From the NCBI RefSeq assembly GCF_921293095.1, contig NC_060251.1:98628566-98692565 (forward strand): a DNA stretch of 64,000 bases. The letters run 5' to 3'. Below are positions 1 through 64,000 of this stretch, in pieces (positions within the stretch are counted from its first letter, which is position 1; each line of letters opens with the position of its first letter). The position numbers were made by a program, and so were the translations under genes. The notes under the pieces are model-generated. The model searched no databases. It had not been told where the DNA came from and saw only the letters and a program-made list of their open reading frames with translations. The DNA comes from Ischnura elegans (taxonomy: Eukaryota > Arthropoda > Insecta > Odonata > Coenagrionidae).

Positions 1-720
1 GGGACTCGAGTGCTTATATACCTTGCACTCTGTGTCAGGGAGAATTTTTCCTCTTCCACCGCTATTTCTGTAATCGCCTCGATGCGTTGGTCGCGGAGAG
101 AAGGAGAGAGAAAGTTTTTAAAACATGTGGGAATTTTCCGAAATACGACGTTGGATGTGTCCTTTCCAGTGTTTACGGAGAAACGAGTGGGGAGAGGCAT
201 AAGGGAAGGAGGGTTGCTTCGGGGCAAAACACGTCATAGAGCAGGACCAATAGTCATCACCAAGGTCCGGCATTGGCTTCCGTCCTTCATTATCCAGTCG
301 AAATGCAGTTTTGCCGGAAATTTTTCGGGGTAGTTTTGAGTTCTTCCTCTGATAATGATGTTTTTTTTGGGGTGGGCATAACGATGAATCTGAGGTTTTT
401 TTAACAGAATTTAGCCTTGCAAGATTACAAAAATGGCCAATAGTTGTTAATTTTTTTGGTATTTCTCCATTTAATATGACTAAATCGTCTTTTCACAAAT
501 AAATTCTCTGCTCGAATGCTTAAAATTTCCTAAAATCAGTTCGAAAATCGATGCATGATTTTTCTTCGAAAAATGGTTTTATATCTGGCGCCATTGCTTA
601 TGTATGCACGAAGTCATCGAAGTAAAAAAAAACATAGGTGACAGAGAATGTTAAAAATATAAACCAATTATTTTAGATTTAATATTACAGCTAGATTAGA
701 AGATAAAGAAACAGAAGATA
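1..720. other. No gene recognised
   Basis: There is a 107-codon open frame at 10-333 on the + strand, but its translation has no domain or family resemblance and it overlaps no splice-like structure. From 340 onward the DNA is AT-rich with stops in all frames. I see no RNA gene or terminal repeat here. Confidence 0.4.
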
Positions 721-726
721 TGAGTA

Positions 727-946
727 ACTTGTATGATAGGTGCCACGATGTGGTGGAAATTATAAATATTAGTTAAAGAAGACATTGCAATATTTTCTCT
801 GATTTTATATTTGTAATACGCGTTTCGTTGCTACAACAAAGAAAATGCACTTGAAAATTCTGTGATAACAACGAAACGCGTCGTACAAAAATTAATTCGG
901 AGGAAATATTGCAATACCTTTCGAAAACTTGGATGATACGAGAGCG
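727..946. repeat. Foldback element, family A, copy 1
   Basis: The two halves are imperfect inverted repeats. The outer part reads ACTTGTATGATAGG on the left, with its complement near 930-945. The next block, ACATTGCAATATTTT, is mirrored by AAATATTGCAAT, and the centre is a hairpin of CGCGTTTCGTTG and CAACGAAACGCG. Diverged copies with the same order of blocks lie at about 7830-8048 and 55282-55652. No coding capacity is visible. This looks like a non-autonomous foldback or MITE; the parent superfamily is unknown. Confidence 0.65.
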
Positions 947-1084
947 GTTTTTTTTCAACCTCTAATAACCCATCAAAATCATCGTACAAGCAACAGGCGA
1001 ATACTCCGCGAATATGGGAAACTGCACTTTATCTGCACCACACGTTCAGGCCATTTCCGACCGTTCAGTGGTTAGTTTAAGTTT

Positions 1085-1220
1085 AGTGGTAATCTCATTG
1101 ACTATACTGCCTCAATTGATTATTCCGCCAAGTGAGTACTGCGGAGGGACTGCCAGAAAACTCGCCGAATGGCTTCAGCATCGACATGTCTTCACATTTG
1201 TGCCGATAAAAGAGAATTTT
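1085..1220 (+). repeat. Interspersed repeat unit, copy 1
   Basis: This ~135-bp segment recurs at 2004-2136 in the same orientation with high identity; both run from a CATTRACTA-type block to AAAGAGAATTTT. The left copy directly abuts the mariner relic at 1225. It could be the edge of a larger mobile element, and no function is visible. Confidence 0.7.
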
Positions 1221-1224
1221 TGAG

Positions 1225-1640
1225 CCAATGCAGCTGCTCAGTGTAAAACATTACGCCATTCAAAACAAAATAACACACATGGTGACTTCTGGATGTGCTC
1301 TGATCCATGACAATGCCCGTCATCTCAACGTTGACGCAGCCCTTGAGCAATTTCAATGGGACATTTTTGATCACCCGCCGTGCAATGTCGAACTATTGCC
1401 GTGTGACTTCCATCTTTGCGCTGAAACGAAGATTTAGCTTTGAGGGCTTTTCAAACGGCCGATGAACTTCAGGGCAAAGGCAAAATTCATCTAAAGTCAT
1501 CGGCGGCAACATCTTATGAAGAATGTATAGCAAAGTCCGTCCACAGGCATGACCAATCGCCGAGGCGATTATGTCGAAAGGATACCACAAGTGTGTCAAT
1601 ATTTAGCTATGAAATTATTTTACAATCAATCACTTCGTCT
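1225..1640 (+). pseudogene. mariner-type transposase relic (C-terminal half)
   Basis: Three short frames on the + strand successively match the C-terminal half of mariner transposases. The first (from 1228) has the HDNAR motif and then a DHPP...L.P.DFHL stretch, the region that carries the later catalytic aspartates of the D,D34D triad. The second (from 1440) resembles the conserved FQT.DELQ segment and the following SSAATSYEECI block. The third (from 1549) matches the GDYVE motif near the C terminus. Changing frame between these blocks shows at least two frameshifts, so this is an old, dead copy. The N-terminal half was not found next to it. Terminal inverted repeats are not evident. Confidence 0.8.
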
Positions 1641-2003
1641 TCTGTTCATGAGCCATCGGGGCCAGAAAAAAAACGGCCCTCGCACTTACGCCATGAATTT
1701 ATGGAAGCAGCCTCCAGACATCAGCTTCGTGGGAGATTTGCGGATTGCTTATACTGATATTTTGTTGTCAATTTGCGCAAATCGGAAAAGCATTCGAATT
1801 TCATTGAGTCAGCTATATATTTCGTCTGTATAACTTTGAAAGCAAAATTCGTCGTTCCTTTTTGCCATAAATATAGGAACATCCAAAAATGGATCACCAG
1901 AGGATTGTTGCCGCTAAGTTAGTACTCCCCTCAGTAGACGTACTCAGTAAAGTAGTCGCCACCGGGGAAAAATTTTGGGGGGGGGTCTGAAGCTGAATCA
2001 ATG

Positions 2004-2136
2004 AAATTTCATTAACTACTCTGCCTCAATTGATTATTCCGCCGAGTGTGTACTGCGGAGGGATAGCCAGAAAAATCGCCGAATGGCTTCAGCATCGACA
2101 TGTCTTCACCTTTATGCCGATAAAAGAGAATTTTAT
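2004..2136 (+). repeat. Interspersed repeat unit, copy 2
   Basis: Direct repeat of 1085-1220. The stretch of bases from CCTCAATTGATTATTCC to AAAGAGAATTTT is kept with only scattered substitutions. The flanks differ, so the unit and not the neighbourhood is repeated. Confidence 0.7.
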
Positions 2137-2139
2137 TCC

Positions 2140-3540
2140 ACTGGTCACGCTCCTGTATGTAAGTGAAGTACAGATAATAATTCATAAATACTCACAGTGT
2201 AAGAATAAATAATTACTAAGAATTACTCGAAAAATATCTTATCTTCGCCCAACTGAGCCCATAATTTATCGATGGGATTTATTAAAGACAAAAATGATTT
2301 TTTTATCGATAAACAGAAAAAAATCAGCGGTCAGGAAGGCATTTTTCAGTAATACACAGTCAGCATAGTTAGATATCTTGCCTGGATTTGGGGAATCCTG
2401 GTTTGAACTCTGATTAAGGCAAATTATTTATCCCCTTTGTAATCGTTGCATCTGAACTTCTTATTAATGCCCATCATAACAAATTAATGAGATAGATCGA
2501 AAGGCCTGCGATAGATGATCAGCTTACAAACTTCCCTTCACAATAAAACACAATTTTGAACTGCTTTTTTTGTTTAATCTTAACCGACCCGGGTTATGGC
2601 ACATCAGTGCCATACATTTACAAATTCGTTTTATTTATTATTAAGAACAACAGCTTCCATTAATTATCTCCCGTGACGATTTCTACTATTGTTTATTTTC
2701 AGGTTGATATTTTCTTTAAGTTTATGTAAAATGAAAAGCAATGATAACTTTCCATGTATTTTCTAGCGACAAAAATACTGGCCACAGTCACAACAATAAA
2801 GGCATTATTATAGAGGCTTGACAGCATATTGATGATAGCGCTCGGCTCTAAAATATGATCGGGTTTTAAGTTAATCAAATTCTTCATCATAGGGTTTTTT
2901 AAACTTCACAAATTACTTTTAAAAGTTCTAATCTGAATTTATTCCAGTAAAAAGTTTGTTTTTATACGCATTTTCTTAACTTGCTTCATCTCTCTGCTTG
3001 TGTATTTCATCGATAGAATCTTATAATTGATTTTTTGCCCAATTACCATTGTCTGATCGGCTTGAAATTTTTCCCATTAGCTTCTTTTTGGTGACAATGC
3101 AATGTTCAATAATAATCATTAACTTGAATTTTTGTTCCATTTTTCTCTAATTAATTAACTATAATCATTTTGAAAAATAGTTTAAAAATTTCTAAATAGA
3201 TGATGTTAGTTATAAATTCTTTTGCAGAAATGTCCTTAACAGCTGTGGTTTAATCGACTTAATAATTCACCACTAAAAGGTCGAAAATAGAATTTAAAAA
3301 ACTTTCTTATATTCCTTCTATCTTAATCATCAATCTGGCTCTTCTGCACTCGTTTATAATAAGCCTTATCAGCAACCACACTTTATTTTCCGAGTGATGA
3401 AATGCGTATTTTTTAATTAATTTTACATTTTTTTTAATTCGTGCTTTTTTATCTTATATTTATTTATATATAGCAAATATATAGCAACGAAAGAAATCTC
3501 TATGCAGGGCTGAGTGAACGACGTGATGCCATCTTCCCTT
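2140..3540. other. No gene recognised
   Basis: AT-rich sequence with frequent stops. The longest open frame (2699-2890, - strand) has no recognisable similarity and no supporting splice sites. Confidence 0.4.
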
Positions 3541-3544
3541 AAAA

Positions 3545-3816
3545 TACGAGGTGAGTTGAATAAGTAATGCAGCACACTTTTTTTCACGGCCCTTTTTGAC
3601 TGAAAAAACTTGGTATATCTTGTGGAACATATTCAAACATTCTCGCTTTGTATCATGTAATTGTATAGACTTCCGATACGTGACCGCGCTACAAGGAGCT
3701 GTTACTATGGCATCTGTAACCGAGGTGCATTCCAAGCAACGGGCAGTGATCGAGTTTTTTTTTCAGAAAACCAGGGCATCTCACATATTCATAGGCGCTT
3801 GCAGCATATCTACAGT
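3545..3816 (+). pseudogene. mariner-like transposase 5' fragment, interrupted by a MITE
   Basis: An ATG at 3707 opens a short frame reading MASVTEVHSKQRAVIEFF, like the extreme N terminus of mariner transposases, where an HTH begins around KQRAVIEF. After a run of T the match moves to another frame (ISHIHRRLQHIYS), which fits the HRRL...VY end of the first HTH. A hAT-type MITE begins at 3817, flanked by TCTACAGT and TCCACAGT. The sequence after it (4412 onward) does not clearly resume the transposase. The upstream ~160 bp may be the element's leader. Confidence 0.55.
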
Positions 3817-4411
3817 CAGTGGCGCAGCGAGGGGGGGTTTGGGGGATAACCCCCCCTCCCCAGAGCTCAGAGGAAATTTTTATTTATTTTTTAATATTTA
3901 ATTTAAAAAAAAGTTTAATTAATTTTACATAATTGGATTGATATTACTGGCAGTGTGGCGTAACCAGGAATTTCGTTCGGGGGAGTGGTCCAAAATCAGG
4001 GGGGGAAATTTTTAAAAAACAGGATACTAAGTAGAGGGTTTAAACTAATTTTAACACTTTTCATGATCAAAAAAACTTCATTTATTAAAAAATATATTTG
4101 TAAATTCATGAGTCTCCGACATTTTGTTTTCTTTTATGAAATAAAAATATTGTTTTTATATTTCGAGAGGGGGTCCGAAACCTCTTGAACCTCCGGACCC
4201 CCCTTGGCTACACCACTGTACTGGCAGAACGGTGTAAATATTACTGCAAAATCCTCCATAAAGCAGCAAAACTCCCCATTTACGTTAAATTTTTTTCTGG
4301 GGGAGGGCCCCCGCACCTGCCGCTTACCCTGGTGCGTATAACATCCCCTTTAGACCCCCCCGTTTTAGTTGCGCCTGAAACCTCCCCACCCTTAATTCCT
4401 AGCTGCCCCTG
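3817..4411 (+). mobile_element. hAT-type MITE, family G, copy A (contains a nested MITE)
   Basis: Starts CAGTGGCGCAGCGAGGGGGG and ends with the related complement ...CTGCCCCTG. The flanking 8-bp repeats are TCTACAGT (3809-3816) and TCCACAGT (4412-4419), 7 of 8 identical. Without the nested insert at 3953-4218 the element is about 320 bp, like its relatives at 6517, 17507, 23157 and 27139. CAGKGG termini with 8-bp duplications are the hAT pattern. It has no coding capacity. Confidence 0.88.
3953..4218 (+). mobile_element. Second MITE nested in family G copy A
   Basis: Inverted ends (GTGTGGCGTAACC on the left, complement of CAGTGGTGTAGCC on the right) enclose ~266 bp without an open frame. A perfect 8-bp duplication, TACTGGCA, flanks it at 3945-3952 and 4219-4226. 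It is hAT-type by its 8-bp duplication and must be younger than the host MITE. Confidence 0.88.
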
Positions 4412-4980
4412 TCCACAGTGACCTGGTAGAGGACAAAAACACGGTTGTCGTTGTTGAAAATTCGTTGGGAAACGCGCAACTCATCATCGCCGCTACGGGA
4501 ATGATGGAGAAGTTACTGATACAGTAAGGCGTTGGCTCAGACCTCGACCAGGGGAATGGTAACGTGCAGGCATACAGGCCCATCCTTCGAGGTGGCGTCG
4601 AGTGGTTGCAATGAATGGAGATTACGTCGAAAAATAATGTTGCGCATTGGAAATTTAGCATAGAAAAACAACAGATTTACTCAGCAATAGCGAAGACAAT
4701 CTGCCCGAAAGCATCCACGAATGAGTATACGAGGTGAAGTGTGTTTGCGGTCAGGCATACAGTGGAAACGAGACTCCAGGGTGGGCTCGCAAGATTACAC
4801 TCCTGGGGCAGGGACTGTAAGCGCGAGCTTTTCTCCTCTGCACCCAGAAGGGGAAGGACGGGAGGGAACAAGGGAGGAGGCGCCGCCGCGATAGGAGCCC
4901 GACGACGCCTCCTGGGAGGGGATAGGGAAGGAAGGGAAGGGACGAGGAATCCCGCACCGTCACAAAGGCGGGCGGGTCCA
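4412..4980. other. No gene recognised
   Basis: Moderately GC-rich. Overlapping open frames on both strands (4741-5127 +, 4751-4981 -) have arginine- and glycine-rich or low-complexity translations that look like composition effects. Part may be the remains of the mariner relic split by the MITE at 3817, but I cannot align it. Confidence 0.3.
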
Positions 4981-4981
4981 A

Positions 4982-5160
4982 CTATTATTATTATTATTAT
5001 TCTTTATTCCACAAGATTTACTTGGAGGTCTGCCAGCGTCGGGCCTTGCCAAGACGCTGCCTCAAGTTACAATTCATTTAAAAACAATCTAACTGTTCTA
5101 CATGTATCCAGTATTACAGATTTTTGAATGTAATATATTGTGTTTCTTTTAATTTTTAAT
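4982..5160 (-). mobile_element. LINE 3' end with TAA-repeat tail
   Basis: On the - strand a ~160-bp 3' UTR-like segment ends in GGAATAAAGAATAATAATAATAATAG, an AATAAA-like signal followed by a short TAA microsatellite. Comparable tails close the LINE copies ending at 5640 (-) and 19005 (+). No reverse-transcriptase codons remain, so this is a severely 5'-truncated copy. Confidence 0.5.
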
Positions 5161-5199
5161 TGTTCAATTCCAAAATTGAGTGATGAATGTATTATTCCT

Positions 5200-5640
5200 G
5201 TTGATGAGATTACTATGGGGATGATGGTGACCACGTCCTGTTTCCAGATAGTTTTTATTTGCCTTGCGAGGTCTTGATATTTTTGTTTTTATTATTATTA
5301 TTATTATTATTATCATTATTATTTTCCTTTTTCCCTCTTGCTATCTTACAAGGATTGTTCACAGTGAACGGACCAAGTCAAGTTCAACTGTGTTTTGATA
5401 TTACTTCCGTTATTATTCTATTGAAAGGAACCGTCGGACAATATGACAGGTGTCCAGGATGACTGATTTTTGTACTTTTGGTAGAGTTTTCTCAAAGTTT
5501 AGCTTTTTTAGCTGGTGTAGAACTTCGCACGGTGTGATTCCTGTTGTTATTATCATTATTGGGCATATATCTACTGACTGCATCTTCCACAAGGCTTTGA
5601 TCTCTGCTGCAAGTTCTGTATATTTGTTAATTTTTGTTGT
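5200..5640. repeat. TTA/ATT microsatellite-bearing spacer
   Basis: Contains a (TTA)n run at about 5288-5330. Open frames on both strands here are low complexity and not credible as genes. The run may be the tail of another truncated LINE. Confidence 0.4.
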
Positions 5641-6165
5641 TATTATTATTATTATATTTATTATTATTATATTGTACAAGTTACAAGTAGGCTATTTGCC
5701 AGGTGGTAACAGTTTATACAAAAGAAATAAAAACAAAAATATTGTAAATGAAAAATACATCGCCAAAATGAAACTAGATAGTGAATATTTAAAATTCAAT
5801 GATATTCATTTTCCAATATAAATCTTTTACACCTCTTCTTGAAAATCCTTACGTTGTTAGGGTAGGGCTTAAACAGTTCTGCAGGAAGTCTATTCCATTC
5901 CGTAATCGTCCTGTTGAGGTACGAGAATTTCTTTACGTTTGTCCTTTGTGGCCGGCATTTCATCTTGTATTGGTGATCATTCCTACCAATATAGCTGGGG
6001 TATTCAATCTTCTTCCGTGGTTCCCCCCATGCCTTTTCCCCTTTAAGTGTGCGGAAGAGTGCGCAAAGCCTGTTTATTTTTCTTCTCCGTTCTAGTGTGT
6101 CCCATCCCAGTACTTTCAGCATTTTACTGACACTTTCGGTCTTTTTGTGTTTCACCATTACGTAC
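5640..6165 (-). mobile_element. LINE ORF2 C-terminal fragment and 3' UTR
   Basis: A 120-codon frame (6158 to 5796, - strand) matches the tail of CR1/jockey-like reverse transcriptases. It has an LGWDTLERRR block, then NVKKFSYLNRTITEWNRLP, the familiar R....FS...R....WN.LP ending, then a short basic tail and a stop. Downstream on the same strand a ~120-bp UTR ends in (ATA)n/(TAA)n at 5640-5675. The copy is 5'-truncated near 6165, where Penelope-like sequence starts. The reading frame is still open, which suggests moderate age. Confidence 0.8.
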
Positions 6166-6199
6166 CTTAACCATTAGCGAAACCAAGCATACGCAATTA

Positions 6200-6950
6200 A
6201 TGTACCAGCGAATTTAGTGCATTTTTCCTATGAGGAAGAAAAATCCATCGATCAAATCGATAGATGGTCAGGTATACATTGTCCAAACGTCTAGAGCTCT
6301 TAGATTCCGCCTTGAAGAGCACCGGAGAGCCATTAAAAACAGGCAGTTTCGTACCTCAGCCATCGCCGAACACACATGGAGCGGACCGAAACACAATGTG
6401 AATGTGGGAGAAGCAAGATTGACAACAAAAGAAAGACGCTATTATCCGTGAATCGTCAGAGAAGCCATCGAAATAAAGAAAAACCCAAATAATTTCAATA
6501 GAGACGATAGCTACACCAGGGGCGCAGCTAGGAATCAAGGCTGGGGGGGGGGGGGGGTTTAGGCGCAACTAATACTTACGGGTGTGGGGGTATTGCATAC
6601 CCACCAGGGTAAGTAGGAGTTGCGGGGGCCCTCCTCCAGAAAATTTTAAGATTAATGGTTCAAAATGACTAGTTTTACCGCTTTATGAGAGACATTTGAT
6701 TAATTCTAGCACTATTTTATAAGTAATACTAATCCATTAAGTAAAATGGATTTAACTTAAAAATTTCTCCGAGCTCTGGGGGGGGGGGGTTTTATCCCCC
6801 AAACCCAAACCCCCCCCCCCCCTCGCTGCGACACTGGGCTACACACTGTCCAGCTGTTGGAAACGAATTTTCAGCGAAAACAAGAAAGCGCAACAAAAAG
6901 AACCGGCCCCCGGCTGAAGGAAAGGTATACAAGGAAATCACCAACTATAT
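6200..6950 (+). mobile_element. Penelope-like element fragment (GIY-YIG endonuclease region)
   Basis: The + strand frame from 6230 carries GQVYIVQTSRALRFRLEEH, then AIAEHTW and REAIEIKKNPNNFNRDD. This is the order of motifs seen in the GIY-YIG endonuclease domain of Penelope-like retroelements (VYIGQT.R....RL.EH, A.AEH, EA.EI...NFNRD). The copy is degraded, and a family G MITE is inserted at 6517-6836; the sequence after it (TLSSCWKRIF) continues the C-terminal end of the domain. The reverse-transcriptase part is absent. Confidence 0.78.
6517..6836 (-). mobile_element. hAT-type MITE, family G, copy B
   Basis: Reads CAGGGGCGCAGCTAGG on the left and CTCGCTGCGACACTG on the right, the reverse orientation of copies A and C. 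Flanks are AGCTACAC (6509-6516) and GGCTACAC (6837-6844), 7 of 8 identical. The subterminal region has long G and C runs. It interrupts the Penelope-like endonuclease fragment. Confidence 0.88.
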
Positions 6951-6999
6951 CCTACACTTCGGACCTGAAGTGACTTAGTTTACGAAATAATAGATAATA

Positions 7000-7654
7000 G
7001 GGTAGTTTCCTTCATCAAAGAAAACGAAAGTCATTGATTGCGATTCGTTACCCACCATTACTGTATTCATAATATACAAATTATTTCGTTTTAGAAATAT
7101 CGGTTTAGACGAATGGCAATGGTCCATTTTTATCCTCATTTGAAAAGGGCCAGATTGGTGCCCATGCGATGCCACTCCACGTGACGTCACAGGGACCTAG
7201 TTTGTACACGAGAGGATAGGAGTTTTACATCGTCTGAGATTACCAATGCATGCATGAGGTACTGAGCTCAGGGAAACATGTCTTAATAATCACCTATTAA
7301 AACTAAGGTCGGAAAGTTTTCTTCATTTGATAAAGTATTAATAATCCTTATTTAAGCCAAGCGCTACCAGCTAGCATGGTACTCAGCTACCTGCTAGCAT
7401 CCTGCGTCGTATCAGCGCTCAGAGCCTCGCCACAAGGTCACCTCACTTGCGGCAGCGGGAAGCAGAACGACGTCACGCGGAGTTTTCCCAGCATTCATAC
7501 TTAGCCGTCTCGTTTTCGCGCGCTTGAAAATTTTCACTTTTCATTTAATCGCTAAAAATAGATATCGTCATTTAAAAATCTAAAAGCGTGCAATGCGTAC
7601 TCCAAGAGTAATAATATTTCGATTTAGGCAATAAAAAATATTAGGAAACCACCG
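7000..7654 (+). mobile_element. TA-flanked MITE, family T, copy 1
   Basis: Begins GGGTAGTTTCCTTCATC and ends in GGAAACCACCG, with TA on both sides (6998-6999, 7655-7656). The TA target and short GGGTRGTTTCC inverted ends suggest a Tc1/mariner-type non-autonomous element. Copies lie at 11959-12586 (+) and 24009-24667 (-). A TGACGTCA palindrome lies inside at 7182-7189 and a direct pair of CTAGCA-rich blocks near 7370-7400. No transposase codons are seen. Confidence 0.82.
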
Positions 7655-7829
7655 TATTTTACCTATTGTTTTAAGTGTTAAAATTTTATTCTTTACCAAA
7701 AATCTACAACCCATGTCATCTTGTAAACAATGACATCATTGCCTAGAGTAAACATTATCTTTTGTTTAAAAGGTGAAATTTAGTGTGATTTAAACAAGAT
7801 ATATGCATTTAAACGCAAAAACAGATAAT

Positions 7830-8048
7830 TATTGAGGATCAGTTAAATGAGACATTGCAATATATCTTGAGACTTTAGTTTTACAAGGCGCGTTTCGTAG
7901 CTAAAAAAAACATTTTGAACTTGAAAATGTTGTTGTATCAACGAAACGCGACGTGCTAAAACGTATTCGTGAGAATATTGCGATATCGTATATAACTAAT
8001 GTAAATAACTTCTACATCATCGTACCACATGTCATAAAAGATGATTAT
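7830..8048. repeat. Foldback element, family A, copy 2
   Basis: Shares with 727-946 the order GACATTGCAATAT, then GCGCGTTTCGT, spacer, CAACGAAACGCG, then ATATTGCGATA. The outer arm is TTCTACATCATCGTACCACATG, here kept on the right side only as a good match. The core hairpin is intact; the outer left arm is eroded. Confidence 0.6.
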
Positions 8049-8221
8049 AAGGGAGTTAGATTGCAAGTGGACCTGTTTGGTCTCGATAAGGCCTCAAGAG
8101 GTCTAGATTTGGTAATCACGTCTACCCAATTTCTTATGCCTGAGATATGATAAAAATTTAAAGTAGCGGAATTGAAGCGTAATTTTGTGTGACAGGCTCA
8201 GGTTCAAATCCCAGCACGGCG

Positions 8222-10478
8222 CACAGTGGGGCCAAATCCATAAAAGGTGGCCATAATTAGAAAAATAAAAGTTTGGGGTTATGATTTCTTTATACATGGT
8301 TGGGAAGACACTTATTTGAGCTGCTGAGAAATAAGTTCGTAAAGCAGGTAAGTGTGCACCTCTTCGTAAAAATCACTTTCAAAGTGACATGTGCGCTGCT
8401 GGGATACATAGCCTCCCTCTCGCTTCGAAATACCCTCATCTTCTAGACTCCTCCTCAGCTACCCAATTGGCTAAATTTAAAATTTTAAAAATAGAATCAA
8501 CGCAACAATGTGCATAGATAAAAAGTGTTGCTTTACCATAACATTGAAACAATATTAAAATTATTATTAACATAAATATTAACCAATAAATTGCACAACT
8601 TTTATTCAAAAATAAAAATACGAACATCATTAAGTTATATAGCAGTGCTCTTCAGTGCTCTTATATAGTTATATTATTGTAGCCACAACTCTCGGCTATC
8701 AAAACAAAAAAAAATTGACCGCCCCAACCCGCCCCTTCGTGAATTAATGAAGAAATACGTAAGTAACCTCCAACCGTATGGACGCCGAAGCGCGCAGCTC
8801 GTTGACACGTTGCATGCAAGAGGGAGCACTTACTTTATAATCGGCGTAACAAAATGAGTTCTTTTGCAATAAATTGCCGCAAAAAAGACTCAAGACAAAG
8901 TATGTACAAAGTTAATGCTATAATATCTCGTCCAGTAAAGAATGATATCCCTAATGTAGTTTAACCACGTTGCATGCATGGATTCGTAATTACGAATGCT
9001 GCTTTGCAAGTGGCTTTCAGAATGTAAGTTAAAACCTGGCAGATCTGCAATACAAACGCTAAAAAATGGGTGGAGGAGCCGAAGAAGGAGAAGCACTTAA
9101 AAAGGAGCTTAGTTTAAACCGGCCAAAGCAGGTGTATGGTTGTAGTAATGACAACACAGCTCGAGAACTCTGAAATTTCCGCCAATAAAACAGGCCTCAA
9201 TTCGGAGCTTCTTCTGAGATTTAATACTGTTTTACAAGCTGTCTTCTGGCTATAGAATAAATATAGATATCTGCGAAGTGCATTCTATCTAAACAGCACG
9301 GCTATTGTTGAATTATATCACTGGTTTTGCATGCCAACAATGTTTACCCTAAATACTGTTGCACGAAAGGAATGCCATACAAAATTCATTGTTACCAATC
9401 GGTAAAATGTCAGAGGAAGCGCAGGAAGCGTACAACAAATTGTTGAGGAAATTCAGGGAAGATTTTACCCGAAAGTGCTCGAGGAAAAAAACTGTAGTGG
9501 ACTTCGTCGTGAGATTGATGTTACATTCCGATTCGATTAATGAAAGTCAGATTGTGATGCGGTCCAAGTCATCGACAGCTTTACGTTCCGGAGCCATGAA
9601 TATTTTGTATGAATCCTACCTGATAGAATCAGGATCTTCATCGGAATCGGTAGACAATTCTTTGGATGGAACGAAGTCTGATTGAAACTTGTATTTACGT
9701 TTAAAAGCTATGTGCGCAGCTCTTTTATTATTCAACGTAGAAAACCTACTATATATAATAATGTGTGATGTAAATGTGTTTGTTAACTTTTTATATATTC
9801 TTAAAAAGACATTTAAGTTATTAGTTTTCATTTACTATTTAAAACAATAAGTGGGTTTATTCAATAATGCAGTTTTGTGCTTAGATAATTATTCATGGGA
9901 CGAATTAGAGACGGATTATATTTAGTGTTTGCATTTTTTTAAGTGAGTGGTCGCGGGCCTGTTCATATTTTACGCAGATTGACTGTTATACAATAATGTT
10001 TTATAATTTCTTTGCTACCTTATTATGTTCCAGGATGTATTTTTAAGCCATAAGTATGCATACATGCTTATATCGTGTACAAACATTAAGATACATGTAA
10101 CAATATCCGAAATTAATTCGTTTAGAATGTTTGAAAATTAAAAATTGCCATAAAATGATATTTATTTAAAATAATTCATAAAATTATTAAACGGTTGCCT
10201 TAAAGCTTTGAAATGTATTTCATATAATTTTCAAAATCAGTTTCATATTCGTAATACAATATAATTAAAAATATTCCCCCCTTTTTACTGGACATATGGA
10301 ACAATTACTGTCTTATTTTAGCAAAAATTCCAATTTTTTGGCAAAATATAAATTTTCTTTGTATTTCAATATCATAATCGGAATTAGCGACCTCGAAAAC
10401 TGTTATATTCCAAATTTCAAGCAAATTACATGATATTTAATAATTATGACCAACTTTTAAGCATTTGGCCCCACTGTG
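8222..10478 (+). mobile_element. Transib DNA transposon (degenerate, both ends intact)
   Basis: The ends are inverted repeats of ~37 bp starting CACAGTGGGGCCAAAT; the left end runs on as CCATAAAAGG and the right as GCTTAAAAGT on its own strand, then both continue TGG.CATAATTA. A perfect 5-bp duplication CGGCG flanks the element (8217-8221, 10479-10483). Transib elements are known for 5-bp GC-rich targets of the CGNCG type and CAC-starting ends. At 2257 bp it is too short for a full ~700-residue transposase plus UTRs, and only the C-terminal part of the gene (9130-9685) is recognisable. Family known to be related to RAG1; assignment here rests on ends, target and protein together. Confidence 0.87.
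9130..9685 (+). pseudogene. Transib transposase relic (C-terminal catalytic region)
   Basis: A 5' piece reads YGCSNDNTAREL and then, in a shifted frame, SEISANKTGLNSELLLRF, matching the Transib segment NDGNTAR..F....EITG...ELI.RF. After stops and shifts the frame from 9359 reads HERNAIQNSLLPIGKMSEEA, then YNKLLRKFREDFTRKCSRKK. This is the Transib/RAG1 block L.IG.LSEEAQEA.NK..R..R...RK, whose glutamate cluster corresponds to the third acidic catalytic residue region (SEGNESGNK in RAG1). The last 40 residues end in a serine- and acid-rich tail and a stop at 9683. At least two frameshifts and several stops upstream; dead. DDE residues one and two are not present. Confidence 0.75.
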
Positions 10479-10483
10479 CGGCG

Positions 10484-11105
10484 GCCAAACAGATTTTTCA
10501 GGGTTGGCAACGATCCTTCCGCGGTCAATTTGTTATTATATAGGGAAGCTTAATTTTATTGATAAAAGAATTCGTTTCAGGTGTGGTGTGGTGGAACTGT
10601 TACATCATAAATGGATGAAATTTTGCAGGATGAACTTAAAAGTGTTATTCACTAAGGTACGTGGCGCGTTTATTTGCTTCCACGTCAAATCACTCATTTA
10701 ATTCACCAAGTATTTTTGCTTGAAATTTGGCAGTGCAATACGCACTTATTTATAGAAAAGTTTTTAAAAAACTTATATTTTAGATTTCCGCAACTCATTA
10801 TGATATTTGGGTCCCGTGATTATTTTTTAAAATAATCATGTGTACCATGCTTTGTTACAGGCTCTGCCTTTAAACGTCTTCCTCGAAGACTGCGGCAGAT
10901 CAAGACGCAACTGTCGCATAAAATGATTTTAAAAATGCACGCAGAGCAGAAAGATCACCAGATGCACTTATGTATTTTGAATTTTTCCGTGCGGGTTCCA
11001 TAAGCGCCCCCCTTTTCCCAATAAATTTCGGTAATAAACGACACTAGAAAATGATGTGAAAGCTAAATACAATAGTCCGAGGCGAAGTAGGATGGGATTG
11101 CTAAA
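10484..11105. other. No gene recognised
   Basis: AT-rich. The open frame at 10465-10701 starts inside the Transib end and has no known similarity. Confidence 0.35.
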
Positions 11106-11109
11106 ATGG

Positions 11110-11292
11110 TAGTGCAGAAACGAAAGGCAATGACAGGTCCCAAAATAATTTATTGATGCGACGGTTTCGACACAAGATATCTGATGATGATACGCTGTAT
11201 TTTAGGCCTGATGATGAAACCTTGTATCAAAACCGGTCGCATTAATTAATAATGCTGAAACCTGCCATTTCTTTACCTGTACTATTTTATGA
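11110..11292. repeat. Foldback, arms around CTGATGATG
   Basis: The left arm (AATTTATTGATGCGACGG... TTTCGACACAAG) pairs with the right arm (CAAAACCGGTCGCATTAATTAATAAT). Outer parts, GGCAATGACAGG and CCTGCCATTTC, also pair. The loop side carries CTGATGATGAT and CCTGATGATGAAAC. The arms are ~80% identical. No open frame. Confidence 0.55.
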
Positions 11293-11294
11293 AA

Positions 11295-11955
11295 AGATAT
11301 CCCAACGAGTCGTGCTTTGTAGTGAATGAAATGTTTAAGGGGAACCTGCAGAAACTCTGTCTAATATTTTAATTTTATTCATGGATTTAACGTTTTGGAA
11401 GCTAAATTCAACAATTCGTCCGTCAGATTTGACCTTAAAGACTCTTCCAAATACACACCGACCTCCGAATTCACGGCGGAAGGAATTCAAGCGATTGATC
11501 CCCAAGTTACAACATCGTAACGTTTTACAGTAGTTTCCTCTTAGCTGTTAGTCACTGTTTCGCTGGGAAATTCGGTGACCCATCAGTGGGCTAGAAAATC
11601 GTATTTTTAAGAGACTGAGCATGATAAGCGGAAAAAATCAGGGAAAGTATCAAAAATGAGGGAATTATGAGAGACCTCACTCCAGCCATTACGTATACGT
11701 TCGTGGTTTGCATAAACGTTAAATGATGTATATCTACATACTACCCCGCCAGGGGACCCAATAGGCGTTGGGCGGGTGGTGATAGAATACTTAGCCGTTG
11801 ACAAATGGAAATGCTCCAATGAACTTCGCCTGGCATTTATTTAAGTCGTTCATTGTACTTTTCCGGCAAAATATCTACCTTAAATTAGCGTTTCTGTCGG
11901 TCGTGGGGTTCTAATGCTATGTTCTCCGTATCACTATCATTGATATACATTCTCA
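11295..11955. other. No gene recognised
   Basis: No credible open frame; the 70-codon frame on the - strand at 11607-11819 has no similarity that I recognise. I see no repeat shared with other parts of the window. Confidence 0.35.
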
Positions 11956-11958
11956 ATA

Positions 11959-12586
11959 GGGTAGTTTCCTTCATCAAAGAATACGAAATGCATTGATTGC
12001 GATTCGTTACCCACCATTAGTGTATTCATAATATACAAATTATTTGGTTTTAGAAATCCCAGTTTAGACGAATGGCAACGGTCAATTTTAACCGCATTTG
12101 AAAAAGGCCAGATTGGCGCCCATGCGATGCCACTCCACATGACGTCACAGGAACCTAGTTTCTATACGAGTAATTAGGAGTTCTACATTGTCTGAGATTA
12201 CCAATGCATGCATGAGGCACAGAGCTCAGGGAAACATGTCTTAATAATCACCTATTAAAACTAAGGTCGGAAAGTTTCCTTCGTTTGATAAGGTATTAAT
12301 AATCCTTATTTAAGCCAAGCGCTACCTGCTAGCAGCCTGCGTCATATCAGCGCTCAAGCCTCGCCCCAAGGTCACCCCACACGCCGACAGCTGGAACCAG
12401 AAATATGTCACACGGACTTTTCCCAGTATTCCTACTTAGCCGTCGCGTTTTCTCGCGCTTGAAATTTTTCACTTTTCGTTTAATCGCGAAAAATAGATAT
12501 CGTCATTCGAAAATCTAAGGGCTTGAAATGCGTACTCCAGGAGTATCTTTCGATTTAGGCAATAAAAAAATAATAGGAAACCACCC
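11959..12586 (+). mobile_element. TA-flanked MITE, family T, copy 2
   Basis: Ends GGGTAGTTTCCTTC and GGAAACCACCC, each bordered by TA (11957-11958, 12587-12588), within CAATA...TATTG. It is roughly 85-90% identical to 7000-7654 by eye. The internal TGACGTCA is kept (12140-12147). A small internal deletion relative to copy 1 removes one of the CTAGCA-rich blocks. Confidence 0.83.
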
Positions 12587-12589
12587 TAT

Positions 12590-14880
12590 TGCTCAAGCAA
12601 TCTAAGCCTATCGAGATGCCTCCAAATCTCAAGCGGCTCCTAGCAGTCCTAGCCTAGCCCTTGCTTACGACGAGTTGAAAATTACGGCTCATTGTTGTTC
12701 TGCATTAAATCGCAAAGACTGGTTTGCTTTTGGGAATGGACCACGGTCTTAGAATATGAGAAGGTCTGGACACTCTCCGTTCAGGCATGGTCATTTAATG
12801 AAGCCGTTTCCCGTTGAGGCCGGTAGGGGCGCCACCTATCCTGAAGGGCAAGTTTCCTACGTATCTGCATACCATGATACATATTAGTACCATGCTGCAT
12901 ACGATACTTCAGTAATTATGAACTAATTTATGGCAAAAATGAATGTAAACACATCGACAGTGGTTACTGGTTAACAAGTTCATATGCACTTAACATCTTA
13001 TAGCGAAAAATACCTAGAAATCGTTCTCATACGTGAGTATAAATCAAATGGAAGGCGTTGGATTTCAGCTTCGTCTGCTTCCATACCTTTGTAAAATCAG
13101 TTACAGCCATAACGAAAGATTGTCAGCAGTTAAAACCTTATGTAGTGAGGAAAGGTATTTTTAAGGAAATAATTATTTATAGCTATCTTGTGGTAAACGT
13201 TAATGTAAGTTGTCATAGAAGCTACGTACGCACCATTGCCTCTGAGCCCATCGGCATGTTTCCACGGCCTTGTAAGAATATAGATGTTATTCCTTGCTTT
13301 CAAACACTATTAACAAATATATAATATCAGAAACGCAAACGGCTTCTTACCGAGGCCGAAGTGAAATACTTCTTATGAAGTAACGTATGTTAATGTTTTT
13401 AATCTCCTGAGTCTCGATCAAGTGATAATAATAATGGCAGGGCACAGCAAACCTAAAAAAATGATTATATCCTAGGGACGTTTTGCGGGTATAGAATAGG
13501 CATATTTAATGGTTGAACAGGGTGAATAATTTCCGGAAGTACCATTAAAGGCTATTATACCGTTAAAGGCTATTTTAAAACGATGCTTGCCAACTCACCA
13601 AAGGAATAATTTGAGATTTAAGGAAGTAAAATACCATATGAAAGATAAGAACGAAAGAGATTTTGCAAATAATTTCCGAATAAACTTCCACGAAAACAGT
13701 GCAATGGATATAATCCGAGGGATTTGCGGACGTCTGATCACTTTCAGGTGCTGGCAAATCTGGAATATTATCCCTCACCCAAAAATAAGATGAGTAGTAC
13801 GACAGAAACCACAGGCTACTACTGCTAATACGCGGTAAATGTACTTTTCATGAGAGTTGCACGCACCATCGATAACAGCTGCATTAAAAGAAATCATCGA
13901 AAGAGGTATTAAGAATGAAAACGATTCACATTTTTCCAACTTATATAATGTACACACACATCAAATCTACATTTCCAGAATGATTACACAATGCTATTGA
14001 AACTGAGATTATTTATACAATCAATGCAAGGTAATGTCATGAAAAATAAATTTTAAGTACTCACAATTTAACATTTCTATTAATTCTTTCTATTACTAAT
14101 TTCTATTTCTAATTACTAATTATTCTAAGAGGTTCAATTTAGTAGGAGATAATGATGAATAGTTGATGAAAGCTGTCGCACATCTTGCATTTTCTCAGTG
14201 TTACTTCATTCCTCCACTGTGAATGACATTGACCACTGGAACAGCAGAACCTGTCATTTAAAATATGTATAAATTTTGGAGCTTTAGCACACCAAAAAAA
14301 GGAATCGTACAGCTATTTCATCGCTTCTTAGGGTCCTTGGGGACTCTAAAAAGCGAAATCCCCGAAGTCTTGTGGCCATAACCAGTGGTGCAACGCGGTA
14401 CCACACACGTCCACGGCATTTTCCTTTTTTCAGTAAATCCGCGATATATATCCACGAAATATTAATGTAGAACAATAAGGAAATAATGCAGAAGACTAAT
14501 ATTCGAAAATAAATGAAAACTAAATCTTAATTAATTACAAAAATGACTATTTCCACTCACCTGTAGTATGCGCTCAACAATACGGAAATTAACTTACCCG
14601 CTAATTCTTGCCCTCCAGAATACGTGGCGCCGCCCCGGCAAACGTGCGGCAGGTTGAGGAAACGACTTCAATAAAAGACCATGGGTTCCCAATGGAGTGG
14701 GATAGGAAGTGTCATGGGGCTGGAATGGACCATTGTTGGAGGCGATCCTGCTGACACAGTAGCCCTCATCTTAGCAGAGGCCTTATTTGAGGCTATTTCT
14801 AACATGCGGAGACTGGTTGTGTGGTGTGTATATGGGGATCAACTTGTATGCTGTTGATTAGTTACCCCAACCAAACACCC
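12590..14880. other. No gene recognised
   Basis: No frame longer than 90 codons. Small frames at 13058-13324 (+) and 13575-13793 (both strands) lack similarity, splice context or codon-pattern support. AT content is high and uniform. Confidence 0.4.
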
Positions 14881-14884
14881 TCGA

Positions 14885-15130
14885 GGTGGCTTCCAGGGTA
14901 TAATGTAAAAGTACTCGGCAGATATCATGGCTGCTGAGCGTAAGGTCCGTGGTTCAAATCCCGGCTTAAGTCTTTGGACTCCCCAAAACAAATTAATGAA
15001 GTGCGAGATGACCCCGGGAAAAGTAACTGGCCCCGCTACCCTGAATGTGTGCTATGCACATGCCTGGGGCTTAGTTCAGGTTGAGTTCTATCCTAACCTA
15101 TCCACACCAATCTTCTGGTTGAATAGCTGA
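14885..15130 (+). repeat. Possible tRNA-derived SINE
   Basis: GTGGTTCAAATCCCGGC (around 14950) fits a pol III B box (GGTTCRANNCC). No convincing A box lies at tRNA distance upstream. The following ~170 bp is non-coding and relatively GC-rich compared with its flanks. A similar B-box-like sequence, GGTTCAAATCCC, occurs at about 8200, but the flanks do not align. The call is tentative. Confidence 0.3.
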
Positions 15131-15139
15131 GATGCCCCA

Positions 15140-17170
15140 AGACGTTTTACCGTATTGAAATAGTTATGCAATATACACTCGTCGCAACAAGTAGTTGCCA
15201 AGGTACAGGTATGTTGACTTGACAAAAATTCCTGAGAAACGGCATCTCGGTTTTATTTTTCGTCGGAAAATCTTATAGTTATTACACTTATAGGATAAAA
15301 ACTTTTCATTACTTCAGAAGTATGTAAGCCCCAAACTCCAAGCAAACTAGCAAAGTCTGAAACAAAATGAGAATGAAGTAATGGTATTATTTTCATAGGA
15401 GATAACGTCTTTGATGTAACCGAGTGCTTCATATGATGATATGTTTCAGAAGTCCTAATGTACACTCCTATCCTTACACTTTTTCTTATCAATTATCTCG
15501 CTACCCATCAGTTATCTAGCGCTGTAACAATCTTTTAATTTAAGTCCAACGAGCGTGATGCGCCCGCTCCCAGCGGGCTTCCCCCGCTCTTTTCAATGCA
15601 GGTCCACAGAGGGATAGGCGCGTTTCTAATTTTAAAATGTAGAAAAAAGACAGGGTCTTATGTACAAATTTAATTGGAATGTTCATGTACAAATTTAGGT
15701 CAGAGGACCTTTTTAAGCACAACATTGGAAGTAATTACACTATCCTCTGTTAAACGCACATGATGACTCATACCATAGAGTAAGTATATACTCTATGCTC
15801 ATACTTACGTATCAACAGGAGACTTGAATGTGGAATCAGCCGCATTTTGATAAAAGTTATTTAAAGAATGCGAGATATTGTTGCAAATGAACAAAATGTG
15901 TCAGTTTGTGCGCCGTTAACGTCAGGAGTATTTACCGGTTTTTTTTTAATTATGTAAAAACCAATTTTTGGAAACAATAGCAATATTTAGGAAGTAAGAT
16001 ATGCCGTCGCATGTTCTCTGATAAATTCTGTGCATTTTGGTACCTCATTTGTAGAGTTTGGTTGCGTATAAGTTGAGAAAAAGGTATCTATACAATAGAA
16101 ATAATATAGAAGATGGGTTCCTCCACGATTGTAATCATCAGATGCTTATTCGAAAGAAAACCCGCGCTGATAATCGACTAAAAATGAATCAGTTTTATCA
16201 TCTGCGCACACAAGATAACGTCCTCTTTCTTGATCTAGAGAATTCCTCATCTTCTAAAATGCTTGCATCTTCACGTGCATCGATGGCTTTTGGTCATTCC
16301 TCGTTTTATTTCATCGATTCTGTCCTGGAGATAGACCGCATATACAAACATGTGGTCAGTTCCTTAATGTTGCAGTATGCAATTTCTCAAGCATTATTGA
16401 TGATTTGGCCACAGAATATCTGTGTTCGTTGTTACTATGGCTAATGATAAAAAAAACAGTTAATACTGAATTGTTAACTTAAAAAATTGATGCTCTGTAA
16501 CAAATTTCAGTACTATTTTCATAAATTGCAATAGTTCAATGTGACATTTACCCTTTATAATAATAATTTAAAATCATCATTGCACATCAATATTCTCTCA
16601 ATTCTCTTACACAGCTTATAAGATAAGACTCAAAAACGGTTGAAAAGGATATTCCTTTTCATAAAAATATATTTGGGTATAATCGTTAAATATTTATGAA
16701 TAGAAACACAGTCTACAATATTTACGAAATAATTTCACAAAAGTATACAAAATTCCTCAAAATCCACCCAACTGCAATATGATCCTGATGGGTTCTCTGA
16801 TAATGATGATAATAATTTATTTACTCATGAATATTGCAGTCATAGCGTCACATAAAACCCAAAGTAAATTTTTGTCTCCTCAGCAAATTATAAAAAATGT
16901 AAAGAATCAACTCTACAGCCATCATGTACAATAATATAGCGTTGAATTCACTCATAAACTGTCACTGCTATGCGTATTACTAACTGTATACGGTACATAT
17001 TTACCAAACCTCATTCACCGAATAATATAATTTTTCCCCTGCATTGCGTTTCTTCTATTTTGATTTGTCACCAGTCAAACGCTATCACCTGTATATTATT
17101 TCCTCGTCGTGCAACTGTGGGTTTTTACTCCCATTTGATCAGAAGATTTTCCAACTGCTTTCGACCGGTG
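15140..17170. other. No gene recognised
   Basis: A 128-codon frame (16058-16444, +) is the longest. Its translation shows no known domain, no transmembrane segment and no neighbouring splice signals that would extend it, so it is not called. The rest is AT-rich. Confidence 0.4.
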
Positions 17171-17178
17171 CATTGGCA

Positions 17179-17320
17179 TGTTATATAAATGTTTCGAGGA
17201 AGTTTGTGCATTATATAAATGTTTCGAGACAATTTTTGCATTATATAAAAGTCGATATACTATTGGTGTATTGTATAAATGTATTTCAAGATATTTTGAA
17301 CATTATGTAAATGTATTCCA
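17179..17320 (+). repeat. 30-bp tandem repeat, five degenerate units
   Basis: Units start TTATATAAATGTTTCGAG at 17181, 17211 and 17241, TTGTATAAATG at 17271, and TTATGTAAATG at 17303. The first four are spaced exactly 30 bp, the last 32. Because 30 is divisible by three, the + frame from 17178 repeats a ten-residue pattern (LYKCFEEVCA, LYKCFETIFA, LYKS...). This is likely replication slippage; coding is doubtful. Confidence 0.75.
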
Positions 17321-17506
17321 AGGCGTGTTTTCTCCTCGTACGCTTTATCCCCGATCTTACCACATCGCATGGCCCATTCTGTTCATCAGTCCTTTCCCTA
17401 CAAGCTATTTGTTTCGAATTTCATTATGTGGGGTGGAATATTGACTATATATTATTTGTTCATGGACATTGGTGGATCAACGTTTGGGTCAAATGGGGGT
17501 GGGACA

Positions 17507-17807
17507 CAGTGGCGCAGCGAGGGGGGGTTTTGGGGGTTAAACCCCCCCCCCCAGAGCTCAGAGAAATATTTAAGTTTAATCCATTTTACGTCATTGGATT
17601 GATATTAATAATAGAATAGTGTAAGGATTAATAAAATATCCCTCAGAAAGCCGTAAAACTCACCATTTTGAACCGTTTATCTTAAAATTCCGCAATTTAA
17701 TAATCTCGCACTTACCGCTTATCCTGGTGGGTATTCCATACCCCCACACACCCCGGTATTGGTTGCACCTAAACCCCCCCCAGATTTAACTCCTGGCTAC
17801 ACCCCTG
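17507..17807 (+). mobile_element. hAT-type MITE, family G, copy C
   Basis: The best preserved copy: CAGTGGCGCAGCGAGGGG at the left, GGCTACACCCCTG at the right, and a perfect 8-bp duplication GTGGGACA at 17499-17506 and 17808-17815. It is 301 bp with no open frame of its own. G and C runs flank a GAGCTCAGAGAAAT block shared with all copies. Confidence 0.92.
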
Positions 17808-18261
17808 GTGGGACATACCGGGGGTATGAGGTCAGCCGATGGAGGGCTAAGGAGAGTTTTGGATTTTCTTAAGTGGTTTTTCACTTTAATAATAATAATA
17901 CTGTTATACAGTGCAACGATATCAGTCATATGTTTAGAATATAATTTCCATCTGGTTATCTCAGAGGTGGTCGAATTTTTATCACTCAATAAGTAACAAT
18001 CATTTATTTACCTATCGTTTCAATTTATATTATAACCCTCATAAGACCTTAAGATTGTTTTCACTTCTCCAATTAATCAAATCGCTGAATTAACTCCTTT
18101 CATCGCTATGAGTGTTTATTTTTTTTCTTTTCAAACATAGTTTTGTTTATGACAATTTTGGTTGGTTGGCCAACTGAATGCCGAATGGTTTTGCATGCTA
18201 AAGCTTACGACTAGGTTTCCTTACATTGATTCCTATTATTATAATTTTTGATCCATACATA

Positions 18262-19005
18262 ACCTAATGCCAATACCATTGAGACTCAAACTAGCGAATG
18301 CTTTGTTGATTCCTCATATTGATTACTGTTCTTTGGTGATGTCGAACATTAACAAATGTCAGATATCTAAATTACAGAAAATTCAAAATTGTATCTTGCG
18401 TTATGTGTGTAACATTGGATATTATGAGCATGTCACTCCATATTATAAGGAATTAAAAATTTTAAAAATTGAAAAAAGAAGAAAATTTCAAATGGGTCTC
18501 TCTATGTATAAACTTTTAAAAACTGAAACTCCTTGTTACATTTTCCAGCCTTACACAGATAACTTAATGAAAAAAACAAGATTAACAAGAAATAAAAATA
18601 AATTAATTGTACCTATTCATAAAACAACCATGTACCAAAATTCATTTTATATTAATTCATGCCATGTATGGAATTCGATTCCTCAAGAGTTAAAAAATAT
18701 CTCAGCATTCAATAATTTCAAAAAGTCTTTGTTTTCTTTTTATTTTTATGATACCTGAATTTATATAAGCGTCTGCAACTTGCAATTTTTGGTTTGTATG
18801 TTTTTTGTATGGTTTTTGATTTTGTTTCATGTTATTGGAAATCTGTATAAAGGTGGTTGTTTGAGTTGGTTGGTTGAGTGTTTCATGATTTCTTCTTTTT
18901 TTTATGTTAACCTTCTCAGTCTGAGTGTTTATTATTATGTATTTATTTAGGCTCCAAAGGAAAGGATTCCTAGAGCCAATAAAGTTTATTTATTATTATT
19001 ATTAT
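18262..19005 (+). mobile_element. LINE ORF2 C-terminal fragment with 3' UTR and TTA tail
   Basis: A 163-codon open frame (18267-18758) matches the end of CR1/jockey-type reverse transcriptases: IPHIDYCSLV (the post-catalytic thumb motif L..PHIDYC), LQKIQNCILRYV, HVTPYYKELK, KRRKFQMGLSMYKLL, and finally NSFYINSCHVWNSIPQEL. A ~240-bp 3' UTR follows, ending AGCCAATAAAGTTTATTTATTATTATTATT. The frame is unbroken, so the insertion is fairly recent among LINE pieces here. It is 5'-truncated around 18262 and the polymerase active site is absent. Confidence 0.85.
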
Positions 19006-19104
19006 TATGGGAGTATGTTGGTGTGTGGGAAGGAGGCGATGCATTGATAGTTGCAGAGAAGTCAAGAGTGGAGGCATCCTGAGTACGGTAATACCGGAAA
19101 ATTA

Positions 19105-19416
19105 AGAATATAAAGTGGATCGACCGATATCTAACGAGAAAGTGCTAAGAAGAGTAGGAAAAACAGATGTCCTTTAAAAACCTTAAAAGGAATACGAGAC
19201 AACTTAGTCGGCCGTATCATGAGACATGATGGCCTCATGAAAACAATCGTGGAAGGGCAGGTGGAAGGGAAGAAGGGCAAGGGACGATCCCGAATGAGTT
19301 ACATAGGACAGGTTTTAAAGGATGAAAAAGAGAAGAAATACGTCGCTATGAAAAGGCTCGAGGAAAGGAGAGAGGAATGGAGAACTGCGTCAAACAATCT
19401 TAGGATTGTTGACTAA
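19105..19416 (+). mobile_element. LINE C-terminal fragment, second family
   Basis: The frame ending at 19416 reads MRHDGLMKTIVEGQVEGKKG, then WRTASNNLRIVD and stop. This is the ending of LINEs that encode an AP endonuclease and reverse transcriptase (R..GHxLRHDxLLKTIxEGxVEGKRGRGRPR ... WRAASNQSxD). Upstream, ISNEKVLRRVGKTDVL continues the family (SNEEVLRRVG) in another frame, so at least one frameshift and two stops lie between them. The LINE at 38372-40640 ends the same way (RAASNQSYD), so these probably share a family. Confidence 0.78.
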
Positions 19417-19419
19417 CGA

Positions 19420-21150
19420 TGATGAACGTAATGACCTTTATCATCTTGGTAGTGACAAATATACTGATTTTCGTAAAACCAGTGGATACGCTATTGAGAA
19501 TTTTTTTTATAACTCGTACCAAAAACCTCTGATTCATCAAACTCCGTATCGATCTATCAAATGTTCTCGTGCTGTCTTGACCTCCTGTCAGCCTTGCGTG
19601 TTGCCCCCGCGCACCTCGTCAAAACATGTCCGACGTCGACACGAACGGAATTCGCTGACGGAGACATTACGTAGGAGAGGGGACAAGCATTGACATTCCT
19701 TCCAGACGAGAACGTTGACCCCCCCCCCCCCATCTGAAACGAAGAAAAACCGAAAATATTTCCCCGAAGTTCTCCGTTACACAACAATTCATAAACATTT
19801 TTCCGGGAAAGTACGTCACGACTTCTTCCGCTTATTTACTAACTTATTCTTTCATAAGTTTACTTTACCTTCTGAGTCCTTCTGAGCCCTGTGTGGCTTA
19901 TCGGAAGGTTTTTACCTTTTAATTTTCTCATTTTTGCTATAAAAATATGCCATTATCAAATGAAAATATATGTGGCACAATCTACAAAATATTAAATTAT
20001 TATTTTTGCAGTTCTATCGTGAAAACGCAGTTCCAACATGATTTAACAAATCAACATCCGTACACCTGTCATCACAGTAACATTTACAATTGAAAAAATA
20101 AAAAATACATATAATATTTTATAATATCAAAAGTTGATTCACTTATAATAATAAATTCATAATACTAGGGAAATTATGTACCTCTAAAATGTTGTTTTGA
20201 TGATATATATCATGTAAATATTGTATAAAAACATTTTTTTCTAATTTGCATGTCATATTTCTCATAGGTGTCTCATCAGCTGTATTTTGACCTCATTAAA
20301 ATATGCACATAAGAGTTATATAAAACAAAATAACGTTTTTTAGTGATTTCTGAATACAAAATATTTTTAAAATAATTTTATTCCAAAAGCGAAATAAATA
20401 TTATAATCTCCACCATCACCTCGCCTTTTCGATCCCATATACTGACATGGTTTCTCCAGAACAATTGTTTTTGCACACGAATACGGAATTTGTTCATGAA
20501 CGGAATATACTCCGACTTCAGCTTAGACTTCCCTGACAATTGGTGTCACCACATTGCACTTGAGGGCATTCGGAAAATCTGGCTGGCCCGTAGAAGCTTT
20601 CCAACGGGAATATCACTACCAAGGTTAATTTTATCCTTTCCCCAGTTAACGTTGCCGGAGTCAACACCTTTCCCTTTCACTTCCAGAGGCTTCTCGATTT
20701 CTTGAAATTTTGCACCCCATAATTTTCGTATACATTGCCATTACGAACGTCATGTACACCGGAGTTCAAACACGAACATCTAAGTAACAAAATGGCCAAT
20801 TTATTTTTTTAACTTTGCGTGAAAAGTATAACTTCTCGATGGAGATCGAGCATACTACCTTAATTTAAAATTTGTCCCCCAAAAGCGAGTATTATTAAGG
20901 GTGATGACTTTTCCCCAACCCCAAATTGAATCTCTCTCTCTCTCTCTCGAATGTCCAGGTACACCCTTTGCTTTTTATTCTCTCTGTAAATCCTATTCTT
21001 TTCATTTCAATACCCCCGCTGACCTAACATTCTTCCTTATGAAAAAAGGAAATATATCTCAATTACAAGCAATGATATTGAGATATATATCATTTAATTA
21101 TACATTTGTTTGCTTCACTGTAACTGATATTCAATAAAAATAAGATGTAA
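19420..21150. other. No gene recognised
   Basis: AT-rich with a (TC)n run near 20930-20948 and a C run near 19720. Frames at 19406-19693, 20490-20705 and 20901-21137 have no similarity I recognise. Confidence 0.4.
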
Positions 21151-21154
21151 ATTA

Positions 21155-21360
21155 TATTGGAAATAAATCAATAAAACTTTGTAAGGTTCACTATTACATT
21201 AATATGGGCACGACCCGGGTTTCGTAACGTAGTTATATCTTCAGGTCCTCATGACCTTCATCTTCAGGTCCTGATGATGTAACTACGTAACGAAACCCGG
21301 GTCGTGCCCATATTAATATAATAGTGAACTTTACAAAGTTTTATTCCTTTATTTCTAATA
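21155..21360. repeat. Foldback with ~95-bp arms
   Basis: The left arm 21155-21249 and right arm 21266-21360 are inverted copies at about 90% identity. Shared blocks are AATAAAACTTTGTAA, TTCACTATTA, TTAATATGGGCACGACCCGG and TTCGTAACGTAGTTA. The 16-bp centre lies between two CTTCAGGTCC-like blocks. It has no coding capacity. The hairpin would extrude a long stem; superfamily unknown. Confidence 0.85.
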
Positions 21361-23150
21361 TGGAGAGGCTTCATAAAGTCAAGCCTGAAGTTGTCAGTTG
21401 TATATTATATTTTTTAAACTTTGTATTTTTATATTATAAACTATCTCCGATTTTCTTTTGGGTGACAATTATTTTAAAAATAACATAAACTTTATTTCGC
21501 GTTAAATAATTCGTTGAACTAACATCCGATCAATAAATTTACAAATGGCACCTGATGATAAGTCCTTAAAGATAGATGGACCACACCACCTTATTGCATA
21601 ATATATAGTGATTCCTTATACATTTGTATTCCTATAAAGCAATTAGCTAGTTCTTTATGACTACCAATCCTTCAATCTTCCGCCCGGCTCTTTCTTCAGA
21701 ATGACTCCAGCTCCTGCATTGGGGAACATGCATGAAATTTGTTCATCATGCTAGTAAGTCTCACTGAATAGACAATTTTCTCACGAGTCCAAATATATAA
21801 GCCAAAACTCTCCTAGTATTCCACAAACGTCATTAAATGCTAATTAAAAATGCTCGAATATCGCTTGAAGTCACGTGACGTGAAACGCCTTCTGACGTCA
21901 TCGGACGGTACGCCATTCACTTCGCTAAGAGAGTAGAGCGGTAGAGCCTTGAATGCAAGATATCGAAGTAAAAATAGCATTTATTTTCGCCAAATTTGCA
22001 TTTGAGCCCCGGCATAAACTGATTTTCTCTCCACTTTCTCAGTCTATCATCAGTGGTTAACGTTCTGTGGTTAATGTAATAAATAAACGAGTGGTGACGT
22101 CACGCTCCGATGACGTCGTGTTTTCAAGCAGCCGATGAAGATTAATTTTTGAAGACATATAACTCAGCTAAAACACATTATTCGTCCGCCAGATTTTCGG
22201 CAAATACATTTGAGGTAGGAACCTTCATATTATAGTACTTGTAAAAAACTGTGCATGTTCCCCATCCTCTGGTCATCGCTGGAACGTATGATTATAAAAA
22301 GCTAACTATAAAGCTAAAAATGATTGCAATCAACAAATCGCAAAGTCTATAGATGGGTTGAGATCCAGTTCTTTATATTAATGACAGAGTTAATTATATC
22401 CTTGCCCGATCTAAAGTGGTTGCACAGTGAAGTCCTGTACCTTCAATGGCTTTGTTTTCAAGCCCAACTGAGTCGAGTATTCAAGGCATGGGTGAAGATA
22501 GCTGAAAAAAGCGTTAATTAAATGCTAATTAAGGCTGCAAAAGATTAATATGCATCTCCGTAACCTGTTTTCACGACGAAAATACCAGAAGAAATAATAC
22601 CCGCTCTTAGTTTTAACAGCAGCCTTTCCCAATAGCCTCACCAAATACGCCTTTTACTGGATACATTTTACTAAAATTTGACTGGTAAGTCAAACGTAAT
22701 ACCGATTTCAATCGATTAAAAAATCTATTATCTATGAAAATAACGTAGCGGGAAATTTCAGGGTCAATGTGACATGCAGTAGCTAATGATATATTTAATG
22801 CAAAGGAAAAGGAATTTATTACTCCCTTCCAGCATAAAATCTGACAACACGATGATACAGTAACTTATCTCCTCATTAGTTGATTCAGAGTGGAATTAAA
22901 ATTGTAGCCTCGCTGGGGGAAGACAGTTGATTGCCACTACTGAGACCTGAGGTGTGTGACGAACACGAAGGTTCTGCAGTATCGGTCTTGGAAATTGCAC
23001 AAGAATTAAACACTTAAGCGATCATATTAAACTAGCTAAATAAATAATACGGCGTTGGAAAGCCGTAATTCATGAGGGAATTCTATCTTTTAATTTTCAT
23101 GAGGCGATGACGATGATACCATTGAAACATCGTTGCAATCCGACACCGCA
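21361..23150. other. No gene recognised; CRE-rich patch at 21870-22120
   Basis: Inside lie CACGTGACGTGAAACG, TCTGACGTCATCGGACGG (about 21890-21910) and, inverted ~200 bp on, GGTGACGTCACGCTCCGATGACGTC. The pair GACGTCATCGG and CCGATGACGTC is an inverted repeat. This may be a degraded MITE with ATF/CREB-like palindromes. Open frames are short and unrecognised. Confidence 0.35.
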
Positions 23151-23156
23151 TCCAAT

Positions 23157-23465
23157 CAGGGGCGCAGCCAGGAATCAAGGCTGACGGGGGTTTAGGTGCA
23201 ACCAATACCGGGGTGTGTGGAGGTATGGAATACCCACCAGGATAAGCGGTAGGTGCGAGATTAATAACTTGCGGAATTTTAAGATAAATTGTTCAAAATG
23301 GTGAGTTTTGCGGCTTTCTGAGGGATATTTTTTTTAATCCTTACACTATTCTATTAGTAATATCAATCCAATTAAGTAAAATGGATTAAACTTAAGCATT
23401 TCTCTGAGCTCTAGGTGGGGGGGGGGGGGGGTTAACCCCCAACCCCTCCCCTCACTGCGCCACTG
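23157..23465 (-). mobile_element. hAT-type MITE, family G, copy D
   Basis: CAGGGGCGCAGCCAGGAATC at the left, CTCACTGCGCCACTG at the right, and a perfect 8-bp duplication CATCCAAT at 23149-23156 and 23466-23473. The body matches the reverse of copy C, including the GAGCTCTAGG block and the GTGGGTATTCCATACC-like block. Confidence 0.92.
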
Positions 23466-24008
23466 CATCCAATAAACCTCATAAATCTGCATCACGCACC
23501 TTCTCCTCGTCCGTTCTTTCTCCATACGAATGTCCAAAAATTACATCGCCCGTTGGTCGTATCCCATAGAGACAAACAAACCGAGATGTTCTACGGAAAA
23601 AAAATTTAGTAAACAGTATCGGGTATCGTGCTGAAGACTTCTGAGAAAAGCCTAACTCAATTTCAAATCGAAAATCACTCGGTCGATCTCAATTCCTATT
23701 CATCGGACGACCATATCTCCCAATTGTAGCAGTCACGCAACTTGCTTGAACTCGCGACGACTTCAAAGTTTGGCCAAAGATGTTGATCGAGGTAAGCATA
23801 CTTGTATGGCTCATGTTCTTTTCTTAGTAGGCATGTAACTTTACAATCATTTCCGTCATGTTCGCTGAAATGGCTGGAATTAACGGACAGAGTGTATAGA
23901 TGAGACTAAACCCGGGGTAATGATGTGCTCGTAAGGCGACGTGAAAATACAACTAGGATTTTCCAAAACCAATGCCCTACAGTAATAACGTTCACACAGT
24001 TATCAATA

Positions 24009-24667
24009 GGGTGGTTTCCTATTAATTTTTTATTGCGTAAATCGAAAGATTATTACTCCTGGAGTACGTATGTCACGCTTTTAGATTTTTCAATGACGAT
24101 ATCTATTTTTCGCGATTAAGCGAAAGGTGAAAATTTTCAAGCGCGCGAAAACGCGACGGCTAAGTAGGAATGATGGGAAAAGTCCGTGTGACGTATTTAT
24201 GGTTCACCCTGCCGCCTTGAGAAGTGACCTTGGGGCGAGGTTTGAGCGCTGATACGACGCAGGCTGCTAGCAAGTATCCGAGTACCCTGCTAGCAGGTAG
24301 CGTTTGGCTTAAATAAGGATTATTGTTGCCTTATCAAACGAAGGAAACTTTCTGAACGTAGGTATTTTTAATTTGTGATTATTAAGAGATGATTCCCTGA
24401 GCTCTGTGCCTCATGCATGCATTAGTAATCTCAGACAATGTAAAACTCCTAATTACTCGTATAGCATCTAGGTCCCTTTGGCGTCGCGTGGAGTGGCATC
24501 GTATGGGCGCCAATCTGGCCTTTTTCAAATGAGGTTAAAATTTACCATTGCCATTCGTCTGAACTGGGATTTCTAAATCCAAATAATTTGTATATTATGA
24601 ATACACTAATGGTGGGTAAGGAATCGCAATCAATGCATTTCGTTTTCTTTGATGAAGGAAACTCCCC
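24009..24667 (-). mobile_element. TA-flanked MITE, family T, copy 3 (reverse)
   Basis: The left end is GGGTGGTTTCCTATTAATTT after CAATA; the right end is GATGAAGGAAACTCCCC. It runs opposite to copies 1 and 2. The TA on the right is not intact (TTA follows), and the internal TGACGTCA has decayed here to GCGTCGCG. By eye it is similarly diverged from both others. Confidence 0.8.
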
Positions 24668-24669
24668 TT

Positions 24670-27135
24670 ATGCTTATTACTTGCCTCTCTTACTTACTAT
24701 GCTTATTATTTGACTCTCAGTTTCTTTTAATTGACATTACGAAGGGGTTTCCCTTTATGCGAGATGAAGGTTTATTAAAAAATGGATAAATCAGGCAATA
24801 CATGTACCAATCTCTCCAACTATAGTAGAGTAGGGAATAACAGTGAGTGTTGTCTAAAGATAAATATCAATAATTACACTAAAGGGCATAGCCGAATAAG
24901 AGGTAGAAAAGTCCCCCCTCCGGGATTTTTCCCGTACTTGGGGCGAAGGATTGGGGATCATAAAGGACTAACCTCCCCACACTTCCAGCCCGCTAGAGGC
25001 CCACCAGGGCCGGCTAGCTCGAAAATTCGATTTCCACTGTCTTTTAAATATCTCGGGATAGAGAACATATTTTTCAATGCAGTTTGCGGCATTTGAGAGT
25101 TTTCTCAATGGAGCAGATGTCCAATTTTTCACGACATTTAAGTGGCACAAGGAGAAATGGCGTCGATTTGAAAATTTCAAACGCTAGTTTTCATAAAATA
25201 TTTTTGAGAGGGCCACAAAGAAAAAATGTGTTTCGTAGGAGTATTTTAATACCTTTCGACTAATGTTATGAAAAAGGAATATTTAGGTGGTGGAACACCG
25301 CGAAAAAAATTAAAGTATACGATTTTGGCTATTTTTTGCTGTTTTTTTCCATGACCTGTGCCCGTGTTGCCCCCATAACACCCGTTTCATACCATCTTGC
25401 ACATATTTAGTCCTCTCACTAAAGCTCAAACTCATACCGATTGTAATTCCAACCACTAGGGACAGAATTTGGTGGATACTGGTACCGGAAATGGCTTCGG
25501 GACCCTCGAAAACCCCCGAGTAAGCTATTTCAAATAAAAAATTCCAGACACCCAAACCCCTTCCCCCACTCCTTCAAAACTTAGAATAGATTTTATTGTG
25601 AAGTGTACGAGATTTATTCAACATCCTCGAGGACCTACTAGTCAGATATTCCAAATTGAAAAAAATCATTGAGACGACCCCACCAACGCTGAACCTTTGG
25701 GATTTTATCTCAGGTTAATGTTAGACAAGTGCTGAAATGAAAAAATGTTCACGTTTTCAATTTTTTTTACTGCTGGCATACAAATAAAAAAAATTATGAA
25801 AAACATCTGGTCAAACATGGATTTTTGGTGAATTTTCTCTAAACAATTTTATTCGTCATCCTTTGAATCTTCATTGATGCATGTTATTATATTTTCTTAA
25901 AAAAATATTCTAGATAAAATCTCGGCCGGTCTTCCAATTTTATCTTAATACGCTTAAAGGGCATAAAAAGTTGTGTATTTTCCCGAAGTTTCAGACTTCA
26001 ACAATTGAAATAAATCCCGAAAAAAAATTTGAACATAATTTTTCGTTTTTTAGCCATATCTCCAATTTTTGTAGTAGTAAAAATGTTTTCTTGAATTTAA
26101 AATGTATACACTATTATGTTCTACTATTATCATCTTTTTCAAAAATTTTTGACCGAAAAAAAAATCCGTAAGTTTGAAATTTTAAAAATTTAGTTAAATA
26201 GTTTAGGAAACAATAGACTCACCGAAAAAAAATGTGTGTTGTTATCCCTTCTACATCAAAATATAATCCTTTTTTCAGATTTTTTAAAATAGGTGGAACA
26301 CGGTCAAAAACAAAAATAACTGCTTTGCGTCATTTGCATCTATATGTTCCACGAGGATATTTGATTTTATCCTTGAGAGCAGCCAACAGTTGAGTTGATG
26401 CACTTTAAGTTTAGGTATATATTTTTATTTTCAAAATATCTGGGGGCACTTTTCACCATATTCACCAGCTAAACCATTTATGAAGCCTTGACTGAATCAT
26501 TCAATCAGATAAATCAATACTAAAGATGGCCTTTTCAACCTTTTATAGTACCTATTTAAAGAATTTCAATCAACACTGTACAGATCAAAAACCAATTTTC
26601 GCATTAAAAAAAATTGCTTTCAAAGATGAAAGGACGATATTCTCGAGTTAAAATCCAGGCGAAATTTTCACACTTACGGATAGGTTCAAAAAATCCCGAT
26701 GATGCACAAAAAACTTATCAATTCATAAGAGGATAAACTGCGATAAAAATATGATTTTATCAGTTCTACTAGTCCACAGAAAACAGAGTTATTCATGAAA
26801 AATGAAAGAGGGAAAATCACAGTAGGCAGAGCGCTACACTGGTGGCTGGTGAAAAATGGTAATTGTGGCAGAAGAAACATGATGAAATAGATTTTTTGCG
26901 AGAAAAAGTAACTTGAATACTAAGCCGCTACCAAAGAAAAACAAAAATGTCGTTTCGCGAATGTTCCGCCCACTTGATAAGTTTGTGACGTAATCATACA
27001 TTTAGAGTGACATCCAATTTTTGTCCCACAAACCGTAGGAAGAGAAGCATTAAAAAGCCCCCGTAGTGATTGAACGAAAACGGTGGTAGGATCTTCAAAA
27101 ACTCTGCTCTATTTTTTCCGTTTAAGGGTCATCAC
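24670..27135. other. No gene recognised
   Basis: Long AT-rich stretch. Frames at 24782-25096, 25310-25555 and 26686-26880 are unrecognised. Between 25560 and 26650 the sequence is dominated by A and T runs with no open frame above 70 codons. I see no repeat shared with the rest of the window. Confidence 0.45.
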
Positions 27136-27138
27136 CAT

Positions 27139-27707
27139 CAGGGGCGCAGCCAGAAATTAAGTCTAGGAAGCATGGACGTACCCAGCGAGGGGCAGGAGGG
27201 GGCAGCTGCCTCTCCCCCCCCCCCCCCCTAGAAGCAAAAATCTCAATGTCTTTAAGGAAAATAATATTTTTTCAAGCAAAATTTTTTAAAAACTAATAAA
27301 GAGCTGTTACAGTTTCCTTAAAATGTTGATTTCATTCACCTTTTACATGCTTAAATCTTACCTACAACTTGAACAACCATGGCTTCTCCCCCCCTAGTTT
27401 TGATCCTGGGTACGCCCTTGTCTAGGGGGGATTTTGGGCGCAACTAATACTGAAGGGTCTGGGGAGCATGGAATACCCGCATGGGTAAATGGGAGGTGCG
27501 AGGGCCCTCCCCCGGAAATTTTTTAAGATAAATGGTTCAAAATGGTGAGTTTTACGGCTATGTGATTAGGTCGATATTTTTTGTGAGTCATCCGTCCCCC
27601 TAATATTAATTAAAAATTTGTCATACTAAAGTATTTTTATGAAAAAAAAATTCCCTAAGCTCTGGGGGGTTTTATCCCCCAAACACTCCCCCCTCGCTGC
27701 GCCACTG
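27139..27707 (-). mobile_element. hAT-type MITE, family G, copy E (contains a nested MITE)
   Basis: CAGGGGCGCAGCCAGAAATT at the left and CTCGCTGCGCCACTG at the right. Flanks ATCACCAT and GTCACCAC agree at 6 of 8 positions, so this is an older copy. A 251-bp insert lies near its left end (27170-27420). Without it the element is about 318 bp, like the other copies. Confidence 0.85.
27170..27420. mobile_element. MITE nested in family G copy E
   Basis: Ends CATGGACGTACCCAG and, inverted, CTGGGTACGCCCTTG. Flanks TCTAGGAA and TCTAGGGG share 6 of 8 bases, consistent with a decayed 8-bp duplication. It has a long C run near 27218-27230 and an AT-rich middle. It is a different family from the insert in copy A. 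Confidence 0.78.
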
Positions 27708-27709
27708 GT

Positions 27710-28370
27710 CACCACCGATGTTTTTCACAAGTTGGAGATTTGATGGCAGATTATGATAAAGGTCGTTTGCTTTGTAAAAACGCTTTCGGGATCAGAAGCA
27801 ATGATTTTTTATTTTTTTTGTAGCGGCCGATACTTTGCCGAACTCCATTATCAACGTCGAAAAGTAATTTTATTTCGCAAAATTTCTCCAAAACGGCATC
27901 AGCACACAGATATTTAACCTAGATCTAATATTACTTGACCATTTTGTATCAGACTTTAGAAATATTTATGATGATATTTGAATTACGAAATCGGAATCGT
28001 TTAGTATAGGTGGCAACACTGTCTGTGGCTACATTGGCGTTTCATATTTGCAGCCCATAACAAGCTCCTCAGTTGAGGAAGCTCGGGAATTATGAAATCT
28101 CTTTATTAAAACTCATATTTTAACTAAAATTTTCTCGGCCTCACAATTCGAGTGGAATTTTGAAAAATATGGGCATTTTCAATGAATTTTTGCTTACTTC
28201 GTCCAATTGGAGTGTTGGTTAACTGGCAGGGTTTATGTCAAATACATCCAATTGTGATATTTTCAGCGGTTTGTAATTGCGATTCACCGTTCGAACCACC
28301 ACGGTGTACCGTAATCGGCAAATCTCATTCGTTTAGGTGCGAATAAAATGATACAGTGAAAAGCATGTAT
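27710..28370. other. No gene recognised
   Basis: No open frame above 60 codons and no internal repeat structure seen. Confidence 0.4.
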
Positions 28371-28375
28371 GCTGA

Positions 28376-28590
28376 TCATTATAATTAAAAACTTTTGGGC
28401 TATGTCGCCGCGTCAATGCTTTGGGTGGCCCCAACGTTTCCCAACCGATGCTGGTCGCTTTTTCGAGGGATTATGATCCCTTGAATGATTCATAATCCCT
28501 TGAAAAAGCGACCAGCATCGGTCGGGAAACGTTGGGGCCACCCAAAGCATTGACGCGGCGACATAGCCCAAAAGTTTTTAATCATAATGA
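28376..28590. repeat. Near-perfect palindrome with 101-bp arms
   Basis: Arms 28376-28476 and 28490-28590 are inverted copies differing at only a few positions. The 13-bp loop is TCCCTTGAATGAT. Arm blocks include CTTTTGGGCTATGTCGCCGC, CCCCAACGTTTCCC and CCGATGCTGGTCGCTTTTTC. The arms are far more GC-rich than the flanks. No coding capacity; a young or actively corrected foldback element. Confidence 0.92.
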
Positions 28591-28599
28591 CGAGCACCC

Positions 28600-31078
28600 G
28601 CGAAAGTTTTAACAAAGAATGTATGCTGATGTTCAGTCTCACCAGAGTCGAAAGGTTTTTTTCTTAGGGATTGTGTTCTTGGTATCCAATCGGATGATAT
28701 AGACCGCTCATATAGGTTTCAGATGAATACCAATGCGTGCTGGTGGTTGATTGCAGTGATCCCAAGATCTAGAAACCACTTCCTGTCGCTATACTCGATA
28801 AGCAGCAACTAAGATGCGGGGAACAGATATTTCTATTGGCTCATTTACATGTTTGTGATTGATTTGAAGAGTGAATTGAAATGTTCGGGAGTAAATCAAT
28901 TGAGAGGTTACACGAGGTCTATTCACACGGTGAAGATAGGTAGCTAGCTTATTTAAACAGGTAGGAAAGGCCGTAGTGAGCGGAGAGGTCAAGGGTCACA
29001 AGCAAAAAAAATTAGGAGAGGACCACTTTTGAGTTCTCAAAAATCGATCAACTGACCGATATTCTGCGACAATTTCGCTATATTGTGCGTTAATTGAGTC
29101 TAAAAAGTGACACTAATCTGCTTTGAGGATTAATTATAATAAAAATTTTAATAATGTGGTTTCAGTTGCATAGTGGTTCTACTTTTGCTGTCCCTTGAAC
29201 GACACCTTGACATTTTGCAAAAATAGCGTCTTAATTGCAAGCAAATGTATGTTTTATCGAGCTGTGAATTGTATTTTATTCCCATTACTTCAAAAACATT
29301 TAAGCAGGTTTCATAACGATTTGATCAAAACATTTTCCATCATAGCGGTAAATTTTGCCGTGAAACTGAATTTCTGTGGTAAAACTATGATAGAGCTGTG
29401 CTAGGTAAAATGGCAATTTTTCGCGGGTAAATTTGAAACCATCAATTGCGATAAAATCCCATTTTGAAGTTCCAGCCTGATGTATAAGGATTCCTCAGGT
29501 TTTTTTCTTTTTAATTCAAGCTATTAGATTTCTTGTCACGGAAATATACCTAAATTCTTATTTAATTTGGGTTTGAAGTTGCAGGTAATTAAATTTTAAC
29601 GGTTTCAATATTCAAATATTTTAATAAGGTCTAATTTCCCTTTAACATTCGGAATCAGAAATGGGGCATGTTTATGTTTCCGTTCAAACAAAGAAATCAG
29701 AAGCGACTAATTTAGGAGCCATATGAGGGCAAGACTATCTTTGAGTCCTCTCTATATATTCGCTTTTCACGTTTCTAATTTGTTACCGTCTTCAAATTAG
29801 GAATCGCGGGTATGGTGAAATATCTAAATTGAAACTCATTTTTAGCATTAATTTTCCTAACCCAACAACTTTTTTCTTGTCAATGGCAGCGGTTAAGAAT
29901 AAAGAAATAGGAATAGAAGCGATTGTTAATAATTCTATTGCGCGAAACGAGATGTGGTTGTAATTAAAATTTCGTGGCTAGGGTTTATGACGTCCCTGTT
30001 TCTCAGCTGAAGTTTGCGCATTGGATAGTTTTTGCGCATTTCGTCTGGAATGGGAATATACTGACCAATACTGACACTGTAGACGTCATTTCTACTTCAC
30101 TTATCCGAAATATTGATCGGTATATACTTTTCCTTCAACCACATATCGCAGATGCGAATCTTATAAACGCTTAATTCCTCGCTCTTGCCGGATTCCTATC
30201 GACGTGATAATCTTGAGGTCTACTTTTGTTTCTAAAGTCCCAAGTCTAGTATTCTATGAACTGACTTATTTCTGAAATGAAAATGCCAACGAAAAATTTT
30301 ATAAACTAATAAATGTAGGAAAGCTTTTCATTCTTCAGTAAAATATTTAGGCTTTAGAGTGTGTTGATTCCCATCGTGTCCCTCGCAGTAGCTTTTTGAC
30401 GCTGCGTAGGTTTTTATCTTAAATATCAATGAACAGTGGAAGCTTTTAAATCAGATGCGATCTTAGTGGCACTAAATTTCATTTAAAAAATTTTGTCATG
30501 AGTATGTATGATATCTATGAAAAGAGGCTTCAACCAGTAATATCGTCACCTAAGTAATTTCCGCCATGGTGAATCAACTGAATCAATTTCAGTGTCACGA
30601 TATTTCGACATTCGAAAATATTCATATTCAGTTTATTTTCAGTTTAAAATATACGAAAGCAGTGTTTTATCGCCAATATTAGTAATATGACTTCGTAAAT
30701 AGTGATTTTCATAATAGTGGTTGTATACAAACTCGATTTGTTTTTCCCGGCTAAATCCCATCAAACAAATAAACGTAGAGAAAAAGTACAGATGGCATGC
30801 AAGGTGAGCAGAGGAAAGAGCAAGTAGCGGAAGTAGCGCCGCTGATCCCAGCGTCCTGAATTGCTGCAACAACTACCGAATTTGCGCAATTAATACTGAA
30901 ATTTCCCAAATTTGGCCTGCTAGCATTTAAGGTTTAACTATTCTAATAATTCAATCGATATGAAATCTTTAACATTTTGACGAAATATGCATTTATTACT
31001 TTTATCACGATGATCTTGCTAAGTCTGTAGGGAAGTCTGAATTTGTTGTTTAGGCTAGTGGGCCGAATTAGAGTAAAA
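28600..31078. other. Intergenic; probable upstream region of DCUN1D
   Basis: AT-rich. No open frame with recognisable product, although short frames occur on both strands (28789-28992, 29195-29404, 30639-30872). The last few hundred bases presumably include the DCUN1D promoter and 5' UTR; no clear TATA or initiator stands out. Confidence 0.4.
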
Positions 31079-34000
31079 ATGGTAAGTTTATGACCATATA
31101 CGATAGTTTTGTTCCATTATTAAGATATACTGTACCCTATTTTTGCATTAATCATGTATACTAATCGCTGATAAAACATTTCAGCATAGATTGAAGTCAT
31201 CACAGAAAGAGAAGGTCAAGAAATTCATAGCTTTCACTCAAACCGGTGAAACAACAGCTATTTTCTGTCTTTCACAGAATGATTGGAAGTTAGAATTAGC
31301 GTCTGACAATTACTTTCAGAACCCCGATGTTTACTACAGGGAGCTTAAGGTGTCAGTGGACAAGAAAAAATTGGAGCACCTGTACTCCAGATACAAAGGT
31401 GATCTTTAATATATCCTGAATAAGCTACTTGTTATTTAGTGACTTGCATGTATATTTATTATCAATCTATGTTTGAGTGTCGGTTTTTATAGATCATGCT
31501 GAGCCTGATAAGATCACTGCAGATGGAATCATGCGTTTCCTAGATGATTTAAATCTAAGTCCCGAGTCAAAGTTGGTGCTCATCATTGCTTGGAAATTCC
31601 GAGCTGGGGCGCAATGTGAATTTACTCGTGAAGAATTCATGTCTGGTATGACAGACCTTGGGTAAGTGTTAATGTTTAAATGTTTGTTGTAGTGTTGATT
31701 TTGGAACCACACTCCATTTGTGTCATTTGAAGGCAATAACTTACTGTGTTTTGTTTGAAAATTTCAGCTGTGATAGCATAGAAAAGCTAAAATTAAGGCT
31801 GCCTACTTTAGAAAGTGAAATTAAGGACCAAATGAGGTTTAAAGATTTCTATCATTTCACTTTCAACTATGCTAAAAACCCTGGTCAAAAGGGTTTAGAA
31901 CTCGATATGGCTATAGCCTATTGGAATATAGTCCTACATGGAAAATTTAGGTTTCTTGATTTATGGTGCAAGTTTTTGCAGGTAAGATAACCTAAAATTA
32001 CTTGACTTTAAGGTATAAGTGAAGAATGTACCTATTGGACTTCCATGTGAGTCTTCATTTACTAATTATATTATTTTACAATTGCATGGTATTTTCGTTT
32101 GCAATCTTTATTTTTCACCGTTTCTTTATTTAGTTAATCATTTGCTCTCCTACTTGTCCTCAGCCAAGAATTAGATAATATCTCAGTCGCCATTAGTAAA
32201 AGTTTCCTTATTCCCTGCTTATTATAACGCCCCTATGTTTTCATAATTTCTTTAGCTACTTTGGTGTTGGTTAATATTTAAGTTAGCTTGCTGGTTCGTG
32301 ATAGTTAGCCATTTTAAGTTTGCATTAGTGCCTTTTATATTATTACTTAAAAATGACAGAAGGGATTAATTGTGGGTATTATGCTAAAGGAAAAGCTATT
32401 ATTTAAGAAGTGTGTCCATCTTATCCAGTTATTCTTCTTATTTTCATGTCTATGTTACATTTTCTTCCTATGAATCATAGATTTATGCGTGTCTTTGTTC
32501 ATAGTTCTTTCTATTACTAAAATGCACCTCTTGCATTTTCTTCTTTTTAACATGCACTTAATGTATTGACGCTTGGCTGATTTGTATTTAAGGGTTTTCC
32601 ATTGTAATATGTGTAGATTTCTTAAATATGCACATCTAAAAAATTAGTCAATGTACAATGCTCATAAAGCATCTCATACCTTGGCCTGGAGGGTCATTCC
32701 ACGTCAAATCACCCAGAAATTTTCAAAATGACACCCACCGACTCGGATTTTAATGAAATTTTTGTCACTAGCTACTATCACCTATCTAATGACCCATGTA
32801 AAATATTTCCTCTCTCACTCTCATAGTTTGCAAGATATGAGGAGTCGAAGTTTGAGATGTTGGCTCAGAAGTGGTGCTCGTGGGAGTCAAATTCCAGAGT
32901 GCAGGGCGCAGGGTAAAAATTCATAACTCAGAAACCACATAATATATTTGAATGAAATTTTGACCCCTTGTCTATCCAAGTACATAGCTTCCATAGTAAT
33001 GTCTTTTATTTCCCTTGCATTGTTATGTTAGCCAAAATGATGTCAACAGTTGTTAATTAGCCGATTTTTTTAGCTCAAAAATATAACTTCATATTTTCAG
33101 AATTATCACCAAAAGGCAGAGCAGTTAACTCATCCAATTTTTTTTTAAATTGAAGGTTAATATGTGCTCCAATATACTGTGAAATAAAAATGGTGGTGTT
33201 TTGACTGCCACCATGAGTATTTCAGGTTTTACTTTTTTTCTGCCCCCGTGAGAGGGATTTTGGACACGTACTGTAAGATAATAAGTATAAGTGTATCCAT
33301 ACCTTCATGAGGATATATTTGAAATATTGGTCAGTAAATCTAAGACCAAACATGTAGTCTAGTGAATGTGGCTCTTGTTCATACGATTGTTTTTAATAAC
33401 AGTACTTGGCTTGTGGCAGCTGAGGGGAAAAGAGTTCAAATGGCTCAGAAATGTGAAATGATGCTTTTTTTCCTGGAATTTACCCATTTTTCAAGTGTTT
33501 AGTTTATGGAAAAATTGGTATCAAAATACATTAGACTCTTACTGTGCATTAGAGGATAAATGGAAATACTAATTTAAGTAAAATTATTTAAATAATACAC
33601 TTCAATGTGTTTAAGGCATCTCCTGAACATCTCTGGAGGCTCTCACGGGCAACTAAACGCTTAACAATACCACCACTTCCATCACATGGGGATTTTCCAT
33701 GGCTTGTAGCAAAGAATGTCCATGATGACATTAAGGAGAAATCCTGGTAATGCTTGCAAAGATTGAGAAATTTTTTGCAGTTCTTGTACCGTCCTGCACA
33801 ACCATCACTAAAGTAACTCAATTTTTTGACTAAAGTAAATGTTTCCTTAACAAAGCAAAATATTATTCTTTGGGTTTCATAAAAAAAAGCTACATCATGC
33901 TCCAAATCATCTGACAAGATGCATAAACTGGAAATAATAAGCTGTTTAGTCAGGTGATCTTGAGTATAAATCACAACAGGGTGTACCGTGCAACTATCAC

Positions 34001-37000
34001 TTGTCCAGTGATACCCTTGTGCCTCATCCTGGATAACATATGAGTAGTTCTCATTGAAGTCAAAGAAAACAGCTGCTTCATGGGGTCCAAGATTTTCTTT
34101 CATTTGCTTAAGGTAGTTTGCCTGTACCTTCGTAATAAATGAATGGGGCACCAGTTTTTCCACTCTTTCAATTAAAGTTAATCCGTACTCATCAAATGTC
34201 GCAGTGAAGTTCACCAGTTGATATCTGTCCTTGGAAACCGACTGACTGTATGAAACTTCATCTCTGGGGTCACATTGTTCAAACTTTTTCAGCAGTAAGC
34301 TTTTCAATTTTTCACGTGAAGGACTCTTAGAGCAATGTCGCAGTATACGGTCCCTATTATTTCTAGAGCACACGAAATAACCAATTAGGTCCTGGCTTGT
34401 TTCCTCTATATTACAGGCATTAAGCAGTAGGTTGACATTTTAATGAATTGTGCAAACACACAATGAATGCGTTCCAGGAGATCCTGCTACCACAAACCAT
34501 TTTGGACCTAGGTTGCAGAATTTAGAAAAGCCAATTTTAATTCTGGGGAAGTCAAATTTAAAAGTGGAATACAATTCCTTCAAGTTAGCAAGTAATAATC
34601 TCTTCTGAACATGTACATTTTTGGAGATACTAATGGAATCTTTCTTTCCAGGCATCATTCTGGAGTACTCATCACTTTCATAGAAAGTCCTAACTAATTG
34701 TAATGTTTTATTTTTGCCTTCCCTTTTCTCACTTCAGGAGCAGCTAATTTTCCATTGTCTCTGAAAAGTTCTCTTGCTTGGCAGGCAGTGTACTCACTCA
34801 CATGAAACTCTTCCATTACTTTCTTCCTGCTCCATGAAGTTGGTACCAATGATAACAGATATACCTTTCCTTGATGAGTGCTTGATGTGTCAACTTTTTG
34901 TTTGATTAAGTCTATGAGCACATCCATATCATGAACTTTCTGAAGTAGTTCTTTTGGGAGTTTTGGGTCATCCTTTTATGGAGATAATTCTTTATCAAGA
35001 ACTCTTTAAACTTTCCTTTTAAAATTACTGCATGCTGACTCTACTTTCCTTTTAGCCTAGGTTGACCTTCTGTGAGATGATATGCCATGAAATTTTAAAG
35101 GTGACTCCTCTATATCTTGCAGCGTTCTGTTAAGTAGCTCAGTTGATTTTTCTTGGGATACTGTTGTTTGAAATTTCAAAATACTATCATTGCTGTCTTT
35201 ATCTACTGCTTCAACATGAGAAAGCTCATTTCCAAACCTGGATTGTTTCTGTACTTCCTCCATACATGGCTGGCATATTTTCATTCCTGGCACTAATTTC
35301 CGAAGAGTTGGGATTTTACAGGCCTTTTCTGCAAATTCAAGACTTGCATTTCTCAGTGATTTTGATATTTTCTTCTTGTGGCTCTTAAAAGGATCAAGAC
35401 AATATATTTGGTAGGTTTCATACTTTTTCAGATAGTATATTCTGTGATGTTCGCAGACATTGGATAGGACTTCCCAAGGTACACCACTTCTGAGAGATAA
35501 CAGCTGTTTTTGAAGCATACTCATGCATACTCATGATCTCAATTTTGTTCAGTTGCACCACTGGTGTGTAGCTTTTTTTGAGGCAATCAGATGCAGTTAC
35601 TTTTCCAATGCTGCACAGTTCAATAATTTGCTCATTTTGAAGCATAGTGAAGACACTAACCTTTTTTAATGTTGAAGTTCATGATGAGCAGCTACGCCTA
35701 ACTCATAGCACACACAATTAATGTACTGTTAAATATACACTGATCGTACACACAGAATAAACTTGGACACCCATGGAGCATCTTCACACAAGAAGACTTG
35801 GCAGAAGACTAAAAGTGGTACCCTAGAATCTATTTTGATTTATCATGCCCTCACTGTGATACATTGAAACATTTTATTCTTCCTAATGTAGAGGTTGCAC
35901 TTAATTCTCTTATTCCTTGGGGAGATGGAATAACACTGGAAAGTGAGGCTGAATAGGTGGGATTGTATTACCTTCTCAAGTTTGTCATGTAATACAATCA
36001 TATGTGAGGCAGGGGAGAAGGGCACACAATGTCAGCATTATCTCTCCAAGTGAAATAGAAATTTAATACTCCAGTTGCCATCAAGGAATGTGGATATTGG
36101 TGACAACCTACTGCATATCTATAAGTAATACCATTTGCTCTGCCAGCTCTTCCATCACCAAGGGTCTGGAAGACCGTACTTCTTCTGTGAAAGTGAGGGT
36201 AACTTTGTACAACTCCAGTTCAGCGGGACTCATTTAATAACTTTTTCACAGATCTTAATAAACTTGTACATTGCATGTGCTTATGATGACCACTGTTTTT
36301 TTGGATTAGTGATTTCTAAACACGAGGAAGAACATGATGTGAAAGTGAAATTTATGCACCCATATGGAAAATCCCTATGTGATGGACTTGGTGGTACTGT
36401 TATGCGTCTAGTTGCCCGAGAGAGCCTCCAGAGATGTTCAGGAGATGCCTTAAACACATTGAAGTGTATTATTTAAATAATTTTACTTAAATTAGTATTT
36501 CCATTTATCCTCTAATGCACAGTAAGAGTCTAATGTATTTTGATACCAATTTTTCCATAAACTAAACACTTGAAAAATGGGTAAATTCCAGGAAAAAAAG
36601 CATCATTTCACATTTCTGAGCCATTTGAACTCTTTTCCCCTCAGCTGCCACAAGCCAAGTACTGTTATTAAAAACAATCTTATGAACAAGAGCCACATTC
36701 ACTAGACTACATGTTTGGTCTTAGATTTACTGACCAATATTTCAAATATATCCTCATGAAGGTATGGATACACTTATACTTATTATCTTACAGTACATGT
36801 CCAAAATCCCTCTCACGGGGGCAGAAAAAAAAGTAAAACCTGAAATACTCATGGTGGCAGTCAAAACACCACCATTTTTATTTCACAGTATATTGGAGCA
36901 CATATTAACCTTCAATTTAAAAAAAAATTGAATGAGTTAACTGCTCTGCCTTTTGGTGATAATTCTGAAAATATGAAGTTATGTTTTTGAGCTAAAAAAA

Positions 37001-40000
37001 TCGGCTAATTAACAACTGTTGACATCATTTTGGCTAACATAACAATGCAAGGGGAATAAAAGACATTACTATGGAAGCTATGTACTTGGATAGACAAGGG
37101 GTCAAAATTTCATTCAAATATATTATGTGGTTTCTGAGTTATGAATTTTTACCCTGTGCCCTGCACTCTGGAATTTGACTCCCACGAGCACCACTTCTGA
37201 GCCAACATCTCAAACTTCGACTCCTCATATCTTGCAAACTATGAGAGTGAGAGAGGAAATATTTTACATGGGTCATTAGATAGGTGATAGTAGCTAGTGA
37301 CAAAAATTTCATTAAAATCCGAGTCGGTGGGTGCCATGCCTGGGTGAACTGACATGGAATGACCCTGGAGTCAAACTAGACCCACTTAATTCATTACAAG
37401 TGATTTAATTACATATGGGAGGTGCACTTTCTATGCTAGTTGTACAGTATATCCTTGGCTATGGAGTAAAAGTTTATGTATTTTCCCAAACAATGCTCTA
37501 AGGCAGCATTTTCATGTGTCACCATGTCACAGTTCCAAGACTAAAACTGTAATATGCCTGAAAAGCCACCAAAAATCTATTGTTTTAGGGATTTTTGTTA
37601 CCCTTATTTTTCAAAGCACTAAGTGTGCAAATGCCAAGGATCTTGATTTGAGTTCTGATATAGGCAAAAGCTTTTTTTTCTGTGGAATTTTCTTACTTAG
37701 GAGGCACTTCATTGACTTCGCAGTTCTCCACTGGTTAGGTGTTTTTCTGGAATTTGTATATTGTGTTGGAATTTTGTCAAAATCTTTTTATTACATTATA
37801 AATTTTTCTTTCGATTAGTCAACTATGTTGGGGGCCTTAACTTGGTCTGAAATGTTTATTTCCAGTTGCAAAAGCATTTGCGCTTTCCCACACATCGGAG
37901 TCCTTTGACAATCTCTGATATTTGTGAGAGATTCTAGACGTAAACCAATTCCGTGGAAGCTTTGGATAAATTCCGAGATCTTATTGATAGCTTAGGATTC
38001 CTCCTGATTTAAAGAAGGTTTTGAAGTATTATGGCACCTTACAATCGATAAACTCTTTTGTCTAATAGGTAACCTTGAAAACTACCATTTGGCAAGAAGT
38101 GAATTAGGTTTTACATCCCTTGCAAATGGTATCGTTTAACTTCATTTGTGACGCTTCTAATTTAAACTGCCCAAGTTGGTAGAAAGAGAAACCACCGTAA
38201 ACTATCATTAATAAAGCCCCATTTATGGAACAGATTATTCTGATATCAGAGGAAGGCTCAGCATTGCTTCAAATTGATGGTTGCCGGGGTAGACAAGCAT
38301 ATTTTTAATACTGCATGGGAATATTGTGATCAATTAAAATTTGATAGCCAGCTCTTCATTATCAACAATCATCAATCATATGACTGATTTGACGCAGCTC
38401 TCAACTACATAACCTGCCAGTTAATCCTTTTACTGATACTTAATTCATCTTCTTTACATCCTTCATCACCTGCTTTATGAATTTCATGCAAGGCTTTCCT
38501 CTGCCATTCTTCCCTTTCAAATGTCCTTCAATGATAATTTCATTGGACCTTCATTTCTCTTGATGTGGCCAATTCAATTGTCTTCTGACCAAGGTTTACA
38601 AAAGACTTCTCTCCTACTTTTCTTGGAATTTCCAGATTACTCACATGATCTATCCATTTGTTCCTCATTGTTCTTCTATCAAACCTCATTTTGAAAATGT
38701 TCAAACTTGATTTCTTCACTGCTGTCATCGTCCATGTCGCACTACCATGCAGAAGTATACTCCAAACGCATGTCCTAATAAATTGCTTCCTAACTTCAAA
38801 GCTTTATGTTACCAGCAGCTAGGAGACTCCTCTGTTTGAGGAATGCCCTCTTGGCTTAGACCATACTGGTGACTATTCAGTTCTTGCTCTGCCCATCCTT
38901 GGCCACTCGGCTACCCAAGTAGTAGAAGGTACCTCCCAAGTTGCCCAAGTTTATAGTTTCCTAGTTGCAGGCTGGCCTTTGCCTCTCTTAGGATTGTGGG
39001 CTTTGCATTCCAATCCACATTATGAAAAGCCTTTTCTAAGTCCACAAATTCAATAAATGTAGGTTTGTTTCCCATTCTTTTCTCAATAAGCTGCGTCAAT
39101 TTCATATACATAATGCTTCTGTGTGCCTTTTTTTCCTAAATCTGAAATTATCTTACTCCATAAACTCTCCTGCCTTCCATTCTAGTTCTTATGTAGATGA
39201 TTTTTGTTATCTTTGACCCAGGAGTCATTCGGCTTATCTCCACATTTCTCTACTCTTCTTTTTGAGAATAATATAGATGGTGTTTGTCTCAAAGTCCTTT
39301 GGTATGATTCCTGTTCTGTTGTTACATGTTGCAGATGATTTTATAGAGCTGAGTTGATGTCTTTCGCCATATATTATTAATAAGCTCTGCAGGAATGTCT
39401 TCAATTCCAGTTGTTTTATTCATCAGCTTTACGTTTAATGCAGCGTCAAAGTCAGATCTTAAGATTGAAGCTCTTCCCATATTATCCTTTTCTGCTTCAC
39501 TTTTCTCTGTATTAATATGCAGTGCAAGATTATTTCCATTACATAACTCCTCCTGATACTACTTCCATCTCTTTAATTTTCAATCAGGAGATCTCCAATC
39601 TTGCTCTTAATTGCATTGCATCTTTTGCTCTGCTCCTTGAATTGGTTCCTCAGTATGCTATAGACAGCTTTTGCATTTCCACCTGAGGGGTTATTCTGAA
39701 TATCTTTGCTGATATTCTTTGTCCACTTTTCTCAAGCTTTCGTTGCTTTCAAAGTATTTTGTACCTTATTTTCTTGTAGTTAAGTTGCCCTCCTTCAGTT
39801 TTTGGATTCTTGTGCTTCCTTTCTTCACTGACAATTCTTGTGAGTTCTGAGACTGTGATCCATGGATTTTTCGAGGCAGCTTTTTTCTCTCAAGAAGTTC
39901 TTTTGAGGCCTCTTTTAGTCCACTTTTAATGTTTTTCCAGCTATCTTCAACTGATTTCTTTGTAATATAAAATTTCATTTTACTCTGTATTGCTTCTTTA

Positions 40001-43000
40001 AATGCCAGCTGATGTTAAGCTTCCTTCAATTTTTCTACCTGCTCTACTTTTTTCACTGCTCTCCAAACTTCGCCAAGATTTATTCAATTTGAATTTTTTT
40101 CATATTTCCTGGCATTTTCCTTTTGTATCTTCTTCAGGTATTATTTTTAAATAATGTAATAACAGCCACTAGCTTGTATTCAATAGTGAATTCTAGTATC
40201 AATTCAATCTTTCTCCTCTTTAATTTTGTTTGCCTCGTCCATATTCCCCAGTTATTCTTCTATCTTGACCTTCTCTGATGTCAGTATTCTAATCTCCTAA
40301 AATTATAAGATTTTCTTCCCTTCTTCTTTGTTTGATTACTTCCATGATGTCTGCAGATATGTTTACTACCTTTTCATCTTCATAGTCTTTGTTAGTAATG
40401 TAAACCTATACCACTATATTATCAATTGATTTGGTCTGGATCTTAGCAATGATTATGCTTTAGTTATACTGTAGATAGCTTTTCACGTGCATTCTAGCAC
40501 TCATCCCAAATTCCACATTGCCATTTACAGATGCAATGTGTATTAACCTGTAGCTTACATTCCAAAAGACTTCCTCTTCTGGCCACTTCATTTTGAGTAC
40601 TCTTAGCATGCAAAATGAAAGTTTATTCTTTCTATATCCACCTTCAGATTTTAGTCTAATGCAGGTTCAGAGATGTCGTATGTTTGACATTCTTCTTCTT
40701 CTTGTCCTTAAAATCTCATCACTTTTGACCAATGTGTCTTCAGGTAGACCCTGCCAGGAGATCTGAATGAGGGACTAGTTTACCTCCAGAATATTCTAGT
40801 TGAGAGAATGCAGTCATGTCTGTTATGAAAAATTGGGTAAAGTTGCTGTGACTCTTTAAAGTATACCGGGACTAGCCGCGGTGATAACTTTTATGGGAGT
40901 CACCCGCAATGCACAATCCTGTGAAAGATCCACAAAGAAAAAATCATCCGCCTTGACCGGGATTCGAACCCGGATCTACCGATTTCCGGTCGAGTGCTTT
41001 AGCCAGTTAAGCTACCGAGGCGTCATTCTCCCCTGCGGAAATTTGTGGACACTACCGGACAAACAATATCCACAAATATCCACAGGGAAGAATGATGCCT
41101 TGGTAGCTTAACTGGCTAAAGCACTCGACCGGAAATCGGGAGATCCGGGTTCGAATCCCGGTCAAGGCGGATGATTTTTTCTTTGTGGATCTTTCGCACA
41201 TAGCTGTGACCCTTTGGAATAATAATGTGGTGGTTTCCCCTTGCCTGTTCCTACATCACATTATTACTGCCGTTCCAGCCGTTTAACACAAAATTTGCTT
41301 AACACGACACTTTTTAGGAACACATTTATAGTGTTAAGTGAGGAGTACCTCTATCTCAATTTTTTTCCAAAAAAATAATTAGTAAGAGAGAGCTATAAAT
41401 CATTAATTCTAATACTAGTGAAGTATTCATGTGAATAGTTAGTTGAGAGCTCTCCTCTACCTAAGATTCCCACTGTCTTTTCTCTTCCATCCATTTATCC
41501 AATATCCCATCCCTCCTCTCCTTTACACTCCTCATCCCCAAGGCTGTTATGTATCTATGGAGTCGTATGTTGGAGTGTACTATGTGCAGCGAGGCCACTC
41601 ACACTAAGAACTGATTTCGGGGATATGAACTCCACGGTCTTATCATGTTTAGAAGAGGGAAGTGCTCCAAAAGTCTTAACGTATAAAATTCACGTTTTGC
41701 ATTGCACTTGTTTTTTTTTTGTTTGCACTGAACTCTGTTTACTGCCTTTGTTTGCAGGTTAGAGTACATGGCAGTTGGGATCAAACACAGTCTCTCTTCA
41801 GGAAAGCCTTGATACATACTTTCACACAAAACACTCACACAAGCTAAACTTACGGGAAAATTAGCTCCACTAAGCTCTTGGAGATCATAATAGCTCTATT
41901 AGTGATCATCTCCACATATATGCATCTTGACCTGCTCTATGAGAGCTGATTCTCCTCGAAGTTTAGGCTGTGTGAATGAGTATCAAGGCTTTCGGTTGAA
42001 AGGCTGCGTTTGGTCCCTACCTCCACGTGCTCCTTCCCCACAAACCAAAGCAGTGAACCCAGGTTATTGCAAAATAATGAATTTAATATATTATGGCTTT
42101 TGCAGTGATTCCTTATTCCAATCATGCAAAGAAGTTGCATTTACCACCACTAAGAAGGACCCTTCGGTTGGTAGCCAAACATTCAATCTATTTGCTGTTG
42201 TTATTTTGATATTCCCTAAGTTTTTTGGAGAACCCTCATTAATATTTTGCGTAATGGAAAGTGTAATTAGGTATATTTCATTCGAATTATACCCGTAGAA
42301 TTTCATATATTTACCGTAGGTGAGTAAAATGAAGCTAATCCTTCACTGTGCATGCTTGATGCAAATTCAGATTCAACACTATCAGTTAAATGCTCTTTTG
42401 CATTTCAGTATATCTAGTGAATGTCTCTATAATTTGTGTAATGATTGTGTTTGAAAAAATAGCCATTATTTGTATTCCCATTTTGTTTGTTTTATTTTAG
42501 AATAAGAGTGTCATTAAATGTGTTGTTACTTGAAAAATCCAGTACATTTTACTGTGATTGCATTTCTAATTATAGCTGTATATTATAGATATCCAGGCCC
42601 TTGTTTTATCCACTAATATTTTTAGAGTATACTAATATTCAATATTTCAAATCTATGAAATACTCTATCATTTTACTCTCCTATGTAACTAGGTTGGTTA
42701 ATTCTTTGTTCAACGATAGCATGGAAGATGCAAAATGCAAGTACCTATTAACGTTTTGAGTTCTAATTACTTTCTTAAAAATTAACTGGACATGTTTTAC
42801 CTTGTTTTAATAAAATGTTGGGAAGTTCAGTATAATGAGCGCTCCTATTGGCTGGAAAATCACTCATTATATATTTCTTTGTTTCCTAAGGAAAAAGATG
42901 AAAACCCTCAATTCCCTTATTCAACTGCATGAACTGGTGAAGAGATATCGTTAAACTAATTTGACACAAATTAGGCTGGGAGCTGCTAGTCACTTGAAGG

Positions 43001-46000
43001 CTATGTGCTAGGCTTCAGTGCCTTCAATTACAGATACCTTTCAGAGCAATACGAAGAACATCATGTTAATACCTCTCCATGTTTCTATGTCTGACAGAAA
43101 GTATAAATAAGAAAGATATTTTGCTGAAAGGACAGGCGTAGGAAATCATTTTTCCCCCGATCAATTAAGAATATGTATTTATAAATGGTTGGTAGGACTC
43201 ACTGTAGTTAAAACTAATTCATCATTGCACCCTATCCTCTTTCGTGTTTTATATTCGTGGCATATTGAATTGTCAGTGTATGACTTCCCTCAAGCTGATC
43301 GTAGGCTATGCGATGGGCTTAGATTGCTTAGCACCTCACCATATTTCTAGGTCAGACATAAATATGTAATAAATTAATATTGATATTTTGCTGAACCGTT
43401 AGGTGTAGGAATTTGTTTTTCCCTCGAAGAATGAAGGACTTATATAAATGTTGAAATAAGTTGGTGAAACTCAGTGATCAAATATCTCCCATGCCCATCT
43501 TTTCTTTTTTTACAAATAGCTGGTGATATAATGCCACCTGTCCCAAAGGCAGATCCAGTATTTTTTTTCTTGGGGGGGACACAAGGGTCTGACAGGCAAA
43601 CGGTCATCTTATATTTGAGATCAAAATCAACATACAACAATTGCTGTGCGAAATATTCTCTTTATTTTTATATGTAAGTTATTAATATGAAATTAATTGA
43701 GTGAGGCTCTGTGATATATAAAACAATACAAACGTAATGATTGTCGTATTTAAAATCTTGTCTATTTTTTAAGCATCTTGGGAGGGCACGAGCGCCCCCT
43801 GTCTACCCCCCTAAATCCGCCAATAGCCTGCCCTGCATCTATTGAGGGGGTTTGAGGGTAATTAACTTCAACTTAGGCTATTCTTTCAGGATAAAACTGA
43901 TAAATGACTGAAGAATGCCTAGATTTTGCCAACATGCATTGGTTAAGGAGAGAAAATTATTGCTTGCTGTGCCATTGTGGTGAGATGCACTTCTTGTAAC
44001 AGAGGGAATAGGTTTTTCTCTTATGTATAATGAAACTCTGTACTAATACAAACTCTACACAGTCAAAATTTTTAGTTTTATAAGTAGAGGGCACCTGTGC
44101 TCTGTATTTTGGGAATATATCTTCATCTCTAAAGACAGTTGATAAATTATATCTGGAATTAGTGTATTCTACCTTGCTCCTGACATTATTTCATATTTTT
44201 TTGTCATGGCACAAGATGATTTGCCCTGGCCAGATAAAGGCTAGAGCAATAAATAACTGACGTCACAGCAATCACCAAAAAAGATTAGCCATTTTTTTAA
44301 ATTCCCCTACCATTATATTGTCCAAATGCGATAGTCATGGAAACATGCATTTTTTAGGTCTTTAAAACATGGCAGAAAACAAAAATTTAACTCATTGTAA
44401 GTGCTAAACTTAATAAAAAAGGCAAGTTCGGAGAAGGCTCAGTAAGATGGGTAGCAGACATCTGTTTCAACACATTTAATTCACCACGCACAAGTACATT
44501 CAAATCCCTCAGGCACACCACACAAGACTCTTGCATCTGCCCTCCAAGCAATTGCCACACATGTCGTGTCTGTCTCGTGACCTTCTCGGCGTCCTCCTGT
44601 TGTCCGGACATCGCCGTATAAGTTTGCATTACCTCCACCTTCCCACGCCAAGATTCTGCAAACGTGTTAAACGGCATAGTGTTGGAGACATATGCGGAGA
44701 CCGCTCCCACACGAGAGGTAGCAAGGTGTCAGGGGTTTCAGATACTCGACCCATCACTTGAACGTGACTCGGTATCCAGTTCTTCTGTACCCCTGAGAGT
44801 GGAACCAAGCTGGCACAAGACCACAAGCGACACCCTTACATTATAATTAGTTTAGCCAAAATCTTCTGTTTGCTCTATGGGAAGTGAAATTTCACATTTG
44901 AGTACCCTAGAACCTAAGGGGTACAAATGCAATCTTTCGGAGATAAATGCAGATGATGGTAGATGGGGTACACAATATTGTCATGGCTAAGGGAAACAAG
45001 TGAATCACTCATACATTGATGGGTGGAAAATTTTAAATGGGCCCTTTTTACACAATACCTTCCTTCATCTAATTACATGCTGAATTTTTACTGTCACCAT
45101 CAGTTAAAGAGCCTTTGCAAAGCTAATGGTGACTATCTCTGACGTGTTCTTCAAGCACAAAATCTGTTGTTTGGTGCTAGCTCGGATTTCAAATCATCAA
45201 TTCAACTCACTTTCAGCCAGGCACATATGAGGTGAAACGTTTTAAGGTTCATTGCAGGTGAGGGTAATCATGGAAAACTCAAGGGATATGAATGGTATCA
45301 TGGGAAAGTGAGAGAATATCATCCATGGCATCAGGGATAATTATGAATTGTCAGTGATGTGATGTAACCAAGTAAAAGTAGTTGAATAACTGTGAACAAT
45401 TACATCTTTGGTAATTTTTACTTGTAATCGATATATTTTTGAAAGTAATTTTTATTTTTAATCTACTCCAAAGCTCATGCGAACCTTTGGGTAACAGTTA
45501 CATATTAGTAATCTAAAGTGAATATTTGAACGCCTCGCATGCTGACTGAAAGGTAGTTCCAGCTACACTAACCTCACCTACAAGTGTACATTTTTGGTTG
45601 AATATATTTATTTATGCCTAAAGGCCTTTAATCATAAAACGTTTTAATCATTAATTCATGCAAAGGCATTAAATCAGGAAGTACTCCCTGTTTGAAAAAA
45701 TATTGAATGTGATTGCATTGCTTTCAGGATCAAGATTAAAAGTAAATTTAATCATAATTGTAATCCGAATAATTTCTTTTTAGTAATTTGTAGTTGTATT
45801 TAATTGCAAAATTTACTGTGTAGTTGTAAATTATCCTGATTACATTTTTTCAATACTTTTCCCATCTCAGTGAATTTTCATTCAAATCAAACGATCCATT
45901 GCGTTGTTTGCTGGTTAAAGTCCTTCGTTTGTGTGACTTTTACTTGACTGAAATTAAGTTCACAAGTCTGTTTTATTATGTTTGGATTTTTGTTAAATTC

Positions 46001-47303
46001 ATGGTAAAAAAATGTCAATATATGTATTCCGAAAATAATTTTCCTTTTTCTTTACTCTCAACTTCGAAAATGTTGTGCAATGATGAAAATTACTGCATGA
46101 AATAGTCATTGTAGAGTCGGGAAATTCGATCTCAGGAACCTTACAACCACCCTGTTTTAACAGTGTCTCTTAACTGAAATATTTTCTGTCATTTAATATT
46201 TCTTAAAATAGTTCTTTAGAATAATAATAATATATAATGAATTTAGTCAGTAGTATTTTATTAACCTAATTGATTTAATGTCTTAATCTTTGCTACTTGG
46301 CTCAAAGACCACATTTTCATGATCACAATTTAGGAAGTTTTACTTTAACATGTCTCTAACTTTGATTGGACTTAAGTTTTTGGCAATGTCTTGCCATATA
46401 TGTATCATTAAGTCAGGACTAGTGTTCTGAAAAAGTGGTCAAGTTTTTTTCTTCAGCTTGACTGTATGTAATTGAATTTCAATTTTCCCAAATGCCGGGA
46501 AATTCCCTTCTCGTATCCCCTTGATACCTAATTCTTAATTCCACTTAATTGAGCATGATCAGTCAGCCCAAAACCCGAATGATAAGAAGTGAATTACATT
46601 TTTAATGAGATCATGCTCAAGAGGCCTCAAGCAGGATTCATGCTGGTCAGGAAAATTAGGTTATGATCAAGGATAATCTGCGGAGGTATGCCAAAAAGAT
46701 CAAAATTGTGATTGAGCATTTTTGCATTTTCACAGCGAGGTGGGCGATTTGTTACCTACCTGGCTGAATGGAATGTACCAGGTTGGGGCACCTTCAGTTC
46801 ACTTTTTCTGCTACTACTACTGCTTGCCTCTGTTTCGCAATATACCTTACGGCATTTTTCCATAAAATCCCAATATTTGATTGCTTTTCTGTTTACATAA
46901 AGTCAGATAAATATAAAATATTTGAGCTAGTCAATAGGATGAAGTCAGGGGTATTGAGTATAGAAAGTTGCTATGAACTCTGTTGAGGTTCTTTTTCTAA
47001 CTTCAGTGCATTGTGGCAACTTGTGATTTGATGATACTAGATTGGTAGTCATCTAACTCTCTAACACACAGTTTTTTTTCACAGGGCATCCATTTATATA
47101 TTCTGATCCTTTTTTCTTTTGTGTAGGAGCATCATAAGCGGTCAATTCCGAAGGACACATGGAATTTGCTGTTAGATTTTGCTCTCATGATAAATGAGGA
47201 CATGTCCAACTACGATGAAGAGGGTGCGTGGCCTGTGTTGATTGATGACTTTGTTGAGTGGGCGCAGCCCTTAGTGGCCAGCCAGAAAAGCACTTTGGTC
47301 TAA
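31079..47303 (+). CDS. DCUN1D: DCN1-like protein (DCUN1D1/2 type), complete, five exons
   Basis: Coding exons are 31079-31081 (the ATG alone), 31185-31398, 31493-31661, 31768-31981 and 47127-47303. All join in frame at GT-AG sites and total 258 codons plus TAA, against about 259 residues in human DCUN1D1. The start [15 protein letters not shown] matches MNKLKSSQKDKVRQF, and the ATG-only first exon fits vertebrate gene structure as I recall it. Residues ~8-45 form the UBA-like domain; from ~60 to the end is the PONY/DCUN1 domain, with [37 protein letters not shown] and the highly conserved [17 protein letters not shown] near the C terminus. The family acts as a scaffold-type E3 that binds the NEDD8-charged E2 UBC12 and cullins to speed neddylation. 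The last intron is about 15.1 kb and full of elements. No break in the reading frame. Confidence 0.97.
33588..35645 (-). pseudogene. Transposase of the long-arm element, nearly full length but broken
   Basis: Five adjoining - strand frames read in order as one protein of roughly 650 residues. The N-terminal part (35645-35057) has a CEHH...YC..PF..HKK block followed by PGMKICQPC, probably a zinc-binding domain. An HTH-like stretch follows (34927-34694; [20 protein letters not shown]). Then comes [20 protein letters not shown], and [20 protein letters not shown] (34658-34440). The C-terminal 261 codons (34373-33588) contain [26 protein letters not shown] and [13 protein letters not shown], a D...D...D pattern I read as an RNase H-like DDE/D catalytic core. 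Two or three frameshifts and some stops separate the frames. Similar proteins are common as uncharacterised multi-copy genes in arthropods. Confidence 0.72.
36135..36476 (+). pseudogene. Rearranged transposase C-terminal piece in the right arm
   Basis: This frame, opposite to the main transposase, reads [20 protein letters not shown], which resembles the extreme C-terminal domain usual in this transposase family (GLV.....EE.DV.VKFMHP.G). It then passes straight into [20 protein letters not shown], a second copy of the catalytic segment at 33588-33700. In a normal protein the order would be reversed. The arm therefore holds a scrambled inverted duplicate, which explains why the arms are so long. 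Confidence 0.6.
38372..40640 (-). mobile_element. LINE relic: endonuclease, linker and reverse transcriptase
   Basis: Read on the - strand, from ~40640 there are AP-endonuclease-like blocks: [42 protein letters not shown] and GEYGRGKQN (family consensus GEYGLGKRN). A linker frame at 39978-39766 follows ([20 protein letters not shown]). The reverse transcriptase shows [14 protein letters not shown] near 39050, equivalent to the first polymerase motif. Later come [20 protein letters not shown] and [19 protein letters not shown] at 38728-38540. It ends RAASNQSYD and a stop at 38372-38374. Many stops and shifts separate the blocks, so this is an old, nearly full-length copy of the same general family as 19105-19416. 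Confidence 0.82.
40950..41021 (-). other. tRNA-like sequence, arm 1
   Basis: 72 nt that fold as a cloverleaf: acceptor GCCTCGG against TCAAGGC (one mismatch), D stem GCTT/AAGC, anticodon stem CTCGA with loop CCGGAAA, and T arm CCGGG-TTCGAAT-CCCGG. The loop places GGA as anticodon but has C where U33 is expected. The short variable region does not fit the class II serine tRNA that GGA would imply. So it is tRNA-derived, not a working tRNA. Confidence 0.6.
41097..41168 (+). other. tRNA-like sequence, arm 2
   Basis: Inverted twin of 40950-41021 with a slightly better acceptor (GCCTTGG with TCAAGGC, all seven paired counting one G-U). The A-box-like region TAGCTTAACTGG and B box GGTTCGAATCC are intact, so pol III could still transcribe it. 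The same anticodon loop, CCGGAAA, is present. Confidence 0.6.
41195..41690. other. No gene; fragment of a pogo-like repeat end
   Basis: TGCTTAACACGACAC and GTTAAGTGAGGAGTACCTCTA (about 41299-41355) resemble the 'CTC..TTAAC' ends of pogo/Tigger-type elements, similar in style to 63618. Nothing else is recognised. Confidence 0.25.
41700..42080. repeat. Diverged inverted repeat pair
   Basis: The - strand of 41700-41860 and the + strand of 41935-42080 share GTATCAAGGCTTTC, a GTTTG(G/A)TCCC block and CAAA(C/G)(A/C)AAAG(C/G)CAGT, about 70% identical overall. The frames across both arms differ in a way that suggests a repeat, not a gene. Family unknown. Confidence 0.5.
43000..43490 (+). repeat. Diverged direct duplication (~200-bp units)
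   Basis: Two units, about 43000-43210 and 43300-43490, share in order CTATG.G, a TTTCTA...GTCTGACA-like block, GATATTTTGCTGAA, GTAGGAA, CATTTTTCCC or TTTTTCCCTCG, ATATAAATG and GACTCACTGT or AACTCAGTGA. The copies are clearly old. No reading frame is conserved between them. Confidence 0.5.
43545..43826. mobile_element. hAT-type MITE, another family
   Basis: The left end AAAGGCAGATCCAG and inverted right end CTAAATCCGCCAATAG pair loosely, followed inward by G runs on one side and C runs on the other. Flanks CCTGTCCC (43537-43544) and CCTGCCCT (43827-43834) share 6 of 8 bases. No open frame. Confidence 0.6.
44387..44740 (-). pseudogene. Orphan coding-like segment, possible processed pseudogene
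   Basis: A 107-codon open frame on the - strand stands out from AT-rich intron by GC content and a protein-like translation: [20 protein letters not shown], then [40 protein letters not shown] and [16 protein letters not shown]. Amphipathic helices with regular leucine spacing are evident. Upstream in the same frame is a stop, and the frame beyond it reads SRSSDGSSI. No flanking splice sites of the DCUN1D sense are possible because it lies antisense. I do not recognise the parent gene; an intronless retrocopy of a host helical protein is the simplest idea. Confidence 0.4.
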
Positions 47304-47612
47304 CACGCAGTGCTTGCCTTTGTCCAATCATCTCTCGCAAGTTTTTCACGTGCTTCAAATCATCTAGCCCCCACCATTAAAACACTAAAAATTTAACCGA
47401 GAGGCTCTTGTATCCAACAGAAGGCCTTTCATAAAGGTTGAAAAAATGGAGCTGCAAGCGAAAACATCATCATCTCATAGTTGTGCCAACCAAGTTTCAT
47501 CCCTCATTTCCCTGATTGGGATTCAGTTATGAGAATGTGGGCAGCAATATGCTGTTTAACAAGTTTATGCCCACTTCAGATGTAAGAATTATTTTATTGC
47601 CTCCTAGAAGTA

Positions 47613-47618
47613 AATAAA
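47613..47618 (+). promoter_or_regulatory. Candidate DCUN1D polyadenylation signal
   Basis: AATAAA about 310 bp after the DCUN1D stop codon. Other candidates occur farther on (for instance near 48536 and 49616), so longer 3' UTRs are possible. Confidence 0.45.
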
Positions 47619-47619
47619 A

Positions 47620-50600
47620 ATACGGGATGAAATGTATGAATTGACTTAACAAGCCAGTACTTTGCCTGATATCTATTTGACTTAAGTGAAGCTTGCCATT
47701 GTTTTATCCATCAAGTGTTTAGTTTGGATACTTTTAAAATGTTGTTGGTTTTTTTATGTCCATGAAGACAGTGCTCACAGCCAAATAGATAATAGATTCT
47801 ACCCCAGAGCAAATAATTCCGGCCCATATTTATTTGCCAGAAAACTCAATACATGTATCTATGAATATTGCGATTGCCCTGATTTTCAAGGGCTTAGGGA
47901 TTATTAAAGAGATACTTATGCTCAGAAAAATTTTACTTTTGGCCTACAATAATGCATGAAATAGACTCTATAGGCATAATTATCACTGGAAAAAGTGGTT
48001 TTGTTTTAGTTGATCAATGATTACTAATTTTCCAGTCTCAAGTATTTCATATGATGCTTCATTATATTCCTCATGTTATGATCTCCAGCCTGAATTGCAC
48101 AAAGGGATACACTCATGATAAATATATTTATTTCTGTTATACTGTTTCATCTAAGTCGAAATCATTCTTCATCGTCTTATCTTTTTAAGTCTTTGTGAAT
48201 GTATGGTACGTTCTTCCTTTTCTGCTACCTATTGGAACTATTTAAATTAAACTGCAATTTTCCCTAACCTTGAAAATTATGTTCTCCAAATCATAATGCC
48301 ATTTCAACTTTCATTCACTGGATCAAAGATCAATTGTTTCAAAGATATTTCAATTTGTAGAGCTTAGTTCTAAAAATTTACAGTGAAATTCATAGAATTT
48401 CTACGTAAGATAAATATTAAATTTTATTTAGAATTTTTTAGGTCATTCTCTTCTTCATGAATTAATTGATTGAAATCAACACGCACCTGTTGTACCAATT
48501 TGATAATATTTCTTCTTCGACATTGTGACGGCTTAATAAAGTATATTCTTCATTTAGTACCTATCAGTTTTTCTCACATATGTACATCGTAAAATTCGTA
48601 AAAAGTAATGGCTAAGAATGCAAATCTAGGAGGAAGGGAACTGTGTTGTGCTATAAAAAATCCCTTTTGTGAATAATATATTTTGTACGCTAGATTTGCT
48701 GCAGTTTTTCTAGTTGTCTTGTACAATTTAAGGTCAGATATTACTAAGTACATATGGATTTATCTTCAGCTAATGCAAGGAAAATTCCTGAATGTTGTTT
48801 CATTATAAGTAAGCTATTTGTTTGTTTTGAATTAATGTAATTATTCTTTGTCTCATTCTGATAAGTTAAGGCTAGTTCCTTTTTGTGATTTCTAAAACTT
48901 TTTAACGATTTTTCTGATTGTTATCTTCGCCATTTTTATGGGTTAATGTATTTTTTGCTGTAATATCCTTTGCAGAATTTTCATGTCAGTGGTCAAGGTC
49001 TTTTTTTTCTGTGAAAATTTGGATCAAGGTAATGGAAGCTTGTTTTGCATTGATTTCAAGAGGCATACTTTATTTATGGACACGTTTAAGGAATGTTGTA
49101 GTTTCGAGAGCTATCAATAATATCATTAAACCTGATTAATCAGGATTTAGAATTGTTTTAGGAGTTTTTCTGTTGGATTCTCCCTCTTAATTCATCTCAA
49201 CATTTGAGGTGTGGGCATTAATCTTAAAACAAAAATATGCAAGGATTTTTCTTGTATGATTTTTGTTAATAAATCCCCAGGATTAAACAATTGCAAATAT
49301 ATTTTTGATGCTAGTATGAAAGTGTATTCTATATTGTTGGCATGTTAGTTAACTACTACTCTACTCCAAATTGGAAATTTTGAAGCAACTAATCACTTTT
49401 TGAAAATGCATAGGTGTTGCCATTATATATATCCTGTTAATATCTTTGCCATGAGTGAGCCATGTGTGAATTTTAATGCCATGTGTCTTATTAATGTTTC
49501 ACCATTAATTCTCCAAAATTGTCCTGGTTGGTCTATTGTTTCCTCATAGAAATATGTGATGATTTGAACTCTTAAGTTTCTGTAAAAAATAACCTTTCTT
49601 GTAAATAGTGAATGAATAAATGATTTGGTAAAATGTTTTTATCTGTAATTAAGCTGTGTTTTGCCAAGAGTTGAGCTCAATATATCATGTGGACATATTT
49701 TTTACTGTTTTCTTTCTGATTTCGATTCCATTTTAGTTCTTAAAGCCATGCTTGTATTTTTACAGATATTTTCTCAAAAAAGATCTGTATCCTTTACTAC
49801 TCTCAGGTTGACCAATACATCCTGCAAATTAGAATTGTGAGAAAATTTTGTCTTGGATGCTAAAATGATTTTTGGCCCAATATTTTTCAATTTTACTGAA
49901 AATTCCTGATGTCTAATAGTGATATATTAAGCAAAAAAATGACCCACTGCAGGTAAAAAAAAAAGCAAGACAACATAGTTTGAGGAGCTGCATCATCCAA
50001 ACAAAGCAACCAGTTTATATGTCACAAAAAGCTGTAGACAGATCGTTTATTTCTATGTTGGAACATATACTTTTATAAATACTCTGCCTCATCATATTAA
50101 TTGAACTTAATTTTTTTCTCGGCATAGTTACAGTGTTTTTGTGCAAAAAATGGCATTGCGTGTCTAGAGCACTTGATATTCCCAATAGTTGCGATAAGTT
50201 GTCGCTAACAGCACAACCTCTGCGAAGTTAGAAACCAATTTTTCAAATTAAATGAATGTGCAATCCACTCTCACTTTGCGATGGATTCAGCTTACTATGG
50301 AGTCCGAACTGATTATGCATGTGTTTTTAAAAGTGGAAATTTCTCAGATTTTGTTTCCATTCTTGCAATAAGTCACCAATTTTGTAACGCCTTATTTGTG
50401 TACGAAACACATTTTTTATGTAATACTTTCTGTGTTGAAGCTTTTTAAATGGAATCCTCATGTGGAAATAGTGCAGATTCAACATACTATGGAATTTGCT
50501 ATACAATCGGTCCTTCGGAATAGATTTGTACAGTAAAGCAAAAGTCTACTGTAGCATGAATCATAATTAGACTGTTCATATGTTTTCTATTACCATTTTT

Positions 50601-51025
50601 GCAACATTACTAGAAATGTGTCTTCATGAGTTGAGTAGAGTACACCATTGATTTAGAAATATGGTGTGAGACTCTCAGGGTTGCCACGTAAAAGAATCTG
50701 TGATGTGTCGAAAGGGAGATAGCCTTTATGTGAAATTAAGCCATCATGCTGTCAAGTGAAGAGTGCATGGATAAATCAGGAACACAAACATTAACTCTAA
50801 TTTTTTGCTGTGGTCAATAGTGGATGTGTTTGAATTATGAACAGACCCATATTTTTCCATATTTCATTATCCGTTTCTTACTTCTTGAGATATTCACTAT
50901 GGAAAATCAACTGCATTTTTCCTTTTGCTGAAAAGTGTATGAAGTCACAAACTCAAATTGAGCAGGTCACTGCTTCTCAGCTACTCCTGGATCTTTTTCA
51001 TGGGCCTCGGGTGGTTTGTGATTGT
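47620..51025. other. No gene recognised; possible extended DCUN1D 3' UTR
   Basis: AT-rich throughout. Frames at 47686-47907, 48918-49139 and 50837-51028 are unrecognised and lie in low-complexity T-rich DNA. No inverted ends or shared repeats were seen. Confidence 0.4.
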
Positions 51026-51028
51026 TAA

Positions 51029-51248
51029 GGCCTGGTTACACGATACATAGACAAGTACGAGTTAATGTCTAAACGTACGAACACGAGAATGCTGCTAGTA
51101 ATCACCCAACTTGTACGAATGCGTTAAAAGAAAGTAGATCCTGTCCTTATTTGGTTCATGCGTTCGTATGTGTTCCGCTCCAGTCATAAAAATGATTCAA
51201 ACATTCGCACATTAACTCGTGTGTTATAATGTCCTGTGTAACCAGGCC
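51029..51248. mobile_element. MITE with GGCCTGGTTACAC ends
   Basis: Inverted ends GGCCTGGTTACACGATACAT and TGTCCTGTGTAACCAGGCC; a further inner block ACGAGTTAATGT is mirrored by ACATTAACTCGT. It is 220 bp with no frame. A target duplication is not clear. Confidence 0.8.
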
Positions 51249-51828
51249 AAACACTCCTAGCAATTCCTTCCCTTGATGATAGATTCCCCCTGAGCGAGAA
51301 GTGAGCCAGAATTCCAATGGCATCAATATTAAGTTATTGAAAATGGGTGGTAAATTTTGTGTTTTCTTATCACAAAAGGATAATGTTTACAGGAATAGGG
51401 AAATGAGAGATTATTTTCTCAGAAGTTATTTGTTCCTTCTATCTACTGTAGCAATTTCTGATTCAAGTGAATTACCTCATTATCCAAATAATTACTCTAG
51501 CTCTGAGCCTATCACAACAAAGCAGATTATTCCTATATAGTTTGCTCCCCTTTACTAAAACCTGAGCATTTTTTGCACACACTAGAACATGGTATGTGCA
51601 AAAACAAATCAGTACCTGCTATCAAAGTGGATGTTTTTTGTAAAATGCATGTATCCTTGTTTACACAAAAATAAATCAGAGGTGTGTAAGGCCCCTTTAC
51701 AATTTGGTGGACCTTGGGTGATGCAATGGGACATGGCATGAGCACATAATAATTTGTTTCATTCCCAGCAAGTAAATGATGATGAAGTCTTAATGGGGAC
51801 TATGTATCACTTGGCAACTACCTTATAT

Positions 51829-51962
51829 GTCTGAATATAGTCCCCCCTTTTTTTCTAAAAATGCCCAAGGTAAAAGTAAAGGGGGGGACAATATTCAAAT
51901 ACATTTTTTTAACTTTTCTCGAAACTGAAGCCTCAAAATTAGGGGGGGAGACTATATTCGGA
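51829..51962. mobile_element. Short MITE with GAATATAGTCCCCCC ends
   Basis: CTGAATATAGTCCCCCC at the left and GGGGGGGAGACTATATTCGG at the right are inverted repeats. A second internal GGGGGGACAATATTC at ~51882 suggests a partial duplication of one end. About 134 bp. Confidence 0.7.
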
Positions 51963-52293
51963 GAAATACGGTATATCAGTCTCTCTAACTCCTTCCTGCA
52001 CTGCTGTTATATGGCTTTCACATACTATTATTTTCTCTTCTTATAATACTAAATGTCACTGCTTTTGGACATTTTTACTCATTCTTGAAGCCATTTACTT
52101 CATAATTTTGTGACTTCAAGACTTCGCATTTAGTTTACATGCATTTTAATAATCATGCTCCGTTTACTGTCCTGAAATAAATTCTAAATAATCACCCAAT
52201 ATTGCTTAAATATTTTTCAGTGGAGGAAAATTGATTAATACGAAAAAAAACCTCATTGTGGAACATACTTTTGGGGGGATCAAGGGAACCTTT

Positions 52294-54073
52294 TTATGCC
52301 CATCTGAAGTAGAAGTATGTCAGCTCGTAGCATTTAGGTTGTGAGTTGTAGCAGTGCAGCATTTGGCTGTGATACCAGTGACACAGTGATTTAAGCTCTG
52401 AAAAGTACACACTTGCGACCACTGCACCTTTTCCATTATGACCATGAGTATCTATGAGGAGCACCTGTTGAAAAAAATGTGCATATTTCTACATTAGCCA
52501 GGATTATGGATATCAATTCTAATATGTACTACTTTGGAACATAATTGGTGATTCCTATAAAAAATTTTTTTAAAAACTATTCTAGTACATAGTTCAGATA
52601 GGTTTTCATAGAGCCCCTGCAAATTATTCTGGCCATCTTCCCTCCCATCATGGACTTCCCTCTTCAATTTACAATAAGGCCTAACGTCTTTCAATCCATC
52701 TATGTTTATATAATCTTTACCCTACCCCATTTACAGCTAAAATCGTGAACTCCCCCATCCCAAGGTTTAAAGAGTGTGACCTCATGTAATGTTAAGATAA
52801 TAAGTGTGTTTTGTTAGCGAAGGAGACATAATTTTCTATTAATTATCAAGAAGCATATTTTCCGTACTCATGCCTCAAGAAAAGTGGTGACGGTAGCCAA
52901 GATATTTGTGATCTAACCTTCAATATACATTGATGAATTTCTATGAGAAAAAATTTCCCTGAACAAGGAATCAAATCACTGCAGTGACCCGGAATGCCAA
53001 AGTTCTGTGGTTTGAGCAGGCAAGTGTATGTACTATCCGGGCTTGTGAATTCCCATGGCCATTATAGTATTGAAGCTCATAGTACTATAGATGGTAGGCC
53101 CTTGCAGTCCATCAATGATGGCAATGCGAGGGAGAAAGGACTTCAAAGAAGCCGCAACTGGTTGAGATCCCCAAAGCTGCACTTGGTGGCAATGTGTAAT
53201 TTTACGAGCCTACTGCATGTACGGCTTCGAAGTTTGCAAGAATTGTCATACATACCTTATTCTGATTATCCTGAAACACCCACAAGACGCTGTGATTCCC
53301 TGCAATAAGGATGACGTACAACTCAGGGTTATATGGAGGTTGTACACTCTCCCAATCTTTTATCCCATCGACTAAATTGTTGAATAATGTATCTCCGAGA
53401 TCCATTAAATAGATAGAAGTTTGCTGAAATAAAAAACTTCTCTATGATTGAAAAAAAGGAGTATGAAGAGGAAATGTTTAAAATCAATCAACTTTGATTA
53501 TAGGTACCCATTCTGTTAGATCTTTTATTTCAGGTCCTATAGCTGATATTGACTCTGGTATATTCAAATTTATTGCCTTTATTTGGTTTTCTTTTCTGAA
53601 ACTTTTATAAAGTTCATTCCCTGCAAGAAATGAGTTTAATAGCATGGCATAATTAGTTTTTATATTTTTTTCAGTTGCCAAATATAGGGGCTTATCTTAT
53701 GTTCACCTACAAGCATAGAGAAATAACAAGAAAAAAATTGCATAGGTTACCTTTCCTAATAGAATTTTTCAGCAATTGTATAAGGATAAACTGAAAGGGA
53801 CTGTTTTCCTCAAATTCAATGCTCCAGTCGGCCAATTCATGCAATGTTTGAGCTACTAGCAGTATTATAACAGTGCAAGCGTTACTCCCTGAAAGTATGG
53901 TAATTGCAAATACTCGTAGTGAAAGCAATCCTCATGAGGAATACATTTTCCAATCAAACCATACCTAGTGATTTTTCACCAATTCTTTCCTGGGTAAAAT
54001 CTTCAGGAAACCACCAAATATGCACTGAGTCTTCATGGGCGACAATCAATGGATTTTTCAATTCGCAATCCAT
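52294..54073 (-). CDS. Uncharacterised protein, cysteine-protease-like; complete, five exons
   Basis: Exons on the - strand: 54073-53965, 53888-53751, 53620-53508, 53423-53256 and 52464-52294. They join in frame at GT-AG sites to 232 codons plus TAA. The ATG has A at -3 and G at +4, with an in-frame stop upstream. The protein begins MDCELKNPLIVAHEDSVHIW; exon 2 opens with GSNACTVIILLVAQTLHELA, giving Cys41 at a helix start as in papain-fold active sites. Exon 3 has GNELYKSF; exon 4 PELYVILIAGNHSVLWVFQD, a likely beta-strand pair; exon 5 VLLIDTHGHNGKGAVVA, with Asp181-x-His183. Cys early and Asp-x-His late is the order in C76-type deubiquitinases. I recall similar uncharacterised NACT...D-H proteins in other animals but no name. 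The exon 3 donor (TGG|GTACC) is weak. Catalysis is inference. Confidence 0.75.
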
Positions 54074-54579
54074 TTTTAAAAATTATTGATATATTTGGTT
54101 GAGGTATATTCGAGCAGAAATTCAATCGCTATTGATAAGCACTTAAACAGTTGGCACCAAACGGGTATAAAAATCGATTATAAATTTAAGGATTTTATAA
54201 TATTGTCAAATGTTGATCAATTCAACCAACAATCATGTAAGAGTGATTTTATGAGCAGTTGTTCATCTTTTAACACAGCTGACAAGTTGGAAAATTTTTT
54301 CCTGCTTTTTAAACCCATTTAGGTACGAAAATCATACCTTCGTAATGCCTTACGCTTCAACTGAAAACTCTCAAGTTCCTCTGTTGAAAGCTTGAAATCT
54401 TGAAATTGTGGTGTTGATAATTTATGACCACGTGATCGGTAATATTGCTTTTAATACCAAATGCTTTTAAAAATAACTTTCTCGATTTTATTATTTCTAA
54501 ATGCTGTTAATTCTTGGTGGATATGAAAAAATAGAAATAGAATTAATTTGGTTTTATTCAAGAAAATGCGCCAAACGTC

Positions 54580-54706
54580 ATGACGTCATCACGGCGAGTA
54601 GACTTGTAGGTGAGGGGGGGAGAAATTCGCGGCGAAGCGGGGTCGAGCCGCTACCCCGGCCACCATGGCGTGGCAATCGCGTGACGTCAGGATAACAGCC
54701 AATCGG
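54580..54706 (+). promoter_or_regulatory. Left inverted repeat with CRE and CCAAT sites, upstream of the 52294-54073 gene
   Basis: CpG-rich block in AT-rich DNA: TGACGTCA at 54581-54588 and 54682-54689, GCCAATCGG at 54698-54706, and a second GCCAAT a few bases on. Relative to the - strand gene that starts at 54073, CCAAT is distal and the CRE palindrome proximal, a normal promoter order, about 500 bp from its ATG. Confidence 0.6.
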
Positions 54707-55281
54707 AATTGACTGCCAATGTCGTCTGCATATATTGCTGTATTCACGTATTACTTATTATTTTTTCTTATTTCCTTTAACCAGCGCGAATTTAGGGACA
54801 GGATTTTGTAGGGATCTTATAAGGATAGGGGTATTACTGCTTCAAATAAGTAAAAAAATCCGATTACGCTTCAAAATCCTTTATTTTGAGCTGGTGTCTG
54901 TACATGAAAAATCGTTATTACAACAGAAATTATTCTTTAACAAGCAGGACAGGAGTCCACAAAATTCACACGTCAAGCGGATAAGGATTAGTTTGTAAGA
55001 ATTAATTGGAACGAAACTCCCACGTACCACTCGTACGTTCTACCAGTCTAAACTAACATTGTAAAAAGTTAGGAAAGCTCAAATCAATAAACATGGGTTG
55101 CAACCAACATACACATTAAAATAATATTTATACATTGAAAATCTAGTCATTATATTAACAAATAAGCTTCCATCATAACAATTAATGTACAAAATTTTAT
55201 TGTAAATATCAGGCTATATACCGTAATGTGTACTACAGTATAATGTCCTACGTTTGATGCAATATAATTAAATTAGAAGTT

Positions 55282-55652
55282 GAAACGAAAACCAAATACT
55301 GTTTCACAAACTTTTTATTTGCTATCAAGACAAATTGTCTTGGTAATGATGTTGAAACTAGTTGATAGCATTAGTAAAATAAGAGATTGCAATATTTCCA
55401 CTGAGTTTTATTATGACACTACGTACCTGTTCCGTCGTTACAAACAACGTTATCAAGTGTGATCAAGCAACACCTGATAATGTCGTTTGTAATGACGAAA
55501 TGTTAGTGTCATAATAAAAGTAGGTGAAAATATTGCAATGTCTTATTTTACTAATATTAAGAACTTCCACCATATCGTGCCCAACATCATACAAGATAGT
55601 TGATACCAAATAAAAAGTTTTTGGAACAGTACTTGGTTTTTGTTTCACCATG
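55282..55652. repeat. Foldback element, family A, copy 3 (longest)
   Basis: The whole 370 bp folds. The outer arms read AACCAAATACTGTTTCACAA on the left and, inverted, AACCAAGTACTGTTCCAAAA, then CTTTTTATTTG, TATCAA, TTAGTAAAATAAGA and TTGCAATATTT. The centre is a long hairpin around TTATCAAGTGTGATCAAGCAACACCTGATAATG. Copies 1 and 2 keep only inner parts, so this copy defines the family ends. Confidence 0.85.
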
Positions 55653-56383
55653 AATATTTCATCATTCTACTAAGTAACGCCCAAATCAGTTGAGTTTAAA
55701 TGAGAAGGCTTCAGACATATTGGTAAGGGTGGAAATCAAATTGGAAATGGGAAGAATTCACTCAGGCAGATGATTCTCGGTAGCCTACTGAACCCGGTCG
55801 GCTACAGATGATGTTCGGTTGTCAACCAAATCGAGATTGTTACTGACGATTTTTAGTTGCCTACCAAACATGGTAAGATGTTTCAAAAAGCATATAGCCT
55901 ACTGTAACCGGTTGGAAAAATTTTCAGCTGCAGTTATCCATTCATATCTCAAAGTGCATTCGTATCAATGAAAAGTAATAAAGTGAATCTTTCCTATTTC
56001 CAATTTGGTTTCCACATACACTATTATGGCTGAATCTCTCAAATGTACTTATCATGCATCAAACTTAGGAGATTATACTGCACTGTGCAGTGTAGAGTAA
56101 GATGAACAGAAAACCACTACTAATCCATGGTATCTCATTCCAGTTTTTAATCCATATTGCACAAAATTAGTAATCAAATCAAAATTTCAAAACACAGGAG
56201 AAATTACTGTAGAGAAAGGGATGTTATTACATTTCACTTGAATTGAGGTGACTTTTGGAGTTGAAGTAAAGCCAAGGTACAAAACATATTATTATGAAAA
56301 TATCTTACCATTGTCAATAATGTCATATGATTTAAGACTCCCTTACAAATTCGACTGTGCTTTATTGTTAGGATTATGTACAT

Positions 56384-56613
56384 ATGCAGTAAAACCTCTA
56401 TGCAGTGAACCTCTTTACATCATAAACCTCCACACTTCATACCACCCCTGCGGTCAGTTTTACATGTAAATTTATAGGCAAACCTCTTTATCTCATAAAA
56501 CCTCCACTTATCATACCAAGGAGATACTCCCGAGACAGCCTAACTACCTCCAAACATCAAATTGCCCAAATTTTGGTCCCCTCCATTACGATGTAAAGAG
56601 GTTTTACTGTATA
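56384..56613. mobile_element. Tc1/pogo-type MITE with CAGTAAAACCTC ends
   Basis: TATGCAGTAAAACCTCTATG at the left; GATGTAAAGAGGTTTTACTGTATA at the right. The ends are inverted and bordered by TA-rich sequence. CAGTAAAACCTC ends are of the pogo/Tigger style. A further AACCTCTTT...TCATAAA block is repeated inside (56410 and 56480). Confidence 0.75.
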
Positions 56614-57084
56614 ATTGAGGATCTTAGAAACCAAGAAAGATAAGTGCAATTAATTACCAAGAATTATCAGCTATTATCTAAAAAAATTGCACTAGTCCCC
56701 CTAGGCTTCTATGGTCCTCATTTGTTATGTAAAATGAATGACTAAATGAATTAATCTAAAAAATCTTTACACGTGAGAATACAACTCAAAGCAAATTAGC
56801 AGTAGGAACACTCGTGTATTTAAAAATTTTGACTGCAGTAAATTTTCAACAGTCTGACTGAACTATTAGCATTTCTTTACTACCTCCTTTAGGCAAGTTT
56901 CATTTGAGATATGAAGTTATAATTTTCACATTTATGCTGACAAATAGATGAGATTCACTTGTCTAGCAATTCATTTCTTCCCACGATAATATCTCCCTTG
57001 ATAAATGCAGTTATACTGATTAAATAATTCATATTCCCCCAACATCAATAAGGACATAGGTATTTACTTCCTAACCATAAATAC

Positions 57085-57540
57085 CAAGGGCAGGAAACAG
57101 TATAATCTCATCTTCTGAAATCCATCACTTAGAAAACCAGATTATCAATGCACTATATAATAAAATGGAAGTTGCTACAATATTTTTCGATTTCTCAAAA
57201 GTTTTTAACACTGTGGACCACCAATTGATACTCAATAAACTTGACTTGATGGTTTTTGTGTCATAGCTAATTTTGATTGAAACCTACTTGTCGGACCAAA
57301 TTCAATTTGTCATTACCTCAGGAAATGGTGTAACTTTCATTTGCCTGGGTACAGGCCTAAAGCAAGTAGTTCCATTAGGCTCCTTCCCTGTGCCTATCCT
57401 ATCACTTTTACACATAAATGATCATATAAATAGTTTTCTACAAATAAATGGTTCCAATCCATTCCCTATGCTGTTGACACCAATATGTATATTGTTCTCA
57501 CAGCAACAATAATTTTGGAGAATTGAAAGAAAAATGCAAA
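57085..57540 (+). mobile_element. LINE reverse-transcriptase fragment
   Basis: Frames on the + strand show MEVATIFFDFSKVFNTVDHQ (first aspartate region), then LIETYLSDQIQFVITSGNGV, VVPLGSFPVPILSLLHINDH (from the PQGS.LGP.LF..YINDL motif) and, in another frame, YAVDTNMYIVL, corresponding to the YADDT catalytic box with A-V-D in place of A-D-D. Frame changes and stops show it is dead. It belongs to the CR1/jockey group and lies nested in the P-like relic, opposite in orientation. Confidence 0.8.
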
Positions 57541-58269
57541 AAGTGAGTCATACTTTCTCTACCTATCTCATTGAATACATTGGAGTTCCTCGTCTAACAA
57601 TAAGACAATGGCCATTTTTATAGATCAAAAAAAGAAGCATTTAGGCTATGAATTTTTTAAAAACATGATACCCTTTACTGTCCTTTGTTCAAAAAGTTGG
57701 CTGTATTACCACTGCCATGCAAAAATTAGAGGTTTTGGTACTCATTGTCTTTAAGTAATGGTTATTTTATTAAAGTTGGTAGCAATAACTGTAACTATAC
57801 TGTTTTCACTAATATTTCTCATATCTTGCTCACTAAGGGTGAGGCCTTAAGACAAAGTTTCATTACACTTCCCTATAAGACAGAGAAAAGAATGTCTCAT
57901 AAGATACAAAGAAATAATATCTCCTTCATCTTATACAGAAAACAGCATGTTTACATATTCCCATCGTTGATTGTTGAAATAAATCAGGCCATTATATGTA
58001 CCGAATAATTTTGTAAGGTGTGCTAAGAATGTTGGCTATGTTGTGTAATCTGACTGATGTGTTCTATTGAATCTTGGTGCATGAGTAATTAAACAGACTA
58101 AATGAGTAACAGGGAAAGATACTTTCCAAAAAACCATACCACACAACTTTGAAAACATCAGGAGAGGTACAGGCTAATGCTTGGTCAGAGAAATGCAATT
58201 TGATAAATAAAATATCTGACATAATATAGAAATACCCACTATAGAGACTGCACAGAATTGGCGAATCAC

Positions 58270-59475
58270 AAATATATCAACTTTTTCAATACCTTCTTCC
58301 TAAAATTCCAGATGCTGACATTTATCATGCAAGGGGCCACAAGATTTCCATTCGAGTTCTTCTATTGGGCACTTCCATTAAAGCTGCAAAACTGCTTTAT
58401 GAATTGAACGATTTCTGCAGTCACACTCACACCATCAATCCACCCTGCAATAGACAGTAAAAATAACATGGATGTCTCCCTTACTAAATTCATCTATTTA
58501 CAGTTTCTCATATCTATATGAAATCATACTCACCTAACCGAACAAAAATGTCCAAATGGAGAAGACCGTAATCGACAGAATACATGGGCGGCAAGGCTCC
58601 CTTTCATTTCCTCTATTCACCTAGGATTATGAGCAGAGGTGGATATCTTGGGGAAGTGAACGATATTCCCAGTGAGTCTTCTACTCAGATTCACAGTCTC
58701 CTCATCGTGGGTCTATTTTCCAACTCTTGTAATAGCTACACCACCAACTGTCATCTACAACAAATGTATAATTAATTATGGTTATTTACATAATAATGAC
58801 AATTTTGAAATATTTGCTAATGTATATAAATTATAAATAACGTAGATAATTACCTCTTCTTTATTGTCATATTCCATGAACATGTTTCGTGAGCACTTCA
58901 GGAGATGTGGAGGGTCATCGATGGTGAACATTTTTTCACCCGCAAATCTGAAATAAAGATAGGATATCTTTGCCAAAGTGTTGGAGGAATAGAAAGGACT
59001 ATCTTCAAAGGGATTACTCATCACGCCAGCTTCCCTAATATAATTATCTTATAGTGAATGACTGTCTCTCGCATGGAAGAAAATAATGACCTGATAGTAC
59101 TTGAGTCCCCACCCTTTGCACTTGCATTTACCCCGTCATAACACCATTTACAGCACATATATAGTATGACACTAATGAAAACAATCCACAGATACTACCA
59201 GAACATAAGAATATAATACGCTAAGTACGATATGTCACATAAAAACAGATTGTTTCATTAATTTTGAAAGTGAATTGGAAAAACAGGGATAAACAGCGGA
59301 ACCGCCGCAGTCACCTACTGGCTTTCAGTGCATTAATTGCCAACTTATACTATAGGATTCTTTCACTTTGTACTTACAGATGTTCATTCCGAGGACATGA
59401 ATGCAATTTGATAGGGCTATCAGGAGTTTTCCGCGCGCCGTATCCAAAAGCATGACAACGTTGAGACGAAGGCAT
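58270..59475 (-). pseudogene. THAP/P-element transposase remnant
   Basis: Exon 1 (59475-59378) reads MPSSQRCHAFGYGARKTPDS, PIKLHSCPRNEHL: the start of a THAP zinc finger (C..FGC...KLHSFPRNEHL) with Tyr in place of the second Cys. It ends at a GTAAGT donor. The next piece (58947-58854) reads FAGEKMFTIDDPPHLLKCSR, the DPPHLLK..RN motif of P transposases. Farther on are RRLTGNIVHFPK, then VTAEIVQFIKQFCSFNGS and NGNLVAPCMINVSIWNF, resembling TAEFI...LFDSFNGS and NGKPL...S.H..FW in the family. The second half of the THAP finger is missing and frames between pieces contain stops. Splicing exon 1 to 58947 and 58754 would keep the frame for a 77-residue product, which may be chance. Confidence 0.65.
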
Positions 59476-59525
59476 GTTTAGATTCAAACGATTACAAACG
59501 GTTTGCTGTTGTCTGCTAGTCGCTG

Positions 59526-59649
59526 CCGATTGGCTGTTACCCTGACGTCACGCGATTGCCACGCCACGGTGGCCGGGGTAGCGGCTCGACCCCGCTTCGC
59601 CGCGAATTTCTCCCCCCCTCACCTACAAGTCTACTCGCCGTGACGTCAT
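59526..59649 (-). promoter_or_regulatory. Right inverted repeat with CRE and CCAAT sites, upstream of PELP1
   Basis: Inverse copy of 54580-54706. CCGATTGGC lies at 59526-59534, TGACGTCA at 59543-59550 and 59641-59648, the last ~95 bp before the PELP1 ATG. It also lies 51 bp upstream of the THAP-like ATG on the other strand, so it sits in a divergent arrangement. CCAAT plus CRE in a CpG-rich block is a plausible TATA-less promoter. Confidence 0.62.
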
Positions 59650-59742
59650 TAAAAAATCGAGAAGCGAGTAGCGTAAAACATATGAAGTTCAAATGTGTTT
59701 GGCGTTTTGCTTGCTTGCACTCCACGTGCGTTCCTACGAGAA

Positions 59743-60474
59743 ATGGATAATTTAATAGATTTGTTTCATAGCGTTTCTGTGTCACCATGGCGCGACAAGT
59801 ATTTGAGTGATTTTTTATGTGGATGTTCTGAGCACCAAGCGTTTATTGGCCGTGTAGGTGTTTAGTTGGTAAAAATGCTTTGTTAAATGACATTAACCCT
59901 GAATACGCTTTTTAATAGCATAAGCTATTCTTTCATAGAACCCTCCTAAGTTGGCGCAGGTTGCCGCAGATATAAATGCTAAACTTAACAGCGCAACGAA
60001 CAGGTAGGTGTACTATCGTGATAGCCGACCCTTGTAACTTGAAAACTGAAGTCACAGCTCTGTTTGGTATCAATTCCTTCTCACCGTTACAGTCCTACTT
60101 GTACTCGGCATCGCTTGATTTCTTTGTAGGACCGAAGGATTGTTCCTGCTCAAAACATTCTTGACGCAATGCCCTGATGAGATATTTTGTCAGAATGCCT
60201 TTTCCTGGGTGTCGCAAGCCTTAATTTCTGCGGAAGGGAAATCAAATGAGTCAAATACTCGAAAAATCTCACCAGCTATGCCCTTAACCGTTTTAAGTAA
60301 GTGCGTTTGTGTTGAACGGTCTGATTTTTCTTTTATGATTTGTCTTTTATTAAATCGTCTTCACGTATTTCAGGGGATATTATCGAATTATCTGGCCAGT
60401 TTCCTACCGTTGTGAAGCAGTTGTTACCTGTCCTTTCAAAACTGTTACGGCAGTTAACGGGACACCAAATTCAG
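59743..60474 (+). CDS. PELP1: PELP1 / RIX1-domain protein, 5' exons (continues past the window)
   Basis: Exons 59743-59853, 59939-60003, 60130-60296 and 60374-60474 join in frame at GT-AG sites and encode ~148 residues. The start is MDNLIDLFHSVSVSPWRDKY. The match to vertebrate PELP1 is in the RIX1 domain: INAKLNSATNRTEGLFLLKT, FLTQCPDEIFCQNAFSWVSQ, then across an intron VLRDIIELSGQFPTVVKQLL against VLRDLLRYAAQLPAL. PELP1 is the scaffold of the nucleolar complex with WDR18 and TEX10 needed for pre-60S ribosome maturation and ITS2 processing. The last exon seen ends CAG|GTATTG at phase 0, and no later exon is recognisable up to 64000, so the next intron exceeds 3.5 kb. The donor of exon 1 was chosen (CGT|GTAGGT) because it keeps phase; TAG|GTGTTT would not. 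Confidence 0.85.
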
Positions 60475-61290
60475 GTATTGGCTCGCTGTATTCCATGATA
60501 ATTTTAAAGAGACTAGCATGTGTACTTGAAGTTGCTCATTGCCAATTGAAATGGTACGAGTAACTCTTCTTGTGGAAGGGGTGTTTAACTTCATATCAAA
60601 TACCTGTAAGTCTTATTCTCTGGTACGGTGTACTTACGAATAGTTATGCGAATGCGTTGAAGCAATGTGCCAGGAACGTATCTAAAACCAAAAACCGGGG
60701 TAAAGAATGTTAAAATATTATGTGGGTTTTCATAATAAATATAGTTATTGTGTAACATTCGATGAATGAGCGGTGAAATAGGCAAGCCAACCACAATGCA
60801 ATCGATGTTAGAAGAAACTATTGGCCTATGCCTAACTCCCTTATGTAATGTACCTTAAGTTACCAACTAAATTGCAGAAGGAAAAGAATACATCTTTTAC
60901 TCACTTCTGCATGTAGAAAAAATGAGGAATAACTTGTCACTGTCCTGAGTAGAGAAAATGAATTCCTGAAGAATATTCCAAATCATTTTATGCCTTGGAA
61001 CTGGTTGCGATACAGAATTAGCAATTGTCTAGAAAAAAGATGTCCACAGACCGTCGCTGGAGGAGGCCATTGAAAGGAGAAGAAATTTAAATTGTTTGAC
61101 AGGGGTAAATGTTCATTTTTATGATGAAGTTAGGTAGTTTGGACAAGTTTTGCTGTAAATGAAGCATTTACATAGAAAAATATATCTGGATCTTTCTTAT
61201 AGGATAGTATCCCATTTCTTAAAGAACAGTAAAGTTGGTTTCGTTAGTGGTAGCCCATGTTGCCCTGATGATGATGATGATGATTTCAGG
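60475..61290. other. PELP1 intron, no feature recognised
   Basis: AT-rich, with a small (GAT)n run at 61268-61282. Frames on either strand are short and unrecognised. Confidence 0.45.
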
Positions 61291-61292
61291 AT

Positions 61293-61445
61293 TCTTCATC
61301 CTTCCACTTTCATACCTCTCCCTAGAGCTGTCTCCAGGCTCCTTAATCGTGGCGGTGCCTCCTTCCTTGTACTTCCATTTGTCCTCCCTTCTCCTGTGGT
61401 CCAGGAATAAATTACTTGGACTTATGAGCCTGGCCCTAGGAGTGT
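61293..61445 (+). repeat. ~150-bp repeat, unit 1
   Basis: Direct repeat of 61861-62010. Shared blocks: CTTCCACTT, CATRCCTCTCCC, AGGCTCCTTA, CTCCCTTCTCCTGTGGTC and ATAAATTACTTGGACT.ATGAGCCTGGCCC. The two are about 85% identical. Confidence 0.75.
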
Positions 61446-61860
61446 GATCATGTGATCGACCCAGGTTCTGTTACCATTGTAAATGAAGCACTTATCTTGA
61501 TATAAATCTTCAAATCATTCTTCTCATGGGTTGATTTCCTGTTTCTCTGGGAGCAAGAAATCTGGATTCACCAATGGTAACTTGTGTCACCTTAGTGACA
61601 GAATGAGATTCCCTTTCCTAATGCTTTCATCTCTACCCCATAGTCGTCATCAGGCTCATAATTTGGCGTCACCAGGAAGCTCAGCAACCGGGAAAAATCC
61701 AGAATAGTGCGTGAATTTTTAGTCCTTGATATTCATGAATATTTGCTCCATCCGGGAATTTCAAAATCTTTTATTTCTGCATCTACATAATACCCTGTAA
61801 GCCGCCTAAAAGGTGTATGGCATTTCAAATTCATTTCACATAAAATTTTGCCTATTTCCC

Positions 61861-62010
61861 TCATTCTTCCACTTCCATGCCTCTCCCCAGAGGTGTCTGC
61901 AGGCTCCTTATTCATGGCAGTGCCGCCTTCGTTTTTCCTCCATTAGTCCTCCCTTCTCCTGTGGTCTGGGAATAAATTACTTGGACTCATGAGCCTGGCC
62001 CCAGGAGTGT
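61861..62010 (+). repeat. ~150-bp repeat, unit 2
   Basis: Second copy of 61293-61445, 570 bp downstream in the same orientation. Neither unit has obvious inverted ends, so this may be a retroposed UTR or part of a larger unknown element. Confidence 0.75.
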
Positions 62011-62014
62011 ATCC

Positions 62015-62735
62015 CTGTGGGATTGCACAGAAAACACCCATTTTCTGGCGTTTGTTATGATTATTAGTGCAGTGGCTTAGTAGAATTTTTACAGCTGCAT
62101 CGAATGGTAAAATTCCTGACAAGAAAACAGAATAGAAATTTTTAGCAATTTTGACTCCAGTAAGATTAAAAAACACAAAGAATAAAATGACAGATGACGT
62201 CAACATCTACTTATGAGGTCATAGCAGCATCTTTGCTTGCATTGATTAAATTTTAATTTCAAGTACAATTCGTGGTAACTAACCTATTCCTTGTCCTTGC
62301 AAATACTTAAATATAATATTATTTAAAAGTATTGAAATAATTTTGGGTGTTTTAAAATTCTTATCTATCGCAGTAATAACATAAGATTGACCTGGAATTT
62401 TGTAGAAATTTTCCAGGAAAACCGGGAATTATGCATGAATTTTAAGTTTTGATTGGACGGACACCCTGTTCACCTCTTTCCTTTTATTCCTTTCCTCCCT
62501 TCTCCACGTCATGGTGCAGAATGGAGAAGTCGCACTTGTACCCTGCCTCGAGGGTGCATTCGTTTGGGTTCCCTGCAGCATTCCAATCAACCTTTAAATG
62601 GAGTACTCTTCCACAATTTTATACATCACTCTTCATGTTTCAATTCAGACTAGTCATGAATACAACCTAATTTTAAGTATACCAAGACTAGCCACAGTGA
62701 TCTGTCCGGTTGTGTCCACAAATATCCACAGCGAG
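62015..62735. other. PELP1 intron, no feature recognised
   Basis: No recognisable gene; frames at 62449-62670 in two registers overlap and lack similarity. The segment 62676-62740 already resembles the leader of the tRNA-like repeat (GTATACC.AGACTAGCC at 40861). Confidence 0.4.
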
Positions 62736-62742
62736 GAATGAT

Positions 62743-62818
62743 GCCTCGGTGGGTTAACTGGCAAAAGCACTCGACTGGAAATCGGGGTACATATCTGGGT
62801 TTGAATCCTGGTCAAGGC
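62743..62818 (+). other. tRNA-like repeat, third copy (single)
   Basis: GCCTCGGTGGGTTAACTGGC, then AAAGCACTCGACTGGAAATC and GGGTTTGAATCCTGGTCAAG match the cores at 40950 and 41097. It is flanked by TCCACAAATATCCACAGCG before and GATGATTTTTTCTTTG-like sequence after. There is a 4-base insertion before the T arm. This copy is not palindromic, so it shows the basic unit of the family. Confidence 0.65.
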
Positions 62819-62824
62819 GAATGA

Positions 62825-63615
62825 TTTTTTCTTTGCGGATTTTTTGTGCAATAAATACAACTGATTCAGGCATGATAAAATAGAAGTTCTGCGTATTGAA
62901 ATGTAAGGTATTTGCACTTTTTCACAATTATTTTAATGCGTTCAATGCGTTTTGGCTTGCTGATCCATCATTTGATAACAGACGTCACGGTACATGAGAA
63001 CATCTTATACTTCTCCAACCCATGGCCTTCCCGTCTCTGTGATTTTTTTCCCAGTGTGGTTCTTCTTCAGCTATTACTAGAGTCCTTCTACCCTGAGTTT
63101 TTCGTATCTCTTTAGCTGTCTTTTTTTCTCACCGTCTTCCCCACTGTAAATGTGTTCCCCACCCCTTTCTCAAACTTCTCAAATCCTCCTACACCTCTTC
63201 CTCAAATGAATAAATGTGATGTTCTCATGTGCTGTGATGTTCTCATGTACTGTGATGTCTTGTACCAGACGGATGGTTCTGTGAACTGAAACATAGAAAC
63301 ATGAAAAATAATTATGGAAAAGTGCAACTAACTACCTTTCATTTCAATCAGACGGTCATAATCAGGTGCTAGGCATACATCTTTTTCATGGGAAGCAGGG
63401 GGCCTATTGTAGAGCTCTCACCGCTGGCAGTATTGAGAGAATGGTGGTATGACGCCATTGTTGTGAATCCAAAATTATCCCCAAATGTTTAATCTTTTGC
63501 TCTCTTCAATTGTTATTATTAATTTTGCATGAAGAACAGTCTTGTGCAAGATGAGACTGATGGATTTTTGGAAGTTTTATCATTAACTACTTAGTGATGT
63601 TGTATGAAGTATAAT
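62825..63615. other. No feature recognised
   Basis: T-rich sequence with a short duplicated GTGATGTTCTCATGT motif at 63219-63252. No credible gene. Confidence 0.4.
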
Positions 63616-63870
63616 TGTACAGTGAGTCCTCGTTTAACGTCACCTACCGTTCCTGAAAAATGTGACGATAAACGAAATGACGTTAATCGAAGCATAATAT
63701 CCCATAAAAACAATGTAAAAATTGAATATCGGTTCCTAGACGTCGCAATTCCTATGCGAAAAAATTTTAGCTTATCATAACTGAGGCATTTTTTACGATG
63801 GGAATGCCAAACTATGGCATAAATACGAGTTCCTGTCTTCATCGACGACAATAGCAGCAGTTACGTAAAC
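63615..63870 (+). mobile_element. pogo/Tigger-like element end
   Basis: TACAGTGAGTCCTCGTTTAACG at 63619 is the typical left end of pogo-type MITEs (CAGT...CTCGTTTAACG). It is followed by an inner inverted pair TGACGATAAACG / CGTTAATCG. A matching right end was not found, so the copy is truncated or extends beyond what I can recognise. Confidence 0.5.
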
Positions 63871-64000
63871 CCTTCTCCATATTTGCATCTTCCCGCATTT
63901 GCTTTTCGGCTTCGCTACAGTGCGGTCCAATGAATGCTACCAGACGCTACAGACCGGGGATCTGGTGCTCCGGTCCATAGGCCCTACCCTCGCTACGAGA

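Follow-up and report, generated by a model that had tools for sequence, protein, structure and literature searches.

The interval between two divergent genes raises the question of whether a transposon has inserted there and, if so, whether its ends now serve the neighbouring genes. The original prediction was that a P-like relic lies between these genes with its inverted repeats facing each of them as promoter-like blocks. In the whole 64,000-nt stretch of DNA that we analysed (the window), our best explanation, to which we give a probability of roughly 0.6, is that a probable P-superfamily transposon, carrying 116-bp CpG-rich arms and flanked by a target-site duplication of 7 bp (or perhaps 8 or 9 bp), landed between these genes in a CRE, TGACGTCA, ~100 bp upstream of where PELP1 coding begins.

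An element with near-identical arms between two divergent genes

The arms, the duplication and the flanking first exons are located as follows:

53965..54073, minus strand: first coding exon of the left-hand gene (donor assigned by eye)
54583..54589, no strand: left copy of the ACGTCAT target-site duplication (7-bp parse), lying in the host CRE TGACGTCA at 54581-54588 and extending one base past it
54590..54705, plus strand: left terminal inverted arm, beginning CACGGCG, with an inner TGACGTCA at 54682 and CCAAT at 54699
59527..59642, minus strand: right terminal inverted arm, with an inner TGACGTCA at 59543 and CCAAT (as ATTGG) at 59529
59643..59649, no strand: right target-site duplication ACGTCAT (7-bp parse), which with the preceding TG gives TGACGTCA at 59641-59648
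59743..59853, plus strand: first coding exon of the right-hand, PELP1/RIX1-like gene (donor assigned by eye)

When the exons of the right-hand gene were joined by hand, they matched Pfam RIX1 with an E-value of 5.5e-5 and 23.4 bits, which is below the cut-off of 27.4, and the left-hand gene had no significant Pfam match. The ATG of the left-hand gene (54073) is separated from the element by 516 bp, while the PELP1 ATG (59743) lies 100 bp beyond the end of the right arm, close to the predicted spacings of ~500 bp and ~95 bp. Before the insertion, the ATGs of these divergent genes were ~609 bp apart, and the bidirectional promoter that the original prediction had them share is putative.

Inverted alignment of the two arms revealed 114 identical bases out of 116 (2 mismatches), and a looser extension reached 126 bp at 96% identity, consistent with the ~125-bp near-identical copies described previously. 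Together the arms bound an element of 5,053 bp. Their identity is uniform along the full length, including the tip and a run of seven Gs, and it stops abruptly, with no clear residual similarity past the arm edges in this comparison. The G+C content of the 118-bp arm blocks is 0.64 and 0.65 compared to 0.37 for the whole window, and their CpG observed/expected ratios are 1.22 and 1.26 compared to 0.73 for the window and 0.22 for the interior at 56081-58289. The predicted CpG-richness and the CCAAT box in each repeat were thus both recovered.

No second arm pair was found elsewhere in the window. Searches for exact matches to an arm-tip 21-mer in viral_contigs and an arm-tip 22-mer in prokaryote genome_contigs, which have little bearing on a eukaryote, returned none, and Rfam and ARAGORN identified only three tRNAs over the window, none of them within the arms. 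We rejected two independent solo repeats because the target duplication brackets the arms as a pair.

The insertion struck a host CRE

If the ends of the element are symmetric, the duplication is 7 bp (ACGTCAT). Shortening the right end by one base gives an equally exact 8-bp duplication, GACGTCAT, and shortening it by two bases gives an equally exact 9-bp duplication, TGACGTCAT; since TGACGTCAT is the string common to both flanks, 8 or 9 bp would also fit. The 8-bp duplication originally claimed is therefore exact with a right end trimmed by one base, but symmetric ends yield 7 bp. A 7-mer match of this kind arose by chance in 17 of 200,000 random pairs of window positions.

The CRE occurs 10 times in the window, where 0.5-1.0 occurrences would be expected, and four of the 10 are at this element (54581, 54682, 59543 and 59641). 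The left outer copy consists wholly of host target sequence, as does the right outer copy except possibly for its first two bases (TG). Because the outer copies are host target, each arm carries one CRE, the inner one, rather than the two that had been attributed to it. The insertion thus struck a host CRE and left one CRE toward each gene. We rejected the idea that the element targeted a CRE because its arm carries one, since such a coincidence is expected by chance about once in 100: an 8-mer common to an arm was present in the would-be target at 508 of the 58,829 other positions examined in the window (0.9%), and at 162 of the 13,965 that are CpG-rich.

Transposase remnants and other repeats in the interior

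Between the arms, the following features were identified:

55236..56080, no strand: nested palindromic MITE-like repeats (three arm pairs, 83-90% alike)
57147..57620, plus strand: decayed LINE-type reverse transcriptase fragment (Pfam RVT_1 E-value 0.003, 17.7 bits; curated cut-off 29.6)
58290..58755 (approximate bounds), minus strand: possible further transposase remnants with stops
58854..58947, minus strand: P-transposase-like exon with DDPPHLLKCSRN (DPPHLLK motif; AG/GT bounds read by eye)
59378..59475, minus strand: possible transposase gene start (read by eye), a THAP-lookalike that ends at a GT donor and lies 51 bp inward from the right arm

The DPPHLLK motif claimed for the interior is real (58947-58854, minus strand). 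Its exon falls within the piece at 58785-59048, which ranked first among the 2,503 open reading frame pieces of the window when compared to Drosophila P transposase, with weak E-values of 0.19 (phmmer) and 0.085 (tblastn). The score of this exon was matched by none of 3,000 shuffles, and it was the only one of four pieces tested to beat every shuffle. By comparison, the corresponding stretch of Drosophila P transposase, an RNase H-type enzyme with a GTP-binding insertion, scored 1.2e-18 against Pfam TNP-like_GBD. The interior pieces scanned yielded no Pfam transposase match and one chance-level match (PPTA, E-value 0.14), and a PDB sequence search with an 88-residue piece returned only MCPv3 (E-value 0.73) and no P transposase.

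The first remnant of 58290..58755 aligned at the expected position on P transposase (384-414), with 180 of 3,000 shuffles scoring as well; the second aligned elsewhere on P transposase and was equalled by 2,094 of 3,000. The THAP motif of the original prediction reduces to a 33-residue lookalike that gained no support from Pfam, the PDB search or the shuffles, and whose best alignment to P transposase falls outside the THAP domain. The transposase reads inward from the right arm on the minus strand, and its pieces are apparently interrupted by introns. Since the transposase is broken and other repeats are lodged inside the element, this copy is dead.

The element probably belongs to the P superfamily

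Terminal inverted repeats with a 7- or 8-bp duplication are a trait of the P superfamily, and the 116-bp arms fit it, as does the 7-bp duplication given by symmetric ends. The element is probably a decayed cut-and-paste transposon of this superfamily, so the proposed P-like relic, inserted between divergent genes in CRE-holding sequence a short distance from the PELP1 ATG, was upheld as probable. An unlikely alternative is that the arms come from another superfamily, the P-like pieces then reflecting chance similarity or an independent relic nested inside. Mutator-like elements, for example, combine a MULE transposase with long arms and make duplications of around 9 bp. The weak E-values against P transposase and the lack of a Pfam or PDB match would suit this alternative, as would the exact 9-bp duplication obtained if the right end loses two bases. 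However, the element itself contains the top P transposase match of the 64-kb window, which runs inward from the right arm, a 7- or 8-bp duplication suits the P superfamily as well, and the pieces scanned, which cover part of the interior, gave no Mutator-type Pfam match.

The terminus, CACGG, agrees with four of the five positions of the YARNG consensus quoted for P-like elements in PMC2820524 and so departs from it, which is why we class the element in the P superfamily only as probable. We treated this consensus as non-strict because zebrafish Pdre2, an accepted P-like element, starts with CATAC and also misses it.

Among the P-superfamily elements described in the literature, Galileo of Drosophila resembles this element in its long terminal inverted arms, its defective copies, its 7-bp duplications (8-bp in three copies) and the presence of other elements inside 33 of 191 copies (PMC4168063). 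However, the arms of a nearly complete Galileo copy measure 757-765 bp, in contrast with the 116-bp CpG-rich arms with CRE and CCAAT here; its reported target preference, GTANTAC (PMC4168063), is unlike ACGTCAT; and its transposase is described as lacking introns (PMC10990002), whereas introns are apparent here. The long arms and 7-bp duplication thus fit Galileo, but the target does not, nor apparently does the intron-interrupted transposase. 1360/Hoppel, also of the P superfamily, makes a 7-bp duplication but at a different target, GTTNAAC (PMC3276498). The P element makes an 8-bp duplication at GTCCGGAC, again unlike ACGTCAT (PMC3276498), and its insertions are frequent near promoters, but its arms are 31 bp rather than 116 bp (PMC7776569).

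Why the arms remain alike

The original prediction attributed the near-identity of the arms to selection on both as promoters. The match between the arms includes the tip and the G7 run, which fits better with a recent move in trans, or with gene conversion, than with promoter selection. We tentatively prefer the first, namely that a decayed, repeat-laden, non-autonomous copy was moved by transposase made elsewhere and has no host role, in which case the arms and duplication would be young and the interior old. Consistent with this explanation, the duplication is exact and the arms show 2 differences over 116 positions, compared to 21 over 152 in three chosen nested inverted repeats (Fisher p 0.0003). 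Galileo (PMC4168063) and P-MITEs (PMC1562414) are likewise described as keeping their ends and duplications around broken or unrelated interiors. Recent mobilisation nevertheless requires a transposase source and sibling copies, and the window holds a single arm pair.

Rather doubtful is an old insertion whose arms were re-homogenised by gene conversion between them. The uniform identity, its abrupt end and the lack of clear similarity past the arms are consistent with conversion, but this would assume that, in this genome, conversion can act between short arms separated by 4.8 kb.

It is improbable that both host genes captured the arms as promoters and that selection for this kept the arms alike while the interior decayed. 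Each CpG-rich arm has a CRE and CCAAT, the right arm is 100 bp from the PELP1 ATG, the mid-interior is CpG-poor, the transposase is broken, and the mismatch comparison above would fit capture too. However, the identity extends beyond the binding sites over the entire arm, including a tip and a 7-G run whose preservation would not be demanded by separate selection on two promoters; such selection does not on its own hold two copies identical; and two out-of-frame upstream ATGs follow the right arm and six ATGs the left. No positive evidence emerged for promoter selection as the cause of the likeness.

Possible promoter role of the arms

Between the right arm and the PELP1 start are two ATGs that are out of frame with PELP1, and the reading frames that they open overlap this start. 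On the other side, the stretch from the element to the left-hand gene holds six minus-strand ATGs (four at 54236-54335 and two in the target site), and the left arm itself contains one. Because these ATGs would intervene, transcription starts inside the arms are not favoured. It is plausible from the sequence that PELP1 uses the right arm as a proximal promoter, and weakly plausible that the left-hand gene uses the left arm.

The original role of the arms was most likely to form the ends of the element and its transposase promoter, given that the possible transposase start is 51 bp inward from the right arm. Insertion into the CRE between the divergent genes would have duplicated it, such that each gene retained a nearest CRE, so the insertion could have been tolerated; today the right arm may be a proximal promoter block for PELP1. 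That this single insertion turned one promoter region into two matched CRE/CCAAT promoters, with both arms in use, is very unlikely. If the arms do act as promoters, one insertion would have divided a common upstream region into a pair of matched promoters with the key host site kept on both sides, and the elements in the cited literature would be joined by one that is long-armed, has CpG-rich ends and is probably of the P superfamily. If they do nothing, this is a typical dead transposon close to a gene start.

Among the matches listed, no title or abstract described a CRE duplicated by a transposon or a head-to-head gene pair driven by one, which does not prove that none has been reported. 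The left end of Bari3 is reported to be a promoter (PMC4120734), and the terminal repeats of ProtoRAG show bidirectional promoter activity in reporters (PMC7481187), an activity that is putative for the arms here. ProtoRAG, however, has a RAG-type transposase, and its promoters are described as serving its own genes rather than neighbouring host genes (PMC7481187). In contrast with the sequence-based case made here, the role of Izanagi in the medaka dmrt1bY promoter was tested by transgenic lines and ChIP, and its duplication is 8 bp (PMC2820524). Like the probable P-superfamily element described here, Izanagi is P-like and non-autonomous and has another repeat nested in it; it sits in a promoter, to which it supplies a transcription-factor site (PMC2820524), as the CRE/CCAAT arms might do for PELP1.

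Near-identical arms bound a transposon between two divergent genes

A dead transposon, bounded by two CpG-rich terminal inverted repeats (arms), lies between two divergent genes, and the features discussed here are:

54073, minus strand: start of the left gene
54590-54705: left arm (inverted-repeat comparison)
58947-58854, minus strand: P-transposase-like exon (splice signals read by eye)
59527-59642: right arm (inverted-repeat comparison)
59743, plus strand: start of the right, PELP1/RIX1-like gene (profile match on hand-joined exons)

The arms agree at 114/116 positions, and the pair extends to 126 bp at 96% under looser matching; the original prediction's observation of near-identical ~125-bp inverted copies is sound. 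Both mismatches are A/G, one being a CpG change, and a seven-G run is kept in both arms. With symmetric ends the element spans 54590-59642 (5,053 bp), and a search of the 64-kb window for further arm copies found none beyond 12-18-bp scraps. The hand-joined exons of the right gene matched RIX1 with E 5.5e-5 and 23.4 bits, short of the 27.4-bit cut-off; we assume the name PELP1 from this match and from resemblance. The left gene had no significant match in Pfam. Before insertion, about 609 bp separated the two start codons.

The insertion site contained a CRE motif

If the ends are symmetric, ACGTCAT flanks the element on both sides as an exact 7-bp duplication, within a string common to both flanks, TGACGTCAT; a 7-mer match arose by chance in 17 of 200,000 trials with random position pairs. 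The P-type 8-bp duplication first proposed is exact (GACGTCAT) when the right end is set one base shorter, but not with symmetric ends. Two bases shorter gives an exact 9-bp duplication, while shifting both ends together yields only 9 or 11 bp with one mismatch, or 5 bp exactly.

Removing one duplication copy gives the inferred pre-insertion site ...CGTCATGACGTCAT^TAAAAAATCG..., so the target contained a complete CRE, TGACGTCA. Two CREs had been ascribed to each arm, of which only the inner ones (54682 and 59543) surely belong there. The left outer CRE (54581-54588) consists of host sequence. For its counterpart on the right (59641-59648) the readings differ: with a 9-bp duplication it is duplicated host sequence throughout, and with 7 bp it combines the element's terminal TG with the ACGTCA of the duplication. 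A CRE is retained on each gene's side under either.

The element probably belongs to the P superfamily

P-transposase-like remnants run inward from the right arm on the minus strand. Six-frame translation of the window gave 2,503 pieces of at least 18 residues, which we compared with the Drosophila P transposase, whose letters PDB entry 6p5a confirmed over 569 residues. The best piece was 58785-59048 (phmmer E 0.19; runner-up E 5), where tblastn also placed its match (E 0.085). The exon at 58947-58854 scored 55, matched by 0/3,000 shuffles. The THAP motif reported earlier is here a THAP-lookalike: 65/3,000 shuffles reached its score, and it aligned at the wrong place in the transposase. A second exon aligned at the expected place (180/3,000) and a third exon-like piece elsewhere (2,094/3,000); taken alone, none of these three is convincing.

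The interior pieces submitted to Pfam gave no transposase match, although the Drosophila stretch scores 1.2e-18 against TNP-like_GBD, and neither of two window pieces retrieved a P transposase from the PDB. A transposon is a good reading of the element; with one piece beating all shuffles, weak E-values and no Pfam or PDB match, P-superfamily membership is probable. The main rival from another superfamily is a Mutator-like element, a group with long arms and duplications near 9 bp.

Duplications are 8 bp in P and 7 bp in 1360 and Galileo (PMC3276498; PMC4168063). Galileo is likewise long-armed but intronless (PMC4168063; PMC10990002), whereas introns are apparent here. Among the relatives described in these sources, none has the same combination of 116-bp CpG-rich arms, 7 bp (symmetric) and apparent introns.

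Towards its left side, the interior contains nested palindromic repeats and a fragment of a LINE reverse transcriptase, whose RVT_1 match (E 0.003) stays below the cut-off. CpG observed/expected is 0.22 at 56081-58289 and 0.68 at 58290-59525, against 1.04 in the 529 bp lying inward of the left arm and 1.79 over the 98 bp that precede PELP1. A MITE-like repeat at 56381-56615 is presumably Pogo-type.

Why the arms are alike

Three nested inverted repeats, chosen by us from 25 listed, differ at 21/152 positions and the arms at 2/116 (Fisher p 0.0003), a test that is indicative only because the nested repeats may have been imperfect at origin. We rank first the recent movement of a copy that had decayed beforehand, which may account for the likeness; gene conversion comes after it. 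The earlier proposal, selection on two separate promoters, ranks below recent movement: it would guard binding sites, but not tip, spacer and G-run length in both copies.

Possible use of the arms as promoters

The arms would probably have served the transposase originally; a possible transposase start codon lies 51 bp inside the right arm. Their capture as promoters of the host genes is a fair hypothesis, its positive evidence being motifs and position: both arms are CpG-rich with CRE and CCAAT, and the right arm ends 100 bp upstream of the PELP1 start. The ends of ProtoRAG and Bari3 function as promoters (PMC7481187; PMC4120734), and the P-like Izanagi has a role in a promoter that was tested (PMC2820524).

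Against this, the stretch from the right arm to the PELP1 ATG contains two further ATGs (59682 and 59693, both in weaker contexts as read by eye), with frames overlapping the PELP1 start out of frame, which makes a transcription start downstream of them likelier. The right arm, in which no ATG was found in the PELP1 direction, would then, if used, be a proximal promoter rather than the start itself. On the left, six ATGs (two within the target site) separate element and gene, and one more lies in the arm.

Other features of the window

The window contains 10 copies of TGACGTCA versus 0.5-1.0 expected. Two, 202 bp apart, occupy a CpG-rich stretch (observed/expected about 1.3) at 21893-22102, possibly a promoter, where the arm search listed no match. 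Two others (7182, 12140) fall in copies of a ~665-bp repeat present three times, 86-87% alike (6999-7658, 11958-12590 and 24005-24668). Another element, at 32728-37337, has 974-bp inverted arms, 98.5% alike, enclosing broken minus-strand ORFs with a 12-residue motif; its tips have no matching flanking duplication at 3-12 bp. Three tRNA-Ser(GGA) genes or copies lie at 40948-41170 and 62742-62820, including a divergent pair within 223 bp.
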